A stretch of DNA of 51,536 nucleotides from Haloarcula rubripromontorii (GTDB lineage: Archaea; Halobacteriota; Halobacteria; Halobacteriales; Haloarculaceae): the NCBI RefSeq assembly GCF_001280425.1, contig NZ_LIUF01000011.1:1-51536 (forward strand), in the 5' to 3' direction. The first letter of the stretch is position 1, and every line of letters begins with the position of its first letter. Below are positions 1-51,536 of the stretch, piece by piece. A program made the translations under genes and the position numbers. The notes beneath the pieces are model-generated. The model made no database searches. It was not told where the DNA came from and worked only from the letters and a program-made list of their open reading frames with translations.

Positions 1-9
1 AAGAGACAG
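1..9. other. Sequencing-adapter remnant
   Basis: The first nine bases, AAGAGACAG, equal the last nine bases of the Nextera/Tn5 mosaic-end adapter. They differ from the nine bases that precede the same parA sequence at the other end of the window (51269-51277). I read them as untrimmed adapter, not plasmid DNA. Confidence 0.85.
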
Positions 10-268
10 CAACATGGGACACGAGGTTCTCCTCGTTGACCTCGCTGGAACACAGAACGACCTCGCGACACACTTCGGACTCTCCATCGTCGAGGACGAC
101 GACGCGGATGGCGTCACCATCGATGCCCCGATCTCGGCCGTCTTCGGTGACGACTGGGCGTTCCTCCGAGACAACATCGATGACCTTCTGGATCGGATGA
201 CGTTCCCGACCGACGAGGGGCCGGACCTTATCCCAGCTGATCTCGGGCTCGGTGGCGCAGACAATAAC
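10..268. repeat. Terminal redundancy showing a circular replicon
   Basis: Bases 10-268 recur, as far as I can read without a mismatch, at 51278-51536 in the same orientation, and both copies lie at the same place in the parA reading frame. This is the signature of an assembly that ran once around a circle. Removing the adapter and one copy gives a circle of 51,268 bp. Confidence 0.93.
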
Positions 269-772
269 CTCGCGAACGTCCCACTCGAAGAGCGCTACCA
301 GAAACTCGATGGCTTCGTTGAGGACCTCGTCGCCGACCAGTACGACCTCGTCATCTTCGACCTGCCCGGCAAGGAGGACAACATCGCACTCAACGGGCTC
401 TTCGCTGCTCGGAACGTCGTCGCTCCGCTGAAACCCGGTGCCTTCGAGCGTGACCAGCTCCAAAAACTGGATGCGACGCTGGACGAGATCAGCACTGACC
501 TCGATGTCGACCTCGGGTTGGCGCTAATCATCCCGACGATCATCAGTAGCCAGGAGACCCTCTCGGAGTCGTTCGTCGAGTACGTGACCGAAGAGTACCC
601 TGAGATCGTCGGTGAACCCGTCACCAAGACCGCCGATATCGGGAACAACCAGAACGCCGGTCGGACGCTCTATGCCGTCCCTGACGACGAACTCTATGCG
701 ACCGGGAAGCGAGCCCGTGAGGCGTACAGTGCGAACACTGAGCAACTGCTGACCCAACTCACAGACCGATGA
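11..772 (+). CDS. parA: ParA-family partition ATPase (3' part; 5' part at 51189-51536)
   Basis: This is the C-terminal part of a 283-residue ParA/MinD-superfamily ATPase whose start codon lies at 51189 across the circular junction. ParA proteins bind DNA in an ATP-dependent way and move plasmid copies apart with a ParB-like partner. The Walker A motif is encoded at the far end of the window. Here the Walker B-like strand LVIFDLPG is visible, with Pro and Gly after the Asp as in this family. The internal ATG at 14 is not the true start. The stop overlaps the next gene by ATGA, so the two are translationally coupled. Confidence 0.92.
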   Translation, partial: NMGHEVLLVDLAGTQNDLATHFGLSIVEDDDADGVTIDAPISAVFGDDWAFLRDNIDDLLDRMTFPTDEGPDLIPADLGLGGADNNLANVPLEERYQKLDGFVEDLVADQYDLVIFDLPGKEDNIALNGLFAARNVVAPLKPGAFERDQLQKLDATLDEISTDLDVDLGLALIIPTIISSQETLSESFVEYVTEEYPEIVGEPVTKTADIGNNQNAGRTLYAVPDDELYATGKRAREAYSANTEQLLTQLTDR

Positions 773-1182
773 GTGACACTACTGACGACCGCGACCCTGA
801 AGAACTGCTTGAACAGTCGAAAGAACAGAAACGTCACCGCAGCCAACCGCAACAGGACACCGAATCAGAGGAGCCCTCGCTGGAGGAGTACATCGCCGAC
901 ATCTACGAAGAGCTCGACGCCGGCGAGGTACCAACGAATCTGACGATGCGGGATCAGAACCTTGCAGCACTGATCCGTGGCCTTGACGAGGCCAATCAAC
1001 TCGACGCCGTTGGGGCCGATGTTCGCGAGTATCTCGACAGGGATGGGGTCGACTCGGAGAGTCGTGGGTCAGTTCTGGGCTTGCTCGTTCGGGCAGGACT
1101 TGCTGAGGTTCGTCCAGACCTCATCGAAGCCGGTGAAGCAGGGTACGAGACGTACACCGAACGCCAAGAGACGCAGTTCTAA
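769..1182 (+). CDS. Small acidic partner of ParA (putative partition protein)
   Basis: This gene encodes 137 residues. The first 45 are highly charged, rich in Glu, Gln and Arg, and look disordered; the rest is predicted helical, from about EEYIADIYEELDAG to the end. No HTH or ParB nuclease motif can be recognised. The gene overlaps parA by four bases (ATGA) and sits where plasmid par operons carry their centromere-binding protein, which is the only basis for calling it a partition partner. It could instead be a regulator of ParA. A T-rich stretch follows the stop at 1183-1194. Confidence 0.7.
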   Translation: MSDTTDDRDPEELLEQSKEQKRHRSQPQQDTESEEPSLEEYIADIYEELDAGEVPTNLTMRDQNLAALIRGLDEANQLDAVGADVREYLDRDGVDSESRGSVLGLLVRAGLAEVRPDLIEAGEAGYETYTERQETQF

Positions 1183-1201
1183 TCGGCTCTTTTTGCATCA
1201 C

Positions 1202-1223
1202 ATATCGGTTGTTGTGAATACGG
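1202..1223 (+). repeat. Left copy of a 22-bp inverted repeat
   Basis: This 22-bp block, with core GTTGTGAATACGG, recurs in inverted orientation at 3141-3162 with 20 of 22 positions identical. A TATTC is kept at the same distance inside both copies. It could be a terminal inverted repeat of a 1.96-kb element, or a binding site. No target duplication is visible outside it. Confidence 0.6.
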
Positions 1224-1236
1224 TTTATTTATTCTT

Positions 1237-1261
1237 CTGAACAGCTGAAACGGCTGTTCAG
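1237..1261. terminator. Perfect 9-bp hairpin after the par operon
   Basis: CTGAACAGC and GCTGTTCAG are exact complements separated by seven bases. The hairpin lies 55 bp after the par partner gene. It may end the par transcript or be a centromere (parS-like) site; a single copy argues mildly against the latter. The rest of 1262-1449 shows no convincing gene. Confidence 0.5.
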
Positions 1262-1449
1262 TATGTCTGCGTATTGGACGTCGAGGGTCCTACCAGCTTC
1301 GGATGATGTTCGAAGTGCCGTACACGATGGAGGCCACAACTCTTTCATATCTGCACGAGAGTTCAGACGACGCCCCCTGAAAATCAACAACGTGCTTCAC
1401 AAAAGCAATGACCGTCAGTCCCCTATGTGGAGGAACGGCCTAACCGTCG

Positions 1450-2004
1450 CTACCGGCCGCCGTCCCACTCGTCCCGCAGCAGGCCGTACAGCTCCATGTC
1501 GTGGTACTCGCCGCGGTACCAGGCGGCCTCGCGGCGGGTGCCTTCGTGCTCGAAGCCCAGTGACTCTAGCAGCGCGGCCGAGGCCTCGTTGAAGCTGCCA
1601 GCGCGGGCGTGGATGCGGCGCATGTTGCGGTCTTCGAAGGCGTACCGGACCATCTGGAGGGCGGCGTCGGAGCCGTATCCTTGACTGTGGTGGTCAGGGT
1701 GCACCCAGTAGGCAAGCTCGGCTGACCGCGCGCGACGGGTCTCGTCGGGGCCGTATCGGGACTCCATCAGCGAGACATGGCCGACGGGGTCGCCGTCGAC
1801 GCAGGCCAGACAGTGAACGTCCTCCTCGGCGGTCAGGACGGTCTCGAAGAACTCCTCGGCCAACTCGCCGTTCGTCGGGTTGACGTCCATCGCGGGCCGC
1901 CAGATGCGGGGGTCGTTGATGGCGCGCTGCACGAACGGGACGTCCTCGCGTTCGACCGGCCGGAGGGTCACGGTTTCGCCCTCCAAGAACGTGGGTCCAG
2001 GCAT
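1450..2004 (-). CDS. GNAT-family N-acetyltransferase (RimJ/RimL type)
   Basis: This is a complete acetyltransferase of the RimJ/RimL subgroup, about 184 residues, which moves acetyl from acetyl-CoA to an amine. The fold is recognisable from TLRPVEREDVPFVQ at the N terminus, ELAYWVHPDHHSQGYGSDA (strand 4 and the acetyl-CoA loop, Q-x-x-G-x-G/A-like) and NEASAALLESLGFEHEGTRR near the C terminus. I place the start at 2004 (MPGPTFLEG) rather than nine codons upstream, because family similarity begins there. The substrate cannot be inferred; some relatives modify ribosomal proteins or antibiotics. It stands alone and faces the par operon. Confidence 0.88.
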   Translation of the reverse strand: MPGPTFLEGETVTLRPVEREDVPFVQRAINDPRIWRPAMDVNPTNGELAEEFFETVLTAEEDVHCLACVDGDPVGHVSLMESRYGPDETRRARSAELAYWVHPDHHSQGYGSDAALQMVRYAFEDRNMRRIHARAGSFNEASAALLESLGFEHEGTRREAAWYRGEYHDMELYGLLRDEWDGGR

Positions 2005-2251
2005 AGCTTCGCCTGGTCGGGCGGCCCACAAGGGTCTTGTGTAAACTCATAGTGTGGTGCCATATGACGAGGGCTACGTGACTGCGGAGCCGGTCCTGAA
2101 GACAGGCTGCCCGGAACGGCTATGTCGGTCTTTGTTAGTCCACATCGGAGACACACAGCCAATCCTACCGGCTGGTTCCGCCACATTCGACTGAGCCGAC
2201 CTCACTCGTCGTGCTACATCCCACGTTTGCGCTGACCAACTCCCACGCGAA

Positions 2252-2764
2252 CTATGTAACAGTGTACTCCCAAAGAATTGCAGAGTTCTCACCGATTAAC
2301 GCGCTCGGTGCTCTGCCGTTCTGGCCGTCTTTTCGAACTTCCGCTGGATTCCAGACGACACGGATGGTAGTTCCCGACAGGTCACCGACACCGCCGAGCA
2401 AAATCGACTCTCCGGCTGTCCAGTAGTCCCCTACACCAGACTGATCATTCCCTTCGGTCAGTTTTTCGCCAACCGTTGCGTACCCACCATTTGGGTCCGT
2501 ATCTGGGCCACCGATATCGACCGGCTCTGTCGAGACGATCAGCACCTGATCTGCGCGGATTCTATCGCCGTGCGTGAGCGTAAGTTCAAGTCGCTCTTCA
2601 GAACTATCTTCATCAAGTAATCGTTGCTCAAATCCGGCACTCGGGGCTGGCTGGCTGGCGTCAATAATATCAAGAGCTATTACAGAGACTGTCGCCGCAA
2701 ATATGACTGCCACCGCCGTCATAAGAAGAACCGAGATAACCGACGAGACAGCACGTTTCTCCAT
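2252..2764 (-). CDS. Archaeal type IV pilin-like protein
   Basis: This 170-residue protein starts KRAVSSVISVLLMTAVAVIF, the class III signal region typical of archaeal pilins: a short basic leader followed at once by a hydrophobic helix of about 25 residues. Prepilin peptidase would cut just before the helix. The remainder is polar and contains TLTHGDRIRADQVLI and a GGVGDLSGTTIRVVWNP stretch, typical of the beta-rich head. Pilins assemble into adhesion filaments or act as minor surface subunits. No pilB or pilC gene is present here, so assembly would rely on chromosomal genes. It is clearly more AT-rich upstream than its neighbours. Confidence 0.85.
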   Translation of the reverse strand: MEKRAVSSVISVLLMTAVAVIFAATVSVIALDIIDASQPAPSAGFEQRLLDEDSSEERLELTLTHGDRIRADQVLIVSTEPVDIGGPDTDPNGGYATVGEKLTEGNDQSGVGDYWTAGESILLGGVGDLSGTTIRVVWNPAEVRKDGQNGRAPSALIGENSAILWEYTVT

Positions 2765-2786
2765 GCTACAAAATATAGCTGATTGC

Positions 2787-2796
2787 TTATATATAA
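2787..2796 (-). promoter_or_regulatory. TATA box of the pilin-like gene
   Basis: TTATATATAA lies 23-32 bp upstream of the pilin start codon, the spacing expected for a leaderless haloarchaeal transcript. The surrounding 2765-2960 is very AT-rich compared with the rest of the window. Confidence 0.6.
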
Positions 2797-2976
2797 ATTT
2801 CTGTATCTATCATCTTCTAAATTAATAAATTTAATATATAATAAAACGCTTTGCAGAGTCTATGTTGATTTTTACTAGAAATATAAGATATATAGTCCGT
2901 ACTGACCAATCGGATTTGTCCGGATAAAAGGGTTTCATGCCGAGGCTTTCTTTGGCAAGGCTCTCGGAACTCACAT

Positions 2977-3081
2977 GTGGTTGGAATAGGGACACTCATT
3001 GTTGCAGTTACAATCATTGTGGCGATGACACTGACCCTCGGTCTGTTGCTTCGCCTATTGAGAGATGCTGATGGGCTCTGA
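2977..3081 (+). CDS. Single-span membrane microprotein, copy 1 (34 aa)
   Basis: This 34-codon frame starts with GTG and encodes VGIGTLIVAVTIIVAMTL followed by TLGLLLRLLRDADGL. A second copy at 30042-30146 has an ATG at the same place and the same length. The two differ at ten synonymous codons but only five conservative residues (V/I, A/T), so the frame has been under protein-level selection. It is predicted to be one transmembrane helix with a basic then acidic tail (RLLRDADGL). I do not recognise a family. It is head-to-head with the pilin-like gene, while the other copy follows a surface metalloprotease-like gene. Confidence 0.75.
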   Translation: MVGIGTLIVAVTIIVAMTLTLGLLLRLLRDADGL

Positions 3082-3140
3082 ACAGTCGACTAGTTCACTG
3101 TACTGACTGAAAGCCATCCACAACCTCGCGAATAGTATAG

Positions 3141-3162
3141 CCGTATTCACAACGACTGATAT
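3141..3162 (-). repeat. Right copy of the 22-bp inverted repeat
   Basis: The reverse complement of 3141-3162 matches 1202-1223 at 20 of 22 positions. The rest of 3082-3308 is AT-rich and carries GTATCTGTATAT at 3198-3209, a 12-mer that also overlaps the parA start at 51179-51190. I see no convincing gene between 3082 and 3308. Confidence 0.6.
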
Positions 3163-3308
3163 CGGTAGTCAGTATCTGGAGTTTGCATCCGGCTTGTGTA
3201 TCTGTATATTGTATCTAGATATGCTATTCGACTCTAGTCTACAGATATTCGATATAGCAGTATACAGTTTACCGATGATGACGCTGCTGATCAGATTACC
3301 CCGAGGAC

Positions 3309-4004
3309 TCAGTCGATATCAGCGAACTCGCCAGCCAGTTCGGCATCGACAATGCTGTCGAACCCACACTGTGGACAGGTAATCGACAGGCCGTCGATAG
3401 CCGCCGCCTCGACGCGCTGGAGGACACCCTGACAGATGTGCTTCCTACAGTCAGGACACCGGACCGCCTGAAGAGTCACGGGTTTCGCGTGGCGCAGACA
3501 GTCCTTGCACCCAGAATACGCAGGGACGACCGCGTTGCACCGGGTAATGCGGTACGTAGACCCCTGGTTTCCAGCGCCACAGGCGGGCGCGGCTTCGCCG
3601 TAGGCGGCCGCCTGCGGGTCCGGGAAGTGGTACTTCTCGGCTTTCCCGCCGCTGACGACCACCCACGGAACCCGCTGGTCCAGCACCTCGACGTCGTCGA
3701 CGTCGAACGCCCGACCGTCTTCAGTCCAGTCCGGCGACTCGAGCGCGTACAGCGAGACCTCATGATGGTCGGGATAGCGCACCAGCTCCAGGCCGAACAC
3801 CGCCGATCGAGAATTGAGTCGGAGTACGCGTTTCGATTCGCGGTCATCGGTCGGGTCCTCGATGGCCCGTTCGACAACATCGGTGACGTCCCAGGTGCGT
3901 GTGTCGCCGTTGACCACGAGCAAGTCACCTGCTTCGATATCCTGGATCGTCTCGACGAGCGCCGGGCCGACACCGGCGTCGACGGAATCAGTGACAGCCA
4001 TCAA
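3309..4004 (-). CDS. Multi-zinc-ribbon protein of unknown function
   Basis: About 231 residues. The N-terminal 130 residues are acidic and beta-rich (ALVETIQDIEAGDLLVVNG, VPWVVVSGG). The C-terminal 90 carry several cysteine pairs: a CGAG, then CNAV with GCKDC, then CPDCRKHIC, and finally CPQCGF. Such pairs bind zinc and suggest nucleic-acid or protein binding. I do not recognise a named family. The start is one of two adjacent ATG codons at 4004 and 4001. Its promoter region ends at the insertion sequence that begins at 4033, so upstream control may have been altered by the insertion. Confidence 0.7.
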   Translation of the reverse strand: MMAVTDSVDAGVGPALVETIQDIEAGDLLVVNGDTRTWDVTDVVERAIEDPTDDRESKRVLRLNSRSAVFGLELVRYPDHHEVSLYALESPDWTEDGRAFDVDDVEVLDQRVPWVVVSGGKAEKYHFPDPQAAAYGEAAPACGAGNQGSTYRITRCNAVVPAYSGCKDCLRHAKPVTLQAVRCPDCRKHICQGVLQRVEAAAIDGLSITCPQCGFDSIVDAELAGEFADID

Positions 4005-4032
4005 TCGTCACCCGAAATCGTGTCGGGACATC

Positions 4033-5427
4033 CGTCTTTAGCTAAGAGAGAAACCGCGTGACAGCAGCGGCTTATCGAGGCTTCTTTTCGAGAGGAATGA
4101 GGAGGCGATAGCTGTGTCCAACAGAGCCTCCTCATCGAGAATCATGCGTCGGCTCACTACACTGTTTCCCTCTGAGTTCCTCGAAGAGCACGCCGAGGAA
4201 CTCGGCGTGGTCGAGCGAGAGGGTAAGCTCCAGATTCCTGTCCTCGTGTGGGCGCTCGTGTTCGGCTTCGCCGCAGGCGAGAGCCGAACACTCGCTGGGT
4301 TTAGACGCTGCTACAACGCTACAGCTGACGAACCGATCTCTTCTGGCGGCTTCTATCACCGGTTGACACCGTTACTCGCAGAGTATCTCCGCGACCTCGT
4401 CGAGCGCGGCCTCGACGAAGTCGCTGTCCCTGATGCTGTTGATGCTGATATCGACCGGTTCAGGGACGTGATGATCGCTGATGGAACGGTGTTGCGGTTG
4501 CACGAGTTTCTTTCTGATGAGTTTCAAGCCCGCCACGAGGAGCAGGCTGGAGCGAAGCTCCACCTGCTCCACAACGCTACCGACCAGACCATAGAACGGA
4601 TCGATGTGACTGATGAGAAAACGCACGACAGCGCGCTATTCAAGACAGGATCGTGGCTGCAAGGACGACTGGTTCTGTTTGATCGAGCGTACTTCAAATA
4701 CCGCCGCTTTGCGTTGATCGACGAGAACGACGGCTACTTCGTGAGTCGGCTGAAGCAGAACGCAAATCCGGTGATAACGGCGGAATTACGGGAATGGCGC
4801 GGCCGCGCCATTCCCTTGGAGGGCAAACAGATCCACGATGTGGTCGATGATCTCTCGCGGAAGTACATCGACGTAGAGGTGGAAGCGGAGTTCAAGCGTG
4901 GCCAGTACGAGGGAACCCGGTCGCTGGACACGAAGCGATTTCGCGTCGTCGGCGTCCGCAACGAGGACGCCGACGACTACCACCTATACATCACGAATCT
5001 ACCGAGAGAGGAGTTTCTCCCGGCGGATCTAGCGACGCTGTATCGGTGTCGATGGGAAGTAGAAACGTTGTTCCGTGAGTTGAAGACGCAGTACGAACTG
5101 GACGAATTCGACACGAACAACCCTGATGTCGTGAAGATTCTACTGTACGCAGCGTTGCTGTCACTGCTGGTGAGTCGTGAGTTGTTGGATCTGGTCACTG
5201 AGCAGGCCGACGATGAGATCGTGTTTCCGCCGGAACGCTGGGCGGCGACCTTCCGGTCGCACGCCCAGCTCATCCTTCACGAACTCGGTGAGTACCTCGG
5301 TTACTCGCCACCGCCGTTGTTGGAGCGGCTAATCGAAGATGCCCAGAAAATCCACCAACAACGACCGATCTTACAAGAGACGCTCGCTACCGCTACACAA
5401 CCGAGGTGTGAGTCTTAGCTAAAGACG
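4033..5427 (+). mobile_element. ISH8-like insertion sequence (IS4 family), 1,395 bp
   Basis: The element is bounded by perfect 14-bp terminal inverted repeats, CGTCTTTAGCTAAG at 4033-4046 and its complement at 5414-5427. It contains one intact transposase gene. Length and protein resemble the ISH8 group of haloarchaeal IS4 elements. The flanks, GGACATC on the left and AATAGTG on the right, show no target-site duplication. That is unusual for a simple insertion and fits a later deletion or recombination at one end. Confidence 0.88.
4114..5418 (+). CDS. IS4-family transposase
   Basis: This DDE transposase catalyses cut-and-paste movement of the surrounding element. The first catalytic Asp lies in MIADGTVL, the second in LVLFDRAYF, and the catalytic Glu lies in YRCRWEVETLFRELK. 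That last motif fits the IS4 signature Y-(2)-R-(3)-E-(6)-K exactly. The gene looks intact. It may start with GTG at 4114 or at the internal ATG at 4144 (MRRLTTLFPSEF), where relatives usually begin. The right terminal repeat begins inside its last codons. Confidence 0.92.
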   Translation: MSNRASSSRIMRRLTTLFPSEFLEEHAEELGVVEREGKLQIPVLVWALVFGFAAGESRTLAGFRRCYNATADEPISSGGFYHRLTPLLAEYLRDLVERGLDEVAVPDAVDADIDRFRDVMIADGTVLRLHEFLSDEFQARHEEQAGAKLHLLHNATDQTIERIDVTDEKTHDSALFKTGSWLQGRLVLFDRAYFKYRRFALIDENDGYFVSRLKQNANPVITAELREWRGRAIPLEGKQIHDVVDDLSRKYIDVEVEAEFKRGQYEGTRSLDTKRFRVVGVRNEDADDYHLYITNLPREEFLPADLATLYRCRWEVETLFRELKTQYELDEFDTNNPDVVKILLYAALLSLLVSRELLDLVTEQADDEIVFPPERWAATFRSHAQLILHELGEYLGYSPPPLLERLIEDAQKIHQQRPILQETLATATQPRCES

Positions 5428-5431
5428 AATA

Positions 5432-8400
5432 GTGCGGGGGTTCATCGACGAGGAGATCACTGTCTTCAAGGATAACGGCCTGACGCCCGCCGCCGAGACC
5501 CTCGTCCATGAGGAGTTCCTGCTAGAGGACGAAGCTATCCTGGAAGCGTATCACAACGCCTGTAACGATTTCGCTGAGGAAATTGAGATACTGTTCGATC
5601 GTTCCTCGGCGTACAGCCTCATCGATCCCGATGACGACACCTTCGAGGAACTCTGCGGGATGCTCGACAGTGTTGACGACGAAGTCTGGCGGGCTGATGA
5701 CGTGCTCGGCTGGGTCTACGAATACTACAACGTCAAACTCCTCGACGATCTACGTCGCAAGGGCGACCGCGAAGGGCTCGACCCCGAGGATGTCCCGCCG
5801 GCGAATCAGTTCTACACCCCCCACTGGGTCGTCCGGATGCTCACCGACAACTCCCTCGGAAAGCTCTATCTCGAACACACCGGGGAGCTGCAGGATGTCG
5901 TCGACACCCAGGATTCGTTCGCCCCCGAGGAGCGCAAGAACCGTCCACTCTCACCTGACGAGTCACCCGACATCGCCGACTTCTGTACCTACCTTGTTCC
6001 GAGTGAGGAGGCGGGCGAGCCGACCGACTTCGACCACCCTCGGGAGCTGCGGGTCATCGACCCGGCATGTGGCAGCGGCCACTTCCTCCTCTACGCTTTC
6101 GACGTGCTCGAACGCATCTGGCGCACCGAAACAGACCACCCCAGCGAGCAGATTCCCAGAAAGATTCTGCAGCACAACCTCTACGGCGTCGACCTGGATA
6201 TGCGGGCCTGCCAGCTCGCAGCGTTCAATCTCTACCTCAAGGGTCGCACCCGGGCCGAAGCCGAGGGCGCCGATGGCTTCGACATGCCGGAGGTGGGGAT
6301 CGTCTGTGCCGACGCCTCGATCGCGGAGATCGACGGCGTCGAGGCGGTGTTCGACGAGGTCGCCGGCGATGATCCCGAGGTCCAACAGGCGCTTGAGCGC
6401 ATCCTCGACGCTTTCGAGGAGGTCCACGGTCTCGGTAGCTTGCTCGACGTGCGCGGCACCCTCGGTGACCTGTTCGAAGACGACGCCGACATCGGCGGCA
6501 CACAGCTGACCCTCGGCGACGACCCCCGCGAAAGTCACACACTCGGGCAGGTACTACACAGCCTGCGCGAAGCCGTCGAGGAACATCGGGAGTCGGACTC
6601 GTTCCTCGCGCAGGACCTCCGGAGTTTCGTGCGCCTGCTGGACATTCTGGCCCAGGACTACGACGTGGCGCTGATGAATCCGCCGTATGGAGCACACGGG
6701 CGAATGCCTGATATTGTACAAGAATATGTCGAGGAAAAATACAGTTATAAAGACGAATATTATATTTCATTCTTTGAGGTATGCTCGAATTTACTACCGC
6801 AGAACGGTAGATTGGGTATGCTTGTTCCTCGATCGTTTATGTTTAAGAGCAGTTTCCAATCCTTTAGAGATCAGTTTTTGAATTCGGGGGGAACTATCGA
6901 TTTCTTAGCAGAATTCGGCCTAGGTATACTCGATAACGCTACTGTAAGGACTTCTGGCACGGTTTTAGCGCCGAACACGGAATCTTCCAACCTAGGGACA
7001 TTCATCAGATTACATGATGTTAAATCAGATGAGAAAGAAGAGGCATTCATCCGTAGTTCATTTGAAGGAGAGTTTGACGACGTTAAAAGACGATATTCAG
7101 TAAGTGCTGATGAATTCACTCAGGTTCCAGGGAGCCCAATTAGTTACTGGACCCCAGATGAAGTCCGAGAACTACATCAATCCCATGAAAAGTTAGATGC
7201 GGATACTGCAGGCATTGAGGGAGGATCTGTCTCAACAATCGCAACGGGTTTGCAGACGGGAGATAATCCGCGATTCATTCGGAAACACTGGGGATCCCCA
7301 GATACAGATGAATTCAAGCCCTTAGCCAAAGGTGGGGAAGATGCCTGGGTAGTCCCATCAGTGACCACAAAAATAAACTGGCGGGATGGAGGGGTTGAGA
7401 TGCAACGGATTGACTCTGCCCGATTCCAGAACCCACAGCACTACGGGAAAGAGGGTCTTACTTGGAATCAAGTAAAGGAGACAGGACGCCGGTTCGGGTT
7501 TTACCCAGAAGGAGGGATTTTCGACCAAACCGGATCGATGGTCTTCCCTGAAGACTATCTTTCACCATGGAAACTGATGGGGGTTCTAAATACAGACTTA
7601 TATCATGCTCTGTTCCTCTCTTTAACGCCCGAACGGCACTGGAATCCCGGAGATGTTGCTAGAATTCCTTGGGTCTTCGATCAACAAGACTCACGAATTG
7701 CTGAGGTTACCAAATCTCAGTATCAGGAAGTCATTAGTCTAAGATCCAGTAATCCGACTAGCCCGTATTACGTTGGCCCGCGAATTTTACCCACCCGATC
7801 TAGCTCTGGATGGTTCTACAACCATGAACACGTTCGTAATCGGAAGATCATACAGAACATTACATTTCAAGAAGTAGCTCCAAGGGTGTCTCTGCAGGAG
7901 GCAGCTCGTCAATCTATAGGATCCAGGGTAGAGATTAACAAGCAACTGGAAGAACTCGCAGAAAAAGCAGATGAAATAGTATTCGAGGATTTAGATATTA
8001 CAGACGGCACACAAAATCAAATCCGACAAGAAATCTTCCTCCGAACCGCTGAAAGCCCCGAAGATCGCGAAGTCATGGGCCTAGAGTCTGTCCCCGAGAA
8101 CCCAGACAACATCGACAAGCAGGTCAAGGACCTCGTCCATCACTTCGCAATGGAGGCCGTCCGAGAGGAAAACGACGGCATTGTCCCACTACACGGCGTC
8201 GACGACCAGCCGAACATGCTGGACCGCATCGTCGAGCGCTTCGAGAACGCCTACGGTGAGCACGCCGAGGACCGACTGGTCGAGGTCGACGAAATTCTCG
8301 GTGCCGAGTCCGCCGCCGAGGAGGCCTATCCCAACCTCCGGCGGTGGATCGCCGAGGACCTGTTCAACTACCACGTAAGCCGGATGGAAAATACGCCCAT

Positions 8401-9445
8401 CGTCTGGAAGCTGACAACCGAGCGTCTACTCGCCGACTCCACCGGCGAGGGGTTCGCGTGCTTCGTCGACTACCACAGCCTCGACTCGGGGCTATTCGAC
8501 CGTCTCTCAAACCAATACCTAGAACCGCGGAAGGCCGAACTCCGAGAGCAGCGCAGTGCCGCGAACCGCCGCCGGAGCGATGATTCTCTGTCCGCCAGCG
8601 AGCAAGCCGAGGCAGCCGAACAGTACGAGCGCTGTGCAAGCGGACTCGACCAGATCGCCGTCTTCGAGGACGTCATCCAGGATCTCGGGAGCGTAGACGA
8701 ACGCGAGTTCGAAGAATCGGATCGTGCGCTGGTGAAGGACCTCGCGCCGAAAGTCGCCGCGTTCTGCGAGGAGACCCGCGAGCGCGTTGACACGCTCGGG
8801 GAGCTGCACGAGCGCAAGGACTCGACGTGGTTCAAGGACACCTTCTCGGAGAAATTCTGGGAGACCGTCGACGAGTGGCGCGACGAGTGGCTCGACGCGC
8901 TTGCGGAACTCGAAGGTGCCTGTGAAGCATACGCCAAGCCGACCGACGAGCCTGTAGAAGCACACCTTGCTGACCTGTTCGACTACTTCAACTGGCGGCT
9001 CAAGGGCTCAGACCACTACTCCAGTTCAGGCATCCTGTTCATGACTTACTACTTCGAGCGTGAAGGTTCCGACCTGCTCGACGAGAACGGACAACCCCAC
9101 GATCATCTCTCCGAAGACGAACGCCGCCTCGCTTCGTTGGCGATGGGGCTTGACGATGTCTCCATCGTTGATGAGGAGTACCTCGAAGCAGTCGCCGACG
9201 ACGAGGGCGTGGACGACATCGAGGAGCTGCCGCCGCTGGCCGAGTTCAAGGCACTAGCCGAAGAGATCGACGACCGCTGCCAGACAATCGACAAGCGCGT
9301 TCCTTCGGACTGGGCTGACCGCGCGATCTCAGAGGTAACGACTGCTGGCTATCAGCCCAACCACAAGCACGGCGTCGAAATCAACATCACACCGCTCGCC
9401 GACGCCGAGATTGTCCCGAAAACCGTCGACGATGACGTCCTGTAA
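5432..9445 (+). pseudogene. pglX: PglX (BREX adenine methyltransferase), 5'-truncated by the IS
   Basis: PglX is the N6-adenine DNA methyltransferase of BREX defence; it marks host DNA and is needed for phage exclusion. Visible parts, counted from the GTG at 5432: QFYTPHWVVR near 128, SAM motif I DPACGSGHF at 210-218, catalytic NPPY at 416-419, then a large recognition and C-terminal region. The open frame begins four bases after the IS right end, and the IS supplies an in-frame TAA at 5420-5422. Family proteins have a longer N-terminal domain, so the true start has been lost; perhaps a hundred residues are missing (estimate). Bases about 6690-8040 are strikingly AT-rich against GC-rich flanks. 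It may still be translated from the GTG, but function is doubtful. Confidence 0.85.
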
Positions 9446-9447
9446 CA

Positions 9448-11613
9448 ATGCCTGCAACCAAAACCCTCCCACAGTGCGCTGAAGATGCCATCGAGACTGC
9501 CATCGACGAGGCGGCCGACGAAGATCCGGTCGTGCTTTGGTGGGACGACGGTGGGTACCTTCGCGATATCGTCCAAGGAGTCAGCCACTCACTGGGCTGT
9601 GAGTTCTATGCGGCCGAGCAAACGCCACTCGAGCTGCGCGCCGACGCGCCCCGCGACCGAACCGTCTGGTACGTACCACAGACCCACAGCGACGACGTAG
9701 ACTGGTTCAAGGATGTCGAAAACACTGGCGGGGTCATTGAAGCGCACATCGGTAAGCTTGCGGCACGCTGCTTCGAGAACGAGCGTATCCAGGCCGCTTC
9801 GATCCGCACGGCCTACGAAGACGTCGGCGAAGGTGATCGCGAACAGGTCGCCAAGACGCTCTTCCAGGAGCTCAACGGCGAAGGGGGCCTTCCGACGCTC
9901 CAGGGGCTCCAAACGAAGATCGTCCTCGATGGCCATGAGGACCCGGTTCAGTTCGTCCTCGAACACGGCGCCGAGAACCTTCCCGACGAGACCAGCGATC
10001 TACTACAAATTCGGGACCTGTTGGTCGACAACGGCGTCGCGGCCGTCGACGGCGTCACCGACGAGGACGTTCTCGTGACACGAACACGACGTTGGGCGGT
10101 CGCCGAATGGCTCGTCGAGGAGGGACTCGATCCGTCGCTCCTCGACGCCGAATACCGACCCGAGTCCAGTTCGGGCCTCGGAATCTCTCGACCTGAACTC
10201 CAGTCGCTACTGAGCAAGGTCGATCCAGAACGCGCCGAAGAGCTAGCGCACGTGTACCTCGATCCAGACGCCCAGTTCTGGCACGATATCCTTCGATCCT
10301 ACGACGACCCCTGGGGACTGGCCGACTGTCCCGTCGACGCCTCGCTCGAACACGAACTCTGGAACGAGTGGCTGCAAGCGTTCCACGACGGGGAGTACGA
10401 GACGTGCACGACCCGAGCGGCCACACGCTACCAGCGTCTCGAAACGACCTACGGCGACGTCCCGTGGACGAGCGTCTGGAACCAGGCTGTCGAGGTCGCC
10501 AAACTCGCGCACGAACTCGAAACGTGGGAAGAGCGCGGCGATACGACCGACATCGTCGACCTCTACGGTGACGTCGACGATGGGACCTGGCAGATCGACA
10601 ACGCCGTGTTCAATCTCATCATCTCGGGCGAGCCCGAACAAGGGCTCCCAGAGGAGCATCCCGCGACGGCGAGTCTCGACGACCTGCGCACGTCGCTGAC
10701 TGAGTCACGCTACCTCGACTACCTCAGCGATCTCGGCGAACTGGTCGTCGACCAGATCGAGGCAGGTTCACCGTTTGTCGGCGAAAACTACGCCCACCAG
10801 TTCTTCGACCAGGAGCAAGAACACCTCCAGAGTGGCCAGAGCGTTGCGCTGTTCATCGTCGACGCGCTGCGTTTCGACCTCGCTCACGAACTGGCGGAGT
10901 CTGTCCGTCGTGAACTCCCCGGCCTCGAAGTCGACGAGACTGCTTGGGTCGGAACACTCCCCTCGGATACCGAGTTTGGGAAGGCAGCACTCACACCCGG
11001 GAGCAAGTTCAGCTTCAACATCGAACTCGACGACGGGGAACTCGTTCCGGAACGCAACGGCCGCGAGATCACTAACTACCAGCGCGAGAAGATGCTGAAG
11101 GACGATGGCTGGAGTTACATCATGCAAAGCGAGGACGACGAGTCGGGGTGGAGCAACACTCGCGTTGCGTACTACTGGAACGACCTCGACAAAGCTGGTG
11201 AAAAAGAGCTAACCGACTTCGAGGCGCTGTTCAGCGACCGTATCGAGAAGATATCGGACATCATCTGCGAGAAGCTCGACCAGGGAGAGTGGGACCGCGC
11301 ATACATCCTCGCCGACCACGGTTTTGTCTCGCTTCCCCAGAGCATCGATCTTGATGGCATCTATCCACCGGACGAGGCGGAGCAGGTGACGCGCCGTTGG
11401 GTGGCCGGAACAAACATCGACGAGGATGCACCTGGCGTCCTCCTCGACGAGAACACTCATCTCGGCTACCTTGACGATGACACGAAAATTAGTGTCCTCG
11501 CAGATCCAATTCAGCGCTTCCGCAATCAGGGACTTCCCGATGCTCGCTTCTACCACGGTGGGGTTCTCCCCCAGGAATTCGTGCTCAACTTCGTCACGAT
11601 CACGCAGGAATGA
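9448..11613 (+). CDS. pglZ: PglZ, BREX alkaline-phosphatase-superfamily protein
   Basis: This 721-residue protein carries a C-terminal PglZ domain, a member of the alkaline phosphatase superfamily and a hallmark of every BREX system. Metal-site motifs are visible: DALRFD at 472-477 and ADHGF with D623 and H624. The N-terminal 450 residues are helical and family-specific. PglZ is required for BREX activity in the systems tested, and a nuclease activity has been reported for some members. The gene starts two bases after the pglX stop and is followed after six bases by the helicase, so all three share a transcript. It appears intact, unlike pglX. Confidence 0.93.
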   Translation: MPATKTLPQCAEDAIETAIDEAADEDPVVLWWDDGGYLRDIVQGVSHSLGCEFYAAEQTPLELRADAPRDRTVWYVPQTHSDDVDWFKDVENTGGVIEAHIGKLAARCFENERIQAASIRTAYEDVGEGDREQVAKTLFQELNGEGGLPTLQGLQTKIVLDGHEDPVQFVLEHGAENLPDETSDLLQIRDLLVDNGVAAVDGVTDEDVLVTRTRRWAVAEWLVEEGLDPSLLDAEYRPESSSGLGISRPELQSLLSKVDPERAEELAHVYLDPDAQFWHDILRSYDDPWGLADCPVDASLEHELWNEWLQAFHDGEYETCTTRAATRYQRLETTYGDVPWTSVWNQAVEVAKLAHELETWEERGDTTDIVDLYGDVDDGTWQIDNAVFNLIISGEPEQGLPEEHPATASLDDLRTSLTESRYLDYLSDLGELVVDQIEAGSPFVGENYAHQFFDQEQEHLQSGQSVALFIVDALRFDLAHELAESVRRELPGLEVDETAWVGTLPSDTEFGKAALTPGSKFSFNIELDDGELVPERNGREITNYQREKMLKDDGWSYIMQSEDDESGWSNTRVAYYWNDLDKAGEKELTDFEALFSDRIEKISDIICEKLDQGEWDRAYILADHGFVSLPQSIDLDGIYPPDEAEQVTRRWVAGTNIDEDAPGVLLDENTHLGYLDDDTKISVLADPIQRFRNQGLPDARFYHGGVLPQEFVLNFVTITQE

Positions 11614-11619
11614 CCGCTA

Positions 11620-14526
11620 ATGACTAACTTCGATCCCGGTGATACGGTCCTACTCAATGGACGCACTGCCGAGGTCATTAAGACCTACTCCGTCGGCGAT
11701 CTCGACTACCTCCGGGCCTACGTCGAAGACGCCGGCGTGAAAACCGTCTGTATCGACGACGTCGAGGTCGAACCCAAACGCGATCAGCTTGGGGAACTGC
11801 GCTCGGCGTCAGCCGAACAGCTACATCCCGACCACGAGGCTGTCTCGGCCGAGTGGTTCGATCTTCGTTCGCAAGCCCTTCAGCTTCAGATCGCCCACGA
11901 ACAGGGGCAGCTACTGAGTATCTCGAATTCGCTGGTCCGCCTCGAACCGTATCAGCTCGCCGCAGTCAACTGGGTGATGCAGAAGCTGCGCCAACGTGCG
12001 CTCATCGCCGACGACGTCGGCCTCGGGAAGACCATCGAAGCGGGACTCATCCTCAAAGAGCTTACCGCTCGAAATCGTGCGGACCGGGTCCTGTTCGTCG
12101 TCCCTGCCCACCTCCAGAAGAAGTGGATTCGTGATATGAACCGCTTCTTCGACATCGACCTCACGCCGGCCGACCGGCAGTGGGTCGAGGGTGAACGCCG
12201 GCGACTCGGTGAGGAGGCCAACATCTGGGACCAAGACCACCAACAGATGGTCACCAGTCAGGCCTTCCTCCGACAGGACGAGTTCCAGCCGGCCCTCGAG
12301 GAAGCGTTCTGGGACGTCGTGATAGTCGACGAGGCGCACAAGGCCGCCAAACGGGGTGAGTCCCCCAGCAAGACGTCGAAGATGGTCGAACGGGTCGCCG
12401 GTAATTCCGACTCGCTCCTCCTGCTCAGCGCGACGCCACACGACGGCAAGGGCGAGGCGTTCCGCTCGCTCATCGAGTACATCGACCCGTTCCTCGTCGC
12501 CGAAGACCAGGACCTCTCCAAGGAAGCCGTTGACCGCGTGATGATCCGCCGCGGGAAGCAGACGCTGTACGACGATGACGGCGAGCGCATCTTCCCCGAC
12601 CGTGAGGTCAACACCGTTCCCGTGGAGATGACCCACGATGAGCGGCAGTTCTATCGGGCCGTTACTGACTACGTCCAGAACGTCTATAACCGCTCCGAGA
12701 AGCTGAACGAGCCAGCGGTCGGGTTCGCCATGGCGCTGATGCAGAAACGTCTTGTCAGCAGTATCGGCGCCATCCAAGCGACACTGAGTCGTCGTTTGGG
12801 CGACCTCGTCGACGAGCAGTCGACCTCCACGAACCTCTCGGAGGAGGCGTCCGCGTACCTCGACGGCGAGGATCTCGACGAAGAGGACAAACAACGAGCC
12901 GAGGAGGAACTCTCGGCGCTGACCGTCACCGAGAGCGATGCGCAACTCGAAGAGGAGATCGAAACGCTCCGCGACCTCGTCTCCCTCGCCGAGGGTATCT
13001 CCGTCGACTCGAAGGCCCAGAAGGTCCGCCGCTACATCCAGCAGCTGCTGGAAGAGCAACCCGACGAGAAACTCCTCCTGTTCACCGAGTATCGCGACAC
13101 ACTGGACTACCTACTCGACCTTGTGAAGGACGAACCCTGGGCCGACGAGATCCTCGTCATCCACGGTGACGTCGACAAGGAGGAACGCGCCCGCATCGAG
13201 GAGGAGTTCAACCACGGCCAGTCCCGGCTACTGTTTGCGACCGACGCGGCGAGCGAGGGGATTGACCTCCAGCACAGTTGCCACATCATGGTGAACTACG
13301 AGCTGCCGTGGAACCCGAACCGCCTCGAGCAGCGGATCGGCCGGCTCCACCGCTACGGGCAGGACAAGGAGGTCAAGGTCTGGAACTTCACGTTCGAGGA
13401 CACTCGTGAGGGCGAGATCTTCGACATGCTCCAGAACAAGGTCGAGAACATCCGCGGCAAACTCGGCAACACGGCTGACGTGTTGGGGATGCTCGATGAC
13501 ATCAACGTCGACTCGCTCATCATGGAGTCCATCCAGAACGACGAACCGGCGAGTGCAACCAAGGAGGAACTCGAGGAACTCATCGACGAGCGTCAACGCA
13601 CGCTCCAGGAGTGGTACGAACGCAGCCTCATCGACACGAGCACGTTTGACCAGGAGAGCCGGGAGAAGATTCAGGAGGTGATGGACGAGTCCGAGGACGT
13701 CTACGGGACGGAGGCCGACATCCACGAGTTCGTCGAGCGCGGCGTCGAGGCGCTCGGTGGCGACGTCGAAAAAGCCGGGAGCAATCTCTACAGGGCCCAG
13801 CTGCCACGCTCTCTACGGCAAGGAACTGACGAGGAGTACGGGCCGTTCACGTTCAGCCGAGACTTCGCGATGGACCACGATGGTATTGACTACGTCTCTC
13901 CCGATGATGATCTGGTCCAGCGGCTAATGCAGCAAATCCTGGATAGTGAGCACGGAGATGTTGGGCTAAAGCTCCTCCCGTTCGTCGACGAACCGGGGAT
14001 TGCGTATAACTATCGCGTGACGTTCGAGGACGGGACGGGCGAGGTCATCCGGGAAGATATGATCCCTGTGTATGTCGATGCCCGCCATCATGACCCCCGG
14101 CAGCGGATGGGTCAGCGTGTTGTTCAGGGTGACAGTATCAAAGGGTCGCCCGACGCGGACCGTGTGCGATCGCTGATACAGAGTCAGGATCAGCTGCGAG
14201 AAGCTGGGGACCGGTACATCAGCCAGCAGGTCACATCTTTGCGGGAAGAACTACACGAGCGCCGCCGAGAGGAGACCCAGCAAGAACTAGATGACCTCGA
14301 GGAGTATGCGGAGGCTGAACGCCAGCGAATCGAGGAGTTCATCGAGAACTATGAACGGAAAGCAGAGGCTGGGTCAAATATGGATATCGCAATCCGTGGT
14401 CAACAAGAACGGCTCAACAAACTTGAGCAGCGTATCGAAGACCGGCGCCAAGAATTGCAGCGGAAGGCTCGGGTCATCTCACTTGCGCCAGAGGTGGAGA
14501 ACGTTTGCTTTGCTCTCCCGGTCTAA
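11620..14526 (+). CDS. brxHII: BrxHII-type SNF2-like helicase of BREX
   Basis: A 968-residue superfamily 2 helicase. Walker A is DDVGLGKT at 131-138, the DEAH box is VDEAH with D237-H240, motif III is LLLSATPHDG, and motifs V and VI are ATDAASEGIDL and QRIGRLHRYGQ with R575. A long charged coiled-coil region follows (EELHERRREETQQELDDL). This is the large helicase found beside pglX and pglZ in type 3 and type 5 BREX. Type 5 is the form described mainly from haloarchaea, which fits this context. The gene looks complete. It closes the operon; the upstream brxA, brxB and brxC expected for type 5 are absent from the circle. Confidence 0.9.
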   Translation: MTNFDPGDTVLLNGRTAEVIKTYSVGDLDYLRAYVEDAGVKTVCIDDVEVEPKRDQLGELRSASAEQLHPDHEAVSAEWFDLRSQALQLQIAHEQGQLLSISNSLVRLEPYQLAAVNWVMQKLRQRALIADDVGLGKTIEAGLILKELTARNRADRVLFVVPAHLQKKWIRDMNRFFDIDLTPADRQWVEGERRRLGEEANIWDQDHQQMVTSQAFLRQDEFQPALEEAFWDVVIVDEAHKAAKRGESPSKTSKMVERVAGNSDSLLLLSATPHDGKGEAFRSLIEYIDPFLVAEDQDLSKEAVDRVMIRRGKQTLYDDDGERIFPDREVNTVPVEMTHDERQFYRAVTDYVQNVYNRSEKLNEPAVGFAMALMQKRLVSSIGAIQATLSRRLGDLVDEQSTSTNLSEEASAYLDGEDLDEEDKQRAEEELSALTVTESDAQLEEEIETLRDLVSLAEGISVDSKAQKVRRYIQQLLEEQPDEKLLLFTEYRDTLDYLLDLVKDEPWADEILVIHGDVDKEERARIEEEFNHGQSRLLFATDAASEGIDLQHSCHIMVNYELPWNPNRLEQRIGRLHRYGQDKEVKVWNFTFEDTREGEIFDMLQNKVENIRGKLGNTADVLGMLDDINVDSLIMESIQNDEPASATKEELEELIDERQRTLQEWYERSLIDTSTFDQESREKIQEVMDESEDVYGTEADIHEFVERGVEALGGDVEKAGSNLYRAQLPRSLRQGTDEEYGPFTFSRDFAMDHDGIDYVSPDDDLVQRLMQQILDSEHGDVGLKLLPFVDEPGIAYNYRVTFEDGTGEVIREDMIPVYVDARHHDPRQRMGQRVVQGDSIKGSPDADRVRSLIQSQDQLREAGDRYISQQVTSLREELHERRREETQQELDDLEEYAEAERQRIEEFIENYERKAEAGSNMDIAIRGQQERLNKLEQRIEDRRQELQRKARVISLAPEVENVCFALPV

Positions 14527-14567
14527 TCGATTCCTGAGCTGGACGGGAGCGCTTCGCTGCCGGCGCG

Positions 14568-14801
14568 TCAGACCGACTTTCGTGAAGGCTTCTCGTAAAC
14601 GTCGACGGAGACCACACGCTCGGGTGGGTAGTACGAGACGGGTACGTGGCCACTGTCGAGTTCGCCACCGTGCGACGGGCCGATGCATCTAATCCATCCC
14701 TCGTCCACAATCTCCCAGTCGTCGTATTCGCGCTCGATCTCGCCCTCCCCGTGCTTGTCCACGAGGTGGACGATCACACCCTCGGTTCTGTCGTCTGCCA
14801 T
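14568..14801 (-). CDS. Small hypothetical protein
   Basis: About 77 residues from MADDRTEGVIVHLVDKHG at 14801, an internal ATG preferred over the one 27 codons upstream because the upstream part is basic and unlike its neighbours. The sequence is acidic and beta-rich, with GWIRCIGPSHGGE and VPVSYYPPERV, and may form a small barrel. I do not recognise a family. It faces the end of the BREX operon, 41 bp away. Confidence 0.6.
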   Translation of the reverse strand: MADDRTEGVIVHLVDKHGEGEIEREYDDWEIVDEGWIRCIGPSHGGELDSGHVPVSYYPPERVVSVDVYEKPSRKSV

Positions 14802-14880
14802 ATTCGACGTATCGAAGAGGTGTTTGATTAGCGTTCTGTAAACGTGGCTGGTTCGTCCTTTTGAACGGTCAATCCCCTCC

Positions 14881-15144
14881 AAAACAGGGGATCTCGCACG
14901 GACGGTCTCGTAATCAGGACGCCATCGACTACCTGGCCCTCGGCGACAGAATGCGCATACTAGAAAGTGGTTCTCCCGTTAATGAGCCGATTCCGGAAAT
15001 TCCCGGAAATCTGGGTTTTCCACAATTAGGAATCGCATGACAGCAGGGGGATACGACAAGTAAAATGGAACTGAATGCATGGTTTCCGGAAACAACCCAA
15101 TCACGTTTTTAGTACTAGCCAGAAAACCAGTCTATCAAGCAACG
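14881..15144. other. Putative replication origin upstream of orc
   Basis: This gene-free stretch before the orc gene contains paired near-palindromes: TTCCGGAA at 14991-14998 and TTCCCGGAA at 15000-15008, then TTTCCGGAAAC at 15083-15093. The same pair recurs at 20744-20762 and 24001-24020, always near replication genes. Haloarchaeal origins usually lie next to orc1/cdc6 and carry repeats ending in GGAAAC, so an origin role is plausible. The published full-length ORB consensus is not evident. Confidence 0.55.
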
Positions 15145-16173
15145 ATGATCCGCGATGCTCGCGTTCTCCGCGCCGGGTTCGTCCCTCGGGAAGTTGAGCA
15201 TCGCGACGCAGAAGTAAACCACCTCTCTAGCGTCCTTGAGCCCATCACGAACGGGGAACCCGCCGACACGGCCATCGTCACTGGACCCAGCGGCGCCGGC
15301 AAGACGTGCATCTCGCAATTCGTCACCGAACGACTCCGGGAAGAGGTCCTCGATGTCGAGACCACCTACGTCAACTGCTGGCGCAACTACACCCGGTTCC
15401 GCACACTCTACCAGATCCTCGACGACTTGGGCGCGACCATCGACATCCACCGGCAGTCGACACCGCACGACGAACTCGTCGACCGCCTCCAGCAGCACGA
15501 CGGTCCGCGAACGGTCGTCATCCTCGACGAGGTCGATCAGCTCGAAGACCCCAGCGTCATCTACGACCTCCACAGCCTCCCGCAGTTCGCGATCATCTGC
15601 ATCGCGAACAAGGAAGAGGAGCTGTTCAGCCGCGTCGACGACCGCCTCGTGAGCCGGCTGCGCTCCAGCGAACACGTCCGGATGGACAAGTACCACGACG
15701 AGCAGCTGTACGACATTCTGAGTTCGCGGGCGAAGTGGGGCCTCGATGAGGACGTCATCACCGACGACCAGCTCTACCGGATCGCCGACGCGGCCGCCGG
15801 CGACGCCCGCCTCGCAATCGGCATCCTCCGAACGGCCGCTGGCAAGGCCGATCGCGAGAACCACGAGCGCATCACTGACGATATTCTCCTGGACGCCGCC
15901 GAGGATGCTCGGGCCCAAATCAAACAGAAAAGCCTCGACTCGCTCACGCCACACCAGCGCGTCGTCTATGACATCGTTCGCGAGCACGGCCCGGTCGGGC
16001 CGAGTGAGATCCACGAACGCTATTCCGAGGACGTCGATGACCCACGGACGAAACGGACTATCCGCACGTACCTCTCAAAGATGGAGCAATACAACCTCCT
16101 CGAGGCGGAGGGGACGAGTCGGGATCGGGAATACTCGCTCGTCGATTCGGCAGCGGCGTCGCCGATGCAGTGA
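15145..16173 (+). CDS. orc: Orc1/Cdc6-family replication initiator
   Basis: A 342-residue AAA+ initiator that binds origin repeats and loads the replicative helicase. Walker A is GPSGAGKT at 47-54, Walker B is VVILDEVDQ with D128 and E129, sensor 2 lies around AAGDARLAIGILR, and a C-terminal winged helix follows (SLTPHQRVVYDIVREHGPVG). I start it at the ATG at 15145 (MIRDARVL); the longer frame upstream runs through the putative origin repeats. A decayed paralogue of its C-terminal domain sits at 20364-20630. This is the only complete initiator in the replicon, so it probably drives replication. Confidence 0.93.
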   Translation: MIRDARVLRAGFVPREVEHRDAEVNHLSSVLEPITNGEPADTAIVTGPSGAGKTCISQFVTERLREEVLDVETTYVNCWRNYTRFRTLYQILDDLGATIDIHRQSTPHDELVDRLQQHDGPRTVVILDEVDQLEDPSVIYDLHSLPQFAIICIANKEEELFSRVDDRLVSRLRSSEHVRMDKYHDEQLYDILSSRAKWGLDEDVITDDQLYRIADAAAGDARLAIGILRTAAGKADRENHERITDDILLDAAEDARAQIKQKSLDSLTPHQRVVYDIVREHGPVGPSEIHERYSEDVDDPRTKRTIRTYLSKMEQYNLLEAEGTSRDREYSLVDSAAASPMQ

Positions 16174-16191
16174 CCGTGACCCCGTCAGCTA

Positions 16192-16878
16192 TCAGGAACT
16201 GAACTCGCCGAGGCCCGATTGCTCGTGGTCCAGCGGCTCGATGACCTGAGAATCGTCGTTGCCGGGGTTGTTGACCCGCGTCGAAATCTCGTAGGCGTCC
16301 AGATCATCCTTCGGATACGGCTGGCACAGTTCCTTGCGGGTTTCCGGGTCTGCGGCGAGCCAGTCGGATTCGGCGTCCCTCGGGAGGACGACCGCCATCC
16401 GATCGTGGATGGAGTTCATCAACTCGTTCGGCTCCGTCGTGAGAATCGTGACGCACGAAATTGTCTCGTCGTCGCCCTCCCAGACGTCCCAGAGGCCAGC
16501 CATCGCGAACGCTGGGTCGTCCTCGCGATAGATTCGGTAGGGCTGTTTCGCCCCGCCGTTTGGTGCTTTCCACTCGTAGAAGCCCGACGAGGGGACGAGA
16601 CAAGGGCGAGATTCCCACGCCCGCTGGAAGACGCGTTTCTCGTCGGCAGTCTCGGAGCGAGCGTTGATGATGCCCCCCTCGGGCTCGTCCGCCCAGAACG
16701 GAATCAGCCCCCAGTGGTAGGCGTCGATCTCGTCTTGAGCCTCGTTCGTGATGATGTGGAGGTCGTCACCAGGTGCGATGTTGTATCGGGGTGTGTACCC
16801 GCCGTCCGTGACGACCTCGGCGTCGAAACGGGCCTCAAGGTCGGCCTGGTCGATGAAGAGCGAGTTTCGACCACACAT
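16192..16878 (-). CDS. SRAP / HMCES-type abasic-site peptidase
   Basis: SRAP proteins (human HMCES, E. coli YedK) form a covalent bond between Cys2 and abasic sites in single-stranded DNA and so protect forks. The start at 16878 puts Cys at position 2 (MCGRNSL), which the chemistry demands; longer starts would bury it. Conserved blocks are visible: YNIAPGD, HWGLIPFWAD, IINARSET, SSGFYEWK with the catalytic Glu, and HDRMAVVL with the catalytic His. At about 228 residues it has the usual length. It converges on orc, with 18 bp between the stops. Its place in the replication region fits fork protection. Confidence 0.93.
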   Translation of the reverse strand: MCGRNSLFIDQADLEARFDAEVVTDGGYTPRYNIAPGDDLHIITNEAQDEIDAYHWGLIPFWADEPEGGIINARSETADEKRVFQRAWESRPCLVPSSGFYEWKAPNGGAKQPYRIYREDDPAFAMAGLWDVWEGDDETISCVTILTTEPNELMNSIHDRMAVVLPRDAESDWLAADPETRKELCQPYPKDDLDAYEISTRVNNPGNDDSQVIEPLDHEQSGLGEFSS

Positions 16879-16971
16879 ACATCCTGATCCAACTGGGAGA
16901 GTCTTCAACGTATTTGAAAATGTGAAGGGCTGGTTCTGAGGCCCCTTCGTTTGATGGTAGATTTGGGATGA

Positions 16972-17685
16972 TTGGCAAGTACAGAGGTTCTATACAACAG
17001 AGGAGGCTTCTATGGAAAACAGATAAACGGCACTTCTCTACTGACAACCTACAAAACTATTTCACCATTACATCCGATTGGTGGAAGCATGAAACGGGTG
17101 TTCTTCGACAAGATAGATTCTGTGGGTACATTCCCAGATAACAGAATCAAGATGGATATCATCTTCCAGGATAGTAACGGGAATGAGTATGTCTGGACGC
17201 CGAAGTGGGAGGAGGTGATGAGTATATACGCTGAGTCAGAGAGAGTAGAGGAAATGAATCTGGCAGGCGGAGAGTGGTTGGAGGAGTTGAAGGAAAAGAA
17301 GCAGTTCAGTGACGAGGTGCTGGATGAACTGGCAGAGGTTATCGCTGACGGACGTAGTACGGATGAGATAGCTGATTTCTTCGAGATAGTTGGATTTGAC
17401 GCGGATGAAATGAGGTACAATTTAAGCCATGATGATCCGTTGCGGAGTAAGGCTGAGGGCCATAGTAATCGCGTTTATTTTGCTAAAGAGAAGTTGCAAG
17501 AGCTGAACAGCGAGGATTACCGATATGTTGTGCAGATTGTTCAGAAGGCCGCGGATCCTAAGCAGTATATCGGCGAGCAGGAGAAGCATCAAGAAGTGGT
17601 AGAGAAGTTGAATACGGCTTTAGAGTTTGAAAATCTCCGTGTTACGGAGGATGGGCGGGTTCTTCCGATAGAAAAGGACGGTTGA
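16972..17685 (+). CDS. Hypothetical protein with a PH-like N-terminal region
   Basis: About 237 residues. The N-terminal 90, with LTTYKTISPLHPIGGSMKRV and IIFQDSNGNEYVWTPKW, look like a small beta-barrel such as a bacterial PH-like domain; the rest is helical and acidic. It is much more AT-rich than its neighbours, a sign of separate acquisition. The start is uncertain: a TTG at 16972 keeps the whole beta region, whereas the ATG at 17089 would cut it, so I prefer the longer form. Function unknown. Confidence 0.65.
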   Translation: MASTEVLYNRGGFYGKQINGTSLLTTYKTISPLHPIGGSMKRVFFDKIDSVGTFPDNRIKMDIIFQDSNGNEYVWTPKWEEVMSIYAESERVEEMNLAGGEWLEELKEKKQFSDEVLDELAEVIADGRSTDEIADFFEIVGFDADEMRYNLSHDDPLRSKAEGHSNRVYFAKEKLQELNSEDYRYVVQIVQKAADPKQYIGEQEKHQEVVEKLNTALEFENLRVTEDGRVLPIEKDG

Positions 17686-17788
17686 ATCCTTCCCCTTCGT
17701 GTGTGTAAGACTCGCAAGCTTACGTACCGGCTATTGGTATGTGGCCAAGAGGATTTTTACAGAGCCGAAAAGCCTCTGGATCGTGCGA

Positions 17789-18379
17789 TTAGAGCTCGGT
17801 CGGTGGCAGAAGATCACAGAGAACAGGTGCTTGGTCAAGAAGTGCGTCGAAGAGCCGTTCAGTCGGTCGATATAGCGCGTGGTGTTCATCAACAGAGTAT
17901 GGGGTTTTCTCATCATCTGTGTGTGAGAGAAATCCGCACTCGAGAAGCGGAGCAAGGGTAGTATCCAGCGCAGTTCCGGAACGGCCAGATTCAACTTCGA
18001 GAGTGTGTCGAGAGAACTCAGAAAGGAACCGTGTACAGCAACTTAGGACGTGAGCACGTCGATCAGCGAATAATTCGTTGAGCGCAGTACGATGGGTGCG
18101 TGTCCAATACTCGTCGAGTTTGACGTATGTGCGAACAATAGGGGATAGCTCGTTCAAAGAACCAGTAGCATGGACGATTCCAAGGTCGTTGAGCGCATGT
18201 TGGTCTTTGGTGTCCAGAGACTCGCCGAGAGGATGGAGAACAGTTTGAAGCGCATCGTGGTACCGTGAAGTGAGGAATTCACCGGCAACAACGTGGGCGT
18301 TCGCGATATTTCGAGTTGGATGCATTGACTCGTGGTGATCGGGGTTTCGGTGGTCGACGTGGGTTTGTGGGTAGCTCAT
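17789..18379 (-). CDS. Hypothetical haloarchaeal plasmid protein
   Basis: About 196 residues starting MSYPQTHVDHRNPDHHES at 18379, an ATG better placed than the one nine codons upstream. The N terminus is rich in His and Asp. The body is helical, with TRSALNELF-like repeats (TALNELFADRRAHVLSCC, TTLAPLLECGFLSH). No motif of known function is visible. It is divergent from the duplicated origin module, and its promoter must lie inside the origin-like region 18380-18650. Confidence 0.6.
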   Translation of the reverse strand: MSYPQTHVDHRNPDHHESMHPTRNIANAHVVAGEFLTSRYHDALQTVLHPLGESLDTKDQHALNDLGIVHATGSLNELSPIVRTYVKLDEYWTRTHRTALNELFADRRAHVLSCCTRFLSEFSRHTLEVESGRSGTALDTTLAPLLECGFLSHTDDEKTPYSVDEHHALYRPTERLFDALLDQAPVLCDLLPPTEL

Positions 18380-18453
18380 AGAGCACCTCTTCCAACGTGG
18401 CGTCAAGCATTAACATACCGAGCAGTCAGGCCCGAGACTATAGCTGTGAAGGA

Positions 18454-18495
18454 TTAACCAACAAACCGCCGTCGATACGCACCAGTGTTGGTTAA
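18454..18495. repeat. Origin-like inverted repeat, copy A
   Basis: TTAACCAAC (18454-18462) and GTTGGTTAA (18487-18495) are perfect inverted arms 24 bp apart. The same arms, 22 bp apart, occur at 20688-20727, each time ahead of a copy of the same gene. A GGAAAC box (ATTCTCGGAAAC, 18522-18533) follows, as TTCCCGGAAAC does in copy B. This looks like the origin of an older replication module. The rest of 18496-18651 shows no gene. Confidence 0.7.
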
Positions 18496-18651
18496 CACGG
18501 AGAACGCTGGATTCAGGAACTATTCTCGGAAACGGGATCCAAACAGAGATTACTCGGGACTGTACCGCGATTGGAGGGGATCAAGTCGAGTTCCCTGAAA
18601 CGCGGAAGCGACACGCCGCGGCTTATCGGGAACGTAGACAACTAGTCGAGT

Positions 18652-19020
18652 ATGGGAGAACACTCAACATCGAACCGATTGGCGGTGGACCAGCCGACAC
18701 GGGGCGCTGACCGCAATCGGTCCCTCGCTGACCAGGCCGATCCGGCTACGGACGAGATGTTGTTGCCGCAGCTCGACGACGGCATCACGCTGCTCGACGT
18801 CGAGGGGGACCGCGGCGTCCCGATCCTGCAGTCGCTCGTGCTCGACCATCTCCTCCTGCACGACGGGCCCGCCTTCTGGGTCGACGCAAACGGACACGCG
18901 ACGACGACGACACTCTCCCAGATCGCGCCCAGCCGGCGATTACTTGATCGAATCAACGTCGCACGGGGATTCCACCGCCAATCAGCACTACGGCGCCGTC
19001 TGTCAGCTACCAACAGCTAA
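18652..19020 (+). pseudogene. Truncated, frameshifted copy of the origin-associated gene at 20882
   Basis: The first 105 or so residues align without gaps with the protein at 20882-21820, sharing PTRGADRN, LLDV-GDRGVPILQSLV and APSRRLL. After ARGF the frame shifts: the other frame continues as NQHYGAVCQLPTA, matching AQHFAAVSDLPDA of the intact copy. Homology ends near 19020, where the TnpB element begins. The gene is therefore both frameshifted and cut by the element, leaving less than 40% of the full length. Confidence 0.85.
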
Positions 19021-20364
19021 GCCGTTGGCTTGTCGGTGGACTCACGTTCTGCCGACACAGGCGTGTCGGACGCCACGTCAGTCGCATTCACGGTCATAGT
19101 CCCCGACTTCAGGGCGTACTGACAGAACGCCCCTCCAGCGGGGGACTTCTGCCCTCGCTGGAGTTTGAGTGCGAGTTTCCGCGCCACGTTCTTCGCCGCA
19201 TTGTAGTCAGCGTTCACCGTGTACGAACAGTCCAAGCACTCGAAGTGTTGCCCGTCGCGGTTTTCCTCCAAGGTACAGCCACACATCGAGCATTGCTGGC
19301 TCGTGTACTGTGGTTCCACCGTGTCCACGATAATGCCGTCTTCCTCGGCTTTGTAGGCGACCTGTCGCTGTAACTCGCGAAATGCCCACTGCTGGAACTT
19401 CTTGCCGTCGCTGATCCGGTCGCGGATTTGTTCCAAGTCCTCGAACGCGATATGTGTACAGACGTGGCGGCGGGCTTCTTCGACAAGTTCGTTCGAGCAC
19501 CGATGCAGATAATCTTCACTCCAGCGTCCGAATCTGTCACCGATTCGCTGGACCGTCAGGTGGGCGCTTCGCGTACCGGTCTGTTGGAGGCTAGCGCGGC
19601 GGTTTTCGAACTCGTGGCGCGTGTGATTGAAATAGTCGGCATTTCCGACGAACTGGCCTGTTGAGGTCACGGCAATGTGGTCGTCAACGTTACAGTCCAC
19701 GCCAAGCACTTTCGAATGCTCAGCTTTCTCAGGACTGCTCGCATCGATTTCTCGTTTCATTGCCGCGTGCAGGTAGAACTCGTCGGCTTCACTATCGTAG
19801 TGAACGGTACTCGTACTGAACGAGTAGTCGTCGTTCAGCAGATACTCGCCGTGAGGCGTCCCTTCAACGTCATAGGGGAGCTCGTACTCGCATTCGACTC
19901 TCCCGTTGACAGTGGCGAGACTCACCTTGTCGCGGTAGTAGCTGGCGGCTCGCTTGTCGTAGACGATGCTGAATGTGTCGTATTGGGGCCTGCTGGTGTT
20001 TTCACCCTCAGTGAGCCGGTCTACACAGTTGTCGATATCGTCGGTGGCGCGTTTAATCGCCTTCTGCACGAGGTTTGCGTGGAGGTAGTCGGTTTCTTCC
20101 CGTAAGTCGTCGTAGATGGCGGCTTCAGCTTCGCTCTTGCTGGTTACGCAGTCTTCCTCAGGATAGCGCCACGCCCAGTCTGCCGTGTGGTTTGCACAGT
20201 ACTGAAATTTGCTGTTAGTAGCGTGGAGGTCACTCTTGCGGTTGTCAGGTACGTCAAGTCGTACCCGGACTGTTCGAGTCACCTCCCACGCCATGTATCA
20301 CAGTGATATCTACTCTTTATTAGTATTTTTGAATACAAGGGCCAACAATGCCAATATCAGAGGG
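19010..20364 (-). mobile_element. IS1341-type (IS200/IS605 family) TnpB element
   Basis: An element with only tnpB. Boundaries are estimated from where homology of the flanking genes ends: the truncated gene stops matching near 19010-19022 and the orc remnant begins matching near 20365-20380. A small hairpin, GTATT-TTTG-AATAC, lies at 20323-20336 before the gene start, as expected for a subterminal hairpin of the left end. AGCC-GTT-GGCT at the tnpB stop (19019-19029) could be part of the right end and the reRNA (omega RNA). No tnpA is present, so movement would need help in trans. Confidence 0.7.
19017..20294 (-). CDS. tnpB: TnpB RNA-guided nuclease
   Basis: A 425-residue TnpB, the transposon nuclease ancestral to Cas12 that cuts DNA with an RNA made from the element's own end. 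RuvC residues are in place: Asp in LGVDCNVDD, Glu in IAFEDLEQI, Asp in NADYNAAKN. The zinc finger CSMCGC with CLDC lies between the last two. The N-terminal helical part (NSKFQYCANHTADWAW) is typical. All key residues are present, so it may be active. It separates two decayed replication genes, and its 3' end reads towards the truncated gene. Confidence 0.93.
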   Translation of the reverse strand: MAWEVTRTVRVRLDVPDNRKSDLHATNSKFQYCANHTADWAWRYPEEDCVTSKSEAEAAIYDDLREETDYLHANLVQKAIKRATDDIDNCVDRLTEGENTSRPQYDTFSIVYDKRAASYYRDKVSLATVNGRVECEYELPYDVEGTPHGEYLLNDDYSFSTSTVHYDSEADEFYLHAAMKREIDASSPEKAEHSKVLGVDCNVDDHIAVTSTGQFVGNADYFNHTRHEFENRRASLQQTGTRSAHLTVQRIGDRFGRWSEDYLHRCSNELVEEARRHVCTHIAFEDLEQIRDRISDGKKFQQWAFRELQRQVAYKAEEDGIIVDTVEPQYTSQQCSMCGCTLEENRDGQHFECLDCSYTVNADYNAAKNVARKLALKLQRGQKSPAGGAFCQYALKSGTMTVNATDVASDTPVSAERESTDKPTA

Positions 20365-20630
20365 TGCATCATAGAACCGAAATCCAGCAGAAGAGCCTTA
20401 ACGCGCTTACGCCACACCAGCGAGTGGTGTACGACATTTTTAGGGACCGGAGACCGCTGAGTCCGGCCGAGATTCACCAGAAGAACACCGAGAAAGTAGA
20501 CAATCCCCGAACCCAACGGACCGTCCGCGACTACCTGTCGAAGATGGCCCAGTACAATTTTGTTGAAGCAAGGGGTGCCAGCCGAGACCGTGAATACAGT
20601 GTTGTGATGTCGGCTGACATCCAAGAGTAG
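20364..20630 (+). pseudogene. Remnant of a second orc1/cdc6 (C-terminal winged helix only)
   Basis: The 88 codons align with the last 85 residues of the intact Orc at 15145: QKSLNALTPHQRVVYDI, AEIHQKN, RTVRDYLSKMAQYN. The AAA+ domain is missing, replaced by the TnpB element. The frame is still open and could be translated from the ATG at 20364, but without the ATPase it cannot be an initiator. It could still bind origin DNA and act as a competitor, since the wHTH contacts ORB sites. I regard it as a relic. Confidence 0.85.
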
Positions 20631-20687
20631 GGCAGAAATCGCATTGCCACCAAAATTCAAGCCCCCAAGGGCAACTAGGTCGGTTTC

Positions 20688-20764
20688 TTAACCAACGGAA
20701 CGAGCAGTGCTCGGATTTGTTGGTTAATCTCCGTGGACGACTATTCCGGAACCTTCCCGGAAAC
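20688..20764. repeat. Origin-like region, copy B: inverted repeat plus paired GGAA boxes
   Basis: TTAACCAAC (20688-20696) and GTTGGTTAA (20719-20727) form an inverted repeat as in copy A. It is followed by TTCCGGAA (20744-20751) and TTCCCGGAA (20754-20762), about one helical turn apart. A further pair, TTCCCAGAA and CTCCGGAAAC, lies at 20821-20839. The stretch between the orc remnant and the gene at 20882 holds no other gene. I read it as a second origin. Confidence 0.65.
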
Positions 20765-20881
20765 GCTGATCACAAGGTATCAGCTTCGGGCCTTCGGGCG
20801 AAAGTTGATCGAATCTCACGTTCCCAGAACTCCGGAAACCACCCTGCACGGCATTTGGGGGTAGGCGCCGTCGAATCGAGT

Positions 20882-21820
20882 ATGCCACCAGTTCTGGATT
20901 CAAACCCACTAGCTGTCGAGCAGCCGACGCGGGGGGCAGACCGAAACGAGAAGCTAGCGAACCAAGCCGACCCCGCAGCTGACAAGATGCTGCTGCCGTC
21001 GCTCGAAGATGGGATCACGCTACTGGACGTCGACGGCGATCGAGGGGTGCCCATCCTGCAGTCGCTCGTGCTCGACCACCTACTCTTACACGAGGGGCCT
21101 GCCCTCTGGATCGACGCCGATGGCCACGCAACGACGACATCGCTGGCGCAGCTTGCCCCCAGCCGGCGGCTCCTGGAGCGGATTCACATTGCGCGGGGGT
21201 TTACGGCGGCCCAGCACTTCGCGGCCGTGTCCGACCTCCCCGACGCGGTCGATGCGCTGATTAAGGCCTCGATCGGCTCACCACCAGAGCGCCCCCACAC
21301 GAGAGAAAGAGCAGATACAGTGTCGCCCCACACGCCCGCCCTCATCGTCGCGCCGGCCGTCGACGCCCAGTACCGCGCCGACGACACCCTCGGCGAAACC
21401 CACGCGAAAACCCTCCAAGCCCGAACCCTGGCCCGGTTGGCGACCTACGCCGACGGATACGACATCCCGGTGCTCGTCACCCGGGCGCAGCGCGACGACT
21501 TCACGGCGCCGGTCGCGACGGCCGCCGACCACCACCTGGAATGTGAGCAGACCCGGATGGGGCCAAGGGTCGTCGGCGAGGACTTCGAGACGCTCGTCTA
21601 TCCCGTCGACGACGGCGCGTACTACCAGACGACATTCGCGTACTGGCGGCAGTTGCTCGCGGCGCGCGCCACGCAGGTCGGCGTGGAACCGACAACGTCG
21701 ACGCCGTCGACACCGACTCCGGAGCGCGTCGGGACAGGCGTCACCGCTGACGGTGAGACGGTGGCGGCCACCGCAGATCCCTTGCTCGATGCATGGACGG
21801 CAAGCGGCGGAGGGCGATAG
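20882..21820 (+). CDS. Origin-associated protein, possible RecA-like fold (intact copy)
   Basis: A 312-residue protein that lies beside orc genes on haloarchaeal replicons. The pattern of ITLLDVDGDRGVPILQSLV, then ALIVAPAVDAQYR, then a GYDIPVLVTRAQRDDF strand and a C-terminal ECEQTRMGPRVVGEDF resembles the core and end of a RecA/RadA-like domain, but no clear Walker A Lys is visible, so ATP binding is doubtful. Position suggests a role in origin function. The start at 20882 is fixed by alignment with the copy at 18652. It is followed after two bases by the next gene. Confidence 0.8.
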   Translation: MPPVLDSNPLAVEQPTRGADRNEKLANQADPAADKMLLPSLEDGITLLDVDGDRGVPILQSLVLDHLLLHEGPALWIDADGHATTTSLAQLAPSRRLLERIHIARGFTAAQHFAAVSDLPDAVDALIKASIGSPPERPHTRERADTVSPHTPALIVAPAVDAQYRADDTLGETHAKTLQARTLARLATYADGYDIPVLVTRAQRDDFTAPVATAADHHLECEQTRMGPRVVGEDFETLVYPVDDGAYYQTTFAYWRQLLAARATQVGVEPTTSTPSTPTPERVGTGVTADGETVAATADPLLDAWTASGGGR

Positions 21821-21822
21821 CG

Positions 21823-22143
21823 ATGGGGCGCACGAACCCGACGTACCGTGATGCGCTGCGAGCCATCGAAGAGCGCTGGGCGGAGTTCCGCCGGGCACTG
21901 CGGCGTCGCGACCAGCCACGATTTGACCGACTGTTCGAGTACGCCCGCGAGCACGCCGACGCGAGCGGGCTGTTGAACCACCAGAATCCGCTGCTACCGG
22001 CGCTACTCAGCATCGATCTCGAACAGGAGGCCCGCCTCGACGACCACGAGGAACGCCTCGAAGAGCTTGAGCAACGGCTTTCGGAAACCGGGGGCGAACA
22101 GCAGCAATCGCCCGCCGAAGGTACCACTGGAGGTGTAGAATGA
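21823..22143 (+). CDS. Small origin-associated helical protein
   Basis: About 106 residues from MGRTNPTYRDALRAIEERW. It is almost entirely helical and strongly charged, with a coiled-coil stretch near the end (EARLDDHEERLEELEQRL). No enzyme motif is visible. It follows the RecA-like gene by two bases and overlaps the exonuclease-like gene by ATGA. The fixed trio suggests one functional unit at the origin, possibly a protein-protein adaptor. I chose the ATG at 21823 because it directly follows the upstream stop. Confidence 0.78.
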   Translation: MGRTNPTYRDALRAIEERWAEFRRALRRRDQPRFDRLFEYAREHADASGLLNHQNPLLPALLSIDLEQEARLDDHEERLEELEQRLSETGGEQQQSPAEGTTGGVE

Positions 22144-22784
22144 CTGAGTTGACGACAATTGCATTCGATATCGAAACGACGGGATTTCAGGCCGATGATG
22201 AACTCACAGTAGTTGGGTTCGACTCCGCGGTCTCGTCGCGAGTGTTTCTCCATACCGGAACGGCACCACAAACAGGCCTCGCAGATCGGCTCAACGACGC
22301 CCTCCAGACACCGGTACAGCTCTCACTCCACGACAGCGAACAGGAGCTCCTGAACGAACTGGCGACCTTTGTCACATCGACACTCACCCAACGAGATGCA
22401 AAGCTCGTTGCGTACAACGGTGAGCGGTGGAACGGAGGATTCGACCTCCCGTTCCTTCGCACACGGCTCTGTACGCACGGGCTCGAGTGGCCGTTTGGCA
22501 CGTTGCCATACGTCGACGTGATGGATGTCTTCGAGACACGCTTCAATACGAGTGAAGACACACTGAGTGGCGTCTACGAGGAACTGATCGGCGCCGGATT
22601 GAACGACCTGGATCCATTTACCGACAGTAGCGAGGCAGTCACCGCATGGGAGGAGGGAGCCTACGAGCCACTCATCATCCACAATGTCGCGGATATCCGA
22701 CGGACTCGAGCGTTGATGGAGCTTGCAGAACGGTATTGTTCAAAGTCAGATTTCTCTATGAAGTCGCTGGAGCCTATCGCCTGA
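22140..22784 (+). CDS. RNase H-like / DEDD-family exonuclease
   Basis: A 214-residue 3'-5' exonuclease-like protein. Motif ExoI is FDIETTGF (Asp and Glu ligands), ExoII lies in YNGERWNGGFDLPFLRT, and ExoIII supplies Asp in HNVADIRRTRAL. These match the DEDD group with the RNase H fold that trims DNA or RNA. As the last gene of the origin-associated trio it could process primers or single-stranded ends at the plasmid origin; that role is inferred. The four acidic positions look intact, so it is probably active. Confidence 0.85.
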   Translation: MTELTTIAFDIETTGFQADDELTVVGFDSAVSSRVFLHTGTAPQTGLADRLNDALQTPVQLSLHDSEQELLNELATFVTSTLTQRDAKLVAYNGERWNGGFDLPFLRTRLCTHGLEWPFGTLPYVDVMDVFETRFNTSEDTLSGVYEELIGAGLNDLDPFTDSSEAVTAWEEGAYEPLIIHNVADIRRTRALMELAERYCSKSDFSMKSLEPIA

Positions 22785-22834
22785 AGAACTCGCTTCTCAG
22801 TGGGGGTTCGTAAAGGAAAGCACCCGGATGGTTC

Positions 22835-23317
22835 CTACGGTGGGTTACGACCTGCGTTGAGTGGTTCATACGAGTCCGTGTGGTAGGCGACCCGCCAGAG
22901 TTTAAGGACCGCGCGGGTGACCAATTCTTCAGGAGATTGTGAGATACAGGACGCTTCGACCTCGTCTGAATCAGAACTCGCGTTCGGCGGTGGATGATAG
23001 TGTTCTAATCCGGGGACGTGGATATAGTCTCCTGCGTGTGGATGCTTCCCCCAGCGCAGATTCACCCCGTTCGTGTCCGTGTAATGGAACTTGTAATCAT
23101 CTCGTGTCGTCCACTGGATATCGATCCGGGCGTCCTCGGCCCCACACAGTCCATCGTCAAGCATGACTTCGAGGACTGATGGATGGAGGTAGTCGTCGAG
23201 TTCAGGTGTTGCGAGCGGTTCCATCTCCTCGACGACATCACGAATCGTCAGTAGCACCGGCCGATCCGCAGCTCCCCGGAGAGTATGGGTTTCTGCTTGG
23301 TCAGGCGAATCCCGCAT
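22835..23317 (-). CDS. TumE-like toxin
   Basis: 160 residues. The core DDYKFHYTDTNGVNLRWGKH followed by a His-rich tail (HPHAGDYIHVPGLEHYHPPP) fits the TumE toxin family pattern of a YxYHY-like strand, RW(D/G) and closing histidines. The molecular target of this family member is unknown to me. It starts three bases after the stop of a winged-helix gene, the usual order for antitoxin then toxin, and follows the origin genes, where plasmid addiction modules often sit. It is not certain that it is toxic. Confidence 0.75.
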   Translation of the reverse strand: MRDSPDQAETHTLRGAADRPVLLTIRDVVEEMEPLATPELDDYLHPSVLEVMLDDGLCGAEDARIDIQWTTRDDYKFHYTDTNGVNLRWGKHPHAGDYIHVPGLEHYHPPPNASSDSDEVEASCISQSPEELVTRAVLKLWRVAYHTDSYEPLNAGRNPP

Positions 23318-23320
23318 TGC

Positions 23321-23908
23321 TCAGGCAGGGACGCTGTCGTCAGTCGAGCGACGGTCACTATCGACGAACTGCTCGGCGTTGCCGATCGAGAGGGCAGCGT
23401 TCGCGAACGCGAGATTCCGTCGGAGCGTCTTCCACTCACGAATCGTCTCTGGGTCGATCTCGTCCTGTGACCCGGTCTCGCTGAGGGCCTGGTTCGTCTG
23501 GTTGACCGCCAATTCTTCGGGGGAATCAACACCGAATTCGGACCGATATTCGGTGAGCTGCTCGCGCATCTCCTGAATTCGGGTGACGAGTTCATCGGTC
23601 GAGACGTGCTCAAGGATGTCGGCAGCCTGTTCGACGACGAGTGATTCAGGTGAGCGCCGATAGAGCGTGCCACCCTGTTCGCCGGGTGTCGTCTCGACAA
23701 ACCCCTCGTCTGCGAGTGTGTTCAGGTGCTTTCGAGCGGTCTTTGGAGCCGTCCGTGCATCGTCAGCTACCGAATCAGCTGAGACGGGGCTGTACGTATG
23801 TGCAACGACGTGTCGAATGCGCTCGTAGGGCGTCGTTTCGGACTCCCATTCCTCGCTGACCGCCTCGTTGACGTCAGCAAACTCATCTGGTGGGCTTCGG
23901 TCGGTCAT
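23321..23908 (-). CDS. Winged-helix antitoxin / repressor
   Basis: 195 residues from MTDRSPPDEFADVNEAV at 23908, preferred over an ATG four codons earlier. The winged helix spans about 28-85 (YERIRHVVAHTYSPVSADSV, ARTAPKTARKHLNTLADEGF, wing GGTLYRRS). The C-terminal half is helical (TDELVTRIQEMREQLTEYRS) and could bind the toxin or dimerise. This domain layout is common in haloarchaea next to TumE-like proteins. A perfect palindrome 21 bp upstream overlaps the expected TATA box, so the pair probably represses itself. Confidence 0.8.
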   Translation of the reverse strand: MTDRSPPDEFADVNEAVSEEWESETTPYERIRHVVAHTYSPVSADSVADDARTAPKTARKHLNTLADEGFVETTPGEQGGTLYRRSPESLVVEQAADILEHVSTDELVTRIQEMREQLTEYRSEFGVDSPEELAVNQTNQALSETGSQDEIDPETIREWKTLRRNLAFANAALSIGNAEQFVDSDRRSTDDSVPA

Positions 23909-23928
23909 ATAGAAACGCACGGCTCAGA

Positions 23929-23961
23929 GGAATATAGTTCTTTGGCACAGTTCTATATTCC
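23929..23961 (-). promoter_or_regulatory. Palindromic operator/promoter of the toxin-antitoxin operon
   Basis: GGAATATAG (23929-23937) and CTATATTCC (23953-23961) are perfect inverted arms 15 bp apart. On the minus strand CTATATTCC reads as a TATA-like box 21-29 bp before the antitoxin start at 23908. A repressor bound here would block the promoter, as in many toxin-antitoxin operons. Confidence 0.6.
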
Positions 23962-24000
23962 CTCAGTGAAGAGTACACCGGCTGAATCCACCCCGGTGGA

Positions 24001-24020
24001 TTCCGGAAATCGTTCCGGAA
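24001..24020. repeat. Paired TTCCGGAA boxes
   Basis: TTCCGGAA at 24001-24008 and 24013-24020, 12 bp apart, preceded by the palindrome TCCACC-CC-GGTGGA. The same motif pairs occur in both putative origins. It may be an outlying initiator-binding site. The 38 bp up to the insertion sequence show nothing else. Confidence 0.5.
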
Positions 24021-24059
24021 GCCGACGACGAACAATAAGTCAACGCTCTTGTGAAGTAC

Positions 24060-25030
24060 ATTGTTGGTGAGTCAGAGAACTTCTCGGATAATCTGTTTCA
24101 GTGCTTCTCGTCCCGGTTTGCGGAGGACTCGTCGCCGAAGTTGGAACGGTCTGAGATACGCTGTCAGTTTGTCTTTTGAGACACCTCGGTGCGGCGAGAG
24201 CCACCGTCGCGCCAGCGACGCGTGGCTCTCGCACGTGTTCACGTGTGCGTCTTCATCAACGTACTCGCCGTCACCGTGAATTACTGATTCTCGGTGGAAG
24301 CTCTCGTCATCGTCGAGTGGATCGTAGGCCCGAAATCCGTCCGTGTAGACGGTCAGCGACTCCTTCTCGTGGTTGTCGAGAAGGAGTCGCACGGTCGCTT
24401 CATCGGTGGATTTCGCTGGGACGACGTATCGCTGACCGCTGCCGCGATCAACGAGCGTGAACACTGGCGGTTTGTCTCCCTCATACGTTCCTCGTCCGCG
24501 TTTCGAGAGAGCACGCGAGCGCGACTCTTGGTCGCGCTCGCGGCCTTTCTTCCCAGCAGAGACGTAGAACTCGTCAATCTCGACCGGGCCAACGAGGTTG
24601 ATGGCTGGCGCGTCGAGCGTTCTGGCGAACTGCTCGACGCGCCGGCGAAGCGAGCGATACGAAACGTCAATTTCAGCGTCTAGCTGGCGGATACTCGTAT
24701 TGAACCGGAGGAACGAGTAGAACGCGAATAACAGCTTGTCAAGGCCGATCTTCGCGTGCGCGAAGATCGTGCCGGTCTTGTCGTTGAACGTGCGGTCGCA
24801 ATCCTTACAGAGATACCGTTGATACTCTCGATAGCTGCCGTGTTTGATCACCGATTCAGACCGGCAGCGCGGGCAACAGAGGCCCTCGCGCCAGCGAACC
24901 TGCTCCAGCAGGTTCGCGGCGCTCTCCTCTGAACTCAGCAATTCAAATGGGAACATTGCGTCCGGGTGACGCGTTCGCGTCACCCTTGCCCGCTACGCTT
25001 TCACAGCGACAGCTCTACCCGACCAACAAT
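24060..25030 (-). mobile_element. IS1595-family insertion sequence
   Basis: The element is bounded by ATTGTTGGT at 24060-24068 and its complement ACCAACAAT at 25022-25030; the match continues imperfectly inward (AG at similar places). It holds one intact transposase. ISH4-like elements of the IS1595 family have this size. Flanking octamers (TGAAGTAC and CTGCTTCG) are not duplicates, so the insertion site has been rearranged or my ends are off by a few bases. Confidence 0.75.
24072..24956 (-). CDS. IS1595-family transposase (ISXO2-like)
   Basis: About 294 residues from MFPFELLSSEESAANLL. An N-terminal zinc ribbon, CCPRC then CKDC with flanking basic residues, binds the element ends. The DDE-type ISXO2-like domain follows: first Asp in VEIDEFYVSAGKKGRE, second in VYTDGFRAYDPL, and His/Asn residues in EDAHVNTCESHASLARRW near the third acidic site. 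Length and layout match active members. Upstream, 24957-25030 is the element's terminal region. Confidence 0.92.
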   Translation of the reverse strand: MFPFELLSSEESAANLLEQVRWREGLCCPRCRSESVIKHGSYREYQRYLCKDCDRTFNDKTGTIFAHAKIGLDKLLFAFYSFLRFNTSIRQLDAEIDVSYRSLRRRVEQFARTLDAPAINLVGPVEIDEFYVSAGKKGRERDQESRSRALSKRGRGTYEGDKPPVFTLVDRGSGQRYVVPAKSTDEATVRLLLDNHEKESLTVYTDGFRAYDPLDDDESFHRESVIHGDGEYVDEDAHVNTCESHASLARRWLSPHRGVSKDKLTAYLRPFQLRRRVLRKPGREALKQIIREVL

Positions 25031-25247
25031 CTGCTTCGGAAGAGCGAAGCCCGATTTGGGGCCGGTTTTCGCCGAATTAACGTCGATGAATTAGGGATTA
25101 ATCCCGTTGTCGTCGCTTCTCGCGTCGGAATTGGAATGTGGGTAGCCATCGAGACTGATTCGTGCGGGCCGCGGCCACAGCGAACTCGCTCACGGCCACT
25201 CGGGGCCTACTATTGGATTGTTAGGTGGTGGAGCTCAGCACTGCTAC

Positions 25248-25328
25248 TGGCACATCGAAGCCGTCTGGAACGGCTGTCAGTGGCGGGTTATCGGCCGGAA
25301 GGTCGTTACGACGATACGGCGGATTTGA
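25248..25328 (+). pseudogene. Remnant (3' end) of the 60-residue cassette gene
   Basis: This fragment encodes HIEAVWNGCQWRVIGRKV then TTIRRI and stops. It matches the end of the intact gene at 25967-26149 almost residue for residue, and the similarity runs a further 60 bp past the stop (GGCTCAG, ACTGGTCA). The 5' part is absent, perhaps lost when the insertion sequence arrived. The DNA from 25031 to 25247 shows no convincing gene. Confidence 0.75.
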
Positions 25329-25432
25329 GCGCCGGCTTGGATTGTTTCACTGGGGAAGGCTCAGCGAGGACTGGTCAGTCTGGGTACAAATTGACCAGGC
25401 TTATAGAGGGATATTGATATTGTACTGGTACT

Positions 25433-25639
25433 GTGAAGCATCTCTATCGTCGTGTAGATGCGCGGATACGGACTCTATCGCGCGGAGGATACGCAGTTCT
25501 GACAGGTATCTTAACCGGAATTGCTGTCCTTGTATTCTCCTTGTTACTGGGTGATTGGGTCCCTTTTCAGGCGGTGTCGATGTCTGTCACAATAGCTGTG
25601 GTTTATTACATACTTGACCCAAATAACCAAGCAGAGTAA
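25433..25639 (+). CDS. Small two-helix membrane protein
   Basis: 68 residues from a GTG. After a basic start (KHLYRRVDARIRTLSR) come two likely transmembrane helices, TGILTGIAVLVFSLLLG and FQAVSMSVTIAVVYYILD, then a short polar tail. The strong positive charge at the start puts that end inside the cell. No family is recognised with certainty. It lies between two copies of the cassette and its end overlaps the start region proposed for the next gene. Confidence 0.6.
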   Translation: MKHLYRRVDARIRTLSRGGYAVLTGILTGIAVLVFSLLLGDWVPFQAVSMSVTIAVVYYILDPNNQAE

Positions 25640-25970
25640 GGGTCATCGAGCTGTTGGGGGGAGCTTTCTCTTAGACGAAACAGTAGGTACTTTGCCTGTA
25701 CTGACCTGCTCGCCCGCGAACTACTCACCCCAGCGTCCACTCTTCCTTGGCGTCGACGGTAACGGTGCAGCCCACTGTTGGGACAGCTACGACTTCGCTG
25801 TGGCTGTTGTTTCAGTTGACGGCGACGTAGAGAAAGTCGGACTGTCGGAGACGCCCTTCGAGACGCTTTCGGAGTGGTGTGAGTATACTCGTGGCGAGCG
25901 TGGCTGGGACATCGGCCCCCACGTCGGTGGGTCGCTCGTCGACGATCTCGTTCGAGGTGTTGAGGCGTGA
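25614..25970 (+). CDS. Cassette gene 1, hypothetical acidic protein
   Basis: Up to 118 residues; the true start is unclear, and conservation with the decayed copy at 30200 begins only around PLFLGVDGNGAAH. The body WDSYDFAVAVVSVDGDVEKV and WCEYTRGERGWDIGPHVGG suggests a small alpha/beta fold. Its stop overlaps the GTG of the following gene (GTGA), so the two form one unit. I do not recognise a family. Two other copies of this unit, both broken, lie nearby. Confidence 0.6.
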   Translation: MTQITKQSKGHRAVGGSFLLDETVGTLPVLTCSPANYSPQRPLFLGVDGNGAAHCWDSYDFAVAVVSVDGDVEKVGLSETPFETLSEWCEYTRGERGWDIGPHVGGSLVDDLVRGVEA

Positions 25971-26149
25971 GCGAGCTGTCGGTCGCCGAGGCGAACGGCT
26001 TCGTCTACGAGCCGGTGCGAGGGCCGAAGCGGAAAATAGAATTCGAGCCGCGGTCGGATGGAGGCTTCGAGCGCATCGAGGCCGTCTGGAACGGGTGTCA
26101 GTGGCGGGTCACTGGGCGGGAGGTCGTGACGACGATGCGGCGGATTTGA
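25967..26149 (+). CDS. Cassette gene 2, 60-residue hypothetical protein
   Basis: A complete 60-residue protein, NGFVYEPVRGPKRKIEFEPR then GGFERIEAVWNGCQWRVTGRE, ending in TTMRRI. It looks beta-rich and slightly basic. Three copies occur in the replicon: this intact one, a 3' fragment at 25248 and a copy at 30429 with an in-frame stop. The GTG start overlaps the upstream stop. Repeated retention suggests the pair is mobile or selected, but the function is unknown. Confidence 0.7.
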   Translation: MSELSVAEANGFVYEPVRGPKRKIEFEPRSDGGFERIEAVWNGCQWRVTGREVVTTMRRI

Positions 26150-26219
26150 GACTTCAAGCGTTCCGTTTGCACCAGAAAGGCTCAGGGCCTGCTGGTCAAT
26201 ACACGTGCTCGCTGAACTG

Positions 26220-27512
26220 TTACTGCTCTTGTTCGGTGAGTGCGTACAGCGTATCTCCACTGCCGAGGTAGATTCGTTTATCTGCTACCGCAGGTGAGGA
26301 ATGTATTCTAGATCCAAGCTGAAAGTCCCATTCTCGGTCGCCCGTATATGTTTCGAGAGCGTGAAGATTGCCTCGTACAGTTCCGAGATAGACAGTTCCA
26401 TCAATCACTGCCGGTGACACCGGTATCGGTGAATTGAGGGGCTTATCCCAGCGTTGGTCTCCAGAATCCCCTCTTATTGCGTACACATTTCGCGTGGTAG
26501 AACTGTGATAGCTTCCAATGTACACCGAATCCTCGGTCACTGCCGGCGAACCCCATACTGGTCCCCCGGTATCGAAGGACCACTGTTGCTCACCGGTATC
26601 CACTGCTATTGCGTAGACAATTCCACCGCCCTCTCCGAAATAGACTGTATTATCTGCCACTGCCGGTGCTGAACGTATGTAACTCTCGGCTTCAACGGAC
26701 CACTGCTGGTCCCCAGTAGCAGCATCCACAGCGTAGAGATGGTAGTCTAAACTCCCGAAGAATACTCTGCCATCATATACTGCCGGAGAGGCTGTGATGT
26801 CTCCGTCAGTATGGAATGCCCATTGCTGGTCTCCAGTAGCGGCATCTATGGCATAGAGATTCGCATCATCACTTCCGATGTAAACAGTGCCCTCCGAAAC
26901 TACTGGATCCGTCTGTACTGGGCCACCTGTACTAAATGACCACTCTTCCTTGCCAGTAGCCGCATCAAGTGCATACACTGTCGTGTCGTTACTACCGATA
27001 TAAACCGTCCCGGCCACGACTGCTGGAGAAGATTCTACAGAACTATCTGTGCTGTACTCCCATTGTTTCTCACCGGTCGCAGCATTCAGCGCATAGACAC
27101 TCTCATCGTTGCTACCCACATAGACGGTCCCGTCTACAACGGCAGGCGACGAATGTATATCTTCACCTGTTTGAAAGGCCCAATATTCGCTGACTCCTCC
27201 TGAAGGACCAGATTCCGCGGTAATTCCGCTATTAGCCTGATCAGACTGGAACATTGGCCAGCCGCTGATTTCTGGTTGTTCTTCAGTTTCAGTTTCGGTC
27301 TCAGTTTCAGTCTCAGTTTCAGTCTCGGTTTCGGTATCTGTCCCTGTTCTTGGATTTTCAGTTTGTGTTCTCGTTTCTGTAGCTACTTCGTCTGTACTTG
27401 GAGTCTCCTCATTTGATGAAGAATTGTCACTTGAGGACAAACAGCCACCCATACTTCCGGCACTGGCTAAGACAAGGTAACGAAGCCATTCACGTCTTGT
27501 CCGTCGAATCAT
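26220..27512 (-). CDS. Tat-exported PQQ-like beta-propeller lipoprotein
   Basis: 430 residues from 27512. The N terminus RRTRREWLRYLVLASAGSMG followed by GC is a twin-arginine lipoprotein signal with Cys24 as the anchor. A Thr/Glu tract of about nine TE pairs (coded near 27283-27340) links it to seven or eight PQQ-type blades, each with a version of SSPAVVDGTVYVGSND and YALDAATG-QW. Such propellers scaffold protein contacts on the cell surface; BamB-like binding or quinoprotein activity cannot be decided, and no cofactor residues stand out. It diverges from the metalloprotease-like gene at 27721. Confidence 0.9.
   Translation of the reverse strand: MIRRTRREWLRYLVLASAGSMGGCLSSSDNSSSNEETPSTDEVATETRTQTENPRTGTDTETETETETETETETETEEQPEISGWPMFQSDQANSGITAESGPSGGVSEYWAFQTGEDIHSSPAVVDGTVYVGSNDESVYALNAATGEKQWEYSTDSSVESSPAVVAGTVYIGSNDTTVYALDAATGKEEWSFSTGGPVQTDPVVSEGTVYIGSDDANLYAIDAATGDQQWAFHTDGDITASPAVYDGRVFFGSLDYHLYAVDAATGDQQWSVEAESYIRSAPAVADNTVYFGEGGGIVYAIAVDTGEQQWSFDTGGPVWGSPAVTEDSVYIGSYHSSTTRNVYAIRGDSGDQRWDKPLNSPIPVSPAVIDGTVYLGTVRGNLHALETYTGDREWDFQLGSRIHSSPAVADKRIYLGSGDTLYALTEQEQ
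27283..27340 (-). repeat. Thr-Glu coding microsatellite
   Basis: Repeats of a six-base unit of the form ACYGAR code for a run of TE dipeptides in the stalk of the PQQ lipoprotein. Third positions vary, so the repeat is old or selected at the protein level. Slippage here would alter stalk length without breaking the frame. Confidence 0.8.
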
Positions 27513-27720
27513 ATAATGGACCAAGACTTCCGAGCTTTATTTTATTGTGGATATCATAAAACATTGATATGTAATCCAAAATTTACGTTGGTGATGATCT
27601 TTTCTGCGAACTCTAAAAATTACCACTATTTGTTATATATTAAGCGTGTGCTATTATTATGGGTATGGCGAATATGATATCGTACCAAGTTTTATATGGT
27701 TTTCTGATAGGGAAGGTTGT

Positions 27721-30015
27721 ATGCGACGGCCGTGTATCACGCTTTTACTCGTCGGCCTAGTGATTCTATCAGGCTGCTCAGGTTTCGGATTATCCGATTC
27801 CTCACCGGAACGAGCAATGGGTACCGCGACGGAAGCCGCTATACAAGACGATGCAACCACTGAAGCGTCAACGACGACCTCAACACCGGCACCTGTCGAC
27901 TCAGATGGTGATGGGCTTACTGACGCCCGCGAGCAGGAATTAGGAACGAATCCGCACCAGAATGATTCTGATAGTGACGGTCTGGCTGACGCTGTTGAAC
28001 TTCAACTGAATACCGATCCAACTGTCGCCGATACAGACGGCGACTCGCTTGTCGATGGCCGTGAAGTCAGCAAATACGGAACGAATCCCCGGGTAGCTGA
28101 CTCAGATCGGGATGGCCTCTCTGATTCCGCCGAGGTCGAGGGCCAATCAAACCCAACAAGGTGGGATACAGATCGGGACGGATTGAACGATCAACGCGAA
28201 GCCACGCTTGGAACGAATCCATCTCAACGAGACACGGACGGCGATGGTATTCCTGATGGTCTCGAAGTCAAGAGACCATCTATCTATCCTGATGCTGACC
28301 CACTCCGGAAAGATGTCTACGTTGAAGTAGACTATATGACCGGTAACGGGCTAAGCCGGAACGATTATAACACAGAAGAGGTTGTGGAAGAATTTGCAAC
28401 CGCACCGGTTACAAATCCGGACGGGACGGAAGGAATCGCTCTACATATACGGTATGATGAGGCTGTCCCGTATCGTGATGGAATCTACTTCAGCTCGGTA
28501 TCTCGGAATGAGAAGCTCAATAACTTTGACGCATATGAAGCCAAATTCCGCGATTTTGAACGAAAGGGATACCACTATGCTCTCGGTGTAAACGATCTTC
28601 AACGAAGCAACGCGGATGCCATGAGGCTTGGCGGAATGGCGGGCGTTGGCAAGTTTGCGTTCGAACCGGACCAGTCGGTATTCGCTCACGAACTCGGCCA
28701 CTCTCTTGGATTGAAGGAATTCCGTGGTGTCGACTCGGAAAAGATACCTTACAGCGAATATCCCAGTGTTATGAGCTACAATGCCCCTAATGACGCGGTC
28801 GGATACGCCACAGGGGATGAATCAGGCACTTCTCAGAACGATTGGAGTGTGATTACAAACTCGATGGGGCGGGGTCTGGATACGAATGGAGTCCGTGCTC
28901 GATGTGTCAATCCCGAGTTCGCGGGTGGAGTCGGTACCGAATCGAATCCATATGAAGTAGAGACGGTCGGCCAACTGAGTTGTATCCGTGCTGACCTAGA
29001 TGCCAATTACGAACTGACAGCAGATATCAATGCGGCTGGTCGTACCGGCTTCAGGTCAATCGGTGGGTATGGGTCGGTGTTCCGAGGCACACTTGATGGG
29101 AATGGCCACGCGATTCGGAACCTTACTCTCCGGCAACCTCACCGAGGCTCAGTTGCACTATTTGGTGTGACCGGAGGGACGATACATGATCTTCGTATTA
29201 CCGATGCAGACGTGGTCGCGAAAGAGTCGGTTGCCATCCTTGCTCACGAGAACCGAGGAGTGATTCGAAACGTGACCGTTACTGGAACGGTTAGTGGGTC
29301 TCCAACCGATGCCGGATACGGTGGCAGTAACATCGGTGGGGTGGTTGTGACCAATGGAGACTCAACTGGGAACCGGTATAAGACTGACACCGACGCAAAA
29401 CTCGTTCGTGTGAAATCAAACGTGAATGTGACCGGCAAGGGTGCTGGAGGGGTGGCTGTGGTAAACACCGGCCGGATCGTTCAATCCGCAGCTCTCGGCG
29501 ATGTCAATGGTGCCTTTGTTGGGAACCCTGGCGAAATCGGCGGCCTTGTTGGAACCAATGTCGGACGAATTAACCAGTCGTTCGCGACTGGAAACGTAAC
29601 CGGTGGGTGGAAGGTGGGGGGTCTTGCTGGAGTCCACGCTCGCGGGCGTATTACCGATTCATTCGCGAACGGCACAGTCCATGGCCATCACCGTACTATC
29701 GGCGGTCTCATCGGTCACAATATGCAGGGCGGGACGATAGACCGAGCCTATTCGGCCAGCCGAGTCACCACCAGTGAGAACCCACCACAGGTGGGCGGTG
29801 TCATCGGTAAGATGGACGGCGGTACCGTTACAAACACCTATTGGAATGTTTCACGGTCAGGTGTCGAACAGGCTGTTGGAGATGGATCTGCCGATATCTT
29901 TCGTGCGAACACGCGTGAAAAGCTGTCGGGATTAGACTTTGAAGCAGTCTGGCAATCGACTAGTGGCAACCCAACCTTGCAGTGGGCTTCGGAAACACGA
30001 CTCCCACCGACGTAG
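27721..30015 (+). CDS. Surface lipoprotein: TSP3-like repeats, metzincin-like protease, GLUG repeats
   Basis: 764 residues from the ATG at 27721, which gives a clean lipoprotein signal MRRPCITLLLVGLVILSGC with Cys19. Residues about 60-190 hold calcium-binding DxDxDGLxD repeats (SDGDGLTDAREQELGTNP and five like it). HELGHSLG at 323-330 is a zinc-protease motif, followed by the Met-turn-like PSVMSYN; the third ligand position holds Glu where metzincins have His. From about 400 onward are GLUG-type repeats (GGLVGTNVGRINQSFATGNV) forming a beta-helix. It is probably a calcium-stabilised, anchored surface protease or adhesin. A longer frame upstream lacks a signal. The microprotein follows after 26 bp. 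Confidence 0.88.
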   Translation: MRRPCITLLLVGLVILSGCSGFGLSDSSPERAMGTATEAAIQDDATTEASTTTSTPAPVDSDGDGLTDAREQELGTNPHQNDSDSDGLADAVELQLNTDPTVADTDGDSLVDGREVSKYGTNPRVADSDRDGLSDSAEVEGQSNPTRWDTDRDGLNDQREATLGTNPSQRDTDGDGIPDGLEVKRPSIYPDADPLRKDVYVEVDYMTGNGLSRNDYNTEEVVEEFATAPVTNPDGTEGIALHIRYDEAVPYRDGIYFSSVSRNEKLNNFDAYEAKFRDFERKGYHYALGVNDLQRSNADAMRLGGMAGVGKFAFEPDQSVFAHELGHSLGLKEFRGVDSEKIPYSEYPSVMSYNAPNDAVGYATGDESGTSQNDWSVITNSMGRGLDTNGVRARCVNPEFAGGVGTESNPYEVETVGQLSCIRADLDANYELTADINAAGRTGFRSIGGYGSVFRGTLDGNGHAIRNLTLRQPHRGSVALFGVTGGTIHDLRITDADVVAKESVAILAHENRGVIRNVTVTGTVSGSPTDAGYGGSNIGGVVVTNGDSTGNRYKTDTDAKLVRVKSNVNVTGKGAGGVAVVNTGRIVQSAALGDVNGAFVGNPGEIGGLVGTNVGRINQSFATGNVTGGWKVGGLAGVHARGRITDSFANGTVHGHHRTIGGLIGHNMQGGTIDRAYSASRVTTSENPPQVGGVIGKMDGGTVTNTYWNVSRSGVEQAVGDGSADIFRANTREKLSGLDFEAVWQSTSGNPTLQWASETRLPPT

Positions 30016-30041
30016 CAGGTCAAGACTCCACGAAATCACGT

Positions 30042-30146
30042 ATGATTGGGATAGGGACGCTCATTATCGCGGTTACAGTCATTGTAACGATGGCACTGAC
30101 TCTTGGTCTGCTACTTCGCTTACTGAGAGATGCTGATGGACTCTGA
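30042..30146 (+). CDS. Single-span membrane microprotein, copy 2 (34 aa)
   Basis: ATG start; encodes IGIGTLIIAVTVIVTMAL then TLGLLLRLLRDADGL. It is 29/34 identical to copy 1 at 2977 and the same length, with ten silent codon differences. The last 16 residues are identical, which singles out the basic-acidic tail as important. It lies 26 bp after the metzincin-like gene and may be co-transcribed with it. Predicted to be a single helix in the membrane; possible roles are a partner or assembly factor for surface proteins, or a small toxin-like peptide. Confidence 0.78.
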   Translation: MIGIGTLIIAVTVIVTMALTLGLLLRLLRDADGL

Positions 30147-30199
30147 GAATCGGTTGGCTCTACAGGCCGACCGCCCGCAAACTACTCACTAAGGGCCGA

Positions 30200-30431
30200 C
30201 CGCTGTTTCTCGGCGTCGACGGCGAGGGTGCCGCCCACTACTGTGACAGCTACGAGTTCGCCGTGCTGTTGTTTCGGCTGATGGCGACGCAGAGAAAGTC
30301 GAGCTGGCAGCGGCGCCCGTCGAGACACTCGGGCAGTGGTGCGAGTATACGCGTTCCGAGCGCGGTTGGGACATCGGCCCGCATGTCGGTGGGTCGTTGG
30401 TTGGGGACCTTGTTCGGGCGGTGGAAGCATG
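30200..30431 (+). pseudogene. Decayed copy of cassette gene 1
   Basis: The DNA aligns with 25726-25970. The copy has lost one base near 30262 (GCCGTG-CTGTTG against GCTGTGGCTGTTG), which shifts the frame inside FAVAVV. In the corrected frame it continues as WCEYTRSERGWDIGPHVGG to a stop overlapping the next ATG. It is a pseudogene, about 80% identical to the intact copy by eye. Confidence 0.75.
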
Positions 30432-30611
30432 AGCGAGGTTTCGGTCGTCGACGCGAATGGCTTCGTCTACGAGCCCGTGCGTGGTCCCAAGCGGAAGATC
30501 GAGTTCGAGCCGCGGAGCGATGGTGGGTTCGAGCGTATCGAGGCCGTTTAGAATGGGTGTCAGTGGCGAGTCACCGGCCGGGAGGTTGTGACGACGATGC
30601 GACGGATTTGA
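30429..30611 (+). pseudogene. Decayed copy of cassette gene 2 (nonsense codon)
   Basis: It encodes NGFVYEPVRGPKRKIEFEPR like the intact copy at 25967, but the Trp codon of EAVW is TAG at 30549-30551. After the stop the frame still reads NGCQWRVTGREVVTTMRRI. A single TGG to TAG change thus inactivates it. Downstream, 30612-30920 has no convincing gene. Confidence 0.8.
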
Positions 30612-30920
30612 GCGTTTGGCAGCCTGTTTTCACCGTGAAGAGTCAGAAACGACTGGTCAGTAGATGTGCGAGTTGAGCACCGCGACATCTACCAATCTCG
30701 GGTGATGTTCGTAGAGTACGGTTGGCGAGTGCGACTATCGCCTTGGCACACACTCGTGTCGCCTTTCGGTTAGTAGGTCTGTATTCAGCTCTCAGTCCGG
30801 AGTTCTTCGAGCCGGCCGACAGTAGGTGTCGATGAATCCGACAGTCGCGCTAGGTTTGGCAATGCTCCCTGTCTGTGTGCGGGACAGTCTGCTTGATTGA
30901 TGCCGGCCCGAGATGCCTGC

Positions 30921-31322
30921 TCAGTCCTGTTCCTGCACCAACTCGCCGACGAGTTCGTATCGCGTGACGTCGCTGACCTGGGTTCCGAGCTGGAACTGGA
31001 ACGCAACGGAGTCGCCGGCGGCGATCGGTTCCACGGGCTGGACGCCGGACCGGTGGAGCGTCCTACCGGCGCCATCGAGAAACGTACAGGAGAGCTTCGG
31101 GACCTCACCGTCGGGCGTAACTGGCTCCGAGCCCGTGTTCTCGGCGGTGACGTCGACGAGCAGACGAGTGCCGGAGGGCGTTCCCTGGATGGCGTGTTCG
31201 AAGGCGATGGACAACGGCGTGTCGTTGCTGACGACCGCGCCGCTGACGGTCGAACCTCCACAGCCGGCCAGCAGCATCCCCAGGCCGCCCGCGACGGACC
31301 CGAGGACTCGACGTCGGTGCAT
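30921..31322 (-). CDS. Small Tat-type lipoprotein
   Basis: 133 residues from the ATG at 31322. HRRRVLGSVAGGLGMLLAGC is a twin-arginine lipoprotein signal with Cys21. The mature part is one beta-sandwich-like domain (LLVDVTAENTGSEPVTPDGE, VAFQFQLGTQVSDVTRYELV), like many haloarchaeal surface lipoproteins of the DUF4352/FxLYD kind. Function unknown. It is the last leftward gene of the phn island, 62 bp after the HAD gene, and may not belong to that operon. Confidence 0.8.
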   Translation of the reverse strand: MHRRRVLGSVAGGLGMLLAGCGGSTVSGAVVSNDTPLSIAFEHAIQGTPSGTRLLVDVTAENTGSEPVTPDGEVPKLSCTFLDGAGRTLHRSGVQPVEPIAAGDSVAFQFQLGTQVSDVTRYELVGELVQEQD

Positions 31323-31384
31323 ACCGTAGCCCCTGACGGACTCGGTATCAACGTACCGTCCGGAGAGTCCGGACCTGGGGCCAG

Positions 31385-32056
31385 TCACGCGCCGAGCCGG
31401 TCGAGTAGCGCCCGCAAGTCGGACACCTCGAAGGTCGGCTCGGCCGAGAGGTCGACGTCGGCGACGTGGAGCCGGCGGAGGTACGCCGAGTCGATGCCCG
31501 CCCGCGTGGCGGCGACGACGTCCTTCTCGCTGTCGCCGACGTACAGCGCGTCGGTCGTCCCGAGGTCGGCCAGCGCGGCCTCGAGGTAGTCCGGTTCGGG
31601 CTTTCGTCGGGCCGCGCCGGCGAGCGTCGGCGCCCGACCGCGGGCCGACTCGAAGCGGTCGCCGATAGCGTGGTGGGCGAGGAGGTACTCGACGGTGGCG
31701 TGCTGGTTGTTGCTCACCAGGGCCAGCGGGCGGTCGAGATCGCGAATTGCGGCCACGTCGTCGTACAGCGACTTCCCACCGTCGCGGACGTGGGCCTGCT
31801 GGGCGAGGCTGGCGGTCAGTTCGCGCTGGTGCCAGAACGCTTCGGGGTCGAGACCGTGGTCGCGGGCCGCCTCGACCGGGACGAAGTCCTCGGCGACGGT
31901 CCGCTCGGCGAAGCCCCGGTCGATCTCGACGCCGAACGCCGCGAAGGTGTCGACGACAGCATCGACCAGCACCGCGCGGTCGGTCGGCTCGACGACGACG
32001 CCGTCCATGTCGAAGACGACGGCCTCGTACGCGCACGAACGACCCCGCTCAGGCAT
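31385..32056 (-). CDS. HAD-superfamily phosphatase
   Basis: 223 residues. Motif I FDMDGVV gives D16 (nucleophile) and D18 (acid/base), motif II is LVSNNQ, motif III Lys is in RRKPEPDYLEAAL, and motif IV is YVGDSEKDV. A helical cap lies between motifs I and II, as in phosphoglycolate-phosphatase-like members. It overlaps the TIM-barrel gene by eight bases, so it is translated as part of the C-P lyase operon. With phnN missing, it may remove phosphate from a ribose phosphate made by the pathway; that is inference. Confidence 0.88.
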   Translation of the reverse strand: MPERGRSCAYEAVVFDMDGVVVEPTDRAVLVDAVVDTFAAFGVEIDRGFAERTVAEDFVPVEAARDHGLDPEAFWHQRELTASLAQQAHVRDGGKSLYDDVAAIRDLDRPLALVSNNQHATVEYLLAHHAIGDRFESARGRAPTLAGAARRKPEPDYLEAALADLGTTDALYVGDSEKDVVAATRAGIDSAYLRRLHVADVDLSAEPTFEVSDLRALLDRLGA

Positions 32057-32858
32057 CGCTCACCAGTCGCGTCTCCGGCGCGGTCGGTTCGGCGCCCACC
32101 GAGCGAGCGATGTCGGGCAGGGACTTCGTCTCGAAGACGAAGTAGTCCGCGGGCACCGCCTCACGGACCGACCCGTGGTCGACGAGTGGTTCGTGCTCGT
32201 CGGCGGTGCCGTCGTTGTCGTGGAGGTGGCACACCCGGATACGGTCGCCGAAGCGGTCGACGAACGCCCGCCAGTCGTGGCCGTTGACCTTCGCGTGGCC
32301 CACGTCCAGCGTCACGCCGAAGTACTTCGGCGTCACATCCACCTCCTCGAGGACGGCCGCGAGGTCGCCGGGGGTCGTCGTGTAGCGCCGTTTCGCGTCG
32401 CTCTCGGGCTGGTTCTCCAGGCAGAGCGGGACGCCCACGAGCTGGGCGTACTCCGCGCACTCGGCGAGGGACTGCAGCGCATTTTCGTGAGCCGTCGAGC
32501 GGACCCACTCGGGGTAGCGACGGGGGACCGAGCCGCCGTGGACGACGACGGCGCCCGCGCCGGCGGTGGCGGCGTAGTCGATGGTCCGCTTGACTTGGGC
32601 GACCGACGCCCGACGGGAGGCCTCGTTGAAGCTCCCGAGGTTCCAGTCGCGGAACGGGGCGTGGTAGGTGACCGAGACGCCGTAGTCGTCGGCGAGGTCC
32701 CGGACGCGCTCGGGGTCGGGGGCGTCGGGATGGCCGTGGAGGTACTCGCGCTTGAACTCGACGTGGTCCAGTCCCAGACCCGTGATATAGTCGAGGAACT
32801 CCGGGACGCTCGCGCCGAAGCGGATGTCCATCGCCGCGCCGAGTCGCGGGTCGGTCAT
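32049..32858 (-). CDS. TIM-barrel sugar-phosphate isomerase/epimerase-like protein
   Basis: 269 residues of the AP endonuclease 2 / xylose isomerase-like barrel. Metal ligands are expected around VVVHGGSVPRRY, CLENQPESD, VTLDVGHAKVNGHD, CHLHDNDGTADEHEPL and YFVFETKS; the set of His, Glu and Asp residues is complete by eye. Members isomerise sugar phosphates or cut phosphodiesters. It overlaps phnM by ATGA and the HAD gene by eight bases. The start at 32858 is chosen because the longer frame lies antisense within phnM. It may replace PhnP, the cyclic-phosphate hydrolase, which is absent here. Confidence 0.85.
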   Translation of the reverse strand: MTDPRLGAAMDIRFGASVPEFLDYITGLGLDHVEFKREYLHGHPDAPDPERVRDLADDYGVSVTYHAPFRDWNLGSFNEASRRASVAQVKRTIDYAATAGAGAVVVHGGSVPRRYPEWVRSTAHENALQSLAECAEYAQLVGVPLCLENQPESDAKRRYTTTPGDLAAVLEEVDVTPKYFGVTLDVGHAKVNGHDWRAFVDRFGDRIRVCHLHDNDGTADEHEPLVDHGSVREAVPADYFVFETKSLPDIARSVGAEPTAPETRLVSDA

Positions 32859-34054
32859 CGCTGCCCTCCGATCGCGGCGTCGGCCCGGTAGACGGGGTTG
32901 CCGTCGACGATTGCCTGGGTCACCGTCGGCGTGGGCTCGTCGTCGACGACGACGAGGTCGGCGCGCTGTTCGGGTGCGAGCCGACCGCGCTCCGAGAGTC
33001 CGACGGCGTCGGCGGGGTTGGCCGTCACACGGCGGACCCGCTCGGGAAGGGCTTCGCCGGTGTCGACGAACGCCGCGGCCAGCAGGGATGGCGGGTGGTA
33101 GTCCGCGACGAGCGTGTCGACGACGCCCGCCTCGATGGCGTCGGCCGTCGCGAGGTTGCCCCACTGGCTCTCGCCGCGGACGAGGTTGGGCGCGCCCATC
33201 GCGGTGTGCATCCCCCGCTCGGTGGCCCGCTGGGCCGTCTCCAGGGTGATGGGGTACTCCGTGATGTCGACGCCGGTGTCGGCCAGTCGGTCGACCTCCG
33301 CGGGGTCCTCGTCGTCGTGGGAGGCGGTAACGATGCCGGCGTCGTGGGCGTGTTCGACGACGTGCGTGACGCGCTCGCGGACCGTCGCCATCGGCACATC
33401 ACAGCGCTTCTCGATCATCTCCTCGGCCTCCTCGGCGGTGTGGTTGGCCGACTCTTCGTAGTACTGGCGGAACGAGTCGATGTCGCGGAACTGCCCCTTG
33501 CCGGGGATGTGGCTCATCACCGAGACGAGGTCGGCGTCGCCGTTGTCGACGACCTCCAGGACGCCGTCGACGCACTCGGGCTGGGTGACCTCACAGCGGG
33601 CGTGCAGGCGGTGGTCCGCCAGCAGGTCGTCGGCATCGGTGATGGCGTCGGTGAGGTCGGCGGCCAGCTCCGGCGAGCGGTTCTCGGACTCGTCGAGCTC
33701 GAAGGAGATGGCGTGGAACTTCGTCGTGATGCCCGCTGCGAGGTTGCTCCGGTCGGCCGCGGCCAGCGCCATCGGCGTCGCCATCCGGGCACCCGAACGC
33801 GGGTGGAGGTGGTTCTCGATATCGTCGCCGTGGAGGTCGATGAGTCCCGGCATGACGTAGCGGCCGTCGGCGTCGACGACCGTCTCGGCCTCGGTTTCTA
33901 CGTCACCGACGGCGACGATGCGGTCGCCCTCGACGCGGACGCCGCCCTCGACGACGCTGTCGGGGGTGACGATTCGGCCGTCGATGACGACGAGTGAGTT
34001 GGTCGCGGCGGTCTCCGGGCCCGCGGTCCGGCTGCCGGTCGTAGAGGCCGTCAT
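32855..34054 (-). CDS. phnM: PhnM, ribose 1-methylphosphonate 5-triphosphate diphosphatase
   Basis: 399 residues of the amidohydrolase superfamily. PhnM removes diphosphate from alpha-D-ribose 1-methylphosphonate 5-triphosphate ahead of C-P bond cleavage. PGLIDLHGDDIENHLHPRSG marks the first metal ligands, GITTKFHAISFE and VSVMSHIPGKGQF follow, DAGIVTASHDDEDP supplies further His/Asp ligands, and VADYHPPSLLAAAF lies near the end. It starts at 34054, overlapping the phnL stop by four bases; an upstream extension of the frame runs antisense through phnL and is not coding. Confidence 0.95.
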   Translation of the reverse strand: MTASTTGSRTAGPETAATNSLVVIDGRIVTPDSVVEGGVRVEGDRIVAVGDVETEAETVVDADGRYVMPGLIDLHGDDIENHLHPRSGARMATPMALAAADRSNLAAGITTKFHAISFELDESENRSPELAADLTDAITDADDLLADHRLHARCEVTQPECVDGVLEVVDNGDADLVSVMSHIPGKGQFRDIDSFRQYYEESANHTAEEAEEMIEKRCDVPMATVRERVTHVVEHAHDAGIVTASHDDEDPAEVDRLADTGVDITEYPITLETAQRATERGMHTAMGAPNLVRGESQWGNLATADAIEAGVVDTLVADYHPPSLLAAAFVDTGEALPERVRRVTANPADAVGLSERGRLAPEQRADLVVVDDEPTPTVTQAIVDGNPVYRADAAIGGQR

Positions 34055-34797
34055 CCGACCACCGCTCCCTCGTACGCCTCGATTGGAACGATCCCCTGGA
34101 GCGCCCCGTTGCCGAGTACGACCACGCGGTCCGCGACGGCCTCGATGACGGCGGTGTTGTGGAACACGCCGACGACGGTGGTGCCGTCGTCCAGGTACTC
34201 CCGCAGAAGGTCGATGGCGGCCTGCCGAGTCTCGGGGTCGAGCGCGCTGGTCGGCTCGTCCAGCAGCAGGAGGTCCGGCTTGGGCGCAAGCGCCTGCGCG
34301 AGGTTCACCCGCTGGCGCTCGCCGCCGGAGAAGGTCGCGGGGTAGGCCTCCCACAGCTCCTCTGGCAGGTGCAGTCGTTCGAGCAGGTCACGGGCCTGCT
34401 CACGGGCCTCGTCTGTCGAGAGGCCCTGCTCGCGCAGCGGCCGGGCGACGACGTCCACCGCCGGGACGCGGGGAATCTCGTCGAGGAACTGCGAGGTGTA
34501 GCCGATGGCCTCGTCGCGCAGTCGGATGACGGTTCGGTCGTCGCACGACGCGAGGTCGACGGCTTCGCGACGCTCGCCGTCCGCGCCGTGGTAGACGATG
34601 CGGCCCTCGGTGGGGTCGTAGGTCCGGTAGAGGCACTTCAGCAGCGAGGACTTGCCGCTGCCGGATTCACCGACGACCGCGAGGAACTCCCCCTCGCGGA
34701 CGTCGAACGATACGTCCGAGAGCCCGGTGACTTGCGTGTCGCCGAGCACGTGCATGTCGAAGGTCTTCGAGAGGCCGTCGACGGTGATTACTGTCAT
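34051..34797 (-). CDS. phnL: PhnL, ABC-type subunit of C-P lyase
   Basis: 248 residues of an ABC ATPase with Walker A GESGSGKSS, signature FSGGERQRV and Walker B LLLLDEPTSALD. PhnL acts with PhnG, PhnH and PhnI in joining ATP-derived ribose triphosphate to the phosphonate, and is not a transport ATPase. The YTSQFLDEIPRVPAVDVV Q-loop region fits PhnL. It overlaps phnK by ATGA and phnM by ATGA. Confidence 0.94.
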   Translation of the reverse strand: MTVITVDGLSKTFDMHVLGDTQVTGLSDVSFDVREGEFLAVVGESGSGKSSLLKCLYRTYDPTEGRIVYHGADGERREAVDLASCDDRTVIRLRDEAIGYTSQFLDEIPRVPAVDVVARPLREQGLSTDEAREQARDLLERLHLPEELWEAYPATFSGGERQRVNLAQALAPKPDLLLLDEPTSALDPETRQAAIDLLREYLDDGTTVVGVFHNTAVIEAVADRVVVLGNGALQGIVPIEAYEGAVVG

Positions 34798-35624
34798 ATG
34801 ACTGAGTTGATGAGCGTCTGCGTGTATTCGTGGTGCGGGTCCTCCATCACGCGGTCCGTCAGACCCGACTCGACGATGCGGCCGTGGCGCATGACCAGCG
34901 TCCGGTCGGCCAGCAGGCGGACGACGCCGAGGTCGTGTGAGACCACGACGGCGGCGACCCCCTCCTCGCGCTGCACCCGGCGGAACATGTCCAGCACGCG
35001 GGCCTGGACGCTGACGTCCAGTCCCGTCGTCGGCTCGTCGAGCACGACCAGTTCAGGGTCGTTCGCGAGCGCGCGGGCAATCTGAACCCGCCGTTGCATC
35101 CCGCCGGAGTAGGTGCTGGTGGGGTCGTCCATCCGCGCGACCGGCACCTCGGTCTCCGCGAACAGCTCCCGGACCCGGTCGCGGACGTCCTCGTAGGAGC
35201 GCCACCCCGCGGAGAGCAGCTTCTCGGCGACGTTGCCGCCGCCGGTGAACTCCAGGTTCAGCCCGTCGCGGATGTGCTGGTGGACCAGGGCGATGTCGCC
35301 CGTCCGGAGGTCGTGGCGGGTCTCGTAGTCGACGTCGAGCAGGTTCCCCTCGTGGCCGGCGTAGTCGACGACGCCCGCCGTGGTCGCGTCGGGGTCCCGC
35401 TCTAGTGCCAGTTGCTCGGCGAGGCTCGACTTGCCGGAACCGGACTCGCCGACGATGCCCAGCACCTCGCCCTCGCGCACCGAGAGGTCCGCCTCGGCGC
35501 AGGCGACGACGCTGCCGCAGTGAGGGCACTGGTTCGTCCCGGCGCGGTCGCCCGTCGAGTCGATGCACTGTGGACAGCCGTCGCCGTAGACCGTCTGCAG
35601 GCCCTCTGCTTCCAGCAGTGTCAC
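34794..35624 (-). CDS. phnK: PhnK with an inserted four-cysteine zinc-ribbon
   Basis: 276 residues. PhnK is the ABC ATPase that binds the PhnGHIJ core through PhnJ. Walker A GESGSGKSS, signature YSGGMQRRVQ and Walker B LVVLDEPTTGLD are intact. Between the first beta strand and Walker A there is an insertion with C17-P-Q-C20 and C33-P-H-C36, a zinc-ribbon pattern. E. coli PhnK has a short cysteine-free loop there. The insertion would sit on the face near the adenine and could bind zinc or iron-sulfur. The gene overlaps phnJ and phnL by four bases each. Confidence 0.94.
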   Translation of the reverse strand: MTLLEAEGLQTVYGDGCPQCIDSTGDRAGTNQCPHCGSVVACAEADLSVREGEVLGIVGESGSGKSSLAEQLALERDPDATTAGVVDYAGHEGNLLDVDYETRHDLRTGDIALVHQHIRDGLNLEFTGGGNVAEKLLSAGWRSYEDVRDRVRELFAETEVPVARMDDPTSTYSGGMQRRVQIARALANDPELVVLDEPTTGLDVSVQARVLDMFRRVQREEGVAAVVVSHDLGVVRLLADRTLVMRHGRIVESGLTDRVMEDPHHEYTQTLINSVI

Positions 35625-36709
35625 TGCCCGTCACCTCCTGCCTCGGCGGCCGGTTCGTCTGCTGTGTCGGCGTCTCCGGTCTCGTCGTCCGGCGTCCCCG
35701 GCCCCCAGTCGACTCCCTCGCGGTCGAGGTGGTGGTCCTTCGGGAGGCCGGGGTCCTCGCGGCGTTTCGCACAGAAGCTCGAGTCGTTGCAGGCGTAGCG
35801 GGTGTCGAAGCCGTCGTCCTCGCTCCCTTCTTCCGAGACTTCCACCAGATAGGTGTCCGTCGACCCGCAGGCGTGACACGACTCACCGGGGAACCGCTCG
35901 ACCGTGAACTCGCGGTCCTCGAAGGCCAGCGGCTCGACCTCGGTGTGGGGCGGCACCGCGTAGATGCGGGCCTCCCGGCCGGCGGCGAAGACGAAGAGGT
36001 TGTCTGCGTCGTCGAGTTTTGGCACGTCCCAGCGTGGAATCGGCGAGGGGTCCATCAGGTAGCGCCCGGCGACCATCGTCGGGTAGCGGGAGGCGATCTG
36101 TATCTCGCCGTACTCGACGACGTTCTCGTAGAGGTGGACCCACATCTTCCCGTAGTTCCGGTGGGCGTGCCGGCGCCGGTTGGCGGCGTCGGAGGGGTCG
36201 ACCTTCCGCAGTGCGTCGGTGATGGGCACCTGCAGGACGAGAATCTGGTCGTCGGTCAGGACCTCCTCGGGGATTCGGTGGCGCGTCTGGACGAGGTCCG
36301 CCTCGGTGGTATCGGTCGTCGTTTCTACGTCGGCGGTGTTCTCGGCCAGCCGCCGGATGTTGGCGGCGTTGACGCTCTCGTCGGCACCTTGGTCGATGAC
36401 CTTGAACACGTCGTCGGGCCCGAGAATCGATAACGAGGCCTGGATGCCACCGGTCCCCCAGCCACGCGCCAGCGGCATCGGCCGGGAGGCGTAGGGCACC
36501 TGGTGACCGGGCAGCGCGACGGCCTTCAGCGTCGCCCGCCGGACCTCTCGCTTAGTGTGTTCGTCGAGGTATGCGTAGTTGTACCCCGAGAGGCCCTCGC
36601 TGCCGAGCGATTCGAGGGTCGAATCGACGGATTCCGTCGCGACTTCGGTGCCGCCCTCAGGCTGTACCACTGGGTCGTCCGCGTGCTGTGTCAGTTCCTC
36701 AGTCATCAT
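35621..36709 (-). CDS. phnJ: PhnJ, radical-SAM C-P lyase
   Basis: 362 residues. PhnJ cuts the carbon-phosphorus bond by a glycyl/thiyl radical mechanism, releasing methane from methylphosphonate. The four family cysteines are present: CHAC (C278, C281), then C307 and C313 in YACNDSSFC, the CX2C-X25-CX5C order (the middle gap is 21 in E. coli). Other marks are GYNYAYLDEHTKREVRRA, LPLARGWGTGGIQ-like MPLARGWGTGGIQ, and HRNYGKMWVHLYENV. The last 50 residues are an acidic, low-complexity extension not seen in E. coli. It overlaps phnI by 11 bases; a second ATG follows the first. Confidence 0.95.
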   Translation of the reverse strand: MMTEELTQHADDPVVQPEGGTEVATESVDSTLESLGSEGLSGYNYAYLDEHTKREVRRATLKAVALPGHQVPYASRPMPLARGWGTGGIQASLSILGPDDVFKVIDQGADESVNAANIRRLAENTADVETTTDTTEADLVQTRHRIPEEVLTDDQILVLQVPITDALRKVDPSDAANRRRHAHRNYGKMWVHLYENVVEYGEIQIASRYPTMVAGRYLMDPSPIPRWDVPKLDDADNLFVFAAGREARIYAVPPHTEVEPLAFEDREFTVERFPGESCHACGSTDTYLVEVSEEGSEDDGFDTRYACNDSSFCAKRREDPGLPKDHHLDREGVDWGPGTPDDETGDADTADEPAAEAGGDGQ

Positions 36710-37874
36710 CGCTCACCTCCGCGAGCGGCGCGTCCTCGGCCGGTCGGTTGTCCTCCTCGGTCTCGGTATCGTCGTTGCGCCCAGCCTCAGACGCATCGAC
36801 GCGGCCCTCGTCGGCCAGCCCCCGCCGCTCGCGGATGGCCCGAATCCGGTCCAGCGTGGATTGGAACGTGACGTAGTGGGGCAGCTTCAGGTGCTCGATG
36901 AAGCCGAAGGAGTCCATCCCGTCGACCACGTCGAGGACGAACTCGGGGTTCTCGGCGGGCTCCTCGACGCCGTCGAGCTGGATGGCCGCATCGAGGATGG
37001 TCATCCCGATAGCCTTGCGCTCGTTGCGGCCGAAGGTCAGCCCGTAGCCGAAGGCGAACTGCGGGTCGTCCCGCTTCGCGTAGACGGGGACGACGGCCTC
37101 GGACTCGCTGACCTCGGTGTGACACACGGTCACCTCGTCGCCGGTGAGGGGATGTTCGATCTTCACGGGCAGGTGGCCCACCCGGACCTCCGCGAGCGTC
37201 GGGTGGACCTGGCCGTAGCCACGGAGCGAGGAGTAGCCAAGCGCCGTCACGGCGCCGGTCTCGCCGCGGGCGAGTTCCTGCAACACGGCGTCGCGGGCGG
37301 GCGGATGGGTCACCGGCTCGCGGGTGGTGTCGGTCGGCTCGTCGACGTCTGGCGCGTCGGGCTCGTCGACCAGCCCCTCCTCGCGCAGCAGTTCCATCAC
37401 GTTGGTCAGTTCCTCGGGCTCGCCGACGTCCTCGGTGTTCCAGTCCTCGGTGGGGTCCTCCGGCTCGCCGTCCAGAAGTCCGAAGTCCAGCAGGCGCTGG
37501 GTGTAGTCCTTCGTCGGGCCGAGAATCTGCCCGCCGGGGACGTCCTTGAACGCCGGGGAGACCCGGCGGCTGGCGACCATCTCGCTCGGTTCGACCGGCA
37601 CCGTCTCGTCATAGCGCTCCAGCGTCGAGCGGTAGGCCCGTAGCAGGAACGACGCCTCGACGGTGTCGCCCTGGGCCTGTTTGACGGCCAGCCCGGCGAG
37701 CTGCGGGGCGTACAGCCCGCCCTCGCTCATCGCCTGCGCGGTGAGCCGGCCGAGCTGGCCCTCCAGCTGGTCGACGGTGACATCGTCGGCCTCGCCCTCG
37801 ACGCGCTGTTTCTCGAACAGCTCCTCGGCGCGCTCGATGATCTCCTCGCCGGCGGTGACCGCGACGTAGCCCAT
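36699..37874 (-). CDS. phnI: PhnI, catalytic core of phosphonate-ribosyl transfer
   Basis: 391 residues. PhnI alone has nucleosidase activity; with PhnG, PhnH and PhnL it replaces adenine of ATP by a phosphonate. Family blocks are MGYVAVTAGEEIIERAEEL at the start, GGLYAPQLAGLAVKQAQGD, ASRRVSPAFKDVPGGQILGP, GYSSLRGYGQVHPTLAEVRV and FGYGLTFGRNERKAIGM. The tail, as in PhnJ here, is a long acidic run (about 40 residues), a salt-adapted feature. It begins one base from the phnH stop. Confidence 0.95.
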   Translation of the reverse strand: MGYVAVTAGEEIIERAEELFEKQRVEGEADDVTVDQLEGQLGRLTAQAMSEGGLYAPQLAGLAVKQAQGDTVEASFLLRAYRSTLERYDETVPVEPSEMVASRRVSPAFKDVPGGQILGPTKDYTQRLLDFGLLDGEPEDPTEDWNTEDVGEPEELTNVMELLREEGLVDEPDAPDVDEPTDTTREPVTHPPARDAVLQELARGETGAVTALGYSSLRGYGQVHPTLAEVRVGHLPVKIEHPLTGDEVTVCHTEVSESEAVVPVYAKRDDPQFAFGYGLTFGRNERKAIGMTILDAAIQLDGVEEPAENPEFVLDVVDGMDSFGFIEHLKLPHYVTFQSTLDRIRAIRERRGLADEGRVDASEAGRNDDTETEEDNRPAEDAPLAEVSDDD

Positions 37875-38432
37875 TCAGGCCACCTCCAGGGACTCCATCG
37901 TCACCGAGCGGGGAATCGCAGCGACGGCGTCGTCACTCGCGAAGACCGCGTCGACACCACGGGGGTAGTCCGACTGCGCCGCGGCGATGGCCTCGAGTTC
38001 GGTGGCGGGTAGTGCGACCGATAGCGCGGCCGTACCGTCGACGCCCGGTCCCGTGAGTCCGACCGTGGTCAGGTCGGCAGCGGCGCCCTCGGCAAGCGCG
38101 TCGACTTGGTAAACGACTGTCGCGCCGTCGCTCGGTTCGACCAGCGAGCCGCGTCGGCAGTCCTCGACGGCGACGTTCTCGTGGTGGCGAGCGTGGACGA
38201 CGGCGGCCTCGGACTGGTCGACCGCGTCCAGACGGCCCTGGTCCGCGAGGTCCGAGCGGAGCCCGTCGTCGTCGGTCCAGCAGCCGACCTCGTGGTCGAC
38301 GAGCGTCACGACGACGGCGTAATCGGCCGGTTCGGGAGTCGATTCGACGGTCCCGGGTTGGCTCATCGCCGAGAGCAGCGCCCGGTATGTCTCGCGTGTC
38401 CCGTGGACCGGGTCGACGCCGACCGCCCTCAT
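37875..38432 (-). CDS. phnH: PhnH, C-P lyase subunit
   Basis: 185 residues. PhnH has a pyridoxal-transferase-like fold without the cofactor and is part of the PhnGHIJ core. GVDPVHGTRETYRALLSAMS at the start is the family hallmark, followed by LVDHEVGCWTDDD and a GTAALSVALP strand. Near the end, YPRGVDAVFASDDAVAAIPR is also conserved. It overlaps phnG by ATGA. Confidence 0.93.
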   Translation of the reverse strand: MRAVGVDPVHGTRETYRALLSAMSQPGTVESTPEPADYAVVVTLVDHEVGCWTDDDGLRSDLADQGRLDAVDQSEAAVVHARHHENVAVEDCRRGSLVEPSDGATVVYQVDALAEGAAADLTTVGLTGPGVDGTAALSVALPATELEAIAAAQSDYPRGVDAVFASDDAVAAIPRSVTMESLEVA

Positions 38433-38872
38433 TCCTCGTCCTCCATCGTCTCGAAGTCGACGGTGGTGTGCTTGCTCTCGGCCCAGGCCTGCGCACGCTC
38501 GGCCTCGCGGTCGGCCGCGACCTGCTCCAGGGCCCGAAGCACGTCGTCGGTGACGGGGTGGTCGCCGGCAACGGCGGCGTCGACGATGGCCCCCGAGAGC
38601 GCGGCGCGTTCGGCCTTGCCGGGTATCATCGCGAAGCCGCGCTGGCCGTCGAGTTCGACGGCCGCGGGCGTGACGACGACCTCGCCGAGGTTGAACGGCC
38701 GGTGTTCGACGGGCTCGACCACCTGCTGCATCAGCAGCTGTGGCCGGGGGTCCTGTCGCACCGACAGCGGCGGGTCCGATTCCAGTACCTCGTTCGCGAA
38801 CCGGGCGAGGGTCTCGCCGTCGCAGTCGGCGATGAGCTCGAACCGGTCCGAACGGTCAGTTGGGTCTCCCAT
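38429..38872 (-). CDS. phnG: PhnG, C-P lyase subunit
   Basis: 147 residues, the first gene of the leftward operon. PhnG dimerises with PhnI in the core. RPFNLGEVVVTPAAVELDGQ and GFAMIPGKAERAALSGAIVD are the characteristic blocks. Its ATG follows a promoter box by 31 bases, which fits a leaderless or near-leaderless message. Confidence 0.93.
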   Translation of the reverse strand: MGDPTDRSDRFELIADCDGETLARFANEVLESDPPLSVRQDPRPQLLMQQVVEPVEHRPFNLGEVVVTPAAVELDGQRGFAMIPGKAERAALSGAIVDAAVAGDHPVTDDVLRALEQVAADREAERAQAWAESKHTTVDFETMEDEE

Positions 38873-38902
38873 ACACTGGGTGAACGGCGGCCCAACTCCC
38901 GC

Positions 38903-38912
38903 ATAAGGGTTG
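38903..38912 (-). promoter_or_regulatory. Promoter box of the phnGHIJKLM operon
   Basis: On the minus strand CAACCCTTAT lies 31-40 bp before the phnG start. The identical ten-mer, followed by NCG in both cases, lies at the same distance from phnD on the other strand. It is probably the BRE/TATA region of the promoter, or a binding site for a shared regulator. Confidence 0.6.
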
Positions 38913-39061
38913 ACTGGGTACTCTCTATCGTCCGCTGACTGTCGGTGTTCGAGCCCGGGCCCGTCGTTCGAGGTATGGACGAGTCCGGACTCCGCTCCTC
39001 GGTTCAGGGCCGCCGAATCAGTTCGCGACGGCGGCTCTATCCGGCCCGGACTCTACGCAGC

Positions 39062-39071
39062 CAACCCTTAT
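39062..39071 (+). promoter_or_regulatory. Promoter box of the phnDCE operon
   Basis: CAACCCTTAT ends 27 bp before the phnD ATG at 39098, mirrored by the same box upstream of phnG. The 225-bp region between the two genes has no coding potential and must hold the control sites for both operons. Confidence 0.6.
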
Positions 39072-39097
39072 TCGAACCCTTTGCCACCGCACAGACG

Positions 39098-40096
39098 ATG
39101 ACAGATGGCAACTCAGCGGACGTGGGAGCAGGGCGAACGACCAGCCGCCGTGGCTTCATCATCAAGTCGGGCGTCGCGGCGGGCGCACTCACCGGCCTGG
39201 CCGGCTGTTCGAGCGTGCTGGGGGACTCCGGCAGCTCGAACACGATTACGATGGTGCTCACGCCGGGGACGCCGGCCGACGCCCGGCGGCGATACAAGCC
39301 GATGCAGAACCTCATCGAGGGCGAGGTCGGCGTCGACGTCGAGATGCAGGTCCCCCAAGACTACTCGGCCATCCGGCCGGCCCTAGAGAGCGAGCAGGCC
39401 GAGATCGGGATGGACGACATCACGCTCATCTCGAACCCCGACCTGATGGACGTCTACGGGACGACCGTCACGGGCGGGTCGGCGTTCTACTTCTCGATGA
39501 TGGTGACCAACCCCGACTCGGGCATCGACGAGCGGACCGACATCGAGGGCAAGACGATGGCCTTCGCCGACAAGCTCTCGACGAGTGGTTCTATCTTCGC
39601 CGTCTACGCGCTCAAGGAGGCCGGCCTGGACGTGGGTGACGCCCCCAGCGGGCAGCCGGTCGACTTCGAGGGGAGCTGGTCGAACCACGACATCGCCCTG
39701 GAGAAGGTGGGCAACGGCGAGGCCGACGCCGCGACGACGTGGGGCGGCAACGGCATCCCGCACATCGCCGAGGACACCGAGCTCCCGGACCGCGTCGAGG
39801 AGAAGAGCTCCTTCCTCGACACCATGGAGACGGAGACGCCGCGGTTCCGGCCGTTCTGGTGGTCCTTCCCCATCCCGAAGCAGCCGGTCTACGCCCGCGC
39901 CACGTGGGACGACCCGGCGAAAGAGGAGATCGGTAACGTCCTGCTCAACTCCGACCAGGACCTCATCGAGCAGTACTACCCCGAGGACTACAACGAGGAG
40001 GAGCTCCCCTTCACCACGCTCGCCGACACCTCGATGGAAGAATACGAGCCCGTCATCATGCGACTGAACGACCTCGGCATCGAGCTGGGCGAGTAA
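39098..40096 (+). CDS. phnD: PhnD, phosphonate-binding lipoprotein
   Basis: 332 residues from the ATG at 39098. TTSRRGFIIKSGVAAGALTG then LAGC is a Tat lipoprotein signal with Cys37. The mature protein is a periplasmic-binding-protein type 2 fold: TITMVLTPGTPADARRRYKP at the N terminus, EIGMDDITLISNP, GKTMAFADKLSTSGSIFAVY (loop over the phosphonate) and DAATTWGGNG. It captures phosphonates at the outer face and passes them to PhnE. A longer frame upstream runs through the promoter and is not used. phnC follows after 24 bp. Confidence 0.94.
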   Translation: MTDGNSADVGAGRTTSRRGFIIKSGVAAGALTGLAGCSSVLGDSGSSNTITMVLTPGTPADARRRYKPMQNLIEGEVGVDVEMQVPQDYSAIRPALESEQAEIGMDDITLISNPDLMDVYGTTVTGGSAFYFSMMVTNPDSGIDERTDIEGKTMAFADKLSTSGSIFAVYALKEAGLDVGDAPSGQPVDFEGSWSNHDIALEKVGNGEADAATTWGGNGIPHIAEDTELPDRVEEKSSFLDTMETETPRFRPFWWSFPIPKQPVYARATWDDPAKEEIGNVLLNSDQDLIEQYYPEDYNEEELPFTTLADTSMEEYEPVIMRLNDLGIELGE

Positions 40097-40120
40097 CCGC
40101 GACAGCGGAGTTTTTCAATC

Positions 40121-40930
40121 ATGAGTACACTCAGAGTCGAAAACCTGACCAAAGAGTACGGCGACGTCACGGCGGTCGACGACGTCTCCTTCGAGATCGA
40201 AGACGAGTTCGTCGTCCTGCTGGGCGAGTCCGGCGCCGGGAAGTCCACCCTGTTGCGCTGCGTGAACGGGCTGACCGAGCCCACGAGTGGCGGCGTCTAC
40301 CTCGACGGCGAGTCGCTAGCTGGCTCCCAACCCGAGGTCGGGATGATCTTCCAGCAACACAACCTCGTCGACGGCGTCTCGGCGTACCTGAACGCCCTGA
40401 ACGGCTCGCTCGAACGCAGCGGGTTCCTCGAGAGCCTCTTCCAGTGGCAGAGCCGCGAGGACAAGAAACGGGCGCTCGAAGCCTTAGAGACCGTCGGCCT
40501 GCTCGACGAGGCCCACCAGCGTGTCTCCCAGATGAGCGGCGGGCAGCAACAGCGGGTGGGCATCGCCCGCGCGCTCGTCCAGGACCCGTCGCTGCTACTG
40601 GCCGACGAGCCGGTCGCGAGCCTCGACCCCGCCAGCGCGGAGACGGTGATGGAATACCTGAAGAAGGCCGCGGGCCTCCACGAGGTGACGGCGCTGGTGA
40701 GCCTCCACCAGGTCAACATCGCCGCCCACTTCGGCGACCGCTTCATCGGCCTCCGGGACGGCCAGTTGCTGTTCGACTGCGGCCCGGACGAACTTACCGC
40801 CGAGCGCATCGACCGCCTCTACGGGAACGTCGAGACGGTCGGGCTGGCCGAGACCACGCGAACAGGCGGCGACAGTGAGAGTCGGGACGGCACCGGCGAG
40901 CAGGCCGACGACCGGAGGGTGCAGGCGTGA
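40121..40930 (+). CDS. phnC: PhnC, phosphonate transporter ATPase
   Basis: 269 residues. Walker A GESGAGKST, signature MSGGQQQRVGIAR, Walker B LLLADEPVASLDP and the switch His in VSLHQVNIA are intact. It powers uptake through PhnE. The C-terminal 30 residues are an acidic, disordered tail. It overlaps phnE by four bases (GTGA), which points to coupled translation. Confidence 0.94.
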   Translation: MSTLRVENLTKEYGDVTAVDDVSFEIEDEFVVLLGESGAGKSTLLRCVNGLTEPTSGGVYLDGESLAGSQPEVGMIFQQHNLVDGVSAYLNALNGSLERSGFLESLFQWQSREDKKRALEALETVGLLDEAHQRVSQMSGGQQQRVGIARALVQDPSLLLADEPVASLDPASAETVMEYLKKAAGLHEVTALVSLHQVNIAAHFGDRFIGLRDGQLLFDCGPDELTAERIDRLYGNVETVGLAETTRTGGDSESRDGTGEQADDRRVQA

Positions 40931-41919
40931 GCTCCGAATCCCCCGACACGGGACTGAAGGAGTACTTGGGCTTCGCGCAGGCCGGCGACTCGCCCACGGA
41001 CGAGAAGCTCACGGAGATGAAACGGCGCAAGACGATGCGCCGGCTCTACACGCTCGTCGGCCTCGTCGTCGGCGGGCTGTTCTTCCTCGTGAGCCTCCGG
41101 ACGGTCGGCTTCTCGCTGGCCGAACTGATCCGTCAGATTCCGCAGTTCATCGAGGCGCTGTACGGCTACTTCCCGCCGACGACCTACTACGGCATCCCCT
41201 TCGTCGACGTCGGCCAGTACTGGTCGTTCATCGTCGAAGAGAACCTCTTCCAGGCGTCGCTCATCACCGTCGCCATCGCGTTCGCGGGGTCGGTGCTGGG
41301 CCTGCCTGGCGCCCTGTTCTTCGGCGTGATGGCCAGCGAGCGCGTCGTCCCCTACCCGCTGAACTTCCTCTTCCGCGGAACGATGAGCTTCATCCGCGCC
41401 ATCCCGGCGCTGGTGTGGGTGCTCATCCTCATCCCGCTGGGCGGGGTGACGCCGTTCACCGCGACGCTCGCCATCATGATCGACACCACCGGCTACCTCG
41501 GTCGGCTCTTCACCGACGAACTGGAGGAGATCGCCGACGGGCCAATCGAGGGCATCCGCAGCACGGGCGCCGACAAGTCCCAGATAATCTCCTTCGGGAT
41601 GCTGAGCCAGGTGTTCCGCCAGTTCATCGCCTGGATCGCGTTCGACCTAGAGCACAACGTCCGGGTTGCTATCGGACTGGGCCTTATCGGGGCCGGCGGC
41701 CTCGGCCTCGAACTGGACGTCCAGCGCAAGACGTTCAACTACACGGAGATGATGGCCTGCATCATCCTCATCCTCCTGCTGGCCGGGACCGTCGAACTCC
41801 TCAGCCAGCGGGTCCGGTCGTACCTCCGCGACGACGAGGACGTCGAACAGAGTGGTATCCTCGAAGCGTTCGTCAACGCGCCGAAGAAGATAATCGAGTC
41901 AACCGCGGGGCGACGGTAG
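40927..41919 (+). CDS. phnE: PhnE, phosphonate transporter permease
   Basis: 330 residues with a GTG start overlapping phnC. It has about six membrane segments, the first at LYTLVGLVVGGLFFLVSLRT, and the cytoplasmic coupling loop EEIADGPIEGIRSTGADKSQ with the permease EAA pattern. FIRAIPALVWVLILIPLGGV is the typical core. The C-terminal tail is long and charged. Stop and next start are adjacent. Confidence 0.93.
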   Translation: MSSESPDTGLKEYLGFAQAGDSPTDEKLTEMKRRKTMRRLYTLVGLVVGGLFFLVSLRTVGFSLAELIRQIPQFIEALYGYFPPTTYYGIPFVDVGQYWSFIVEENLFQASLITVAIAFAGSVLGLPGALFFGVMASERVVPYPLNFLFRGTMSFIRAIPALVWVLILIPLGGVTPFTATLAIMIDTTGYLGRLFTDELEEIADGPIEGIRSTGADKSQIISFGMLSQVFRQFIAWIAFDLEHNVRVAIGLGLIGAGGLGLELDVQRKTFNYTEMMACIILILLLAGTVELLSQRVRSYLRDDEDVEQSGILEAFVNAPKKIIESTAGRR

Positions 41920-42579
41920 ATGGTCTACATCGAGGACCACGGCACCGACCGCATCCGGGAACTGGGTCCGGAGCCGACACTGCACGAACCCGTCAGTATC
42001 TCCGAGAGCGAACTCGGCGCGTGGACCGAGGTACGCGCCGAGGCACGGCTCAACGAGTCGGCCATCGGCGACTACACGTACCTGATGGAGCGCGTGCAAC
42101 TGGACTACGCGACCGTGGGGAAGTTCGGCAACGTCGCCGCCGACGCTCGCCTGGGGCCGACGAACCACCCCATCGACCGCCCGACGGCGCACCACTTCAC
42201 CTACCGAGCGGGGATGTACGAGATGGGCGAGGACGACGAGTCCATCTTCGAGTGGCGTGCCGACCAGTCCGTCAAGGTGGGCCACGACGTCTGGCTCGGC
42301 CACGGCGCCATCGTCCTGCCGGGCGTCAGCATCGGCAACGGTGCCGTCGTCGCCGCAGGCGCGGTCGTCAGCCGCGACGTGCCTCCCTACACGGTGGTTG
42401 CGGGCGTCCCCGCCGATCCCATCCGTCGGCGTTTCGATCCCGAGATTGCTGCCCGCATCGAGGCGACCGAGTGGTGGGACTGGGACCACGCGACACTGGC
42501 CGAGCGGCTGGACGCGTTCCGTAATCTCGATCTGTTTCTGGAACGCTACGCGCCCGAATCTGTCGAAGCAGCCGACTGA
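41920..42579 (+). CDS. Hexapeptide-repeat acetyltransferase of phosphonate metabolism
   Basis: 219 residues of the left-handed beta-helix acyltransferases. Hexapeptide turns are seen in VGHDVWLGHGAIVLPGVSIG and NGAVVAAGAVVSRDVPPYTV, followed by VVAGVPADPIRRRF, a mark of the family. It resembles the phosphonate-associated xenobiotic acetyltransferase group that often ends phn operons. It may acetylate aminophosphonates, as PhnO does with another fold. The start follows the phnE stop directly, so it shares the transporter transcript. Confidence 0.85.
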   Translation: MVYIEDHGTDRIRELGPEPTLHEPVSISESELGAWTEVRAEARLNESAIGDYTYLMERVQLDYATVGKFGNVAADARLGPTNHPIDRPTAHHFTYRAGMYEMGEDDESIFEWRADQSVKVGHDVWLGHGAIVLPGVSIGNGAVVAAGAVVSRDVPPYTVVAGVPADPIRRRFDPEIAARIEATEWWDWDHATLAERLDAFRNLDLFLERYAPESVEAAD

Positions 42580-42676
42580 AGTGTTCGGTTTTCGTCGCTG
42601 TGAGCGAGATAGAGCAGCCACTAACGTTGCAATCAAATTGTGTGGTACTGTCGGTATAGTGGACACGAGCATCCGG

Positions 42677-42744
42677 CGAGCGGAGTCGCTCGAAAGAGCG
42701 CCCCGCGCTCTTTTGTGATGACGGGGGACTCTGCGAGTCCCCCG
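42677..42744. terminator. Three tandem hairpins between converging genes
   Basis: CGAGCG-gagt-CGCTCG (42677-42692), then AAAGAGCGC-CCC-GCGCTCTTT (42693-42713, followed by T), then CGGGGGACTC-TGC-GAGTCCCCCG (42722-42744) lie back to back. They lie between the end of the phnE operon and the end of a leftward regulator gene. They probably end transcription in both directions, or mark an old repeat. The rest of 42580-42878 shows no gene. Confidence 0.65.
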
Positions 42745-42878
42745 AACCACGAGGCGGTTCACCGGACGCGAGGGGACGAAGTGACCGAGACGTCTGGCAA
42801 TTTTCCCCACATCTTTGTGAGGAGAGGCGCCCAGACCGCTTTGCGGCGCGAAGACACCCGACGAAGTAAAAAGTGGAT

Positions 42879-43805
42879 TTAGTCCAGCGCGTGGTCGGGA
42901 TGGATGCCCGAATGCAGCGTCACCGCCAGTTCGGCGGCGTCGGCCCAGTAGTAGATGGCCCGTTCCAGAGCCCGTGTGACCGTCACGAGGTAGCCGTACA
43001 GTTCCATGTCGTAAGCGGTGACGAGCTCGAACAGTTCATCCAGGTCCCGATGGACAGTCTCCTCTTCGCTGCGGAGGTCAGGATACGCAGAGAGGTCACA
43101 GTCGAAGAGGATGGCCGAGAAGTGGTCGTTGATGCGGTCGCCGGCGGCGAAGATGTCCTGGAGCCGCTCGGTAACGACGCCGGCGGAAGGCGCGGCGCGC
43201 TCGTCGACTACGTCGGCGATGAAGCAGGCGCGGTCGCCGACGATCTCCAAGTTCGTCGCAATGGTCGCTAAGTCTGCGGCGACGCGATTTCCGGGCCAGT
43301 CCGTCGTCAGCGTGTACGATTTTAGCTCCGAGACGACCGCGAAGTACCGCTCGTTGGTCAGCGACTCAAGCGTGTCCGCGGACTGTTCGGGCTCATTGCC
43401 TCCGAAGGCAGTTCTGGCCGCTTCGTACTGTGAGGTGGTGACGGCTTCGAGCCGTTTGAGCAGGGAGAGTACTGCGGGACCGCGGTCCGACGGAGGGAGC
43501 ATGCCCTTGTGGTCGTCCGGCGTTCCGTCCACGCCGGGGTCGTCCTCGCCATGGAGCCTCGAGATGCCAGTGGCGTTGTCGTACAGCGCGGTGTCGTCAA
43601 CGACGTATCCCTTCTGGACGACGCCGTCGGCTTTCAACGACTGGAGGAGCTCCGAGCAGTACTGCTCTGAGATCCCCACCGCGGTGGCGAGTTCCGACTT
43701 CGTCTCCGGGGCCGACCGGTCGATTACCTCGATAATCTGTGCGCGTGTGGCGTCGCGGCCTTGCTGGGTGGCCGCCAGCGGCCGCTGCCACAGTTGTCTG
43801 GACAT
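42879..43805 (-). CDS. HTH plus PhoU-domain regulator
   Basis: 308 residues. An N-terminal winged helix (REQIIEVIDRSAPETKSELA-like RAQIIEVIDRSAPETKSELA, then VGISEQYCSELLQSLKADGV) is followed by a linker and two PhoU-type helical bundles (VVSELKSYTLTTDWPGNRVA, LEIVGDRACFIADVVD). PhoU proteins sense phosphate status with transporters; fusion with HTH suggests direct gene control. It is divergent from another PhoU regulator, with 192 bp between the starts, and ends facing the phnE operon. It is a good candidate for the regulator of the phn genes. Confidence 0.85.
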   Translation of the reverse strand: MSRQLWQRPLAATQQGRDATRAQIIEVIDRSAPETKSELATAVGISEQYCSELLQSLKADGVVQKGYVVDDTALYDNATGISRLHGEDDPGVDGTPDDHKGMLPPSDRGPAVLSLLKRLEAVTTSQYEAARTAFGGNEPEQSADTLESLTNERYFAVVSELKSYTLTTDWPGNRVAADLATIATNLEIVGDRACFIADVVDERAAPSAGVVTERLQDIFAAGDRINDHFSAILFDCDLSAYPDLRSEEETVHRDLDELFELVTAYDMELYGYLVTVTRALERAIYYWADAAELAVTLHSGIHPDHALD

Positions 43806-43858
43806 AGGTCCGCGTCACAGTGCCCAAAGATAGCGGTGGCCCACAGACTGTCCGGACG

Positions 43859-43974
43859 GCTATATAGCGGTCCCGACCGGGCGACGCCAGCTCGTCGAAA
43901 TCCGCGTTCACGGACGCAAATATAGGTATATAGGATTTGTAACTGAAACGTAGCCCTCATATAAAACATAAGGT
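43859..43974. promoter_or_regulatory. Divergent promoter region of the PhoU-type regulators
   Basis: Several TATA-like boxes occur between the two divergent genes: CTATATAG near 43860 for the leftward gene, and CATATAAAACATA near 43956 for the rightward one. A direct repeat TATAGGTATATAGG lies at 43922-43935. Placement agrees with shared or mutual control. Confidence 0.45.
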
Positions 43975-43997
43975 ATGTACCGCGGCCGCCTTGGGGT

Positions 43998-45011
43998 ATG
44001 GAGACGCGGAAAGTCCAGCTATCCGGTGGGACGACGTACACGGTGTCGCTGCCGAAAGCGTGGGCCCGGGAACACGGTATCGAGGCGGGGTCGGTGCTGT
44101 CGCTGCACCCCAACGGCGATGGCTCTCTGCTCGTGGAGGTGACGACCGACCGGTCGGCGGCCGAGCACACCACGACGGTCGACGTCGCGACTGACTCGCC
44201 GGCGGCGCTTCGCCAGCGCATCCAGGCGCTGCACGCGGTCGGCTTCGACACCGTGACGCTGGTCGACACGACCGGCCACAGCGACGAGCGCCGGAGTCTC
44301 GTCGAGGATACCGTCACCGAGCTCTCGGGGTTCGAACTGCTGTCGACCGGCGACACCCGCATCCAGCTGACGAACCTCATCGACGCCGAGAACGTCGACA
44401 TCCGCAAGTCGGCGCTCAGGTTGCGGCTGGTGATGCTCGCGATGCACCGGGACGCGGTCAGCGCGGTGCTTGACGACGACCCCGAGCTAGCCGACCGCGT
44501 CGCCGATCGTGACAGCGAGGCCGACAAGCTGTTCGCAATGGTGACCCGGCACTTCCGGCGGGCGCTGACCGACCTACACGAGGTCGAGAAGCTCGACTAT
44601 GACCGCGACGAACTGTTCGAGTACTACTACACCAGCCGGCAGTGCGAACGGGTCGCCGACCACGCGGTCAAGATGGCGCGGTTCGTTCACGACTCCGACG
44701 CGGCGGTCCCACCGACGTTCGCCGACCGGCTCAACTCGCTGGCTGCCGACGCACGGAAGATCGTCGACACCGCGGCCGACGTCATCCTCACCGACGCTGG
44801 CATCGACGCGGCCCACTCGGCGCTGGATCGCCACGAGCGGGTGGCCGAGGAGCTCTCCGCGTTCGACCGGGAGCTCTACGGCCACGACGACCCCGCCGAG
44901 GCGTACGTCGTCGGCCTGCTGCTGGACAGTGTTGAGCGGACCGCCGAGTACGGGACCAACATCGCCGCCATCGCCATCCAGCAGAGCGTCAGAGATGGGC
45001 TTGAGCGGTGA
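43998..45011 (+). CDS. phoU: AbrB-domain / PhoU phosphate-uptake regulator
   Basis: 337 residues. METRKVQLSGGTTYTVSLPK is an AbrB/SpoVT-type DNA-binding domain (residues 1-50), followed by two PhoU bundles with DSEADKLFAMVTRHFRRALT and SRQCERVADHAVKMARFVHD, which include the ExxxD-type metal sites. This layout is the usual haloarchaeal PhoU. It likely controls phosphate or phosphonate uptake genes. It is divergent from the HTH-PhoU gene. Confidence 0.9.
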   Translation: METRKVQLSGGTTYTVSLPKAWAREHGIEAGSVLSLHPNGDGSLLVEVTTDRSAAEHTTTVDVATDSPAALRQRIQALHAVGFDTVTLVDTTGHSDERRSLVEDTVTELSGFELLSTGDTRIQLTNLIDAENVDIRKSALRLRLVMLAMHRDAVSAVLDDDPELADRVADRDSEADKLFAMVTRHFRRALTDLHEVEKLDYDRDELFEYYYTSRQCERVADHAVKMARFVHDSDAAVPPTFADRLNSLAADARKIVDTAADVILTDAGIDAAHSALDRHERVAEELSAFDRELYGHDDPAEAYVVGLLLDSVERTAEYGTNIAAIAIQQSVRDGLER

Positions 45012-45166
45012 GCGACTGCAGCTTCCTGTAGCGCGGCCGTCGATGTGAGGATATGAGCCAATCGCGAAGTCCGACGCTGGCGACGCTGATGCTCCTTCGA
45101 TAGGGCTGAGTACGTATTGACTGGGCTGTTGAGGGCTACAAATTCCCAAGATACACTCTCTCGGCC

Positions 45167-45298
45167 TTGTTTAGATGCTCTTGAATGGCCGAGTCAGGAA
45201 TCAGTCGTCCAACTAGAATCCGGTGGTGAGATCTTCACGGGCCGGTTTAGCACGTAGGTCACAACGCGTGAGAGCCGATTATGGCAGCGTCTAAACAA
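45167..45298. repeat. Possible small transposable relic (13-bp inverted ends)
   Basis: TTGTTTAGATGCT at 45167-45179 and its near complement AGCGTCTAAACAA at 45286-45298 have 12 of 13 matching positions, 106 bp apart. They lie in the gene-free 45012-45339 stretch. This could be a miniature inverted-repeat element or the collapsed ends of an insertion sequence. No coding sequence or target duplication is clear. Confidence 0.45.
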
Positions 45299-45339
45299 CG
45301 CCCTCTGTCTATATTTGTACGGACTCCTCTTCTGGAAGA

Positions 45340-46008
45340 TCACTCAGTATCGGGAAGTCTATCTCGAATCCAACGGCTACTTTCGTGTTTCGCTGTTTGG
45401 TATATTCCTCGGTTACCATCGAGAACTCCCTGATTTTCCAGCCACTGCATGATCCGCATCAAAAAGACGAGGACGAGACTCAGAAGACCGACACTCAAAG
45501 CGCCGACGATGACGACAGAAAAGAAACCCGCAGCATCAGCACCCAACTGTAGTGAAAGGTTCTGTCGGAGGATTTCGGCAATAACTCCGACAAACATGAG
45601 GAAGAATGCACCAACGCCGACAGTCCCCCAAGTATCACTGGCATGTTCCCAGTATGTCTGGTCTTGAAATTCAGGAAGCTCAGCTAGCACGCTATGCGGG
45701 ATTTCGTTGGCATCGATGTTCTCCCAATTTATGACCCCGACATCAGTATCCGACTGCACATCGCTGTTCGCTGGTATCCACCAGACACCCTTCTGTCCAT
45801 ACTGCAGAAATCTCACACGGCCCATTTCTTCGAGCTCATCAAGATGGTTCTTGATGGCCTGCTTGCCGACAGGGATTGATTCTACCTCCACAATATCATC
45901 AAGTCGAACAACTGGTTGTCCCCGTTTCTCGCAGATCTGATCGATTACTGCGATTATCTCGTCTTTCGTCACCTTCTGTGCCGGTGGCGCGGATTCGGAG
46001 TCATTCAT
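45340..46008 (-). CDS. Membrane-anchored winged-helix protein
   Basis: 222 residues. The first 80 form a winged helix (TKDEIIAVIDQICEKRGQPV, VGKQAIKNHLDELEEMGRVR, wing GQKGVWWIP). Two transmembrane helices follow (VGVGAFFLMFVGVIAEIL and GFFSVVIVGALSVGLLSLVL), then a cytoplasmic tail. A DNA-binding domain on the membrane suggests a sensor-regulator, though the wing may instead bind protein. It is an orphan gene. Confidence 0.75.
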   Translation of the reverse strand: MNDSESAPPAQKVTKDEIIAVIDQICEKRGQPVVRLDDIVEVESIPVGKQAIKNHLDELEEMGRVRFLQYGQKGVWWIPANSDVQSDTDVGVINWENIDANEIPHSVLAELPEFQDQTYWEHASDTWGTVGVGAFFLMFVGVIAEILRQNLSLQLGADAAGFFSVVIVGALSVGLLSLVLVFLMRIMQWLENQGVLDGNRGIYQTAKHESSRWIRDRLPDTE

Positions 46009-46428
46009 ACCTGATTCGCCAATTTACACCTAGCTCTGGGCATATCTTACCCGACAATAAAACACTAGGACCATGGTACAGCTGGCTATACTGAAACTAC
46101 AGCTAGGTCAATAATTCCATTTTTTCAGGGGGACCCCCATGGGTATACCATGCGCCACAGATGACGATCGCACCGCCCACACCAGGTGCTGTGTGGTCGG
46201 TACCGAGAGAATGGTTCCCCGACCGGACACTGCGTCCAGCCGAGGATGTCTACCAGGACCAACTCGGCTGGCGCTCGTGTCCGCGCCGTGGTACTACATT
46301 GCGGGCCTCACGTAGTGACCCGTGGGAGAGTGTAGCACCGGCCTCCACTAGAGCGTTCCGATTGCCGGGGTGGGGGCATCTCCCAGGGTCACGCTGCAGG
46401 CAGACCAGACGCAGTTGACCCAACGACT
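46009..46428. other. Gene-poor intergenic region
   Basis: No gene is convincing here. A short frame at 46161-46418 starts TIAPPTPGAVWSVPREW but then turns into basic, Arg/Ser-rich sequence, and may be a decayed gene fragment. GGGGG-A-CCCCC at 46129-46139 is a short perfect palindrome. Confidence 0.4.
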
Positions 46429-47124
46429 ATGAAACGAGGCGGCATCGCTGTCGTCACTGACAGCGGTCACGACATCGACGATGCACAGTTCCCGAAAAAG
46501 CGGACCGAAGACGGTCACGAATTACTCGCGACCGTCGACGTCGACTGGCAGCAGTCCATGCTGGGCGGCCAGCAGGTTGCGCATGGTCGCATCGCCGAAG
46601 AATTAACGGCCGAGATCAAGACAACTCGTATCCGTACCGATGGTGGCGTCGAAGTCGGACGCGAGGAAACCGACGTTGTTCCGCAGACGACGGAGTTTTC
46701 CCACGTGCCTGGCGAGTTCTTTGTCACCGAAAGTACCCAGGACGAGTTCGCAGACCAGCTCATGGAGGAGGCGACAGGTGAGACGATTCACCGGGCACAA
46801 GTTGACCTCGAGTCGTTCGCGGCAGCACACCCTAACGCAGACCCCTGGATGGGCTGGTTCCGGTCGGGCAACGGCCCGATCGACAGTGGCGCTGCCTACG
46901 GCGACATCGACAGTGAGCCCGATCTGGTGAAGTTCATCCACAGCAACGAGAACAGTCAGCTGGGCTTGACGAACCTGGAGTACGAAGGACAGTTGTTGAA
47001 GCTCGTCCTCTCAGAGGGTGGGTGGCTCGCTATCTACAACCCAAAAGACAGGGACAGGGTCGAGTTCACGCGGTTCATTCACGACGAGGTGCTACCGCAC
47101 ACATCGCCGAAGCTGATGAGCTGA
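46429..47124 (+). CDS. Hypothetical protein
   Basis: 231 residues, acidic, with codon use like the rest of the replicon. The middle (VPQTTEFSHVPGEFFVTES) and end (LSEGGWLAIYNPKDRDRVEF) are beta-rich; I recognise no family or catalytic motif. The start ATG at 46429 is the first in frame after a non-coding stretch. It stands alone, with no obvious operon partner. Confidence 0.7.
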   Translation: MKRGGIAVVTDSGHDIDDAQFPKKRTEDGHELLATVDVDWQQSMLGGQQVAHGRIAEELTAEIKTTRIRTDGGVEVGREETDVVPQTTEFSHVPGEFFVTESTQDEFADQLMEEATGETIHRAQVDLESFAAAHPNADPWMGWFRSGNGPIDSGAAYGDIDSEPDLVKFIHSNENSQLGLTNLEYEGQLLKLVLSEGGWLAIYNPKDRDRVEFTRFIHDEVLPHTSPKLMS

Positions 47125-47221
47125 ACTACGGTATGTACCTACGGCGCCACTGCCTATTTGACACCACTCTCGGGAGTTGAGCCAGTATGTATACCGTCGG
47201 AAGCACCATCATATCTCAGCC

Positions 47222-48106
47222 TTACTTTATGTAGGTTGTTGTCCGTCCAGAGCGTCGGAATCGTTGTAGTCGACTTTCGGCCACGTTGTCAGGCAAAACC
47301 ATACGGCTACCGTCTCCGTAGCGAGTGTCGCCGACCGGATCTGCACACATCGCTGCCTCAAAACTTTCGCCCTCCACGTGTTCACGTTTTAAGCTAATAT
47401 CAATGACTGGTTGCGATTGGAGTTCGTCATGAACTGCGTCGTTATATGTGAGCCAGAGGCGGAGATTGACATAACACTCCGGCTCTGGATAATCAAGATC
47501 AGCGCTGGAACTCGTAAACGGGCGGTACGTATCCCCCTCTTCGAAGGTTAGACAAGCAGTTTCAGCAAATGACCCCATCTGTCCTGCCTCAAGCGTATTC
47601 TTGTGTTGACTGACACCGTCATCAACTCGAGCAAATGGTAGCATCCGGTCGAAATCGAACGTCGGATTCGATTCTGTCTGGATTGGAGGGTTCGGAATCT
47701 TGAATGGGATCGCTTCGAGTACGTATCCGATATTGTATGCAGCACCATCACCGACGTTCGATATTTCAAACTCTATCTGATCAGCATCTATTCGCCACGA
47801 GTCGACGATCAATTGCGGTAGCTGTGCTAATTCCAATAGCCGCTGTTGTTGCCGTTGGATGTCTCTTTGCGTTTGGTCAATATCTCGCTGGTCCGAGGAA
47901 ATGTCCCGCAACTGTAGGTAGAGATACGCTAAAACCAGCGATACCAGCGGTGGGGCAATTGCACCAAGAACATCAATCAGCGTGTAGAAGTGAATTGACC
48001 AGAGTGGCAGTATGAAAAATCCCAGAACGACTATAACAGGTATCAATACACCTAATCCGAGAATTGCGATGAGTCCCCAGTCTGTATCTATACTACACAT
48101 ATTCAC
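47222..48106 (-). CDS. Membrane protein with a cytoplasmic beta-rich domain
   Basis: 294 residues. Two transmembrane helices near the start (LIAILGLGVLIPVIVVLGFF, VLGAIAPPLVSLVLAYLYL) are followed by a short coiled coil (SSDQRDIDQTQRDIQRQQQR) and a beta-rich domain with ISNVGDGAAYNIGYVLEAIP. This layout is common among uncharacterised bacterial and archaeal membrane proteins. A second ATG lies two codons in. Function unknown. It reads in the same direction as the regulator at 48145, with 38 bp between them. Confidence 0.75.
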   Translation of the reverse strand: MNMCSIDTDWGLIAILGLGVLIPVIVVLGFFILPLWSIHFYTLIDVLGAIAPPLVSLVLAYLYLQLRDISSDQRDIDQTQRDIQRQQQRLLELAQLPQLIVDSWRIDADQIEFEISNVGDGAAYNIGYVLEAIPFKIPNPPIQTESNPTFDFDRMLPFARVDDGVSQHKNTLEAGQMGSFAETACLTFEEGDTYRPFTSSSADLDYPEPECYVNLRLWLTYNDAVHDELQSQPVIDISLKREHVEGESFEAAMCADPVGDTRYGDGSRMVLPDNVAESRLQRFRRSGRTTTYIK

Positions 48107-48144
48107 TTATTCATCAACTACCGCTGATTGGGAGGAATAAAGTG

Positions 48145-48588
48145 TTATTGCACAGCGAGTCGTTCGTCGCTATCAGACTCGCTGGAGTCGTCTAATTCGA
48201 GTGTAACCGCAAACTCGATTCGGTCGTAAGGGACGACGGGCCGTTTGGCGCGGCCGTCTTGTTCGAGTGAGATGATGCCATACTCTTCAAAGAGATGGAC
48301 ATCATCGTTCACTTCCTTGGGGTTGCGATCTACGAGCCGCGACAGGGCTCGCATACTCTCAGGTTCCTCTTCCATTACCGCCTTGAGTAGTTCAAGACGT
48401 GTCCCGGTGAGGATCCGAGCAATCCGCTCTGGATCGCTAAAGCTCACCGTATCAGGACCTGGATCTTCCCCTTCGTCGACAGCCGCAGCAGTCGTAAGGA
48501 CATCATCCTTGAACGACTCCCACGGCTTTGCTTCGATCCGAAGTACGGACTCAGCATCCTCCTTCGAACCGAGTTCTTGAGGGGTCAT
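48145..48588 (-). CDS. HVO_A0114-family DNA-binding regulator
   Basis: 147 residues from the ATG at 48588. The helix-turn-helix is ARILTGTRLELLKAVMEEEP with SMRALSRLVDRNPKEVNDDV and the following wing LFEEYGIISLEQDGRAKRPV. This is the pattern of HVO_A0114-like transcription regulators found across haloarchaeal plasmids. An upstream frame extension is rejected: it has a quite different, Arg/Ser-rich composition. It likely controls its neighbours or itself. Confidence 0.82.
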   Translation of the reverse strand: MTPQELGSKEDAESVLRIEAKPWESFKDDVLTTAAAVDEGEDPGPDTVSFSDPERIARILTGTRLELLKAVMEEEPESMRALSRLVDRNPKEVNDDVHLFEEYGIISLEQDGRAKRPVVPYDRIEFAVTLELDDSSESDSDERLAVQ

Positions 48589-48967
48589 CGTTGATAGTTT
48601 CCAGTGTAGTCTCGTTGGTTCACTAGGCTGCACAGCAGCATGGTTCGCCGGACAAAGCGAGGAGTATCGACCCTCACTTTGCCCGGGGAGCGATGCAGGC
48701 TTTCCGACTGTCTCAGGGGTGAACAGCCCCAAACCTGTGCCAACTGCGAAATTTCTATCGAAGTCGGCATCCGGTGGGGTGCTCTCGCAAGTCTGTCGAG
48801 CACGAGCGCCTACTCGGCAATTCCGTCGGTTATACCGTTGTGTTCCATGTGTTATCACCTCTTTTCCCCGCCCGGCAGTTGAGCCGTGAAGAGAGTGTGG
48901 ATCGCTCTCTCCAGGCGCTATACAGTTGGGGGCAACCTGGCTAGTGACCGACTGTGTCCGCGCAGTA
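48589..48967. other. Intergenic region without a convincing gene
   Basis: Frames here are short and have poor composition. One on the plus strand (48640-48882) has CANC and CSMC pairs like a zinc finger, but lacks acidic bias. I leave it unassigned. Confidence 0.4.
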
Positions 48968-49261
48968 CTATCCGACAGAGTCGTCCAGTTCCTCCACCAT
49001 ATCAAGAAACTGGTCGAGGTGTTCCCGCCACGACTGACGAGGCGTAGAGTACAGGTCAACAGCGTCACTAACGCTTGCGTGATACCGGTGAGACACACCT
49101 CCTTTGTTCGTCGCGTATAGGAGCTCGCGCCCTCCCGGCCCTGTGAGGGTGCACTCGTATGCTCGGTCGTGTGGAATATCCTCATCATCTGTCGCGTCTG
49201 TGTGTGTGATTTCGATCAGGCTGCCACCCGGAGTTTCGTATGTGTCGTTTACGGACGACAT
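48968..49261 (-). CDS. Small hypothetical acidic protein
   Basis: 97 residues from MSSVNDTYETPGGSLIEITH at 49261. The longer frame adds a proline-rich leader read from a CCCCAAC-rich stretch and is unlikely. It is beta-rich at the start (YECTLTGPGGRELLYATNKG) and helical at the end (WREHLDQFLDMVEELDDSVG). No family recognised. It reads in the direction of the HVO_A0114-like gene. Confidence 0.6.
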   Translation of the reverse strand: MSSVNDTYETPGGSLIEITHTDATDDEDIPHDRAYECTLTGPGGRELLYATNKGGVSHRYHASVSDAVDLYSTPRQSWREHLDQFLDMVEELDDSVG

Positions 49262-49472
49262 GTTCACGCCCGGGCGGGCATGTTGGGGTACGACCCCCAC
49301 AATAATCAATGTTGGGGTTGGACCCATACATAGTAGGCAGATATATGTCCGTTGATTTTTAGAACCGCACCAGGTCTCCTACCTCCCAGTTAACAGATTA
49401 GGTCCCTGTGTTGACCTGCTTTGCCTCCTTTCCGCTACGAACGAGAGACAATATAACAGACATTCGAGGTGA

Positions 49473-49730
49473 CTAGTCGAATCCGAATGGGAGTGAGCCG
49501 TCGTACTCTTTTATGAACTCAATCGCATCTTCACAGGAAGTGAGGCGTATATTCTCACGACCGCCGCCGCCGTAGCGTTCGAATGGCAGAGATGGATCAG
49601 TACACATGACATCAATCACTTGCTTCCCGTCACCCTGTTCATCTGAAGGGAGCCATCCCACTGCTGTCTGTACTGATACCTTCCGGGAACCCACGATCCT
49701 CTTTCTCAGCGCCTTCTGTGCGAGCTTCAC
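49473..49730 (-). CDS. Small hypothetical protein
   Basis: 85 residues. A basic N terminus (KLAQKALRKRIVGSRKVSVQ) precedes a beta-rich body with VQTAVGWLPSDEQGDGKQVI and GGGGRENIRL, ending FIKEYDGSLPFGFD. No family is recognised. The region on either side is AT-rich with no other gene. Confidence 0.5.
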   Translation of the reverse strand: MKLAQKALRKRIVGSRKVSVQTAVGWLPSDEQGDGKQVIDVMCTDPSLPFERYGGGGRENIRLTSCEDAIEFIKEYDGSLPFGFD

Positions 49731-50509
49731 ACCAATGGCTGTGGGGTCATTGTGGTTACTAACCCCTTCTAATGTATTTGAAATATCCAGTCACCATGCG
49801 AGTAAACGCATTAAAGATACAAATAAGTGTTGCCAGAGACAACACTGATGTACTTAGTGACTACTGGTTTGGACTCAATTCAGACAACAATGTCCTTTAT
49901 CCAAACATTTATCCATACATAGGCCATTGAATAAGATGCGAAGTGCCCCACCGAGGGCAGCGATCCCCTGTGTCTCCCGCAGTGGGATCAGATGAGCCCC
50001 CTCCTCTACCGAGCAGCTAATCTCGGCAGCTCAACGCATCCGACAATGAAAGTTAAAGGATGAAGTTCCTCTTGCAATACCTAGCCAACCAGATATTGCG
50101 ATAAAGAGAAGAATACGCGTGGCTGCTGCTGATTAGGTCGACGGTAAGATAAAAGCCTACCGTGCCGAAAATCAGACTTAGCTGCTACTTATGGTACCTA
50201 GCCATCCGGCCGGGGTATGAGTGAAATCGTGTAATCTACGGTTACCACTCATATTTTTCGAGTGTGCGTGCCAAGCTACGAAAACGCCTGTGCAAGCTGC
50301 ACGGAAGCGATGACCGCAGGATTCCCACTCGAGAACAACCAGCGAGCCGATAGAAACCCCACGGGACAGGCAGTAGGCAAGACCGGTGCCACATAAGGTA
50401 GAGTATGCTACGACCAACTGAGCGGGCTCAAGTACGCCCCTGCGGCCAGAAATAGGCGCGAAACCTTTACACTCCAGTCACCCAGCGCCATTCTGGACCC
50501 ACCAGAGGA
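49731..50509. other. About 780 bp without a convincing gene
   Basis: The stretch has two weak hairpins: AGTGTTG-N7-CAACACT near 49828-49848 and ACGGTAAG...CCTACCGT at 50141-50163 with one mismatch. It could hold a small RNA or regulatory DNA. A 44-codon frame at 50262-50396 (GTG start, CVPSYENACASC) is too short to support. Confidence 0.45.
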
Positions 50510-50890
50510 ATGTCCATTATGAAGACGGAAGCCAACCAGTCACCAAATCGAGACCCAGACAGCGAAGAGGCATATGCAGAGGATACTCCCCTTACGTGGG
50601 CATTCGGAGATACCCCGAAAGTCAAAATTATCGCTGCACTACTGAGCGAAGCAGAGAGAGATATCAATATTAGTGACATCTCTAGACTCTCCGGAGTGAG
50701 TCGAAGCGCGATCTATGAACACTTGGATGACCTTGTTGAATTGGGCGTGGTTGCACAGACCCGCGAGATGGGGGGAAGTACGCTCTACCAGATCAACACA
50801 GAGAATGAAGCAGTCGAAAAAATTGCAGAGCTAGAAAGTGTATTCCTAAGCCAGTGGTGCAACGACGAAATTAAAATCACCACCGAGTGA
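50510..50890 (+). CDS. Winged-helix transcriptional regulator
   Basis: 126 residues. The domain runs from LTWAFGDTPKVKIIAALLSE (helix 1) through ISDISRLSGVSRSAIYEHLD (recognition helix) to DLVELGVVAQTREMGGSTLY (wing). Such small haloarchaeal regulators sit next to genes they control. The nearest gene on the same strand is parA, 298 bp on, so it may bind the palindrome at 51094. The start may be the ATG at 50510 or at 50519. Confidence 0.8.
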   Translation: MSIMKTEANQSPNRDPDSEEAYAEDTPLTWAFGDTPKVKIIAALLSEAERDINISDISRLSGVSRSAIYEHLDDLVELGVVAQTREMGGSTLYQINTENEAVEKIAELESVFLSQWCNDEIKITTE

Positions 50891-51093
50891 TGTTATATCT
50901 GTTCGACCGGAGTGGCTACTCCTCAAGGGATTCATTCATAGCATTGAACGACCTCTGATGTATCTGACGCAGAGGGACCGGATGAACTCGCATAGGCTAC
51001 GGTCAGCACCACTTTGAGCAAGAATTCTTGACCACGCGACCGTACACCCAAATTGATCTGAACCAAGGATCCACTATGTTCGGTATTCTTCGA

Positions 51094-51112
51094 CGAATTA
51101 CTCCGTAATTCG
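51094..51112. promoter_or_regulatory. Palindrome upstream of parA
   Basis: CGAATTAC-TCC-GTAATTCG is a perfect inverted repeat with 8-bp arms and a 3-bp spacer, 76 bp before the parA start. It may be a centromere or a repressor operator for the par operon. The rest of 50891-51093 shows no gene. Confidence 0.55.
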
Positions 51113-51152
51113 GTAGCTGACTTTGTCCCTAGTCGGTGAGTGTCTGACGGAG

Positions 51153-51162
51153 TTATTTGTAT
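51153..51162 (+). promoter_or_regulatory. TATA box of parA
   Basis: TTATTTGTAT lies 27-36 bp before the ATG at 51189, the usual position for a leaderless haloarchaeal message. GTATACAGTATCTGTATAT fills the gap up to the start codon and could bind a regulator. Confidence 0.6.
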
Positions 51163-51188
51163 CACCGATATGTATACAGTATCTGTAT

Positions 51189-51536
51189 ATGGCATCAGTG
51201 CAACGGGCAGCAACGTACGTCGAAAAGGGGGGCGTCGGGAAGACAACAAGCGCCGCCCACATCGCCGTCGCTGCACACAACATGGGACACGAGGTTCTCC
51301 TCGTTGACCTCGCTGGAACACAGAACGACCTCGCGACACACTTCGGACTCTCCATCGTCGAGGACGACGACGCGGATGGCGTCACCATCGATGCCCCGAT
51401 CTCGGCCGTCTTCGGTGACGACTGGGCGTTCCTCCGAGACAACATCGATGACCTTCTGGATCGGATGACGTTCCCGACCGACGAGGGGCCGGACCTTATC
51501 CCAGCTGATCTCGGGCTCGGTGGCGCAGACAATAAC
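51189..51536 (+). CDS. parA: ParA-family partition ATPase (5' part; 3' part at 11-772)
   Basis: The first 116 codons of parA, from the ATG at 51189. The deviant Walker A motif, EKGGVGKTTSAAHIA, lies at residues 12-26 with the signature Lys at the start (K13) and the catalytic Lys (K18). This marks the ParA/MinD class and not a Ras-like P-loop. The frame runs unbroken through the 259-bp overlap and joins the copy at the window start to give 283 residues. ParA may also repress its own promoter. Confidence 0.93.
   Translation, partial: MASVQRAATYVEKGGVGKTTSAAHIAVAAHNMGHEVLLVDLAGTQNDLATHFGLSIVEDDDADGVTIDAPISAVFGDDWAFLRDNIDDLLDRMTFPTDEGPDLIPADLGLGGADNN
51278..51536. repeat. Second copy of the terminal redundancy
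   Basis: Identical to bases 10-268 and in the same frame of parA. It should be trimmed when the circle is closed. Confidence 0.93.

What the first reader, a model, noticed from the sequence alone, without database searches (positions are those of the whole stretch)
6690..8040. AT-rich block inside pglX marks a swapped recognition domain
Base composition changes sharply just after the NPPY motif and returns near 8040. The 5' and 3' thirds are GC-rich, like pglZ and the helicase. The block covers the part of PglX expected to read the DNA target. This suggests that the specificity of the BREX methyltransferase was changed by recombination, as in type I restriction systems.
Basis: partly seen in the sequence, partly recalled or inferred. 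Interest (0 to 1): 0.65.

Follow-up and report, generated by a model that had tools for sequence, protein, structure and literature searches.

The report
Swappable specificity block in archaeal BREX methyltransferase
The AT-rich middle of this salt-loving archaeon's phage-defence methyltransferase gene is a replaceable "which DNA to read" block that is exchanged between otherwise similar genes; the AT-richness marks the block in almost all relatives rather than one recent swap, and in this genome a mobile element has cut off the start of the gene and two core partner genes are missing.

Summary
The composition block is real. GC falls from 62% to 45% (change points 6704-8038), and third-position GC (GC3) from 0.79 to 0.40 (6686-8071), starting just after NPPY (6677-6688). 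It covers the methyltransferase tail, the target-recognition domain and the spacer helices of a BREX-5 PglX.

"Swapped recognition domain" holds for the family. Block and flank trees reject each other. Against the backbone neighbours tested, this gene's block is at chance identity at synonymous sites; the flanks are not. That is replacement, not fast protein evolution.

The AT-richness does not date a swap here: GC3 is below both flanks in 61 of 65 relatives, equally at invariant amino acids. It is a lasting property of the cassette, not explained.

The locus is probably a BREX remnant. The donor and present target are unknown; the closest cassette found is 53% identical.

The parts
5432..9445 (+). 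pglX (BREX-5 adenine methyltransferase), 1337 aa, missing the first ~102 aa of its relatives
   Evidence: ORF; PADLOC PglX profile matched from position 104 to its end; nearly all full-length relatives carry about 102 or more extra N-terminal residues
5432..6691 (+). conserved GC-rich 5' backbone (GC3 0.79): end of N-terminal domain and methyltransferase motifs I-IV
   Evidence: 92% aa identity to closest backbones; 81% DNA identity to G198 ending abruptly near 6692
6677..6688 (+). NPPY, catalytic motif IV (residues 416-419), last invariant stretch before the block
   Evidence: translation; invariant in 29 aligned sequences
6692..8071 (+). exchangeable AT-rich cassette (residues 421 to about 880)
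   Evidence: GC change points 6704-8038 and GC3 6686-8071; pair-identity history switches at residue 420/421 and between 875 and 910
6692..7150 (+). cassette part 1: methyltransferase tail after motif IV
   Evidence: phmmer alignment to 9ewz/8c45, with domain borders from PMC11341690 and PMC11842806
7151..7678 (+). cassette part 2: target-recognition domain (about residues 574-749; Salmonella PglX 662-849)
   Evidence: same alignment; model matches BrxX/PglX best in the PDB
7679..7999 (+). cassette part 3: spacer helices (about residues 750-856; Salmonella PglX 850-960), least conserved part
   Evidence: long helices in the model; mean identity 0.29 among 65 relatives
8072..9442 (+). conserved GC-rich 3' backbone (C-terminal domain)
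   Evidence: 83% DNA identity to G198 resumes at 8021 and runs to 14527
9448..11613 (+). pglZ (BREX-5 phosphatase-like protein)
   Evidence: Pfam PglZ; PADLOC PglZ full length
11620..14526 (+). brxHII helicase
   Evidence: PADLOC BrxHII full length; 94.6% aa identity to G198
4029..5431 (+). insertion sequence whose right end abuts the first remaining codon of pglX
   Evidence: two further complete identical copies (C1, C3) and several partial ones in the genome; common ends in all copies; homology to other pglX loci begins at 5431
4114..5418 (+). transposase of that insertion sequence (DDE_Tnp_1)
   Evidence: Pfam

Best explanation
The block is a specificity cassette: about 460 codons comprising the methyltransferase tail after NPPY, the target-recognition domain and the spacer helices. 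It is exchanged by recombination in the conserved flanks between haloarchaeal BREX-5 pglX genes, giving the same methyltransferase backbone a new DNA target. Shown: the block has a different history from both flanks in the family, fixed edges, and much deeper divergence than the flanks in this gene. Inferred: homologous recombination in the flanks as the route (including between the two pglX copies many BREX-5 operons carry), and change of target as the consequence. The low GC is a long-standing feature of these cassettes. In this genome an insertion-sequence event removed the start of pglX, and brxB/brxC are not found, so the enzyme is probably no longer used for BREX defence (inferred).
For: (1) In 65 PglX, pair-identity correlation is 0.89 between N and C flanks but 0.32-0.43 between block parts and flanks; the three block parts correlate 0.61-0.73 with each other, with the switch at residue 420/421 and between 875 and 910. 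(2) The block tree shares 2 of 62 splits with either flank tree; AU tests reject both flank trees on block data (p 9e-5, 5e-4) and the block tree on flank data. (3) 120 pairs with N>=88% and C>=75% identity: block <=60% in 113, none between 60 and 75%, >=75% in 7. (4) Cassettes are shared across distant backbones: G249/G079b N69 T75 C49; G167/G337 N80 T81 C68; G005b/G246 N78 T83 C64. (5) Fourfold sites, window vs G364/G329b/G198: N 0.67/0.58/0.49 (chance 0.37/0.43/0.36), block 0.24/0.25/0.26 (chance 0.25/0.25/0.27); N vs block Fisher p 9e-11, 7e-7, 4e-4. In three near-vertical pairs the block is not faster at these sites than the N flank. (6) Two pglX of one operon (G029): most flank bins 81-99% DNA identity, block about 32-68%. 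(7) Best solved homologues are BrxX/PglX; base-reading residues mapped in PMC11341690, including a loop in the methyltransferase domain (591-600), fall inside the block by alignment.
Against: No donor found: the nearest cassette (G032) is 53% identical, so this gene's own exchange is old or from an unsampled source. Block data do not reject window + G198, one of its closest backbones, as sisters (p 0.62), though they reject window + G329b (p 1e-9) and a clade of the window with four backbone neighbours (p 5e-27). N and C flank trees also differ significantly from each other, to a lesser degree. The near-vertical control cassettes are GC-rich (GC3 about 0.7), unlike this one. No flanking repeats or silent cassette were found in the locus, and only one pglX in the genome. 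Changed target specificity is untested.
Confidence: 0.85

Rival explanations
1. The block is vertically inherited and evolves fast under diversifying selection for new targets; no exchange is needed.
For: It covers the recognition domain, the most variable part of BrxX in bacteria (PMC11842806). Window and G198 cassettes may be sisters.
Against: Synonymous sites in the block are at chance while flanks are above chance. Block identity is bimodal among pairs with similar flanks. Cassettes are shared between distant backbones. Trees are incompatible.
Confidence: 0.07
2. The AT-rich block marks one recent import into this gene from a low-GC organism.
For: GC3 0.40 against 0.79 with sharp edges. 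Low-GC backbones (G032, G046, G090) have cassettes of similar GC3, and the nearest cassette is in low-GC G032.
Against: GC3 of the block is below both flanks in 61 of 65 relatives, and equally low at invariant residues. No close donor (53% at best).
Confidence: 0.1
3. The low GC of the block is forced by amino-acid composition or by the speed of amino-acid change.
For: First and second codon positions are also lower in the block (0.47 against 0.53-0.54).
Against: With amino acids matched, GC3 in the block is 0.38 against 0.79 expected from this gene's own flanks, and 0.37 against 0.81 at positions >=95% conserved in the family; family means 0.50 against 0.71.
Confidence: 0.03

Closest known systems
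BREX type 5 of haloarchaea (PglX, PglZ, BrxHII)
   Same: PglX, PglZ and BrxHII profiles matched along their length; same gene order as single-pglX relatives
   Different: First ~102 codons of pglX are missing and brxB/brxC are not found in this genome; eight of eight relatives searched have brxC
BREX type 1 PglX/BrxX (Salmonella 8c45, E. coli 9ewz)
   Same: Methyltransferase, recognition domain, spacer and C-terminal region align; recognition domain reported as most variable (PMC11842806) and diverging between Salmonella and E. coli HS (PMC9009780)
   Different: About 20% identity; haloarchaeal BREX-1 pglX genes show only a mild GC3 dip without a sharp step
Domain movement / recognition-domain exchange in Type I S and Type III M genes (PMC3983042)
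   Same: Recognition segment has a history separate from conserved flanks and moves between genes
   Different: Recognition domain sits inside the methyltransferase protein; the exchanged unit includes part of the methyltransferase domain and the spacer; no flanking repeats seen here
Phase-variable pglX (stated for BREX in PMC11341690)
   Same: The variable gene is pglX, not the other BREX genes
   Different: No inverted repeats in 5000-15000 and no second pglX in the genome, so no switch in cis

Membership tests
BREX type 5 | PglX, PglZ and BrxHII of this subtype in one operon | tested here: met
BREX type 5 | brxB and brxC upstream of pglX | tested here: not met
   brxC and brxB of G198 give no hit in G000; the brxC query hits 8 of 8 relatives; brxB had no positive control
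BREX type 5 | full-length PglX | tested here: not met
   First ~102 residues replaced by an insertion sequence; no convincing match to the missing N-terminus elsewhere in the genome (best E 0.098)
Gamma-class N6-adenine methyltransferase | motif I (GSG) and motif IV (NPPY) present | tested here: met
   DPACGSG at 210-216 and NPPY at 416-419; Eco57I and N6_Mtase Pfam matches
Exchangeable recognition-domain cassette | segment with a history incompatible with both flanks | tested here: met
Exchangeable recognition-domain cassette | deeper synonymous divergence inside than outside between close backbones | tested here: met
Exchangeable recognition-domain cassette | exchange changes the methylated motif | not testable with these tools
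   No methylome data available
Invertible (phase-variable) specificity gene | inverted repeats, silent cassettes or recombinase beside the gene | tested here: not met
   No inverted repeats in 5000-15000; single pglX in the genome

The most novel reading that the evidence does not exclude
Haloarchaeal BREX-5 specificity cassettes form their own low-GC gene pool that is shuffled, with fixed edges (just after NPPY and after the spacer helices), among GC-rich pglX backbones, and the two pglX genes of many BREX-5 operons act as a donor-acceptor pair that renews phage-defence specificity while gene conversion keeps the backbones alike.
Probability: 0.3. Interest if true: 0.6.

Novelty: new variant of a known kind. 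Interest (0 to 1): 0.45.

Why it matters
It gives a natural set of interchangeable BREX specificity modules with defined borders, and so a direct way to learn which residues read which motif in an archaeal phage-defence system. It also shows that a sharp composition step inside a gene need not date a recent transfer. I found no description of cassette exchange in BREX-5 in the paper library searched, which is incomplete.

Tried and rejected
A genome-contig scan with PglX found no confirmed relative. A viral-contig scan for the cassette found none. A silent cassette or invertible repeats in the locus: none. Amino-acid composition as the cause of low GC3: rejected. Fast synonymous evolution of the block: not seen in three near-vertical pairs. 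The structure model had modest confidence (mean pLDDT 59, pTM 0.48), so domain borders rest on sequence alignment to solved BrxX/PglX and published borders, not on the model. A search for the donor of the window's cassette failed: best 53-54%. The Goldfarb 2015 and Tschitschko 2015 papers were not held.

Full report
What was claimed. The finding reports an AT-rich block at 6690-8040 inside pglX and reads it as a recognition domain swapped by recombination.

Observation. pglX is 5432-9445 on the + strand, 1337 aa, followed by pglZ (9448-11613) and brxHII (11620-14526); PADLOC profiles for all three match strongly. The best single GC block in pglX is 6704-8038 (0.446 inside, 0.618 outside; log-likelihood ratio 53 against a maximum of 12.8 in 60 codon shuffles). 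On third positions it is 6686-8071 (0.40 against 0.79). NPPY lies at 6677-6688.

What the block encodes. By sequence the best solved relatives are E. coli BrxX and Salmonella PglX, and the same entries lead a fold search with a modest-confidence model. Using the published borders of Salmonella PglX (methyltransferase 227-661, recognition domain 662-849, spacer helices 850-960; PMC11341690), the block corresponds to the methyltransferase tail after motif IV (residues about 421-573), the recognition domain (574-749) and the spacer helices (750-856). The residues altered to change specificity in that paper (684-838, plus a loop at 591-600 in the methyltransferase domain) fall inside the block by this alignment. 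So the block is larger than a recognition domain alone.

Is it exchanged? I collected 65 near-complete BREX-5 PglX from haloarchaeal genomes, the window's own included. Against the closest backbones, identity is about 92% before the block, 46-47% inside and 79% after. With G198 the DNA identity is 81% to about 6692, low inside, and 83% from 8021 to 14527. Across all pairs, N and C flank identities correlate at 0.89, while the three parts of the block correlate with the flanks at 0.32-0.43 and with each other at 0.61-0.73. In a 35-residue scan the block departs from the N flank exactly between residues 420 and 421 and returns between 875 and 910. The block tree shares 2 of 62 splits with either flank tree, and AU tests reject the flank trees on block data and the reverse. 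The flank trees also differ from each other, but with far smaller likelihood gaps. Among 120 pairs with similar flanks, the block is either at most 60% identical (113) or at least 75% (7), with nothing between. Some cassettes are closer than their backbones (G249/G079b N69 T75 C49), and two pglX in one operon (G029) have similar flanks and unrelated blocks.

Replacement or fast evolution? Fourfold-degenerate sites decide. Window against G364, G329b and G198: 0.67, 0.58 and 0.49 in the N flank (chance 0.37, 0.43, 0.36), but 0.24, 0.25 and 0.26 in the block (chance 0.25, 0.25, 0.27). Selection on amino acids does not do this. In three near-vertical pairs the block is no faster at such sites than the N flank, although those cassettes are GC-rich. 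For this particular gene the exchange is old or its donor unsampled: the nearest cassette, G032, is 53% identical. The block data reject a clade of the window with four backbone neighbours (p 5e-27) and with G329b (p 1e-9), but not window with G198 alone (p 0.62). I cannot say when, or from whom.

Why AT-rich? It is nearly so: block GC3 is below both flanks in 61 of 65 (means 0.70, 0.50, 0.70). It tracks the flanks only partly (correlation 0.58, slope 0.52, against 0.93 and 0.94 between the two flanks). The deficit is the same at invariant amino acids (window 0.37 observed, 0.81 expected from its own flanks), so it belongs to the DNA segment, not to changing residues. Haloarchaeal BREX-1 pglX genes show only a mild dip without a step. 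A separate low-GC cassette pool would explain this, but that is a hypothesis.

State of the locus. An insertion sequence at 4029-5431, with further copies in the genome, ends at the first remaining codon of pglX, where homology to other pglX loci also begins. Nearly all full-length relatives have about 102 or more further N-terminal residues. The missing N-terminus has no convincing match elsewhere in G000, and brxC has none, while the same brxC query hits all eight relatives tested. brxB also gave no hit, without a positive control. In E. [quoted passage not shown] So BREX function here is probably lost, unless the truncated enzyme acts alone. The copies of this insertion sequence elsewhere carry 10-12 bp target duplications when flanks are paired. 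The window's left flank pairs with the right flank of the copy on contig C3, and the pglX side has no partner. Either recombination between copies or an assembly misjoin lies at this point; in both cases the missing genes were not found.

Verdict. Recognition-domain variability in PglX is known for BREX type 1 (PMC11842806, PMC9009780), and exchange of such domains is known in Type I and III systems (PMC3983042). The defined cassette with fixed edges and standing low GC in archaeal BREX-5 is a new variant of that.

Noticed in passing
4029-5431: Insertion sequence abutting pglX; its left flank (CGTGTCGGGA) matches the right flank of the copy at G000:C3:509388-510790, so window 1-4028 and pglX are joined by IS recombination or by misassembly; the pglX-side flank has no partner among the copies.
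   Followed up: partly
L051 (G000:C1:599719-601122): A second copy of the same IS also has mismatched target duplications: its flanks pair with the ends of contigs C7 and C8.
   Followed up: no
L038, L039, L040, L042, L043, L044, L045: Many BREX-5 operons carry two pglX genes on either side of pglZ; in G029 the two share similar flanks but have unrelated specificity blocks.
   Followed up: partly
5432-5656 (residues 1-75): The first ~75 residues of PglX follow a third history, uncorrelated with either the rest of the N flank (0.15) or the block (about 0).
   Followed up: no
L041 (G051, Halorhabdus tiamatea plasmid): pglX is split near query residue 100 by an IS66-family insertion.
   Followed up: no
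L037 (G080) and L047 (G200): Truncated pglX pieces 90-91% identical to the window's N flank, ending about 20 residues after NPPY (G080) and at query residue 271 (G200); both genomes keep brxC.
   Followed up: partly
L147 (Halobacterium sp. BOL4-2 plasmid): Genes annotated as NucS-domain endonuclease and Kiwa KwaB-like protein lie between the presumed brxC and pglX of a BREX-5 operon.
   Followed up: no
2600-3200, 16850-18200, 26360-28640: Other AT-rich stretches in the window.
   Followed up: no
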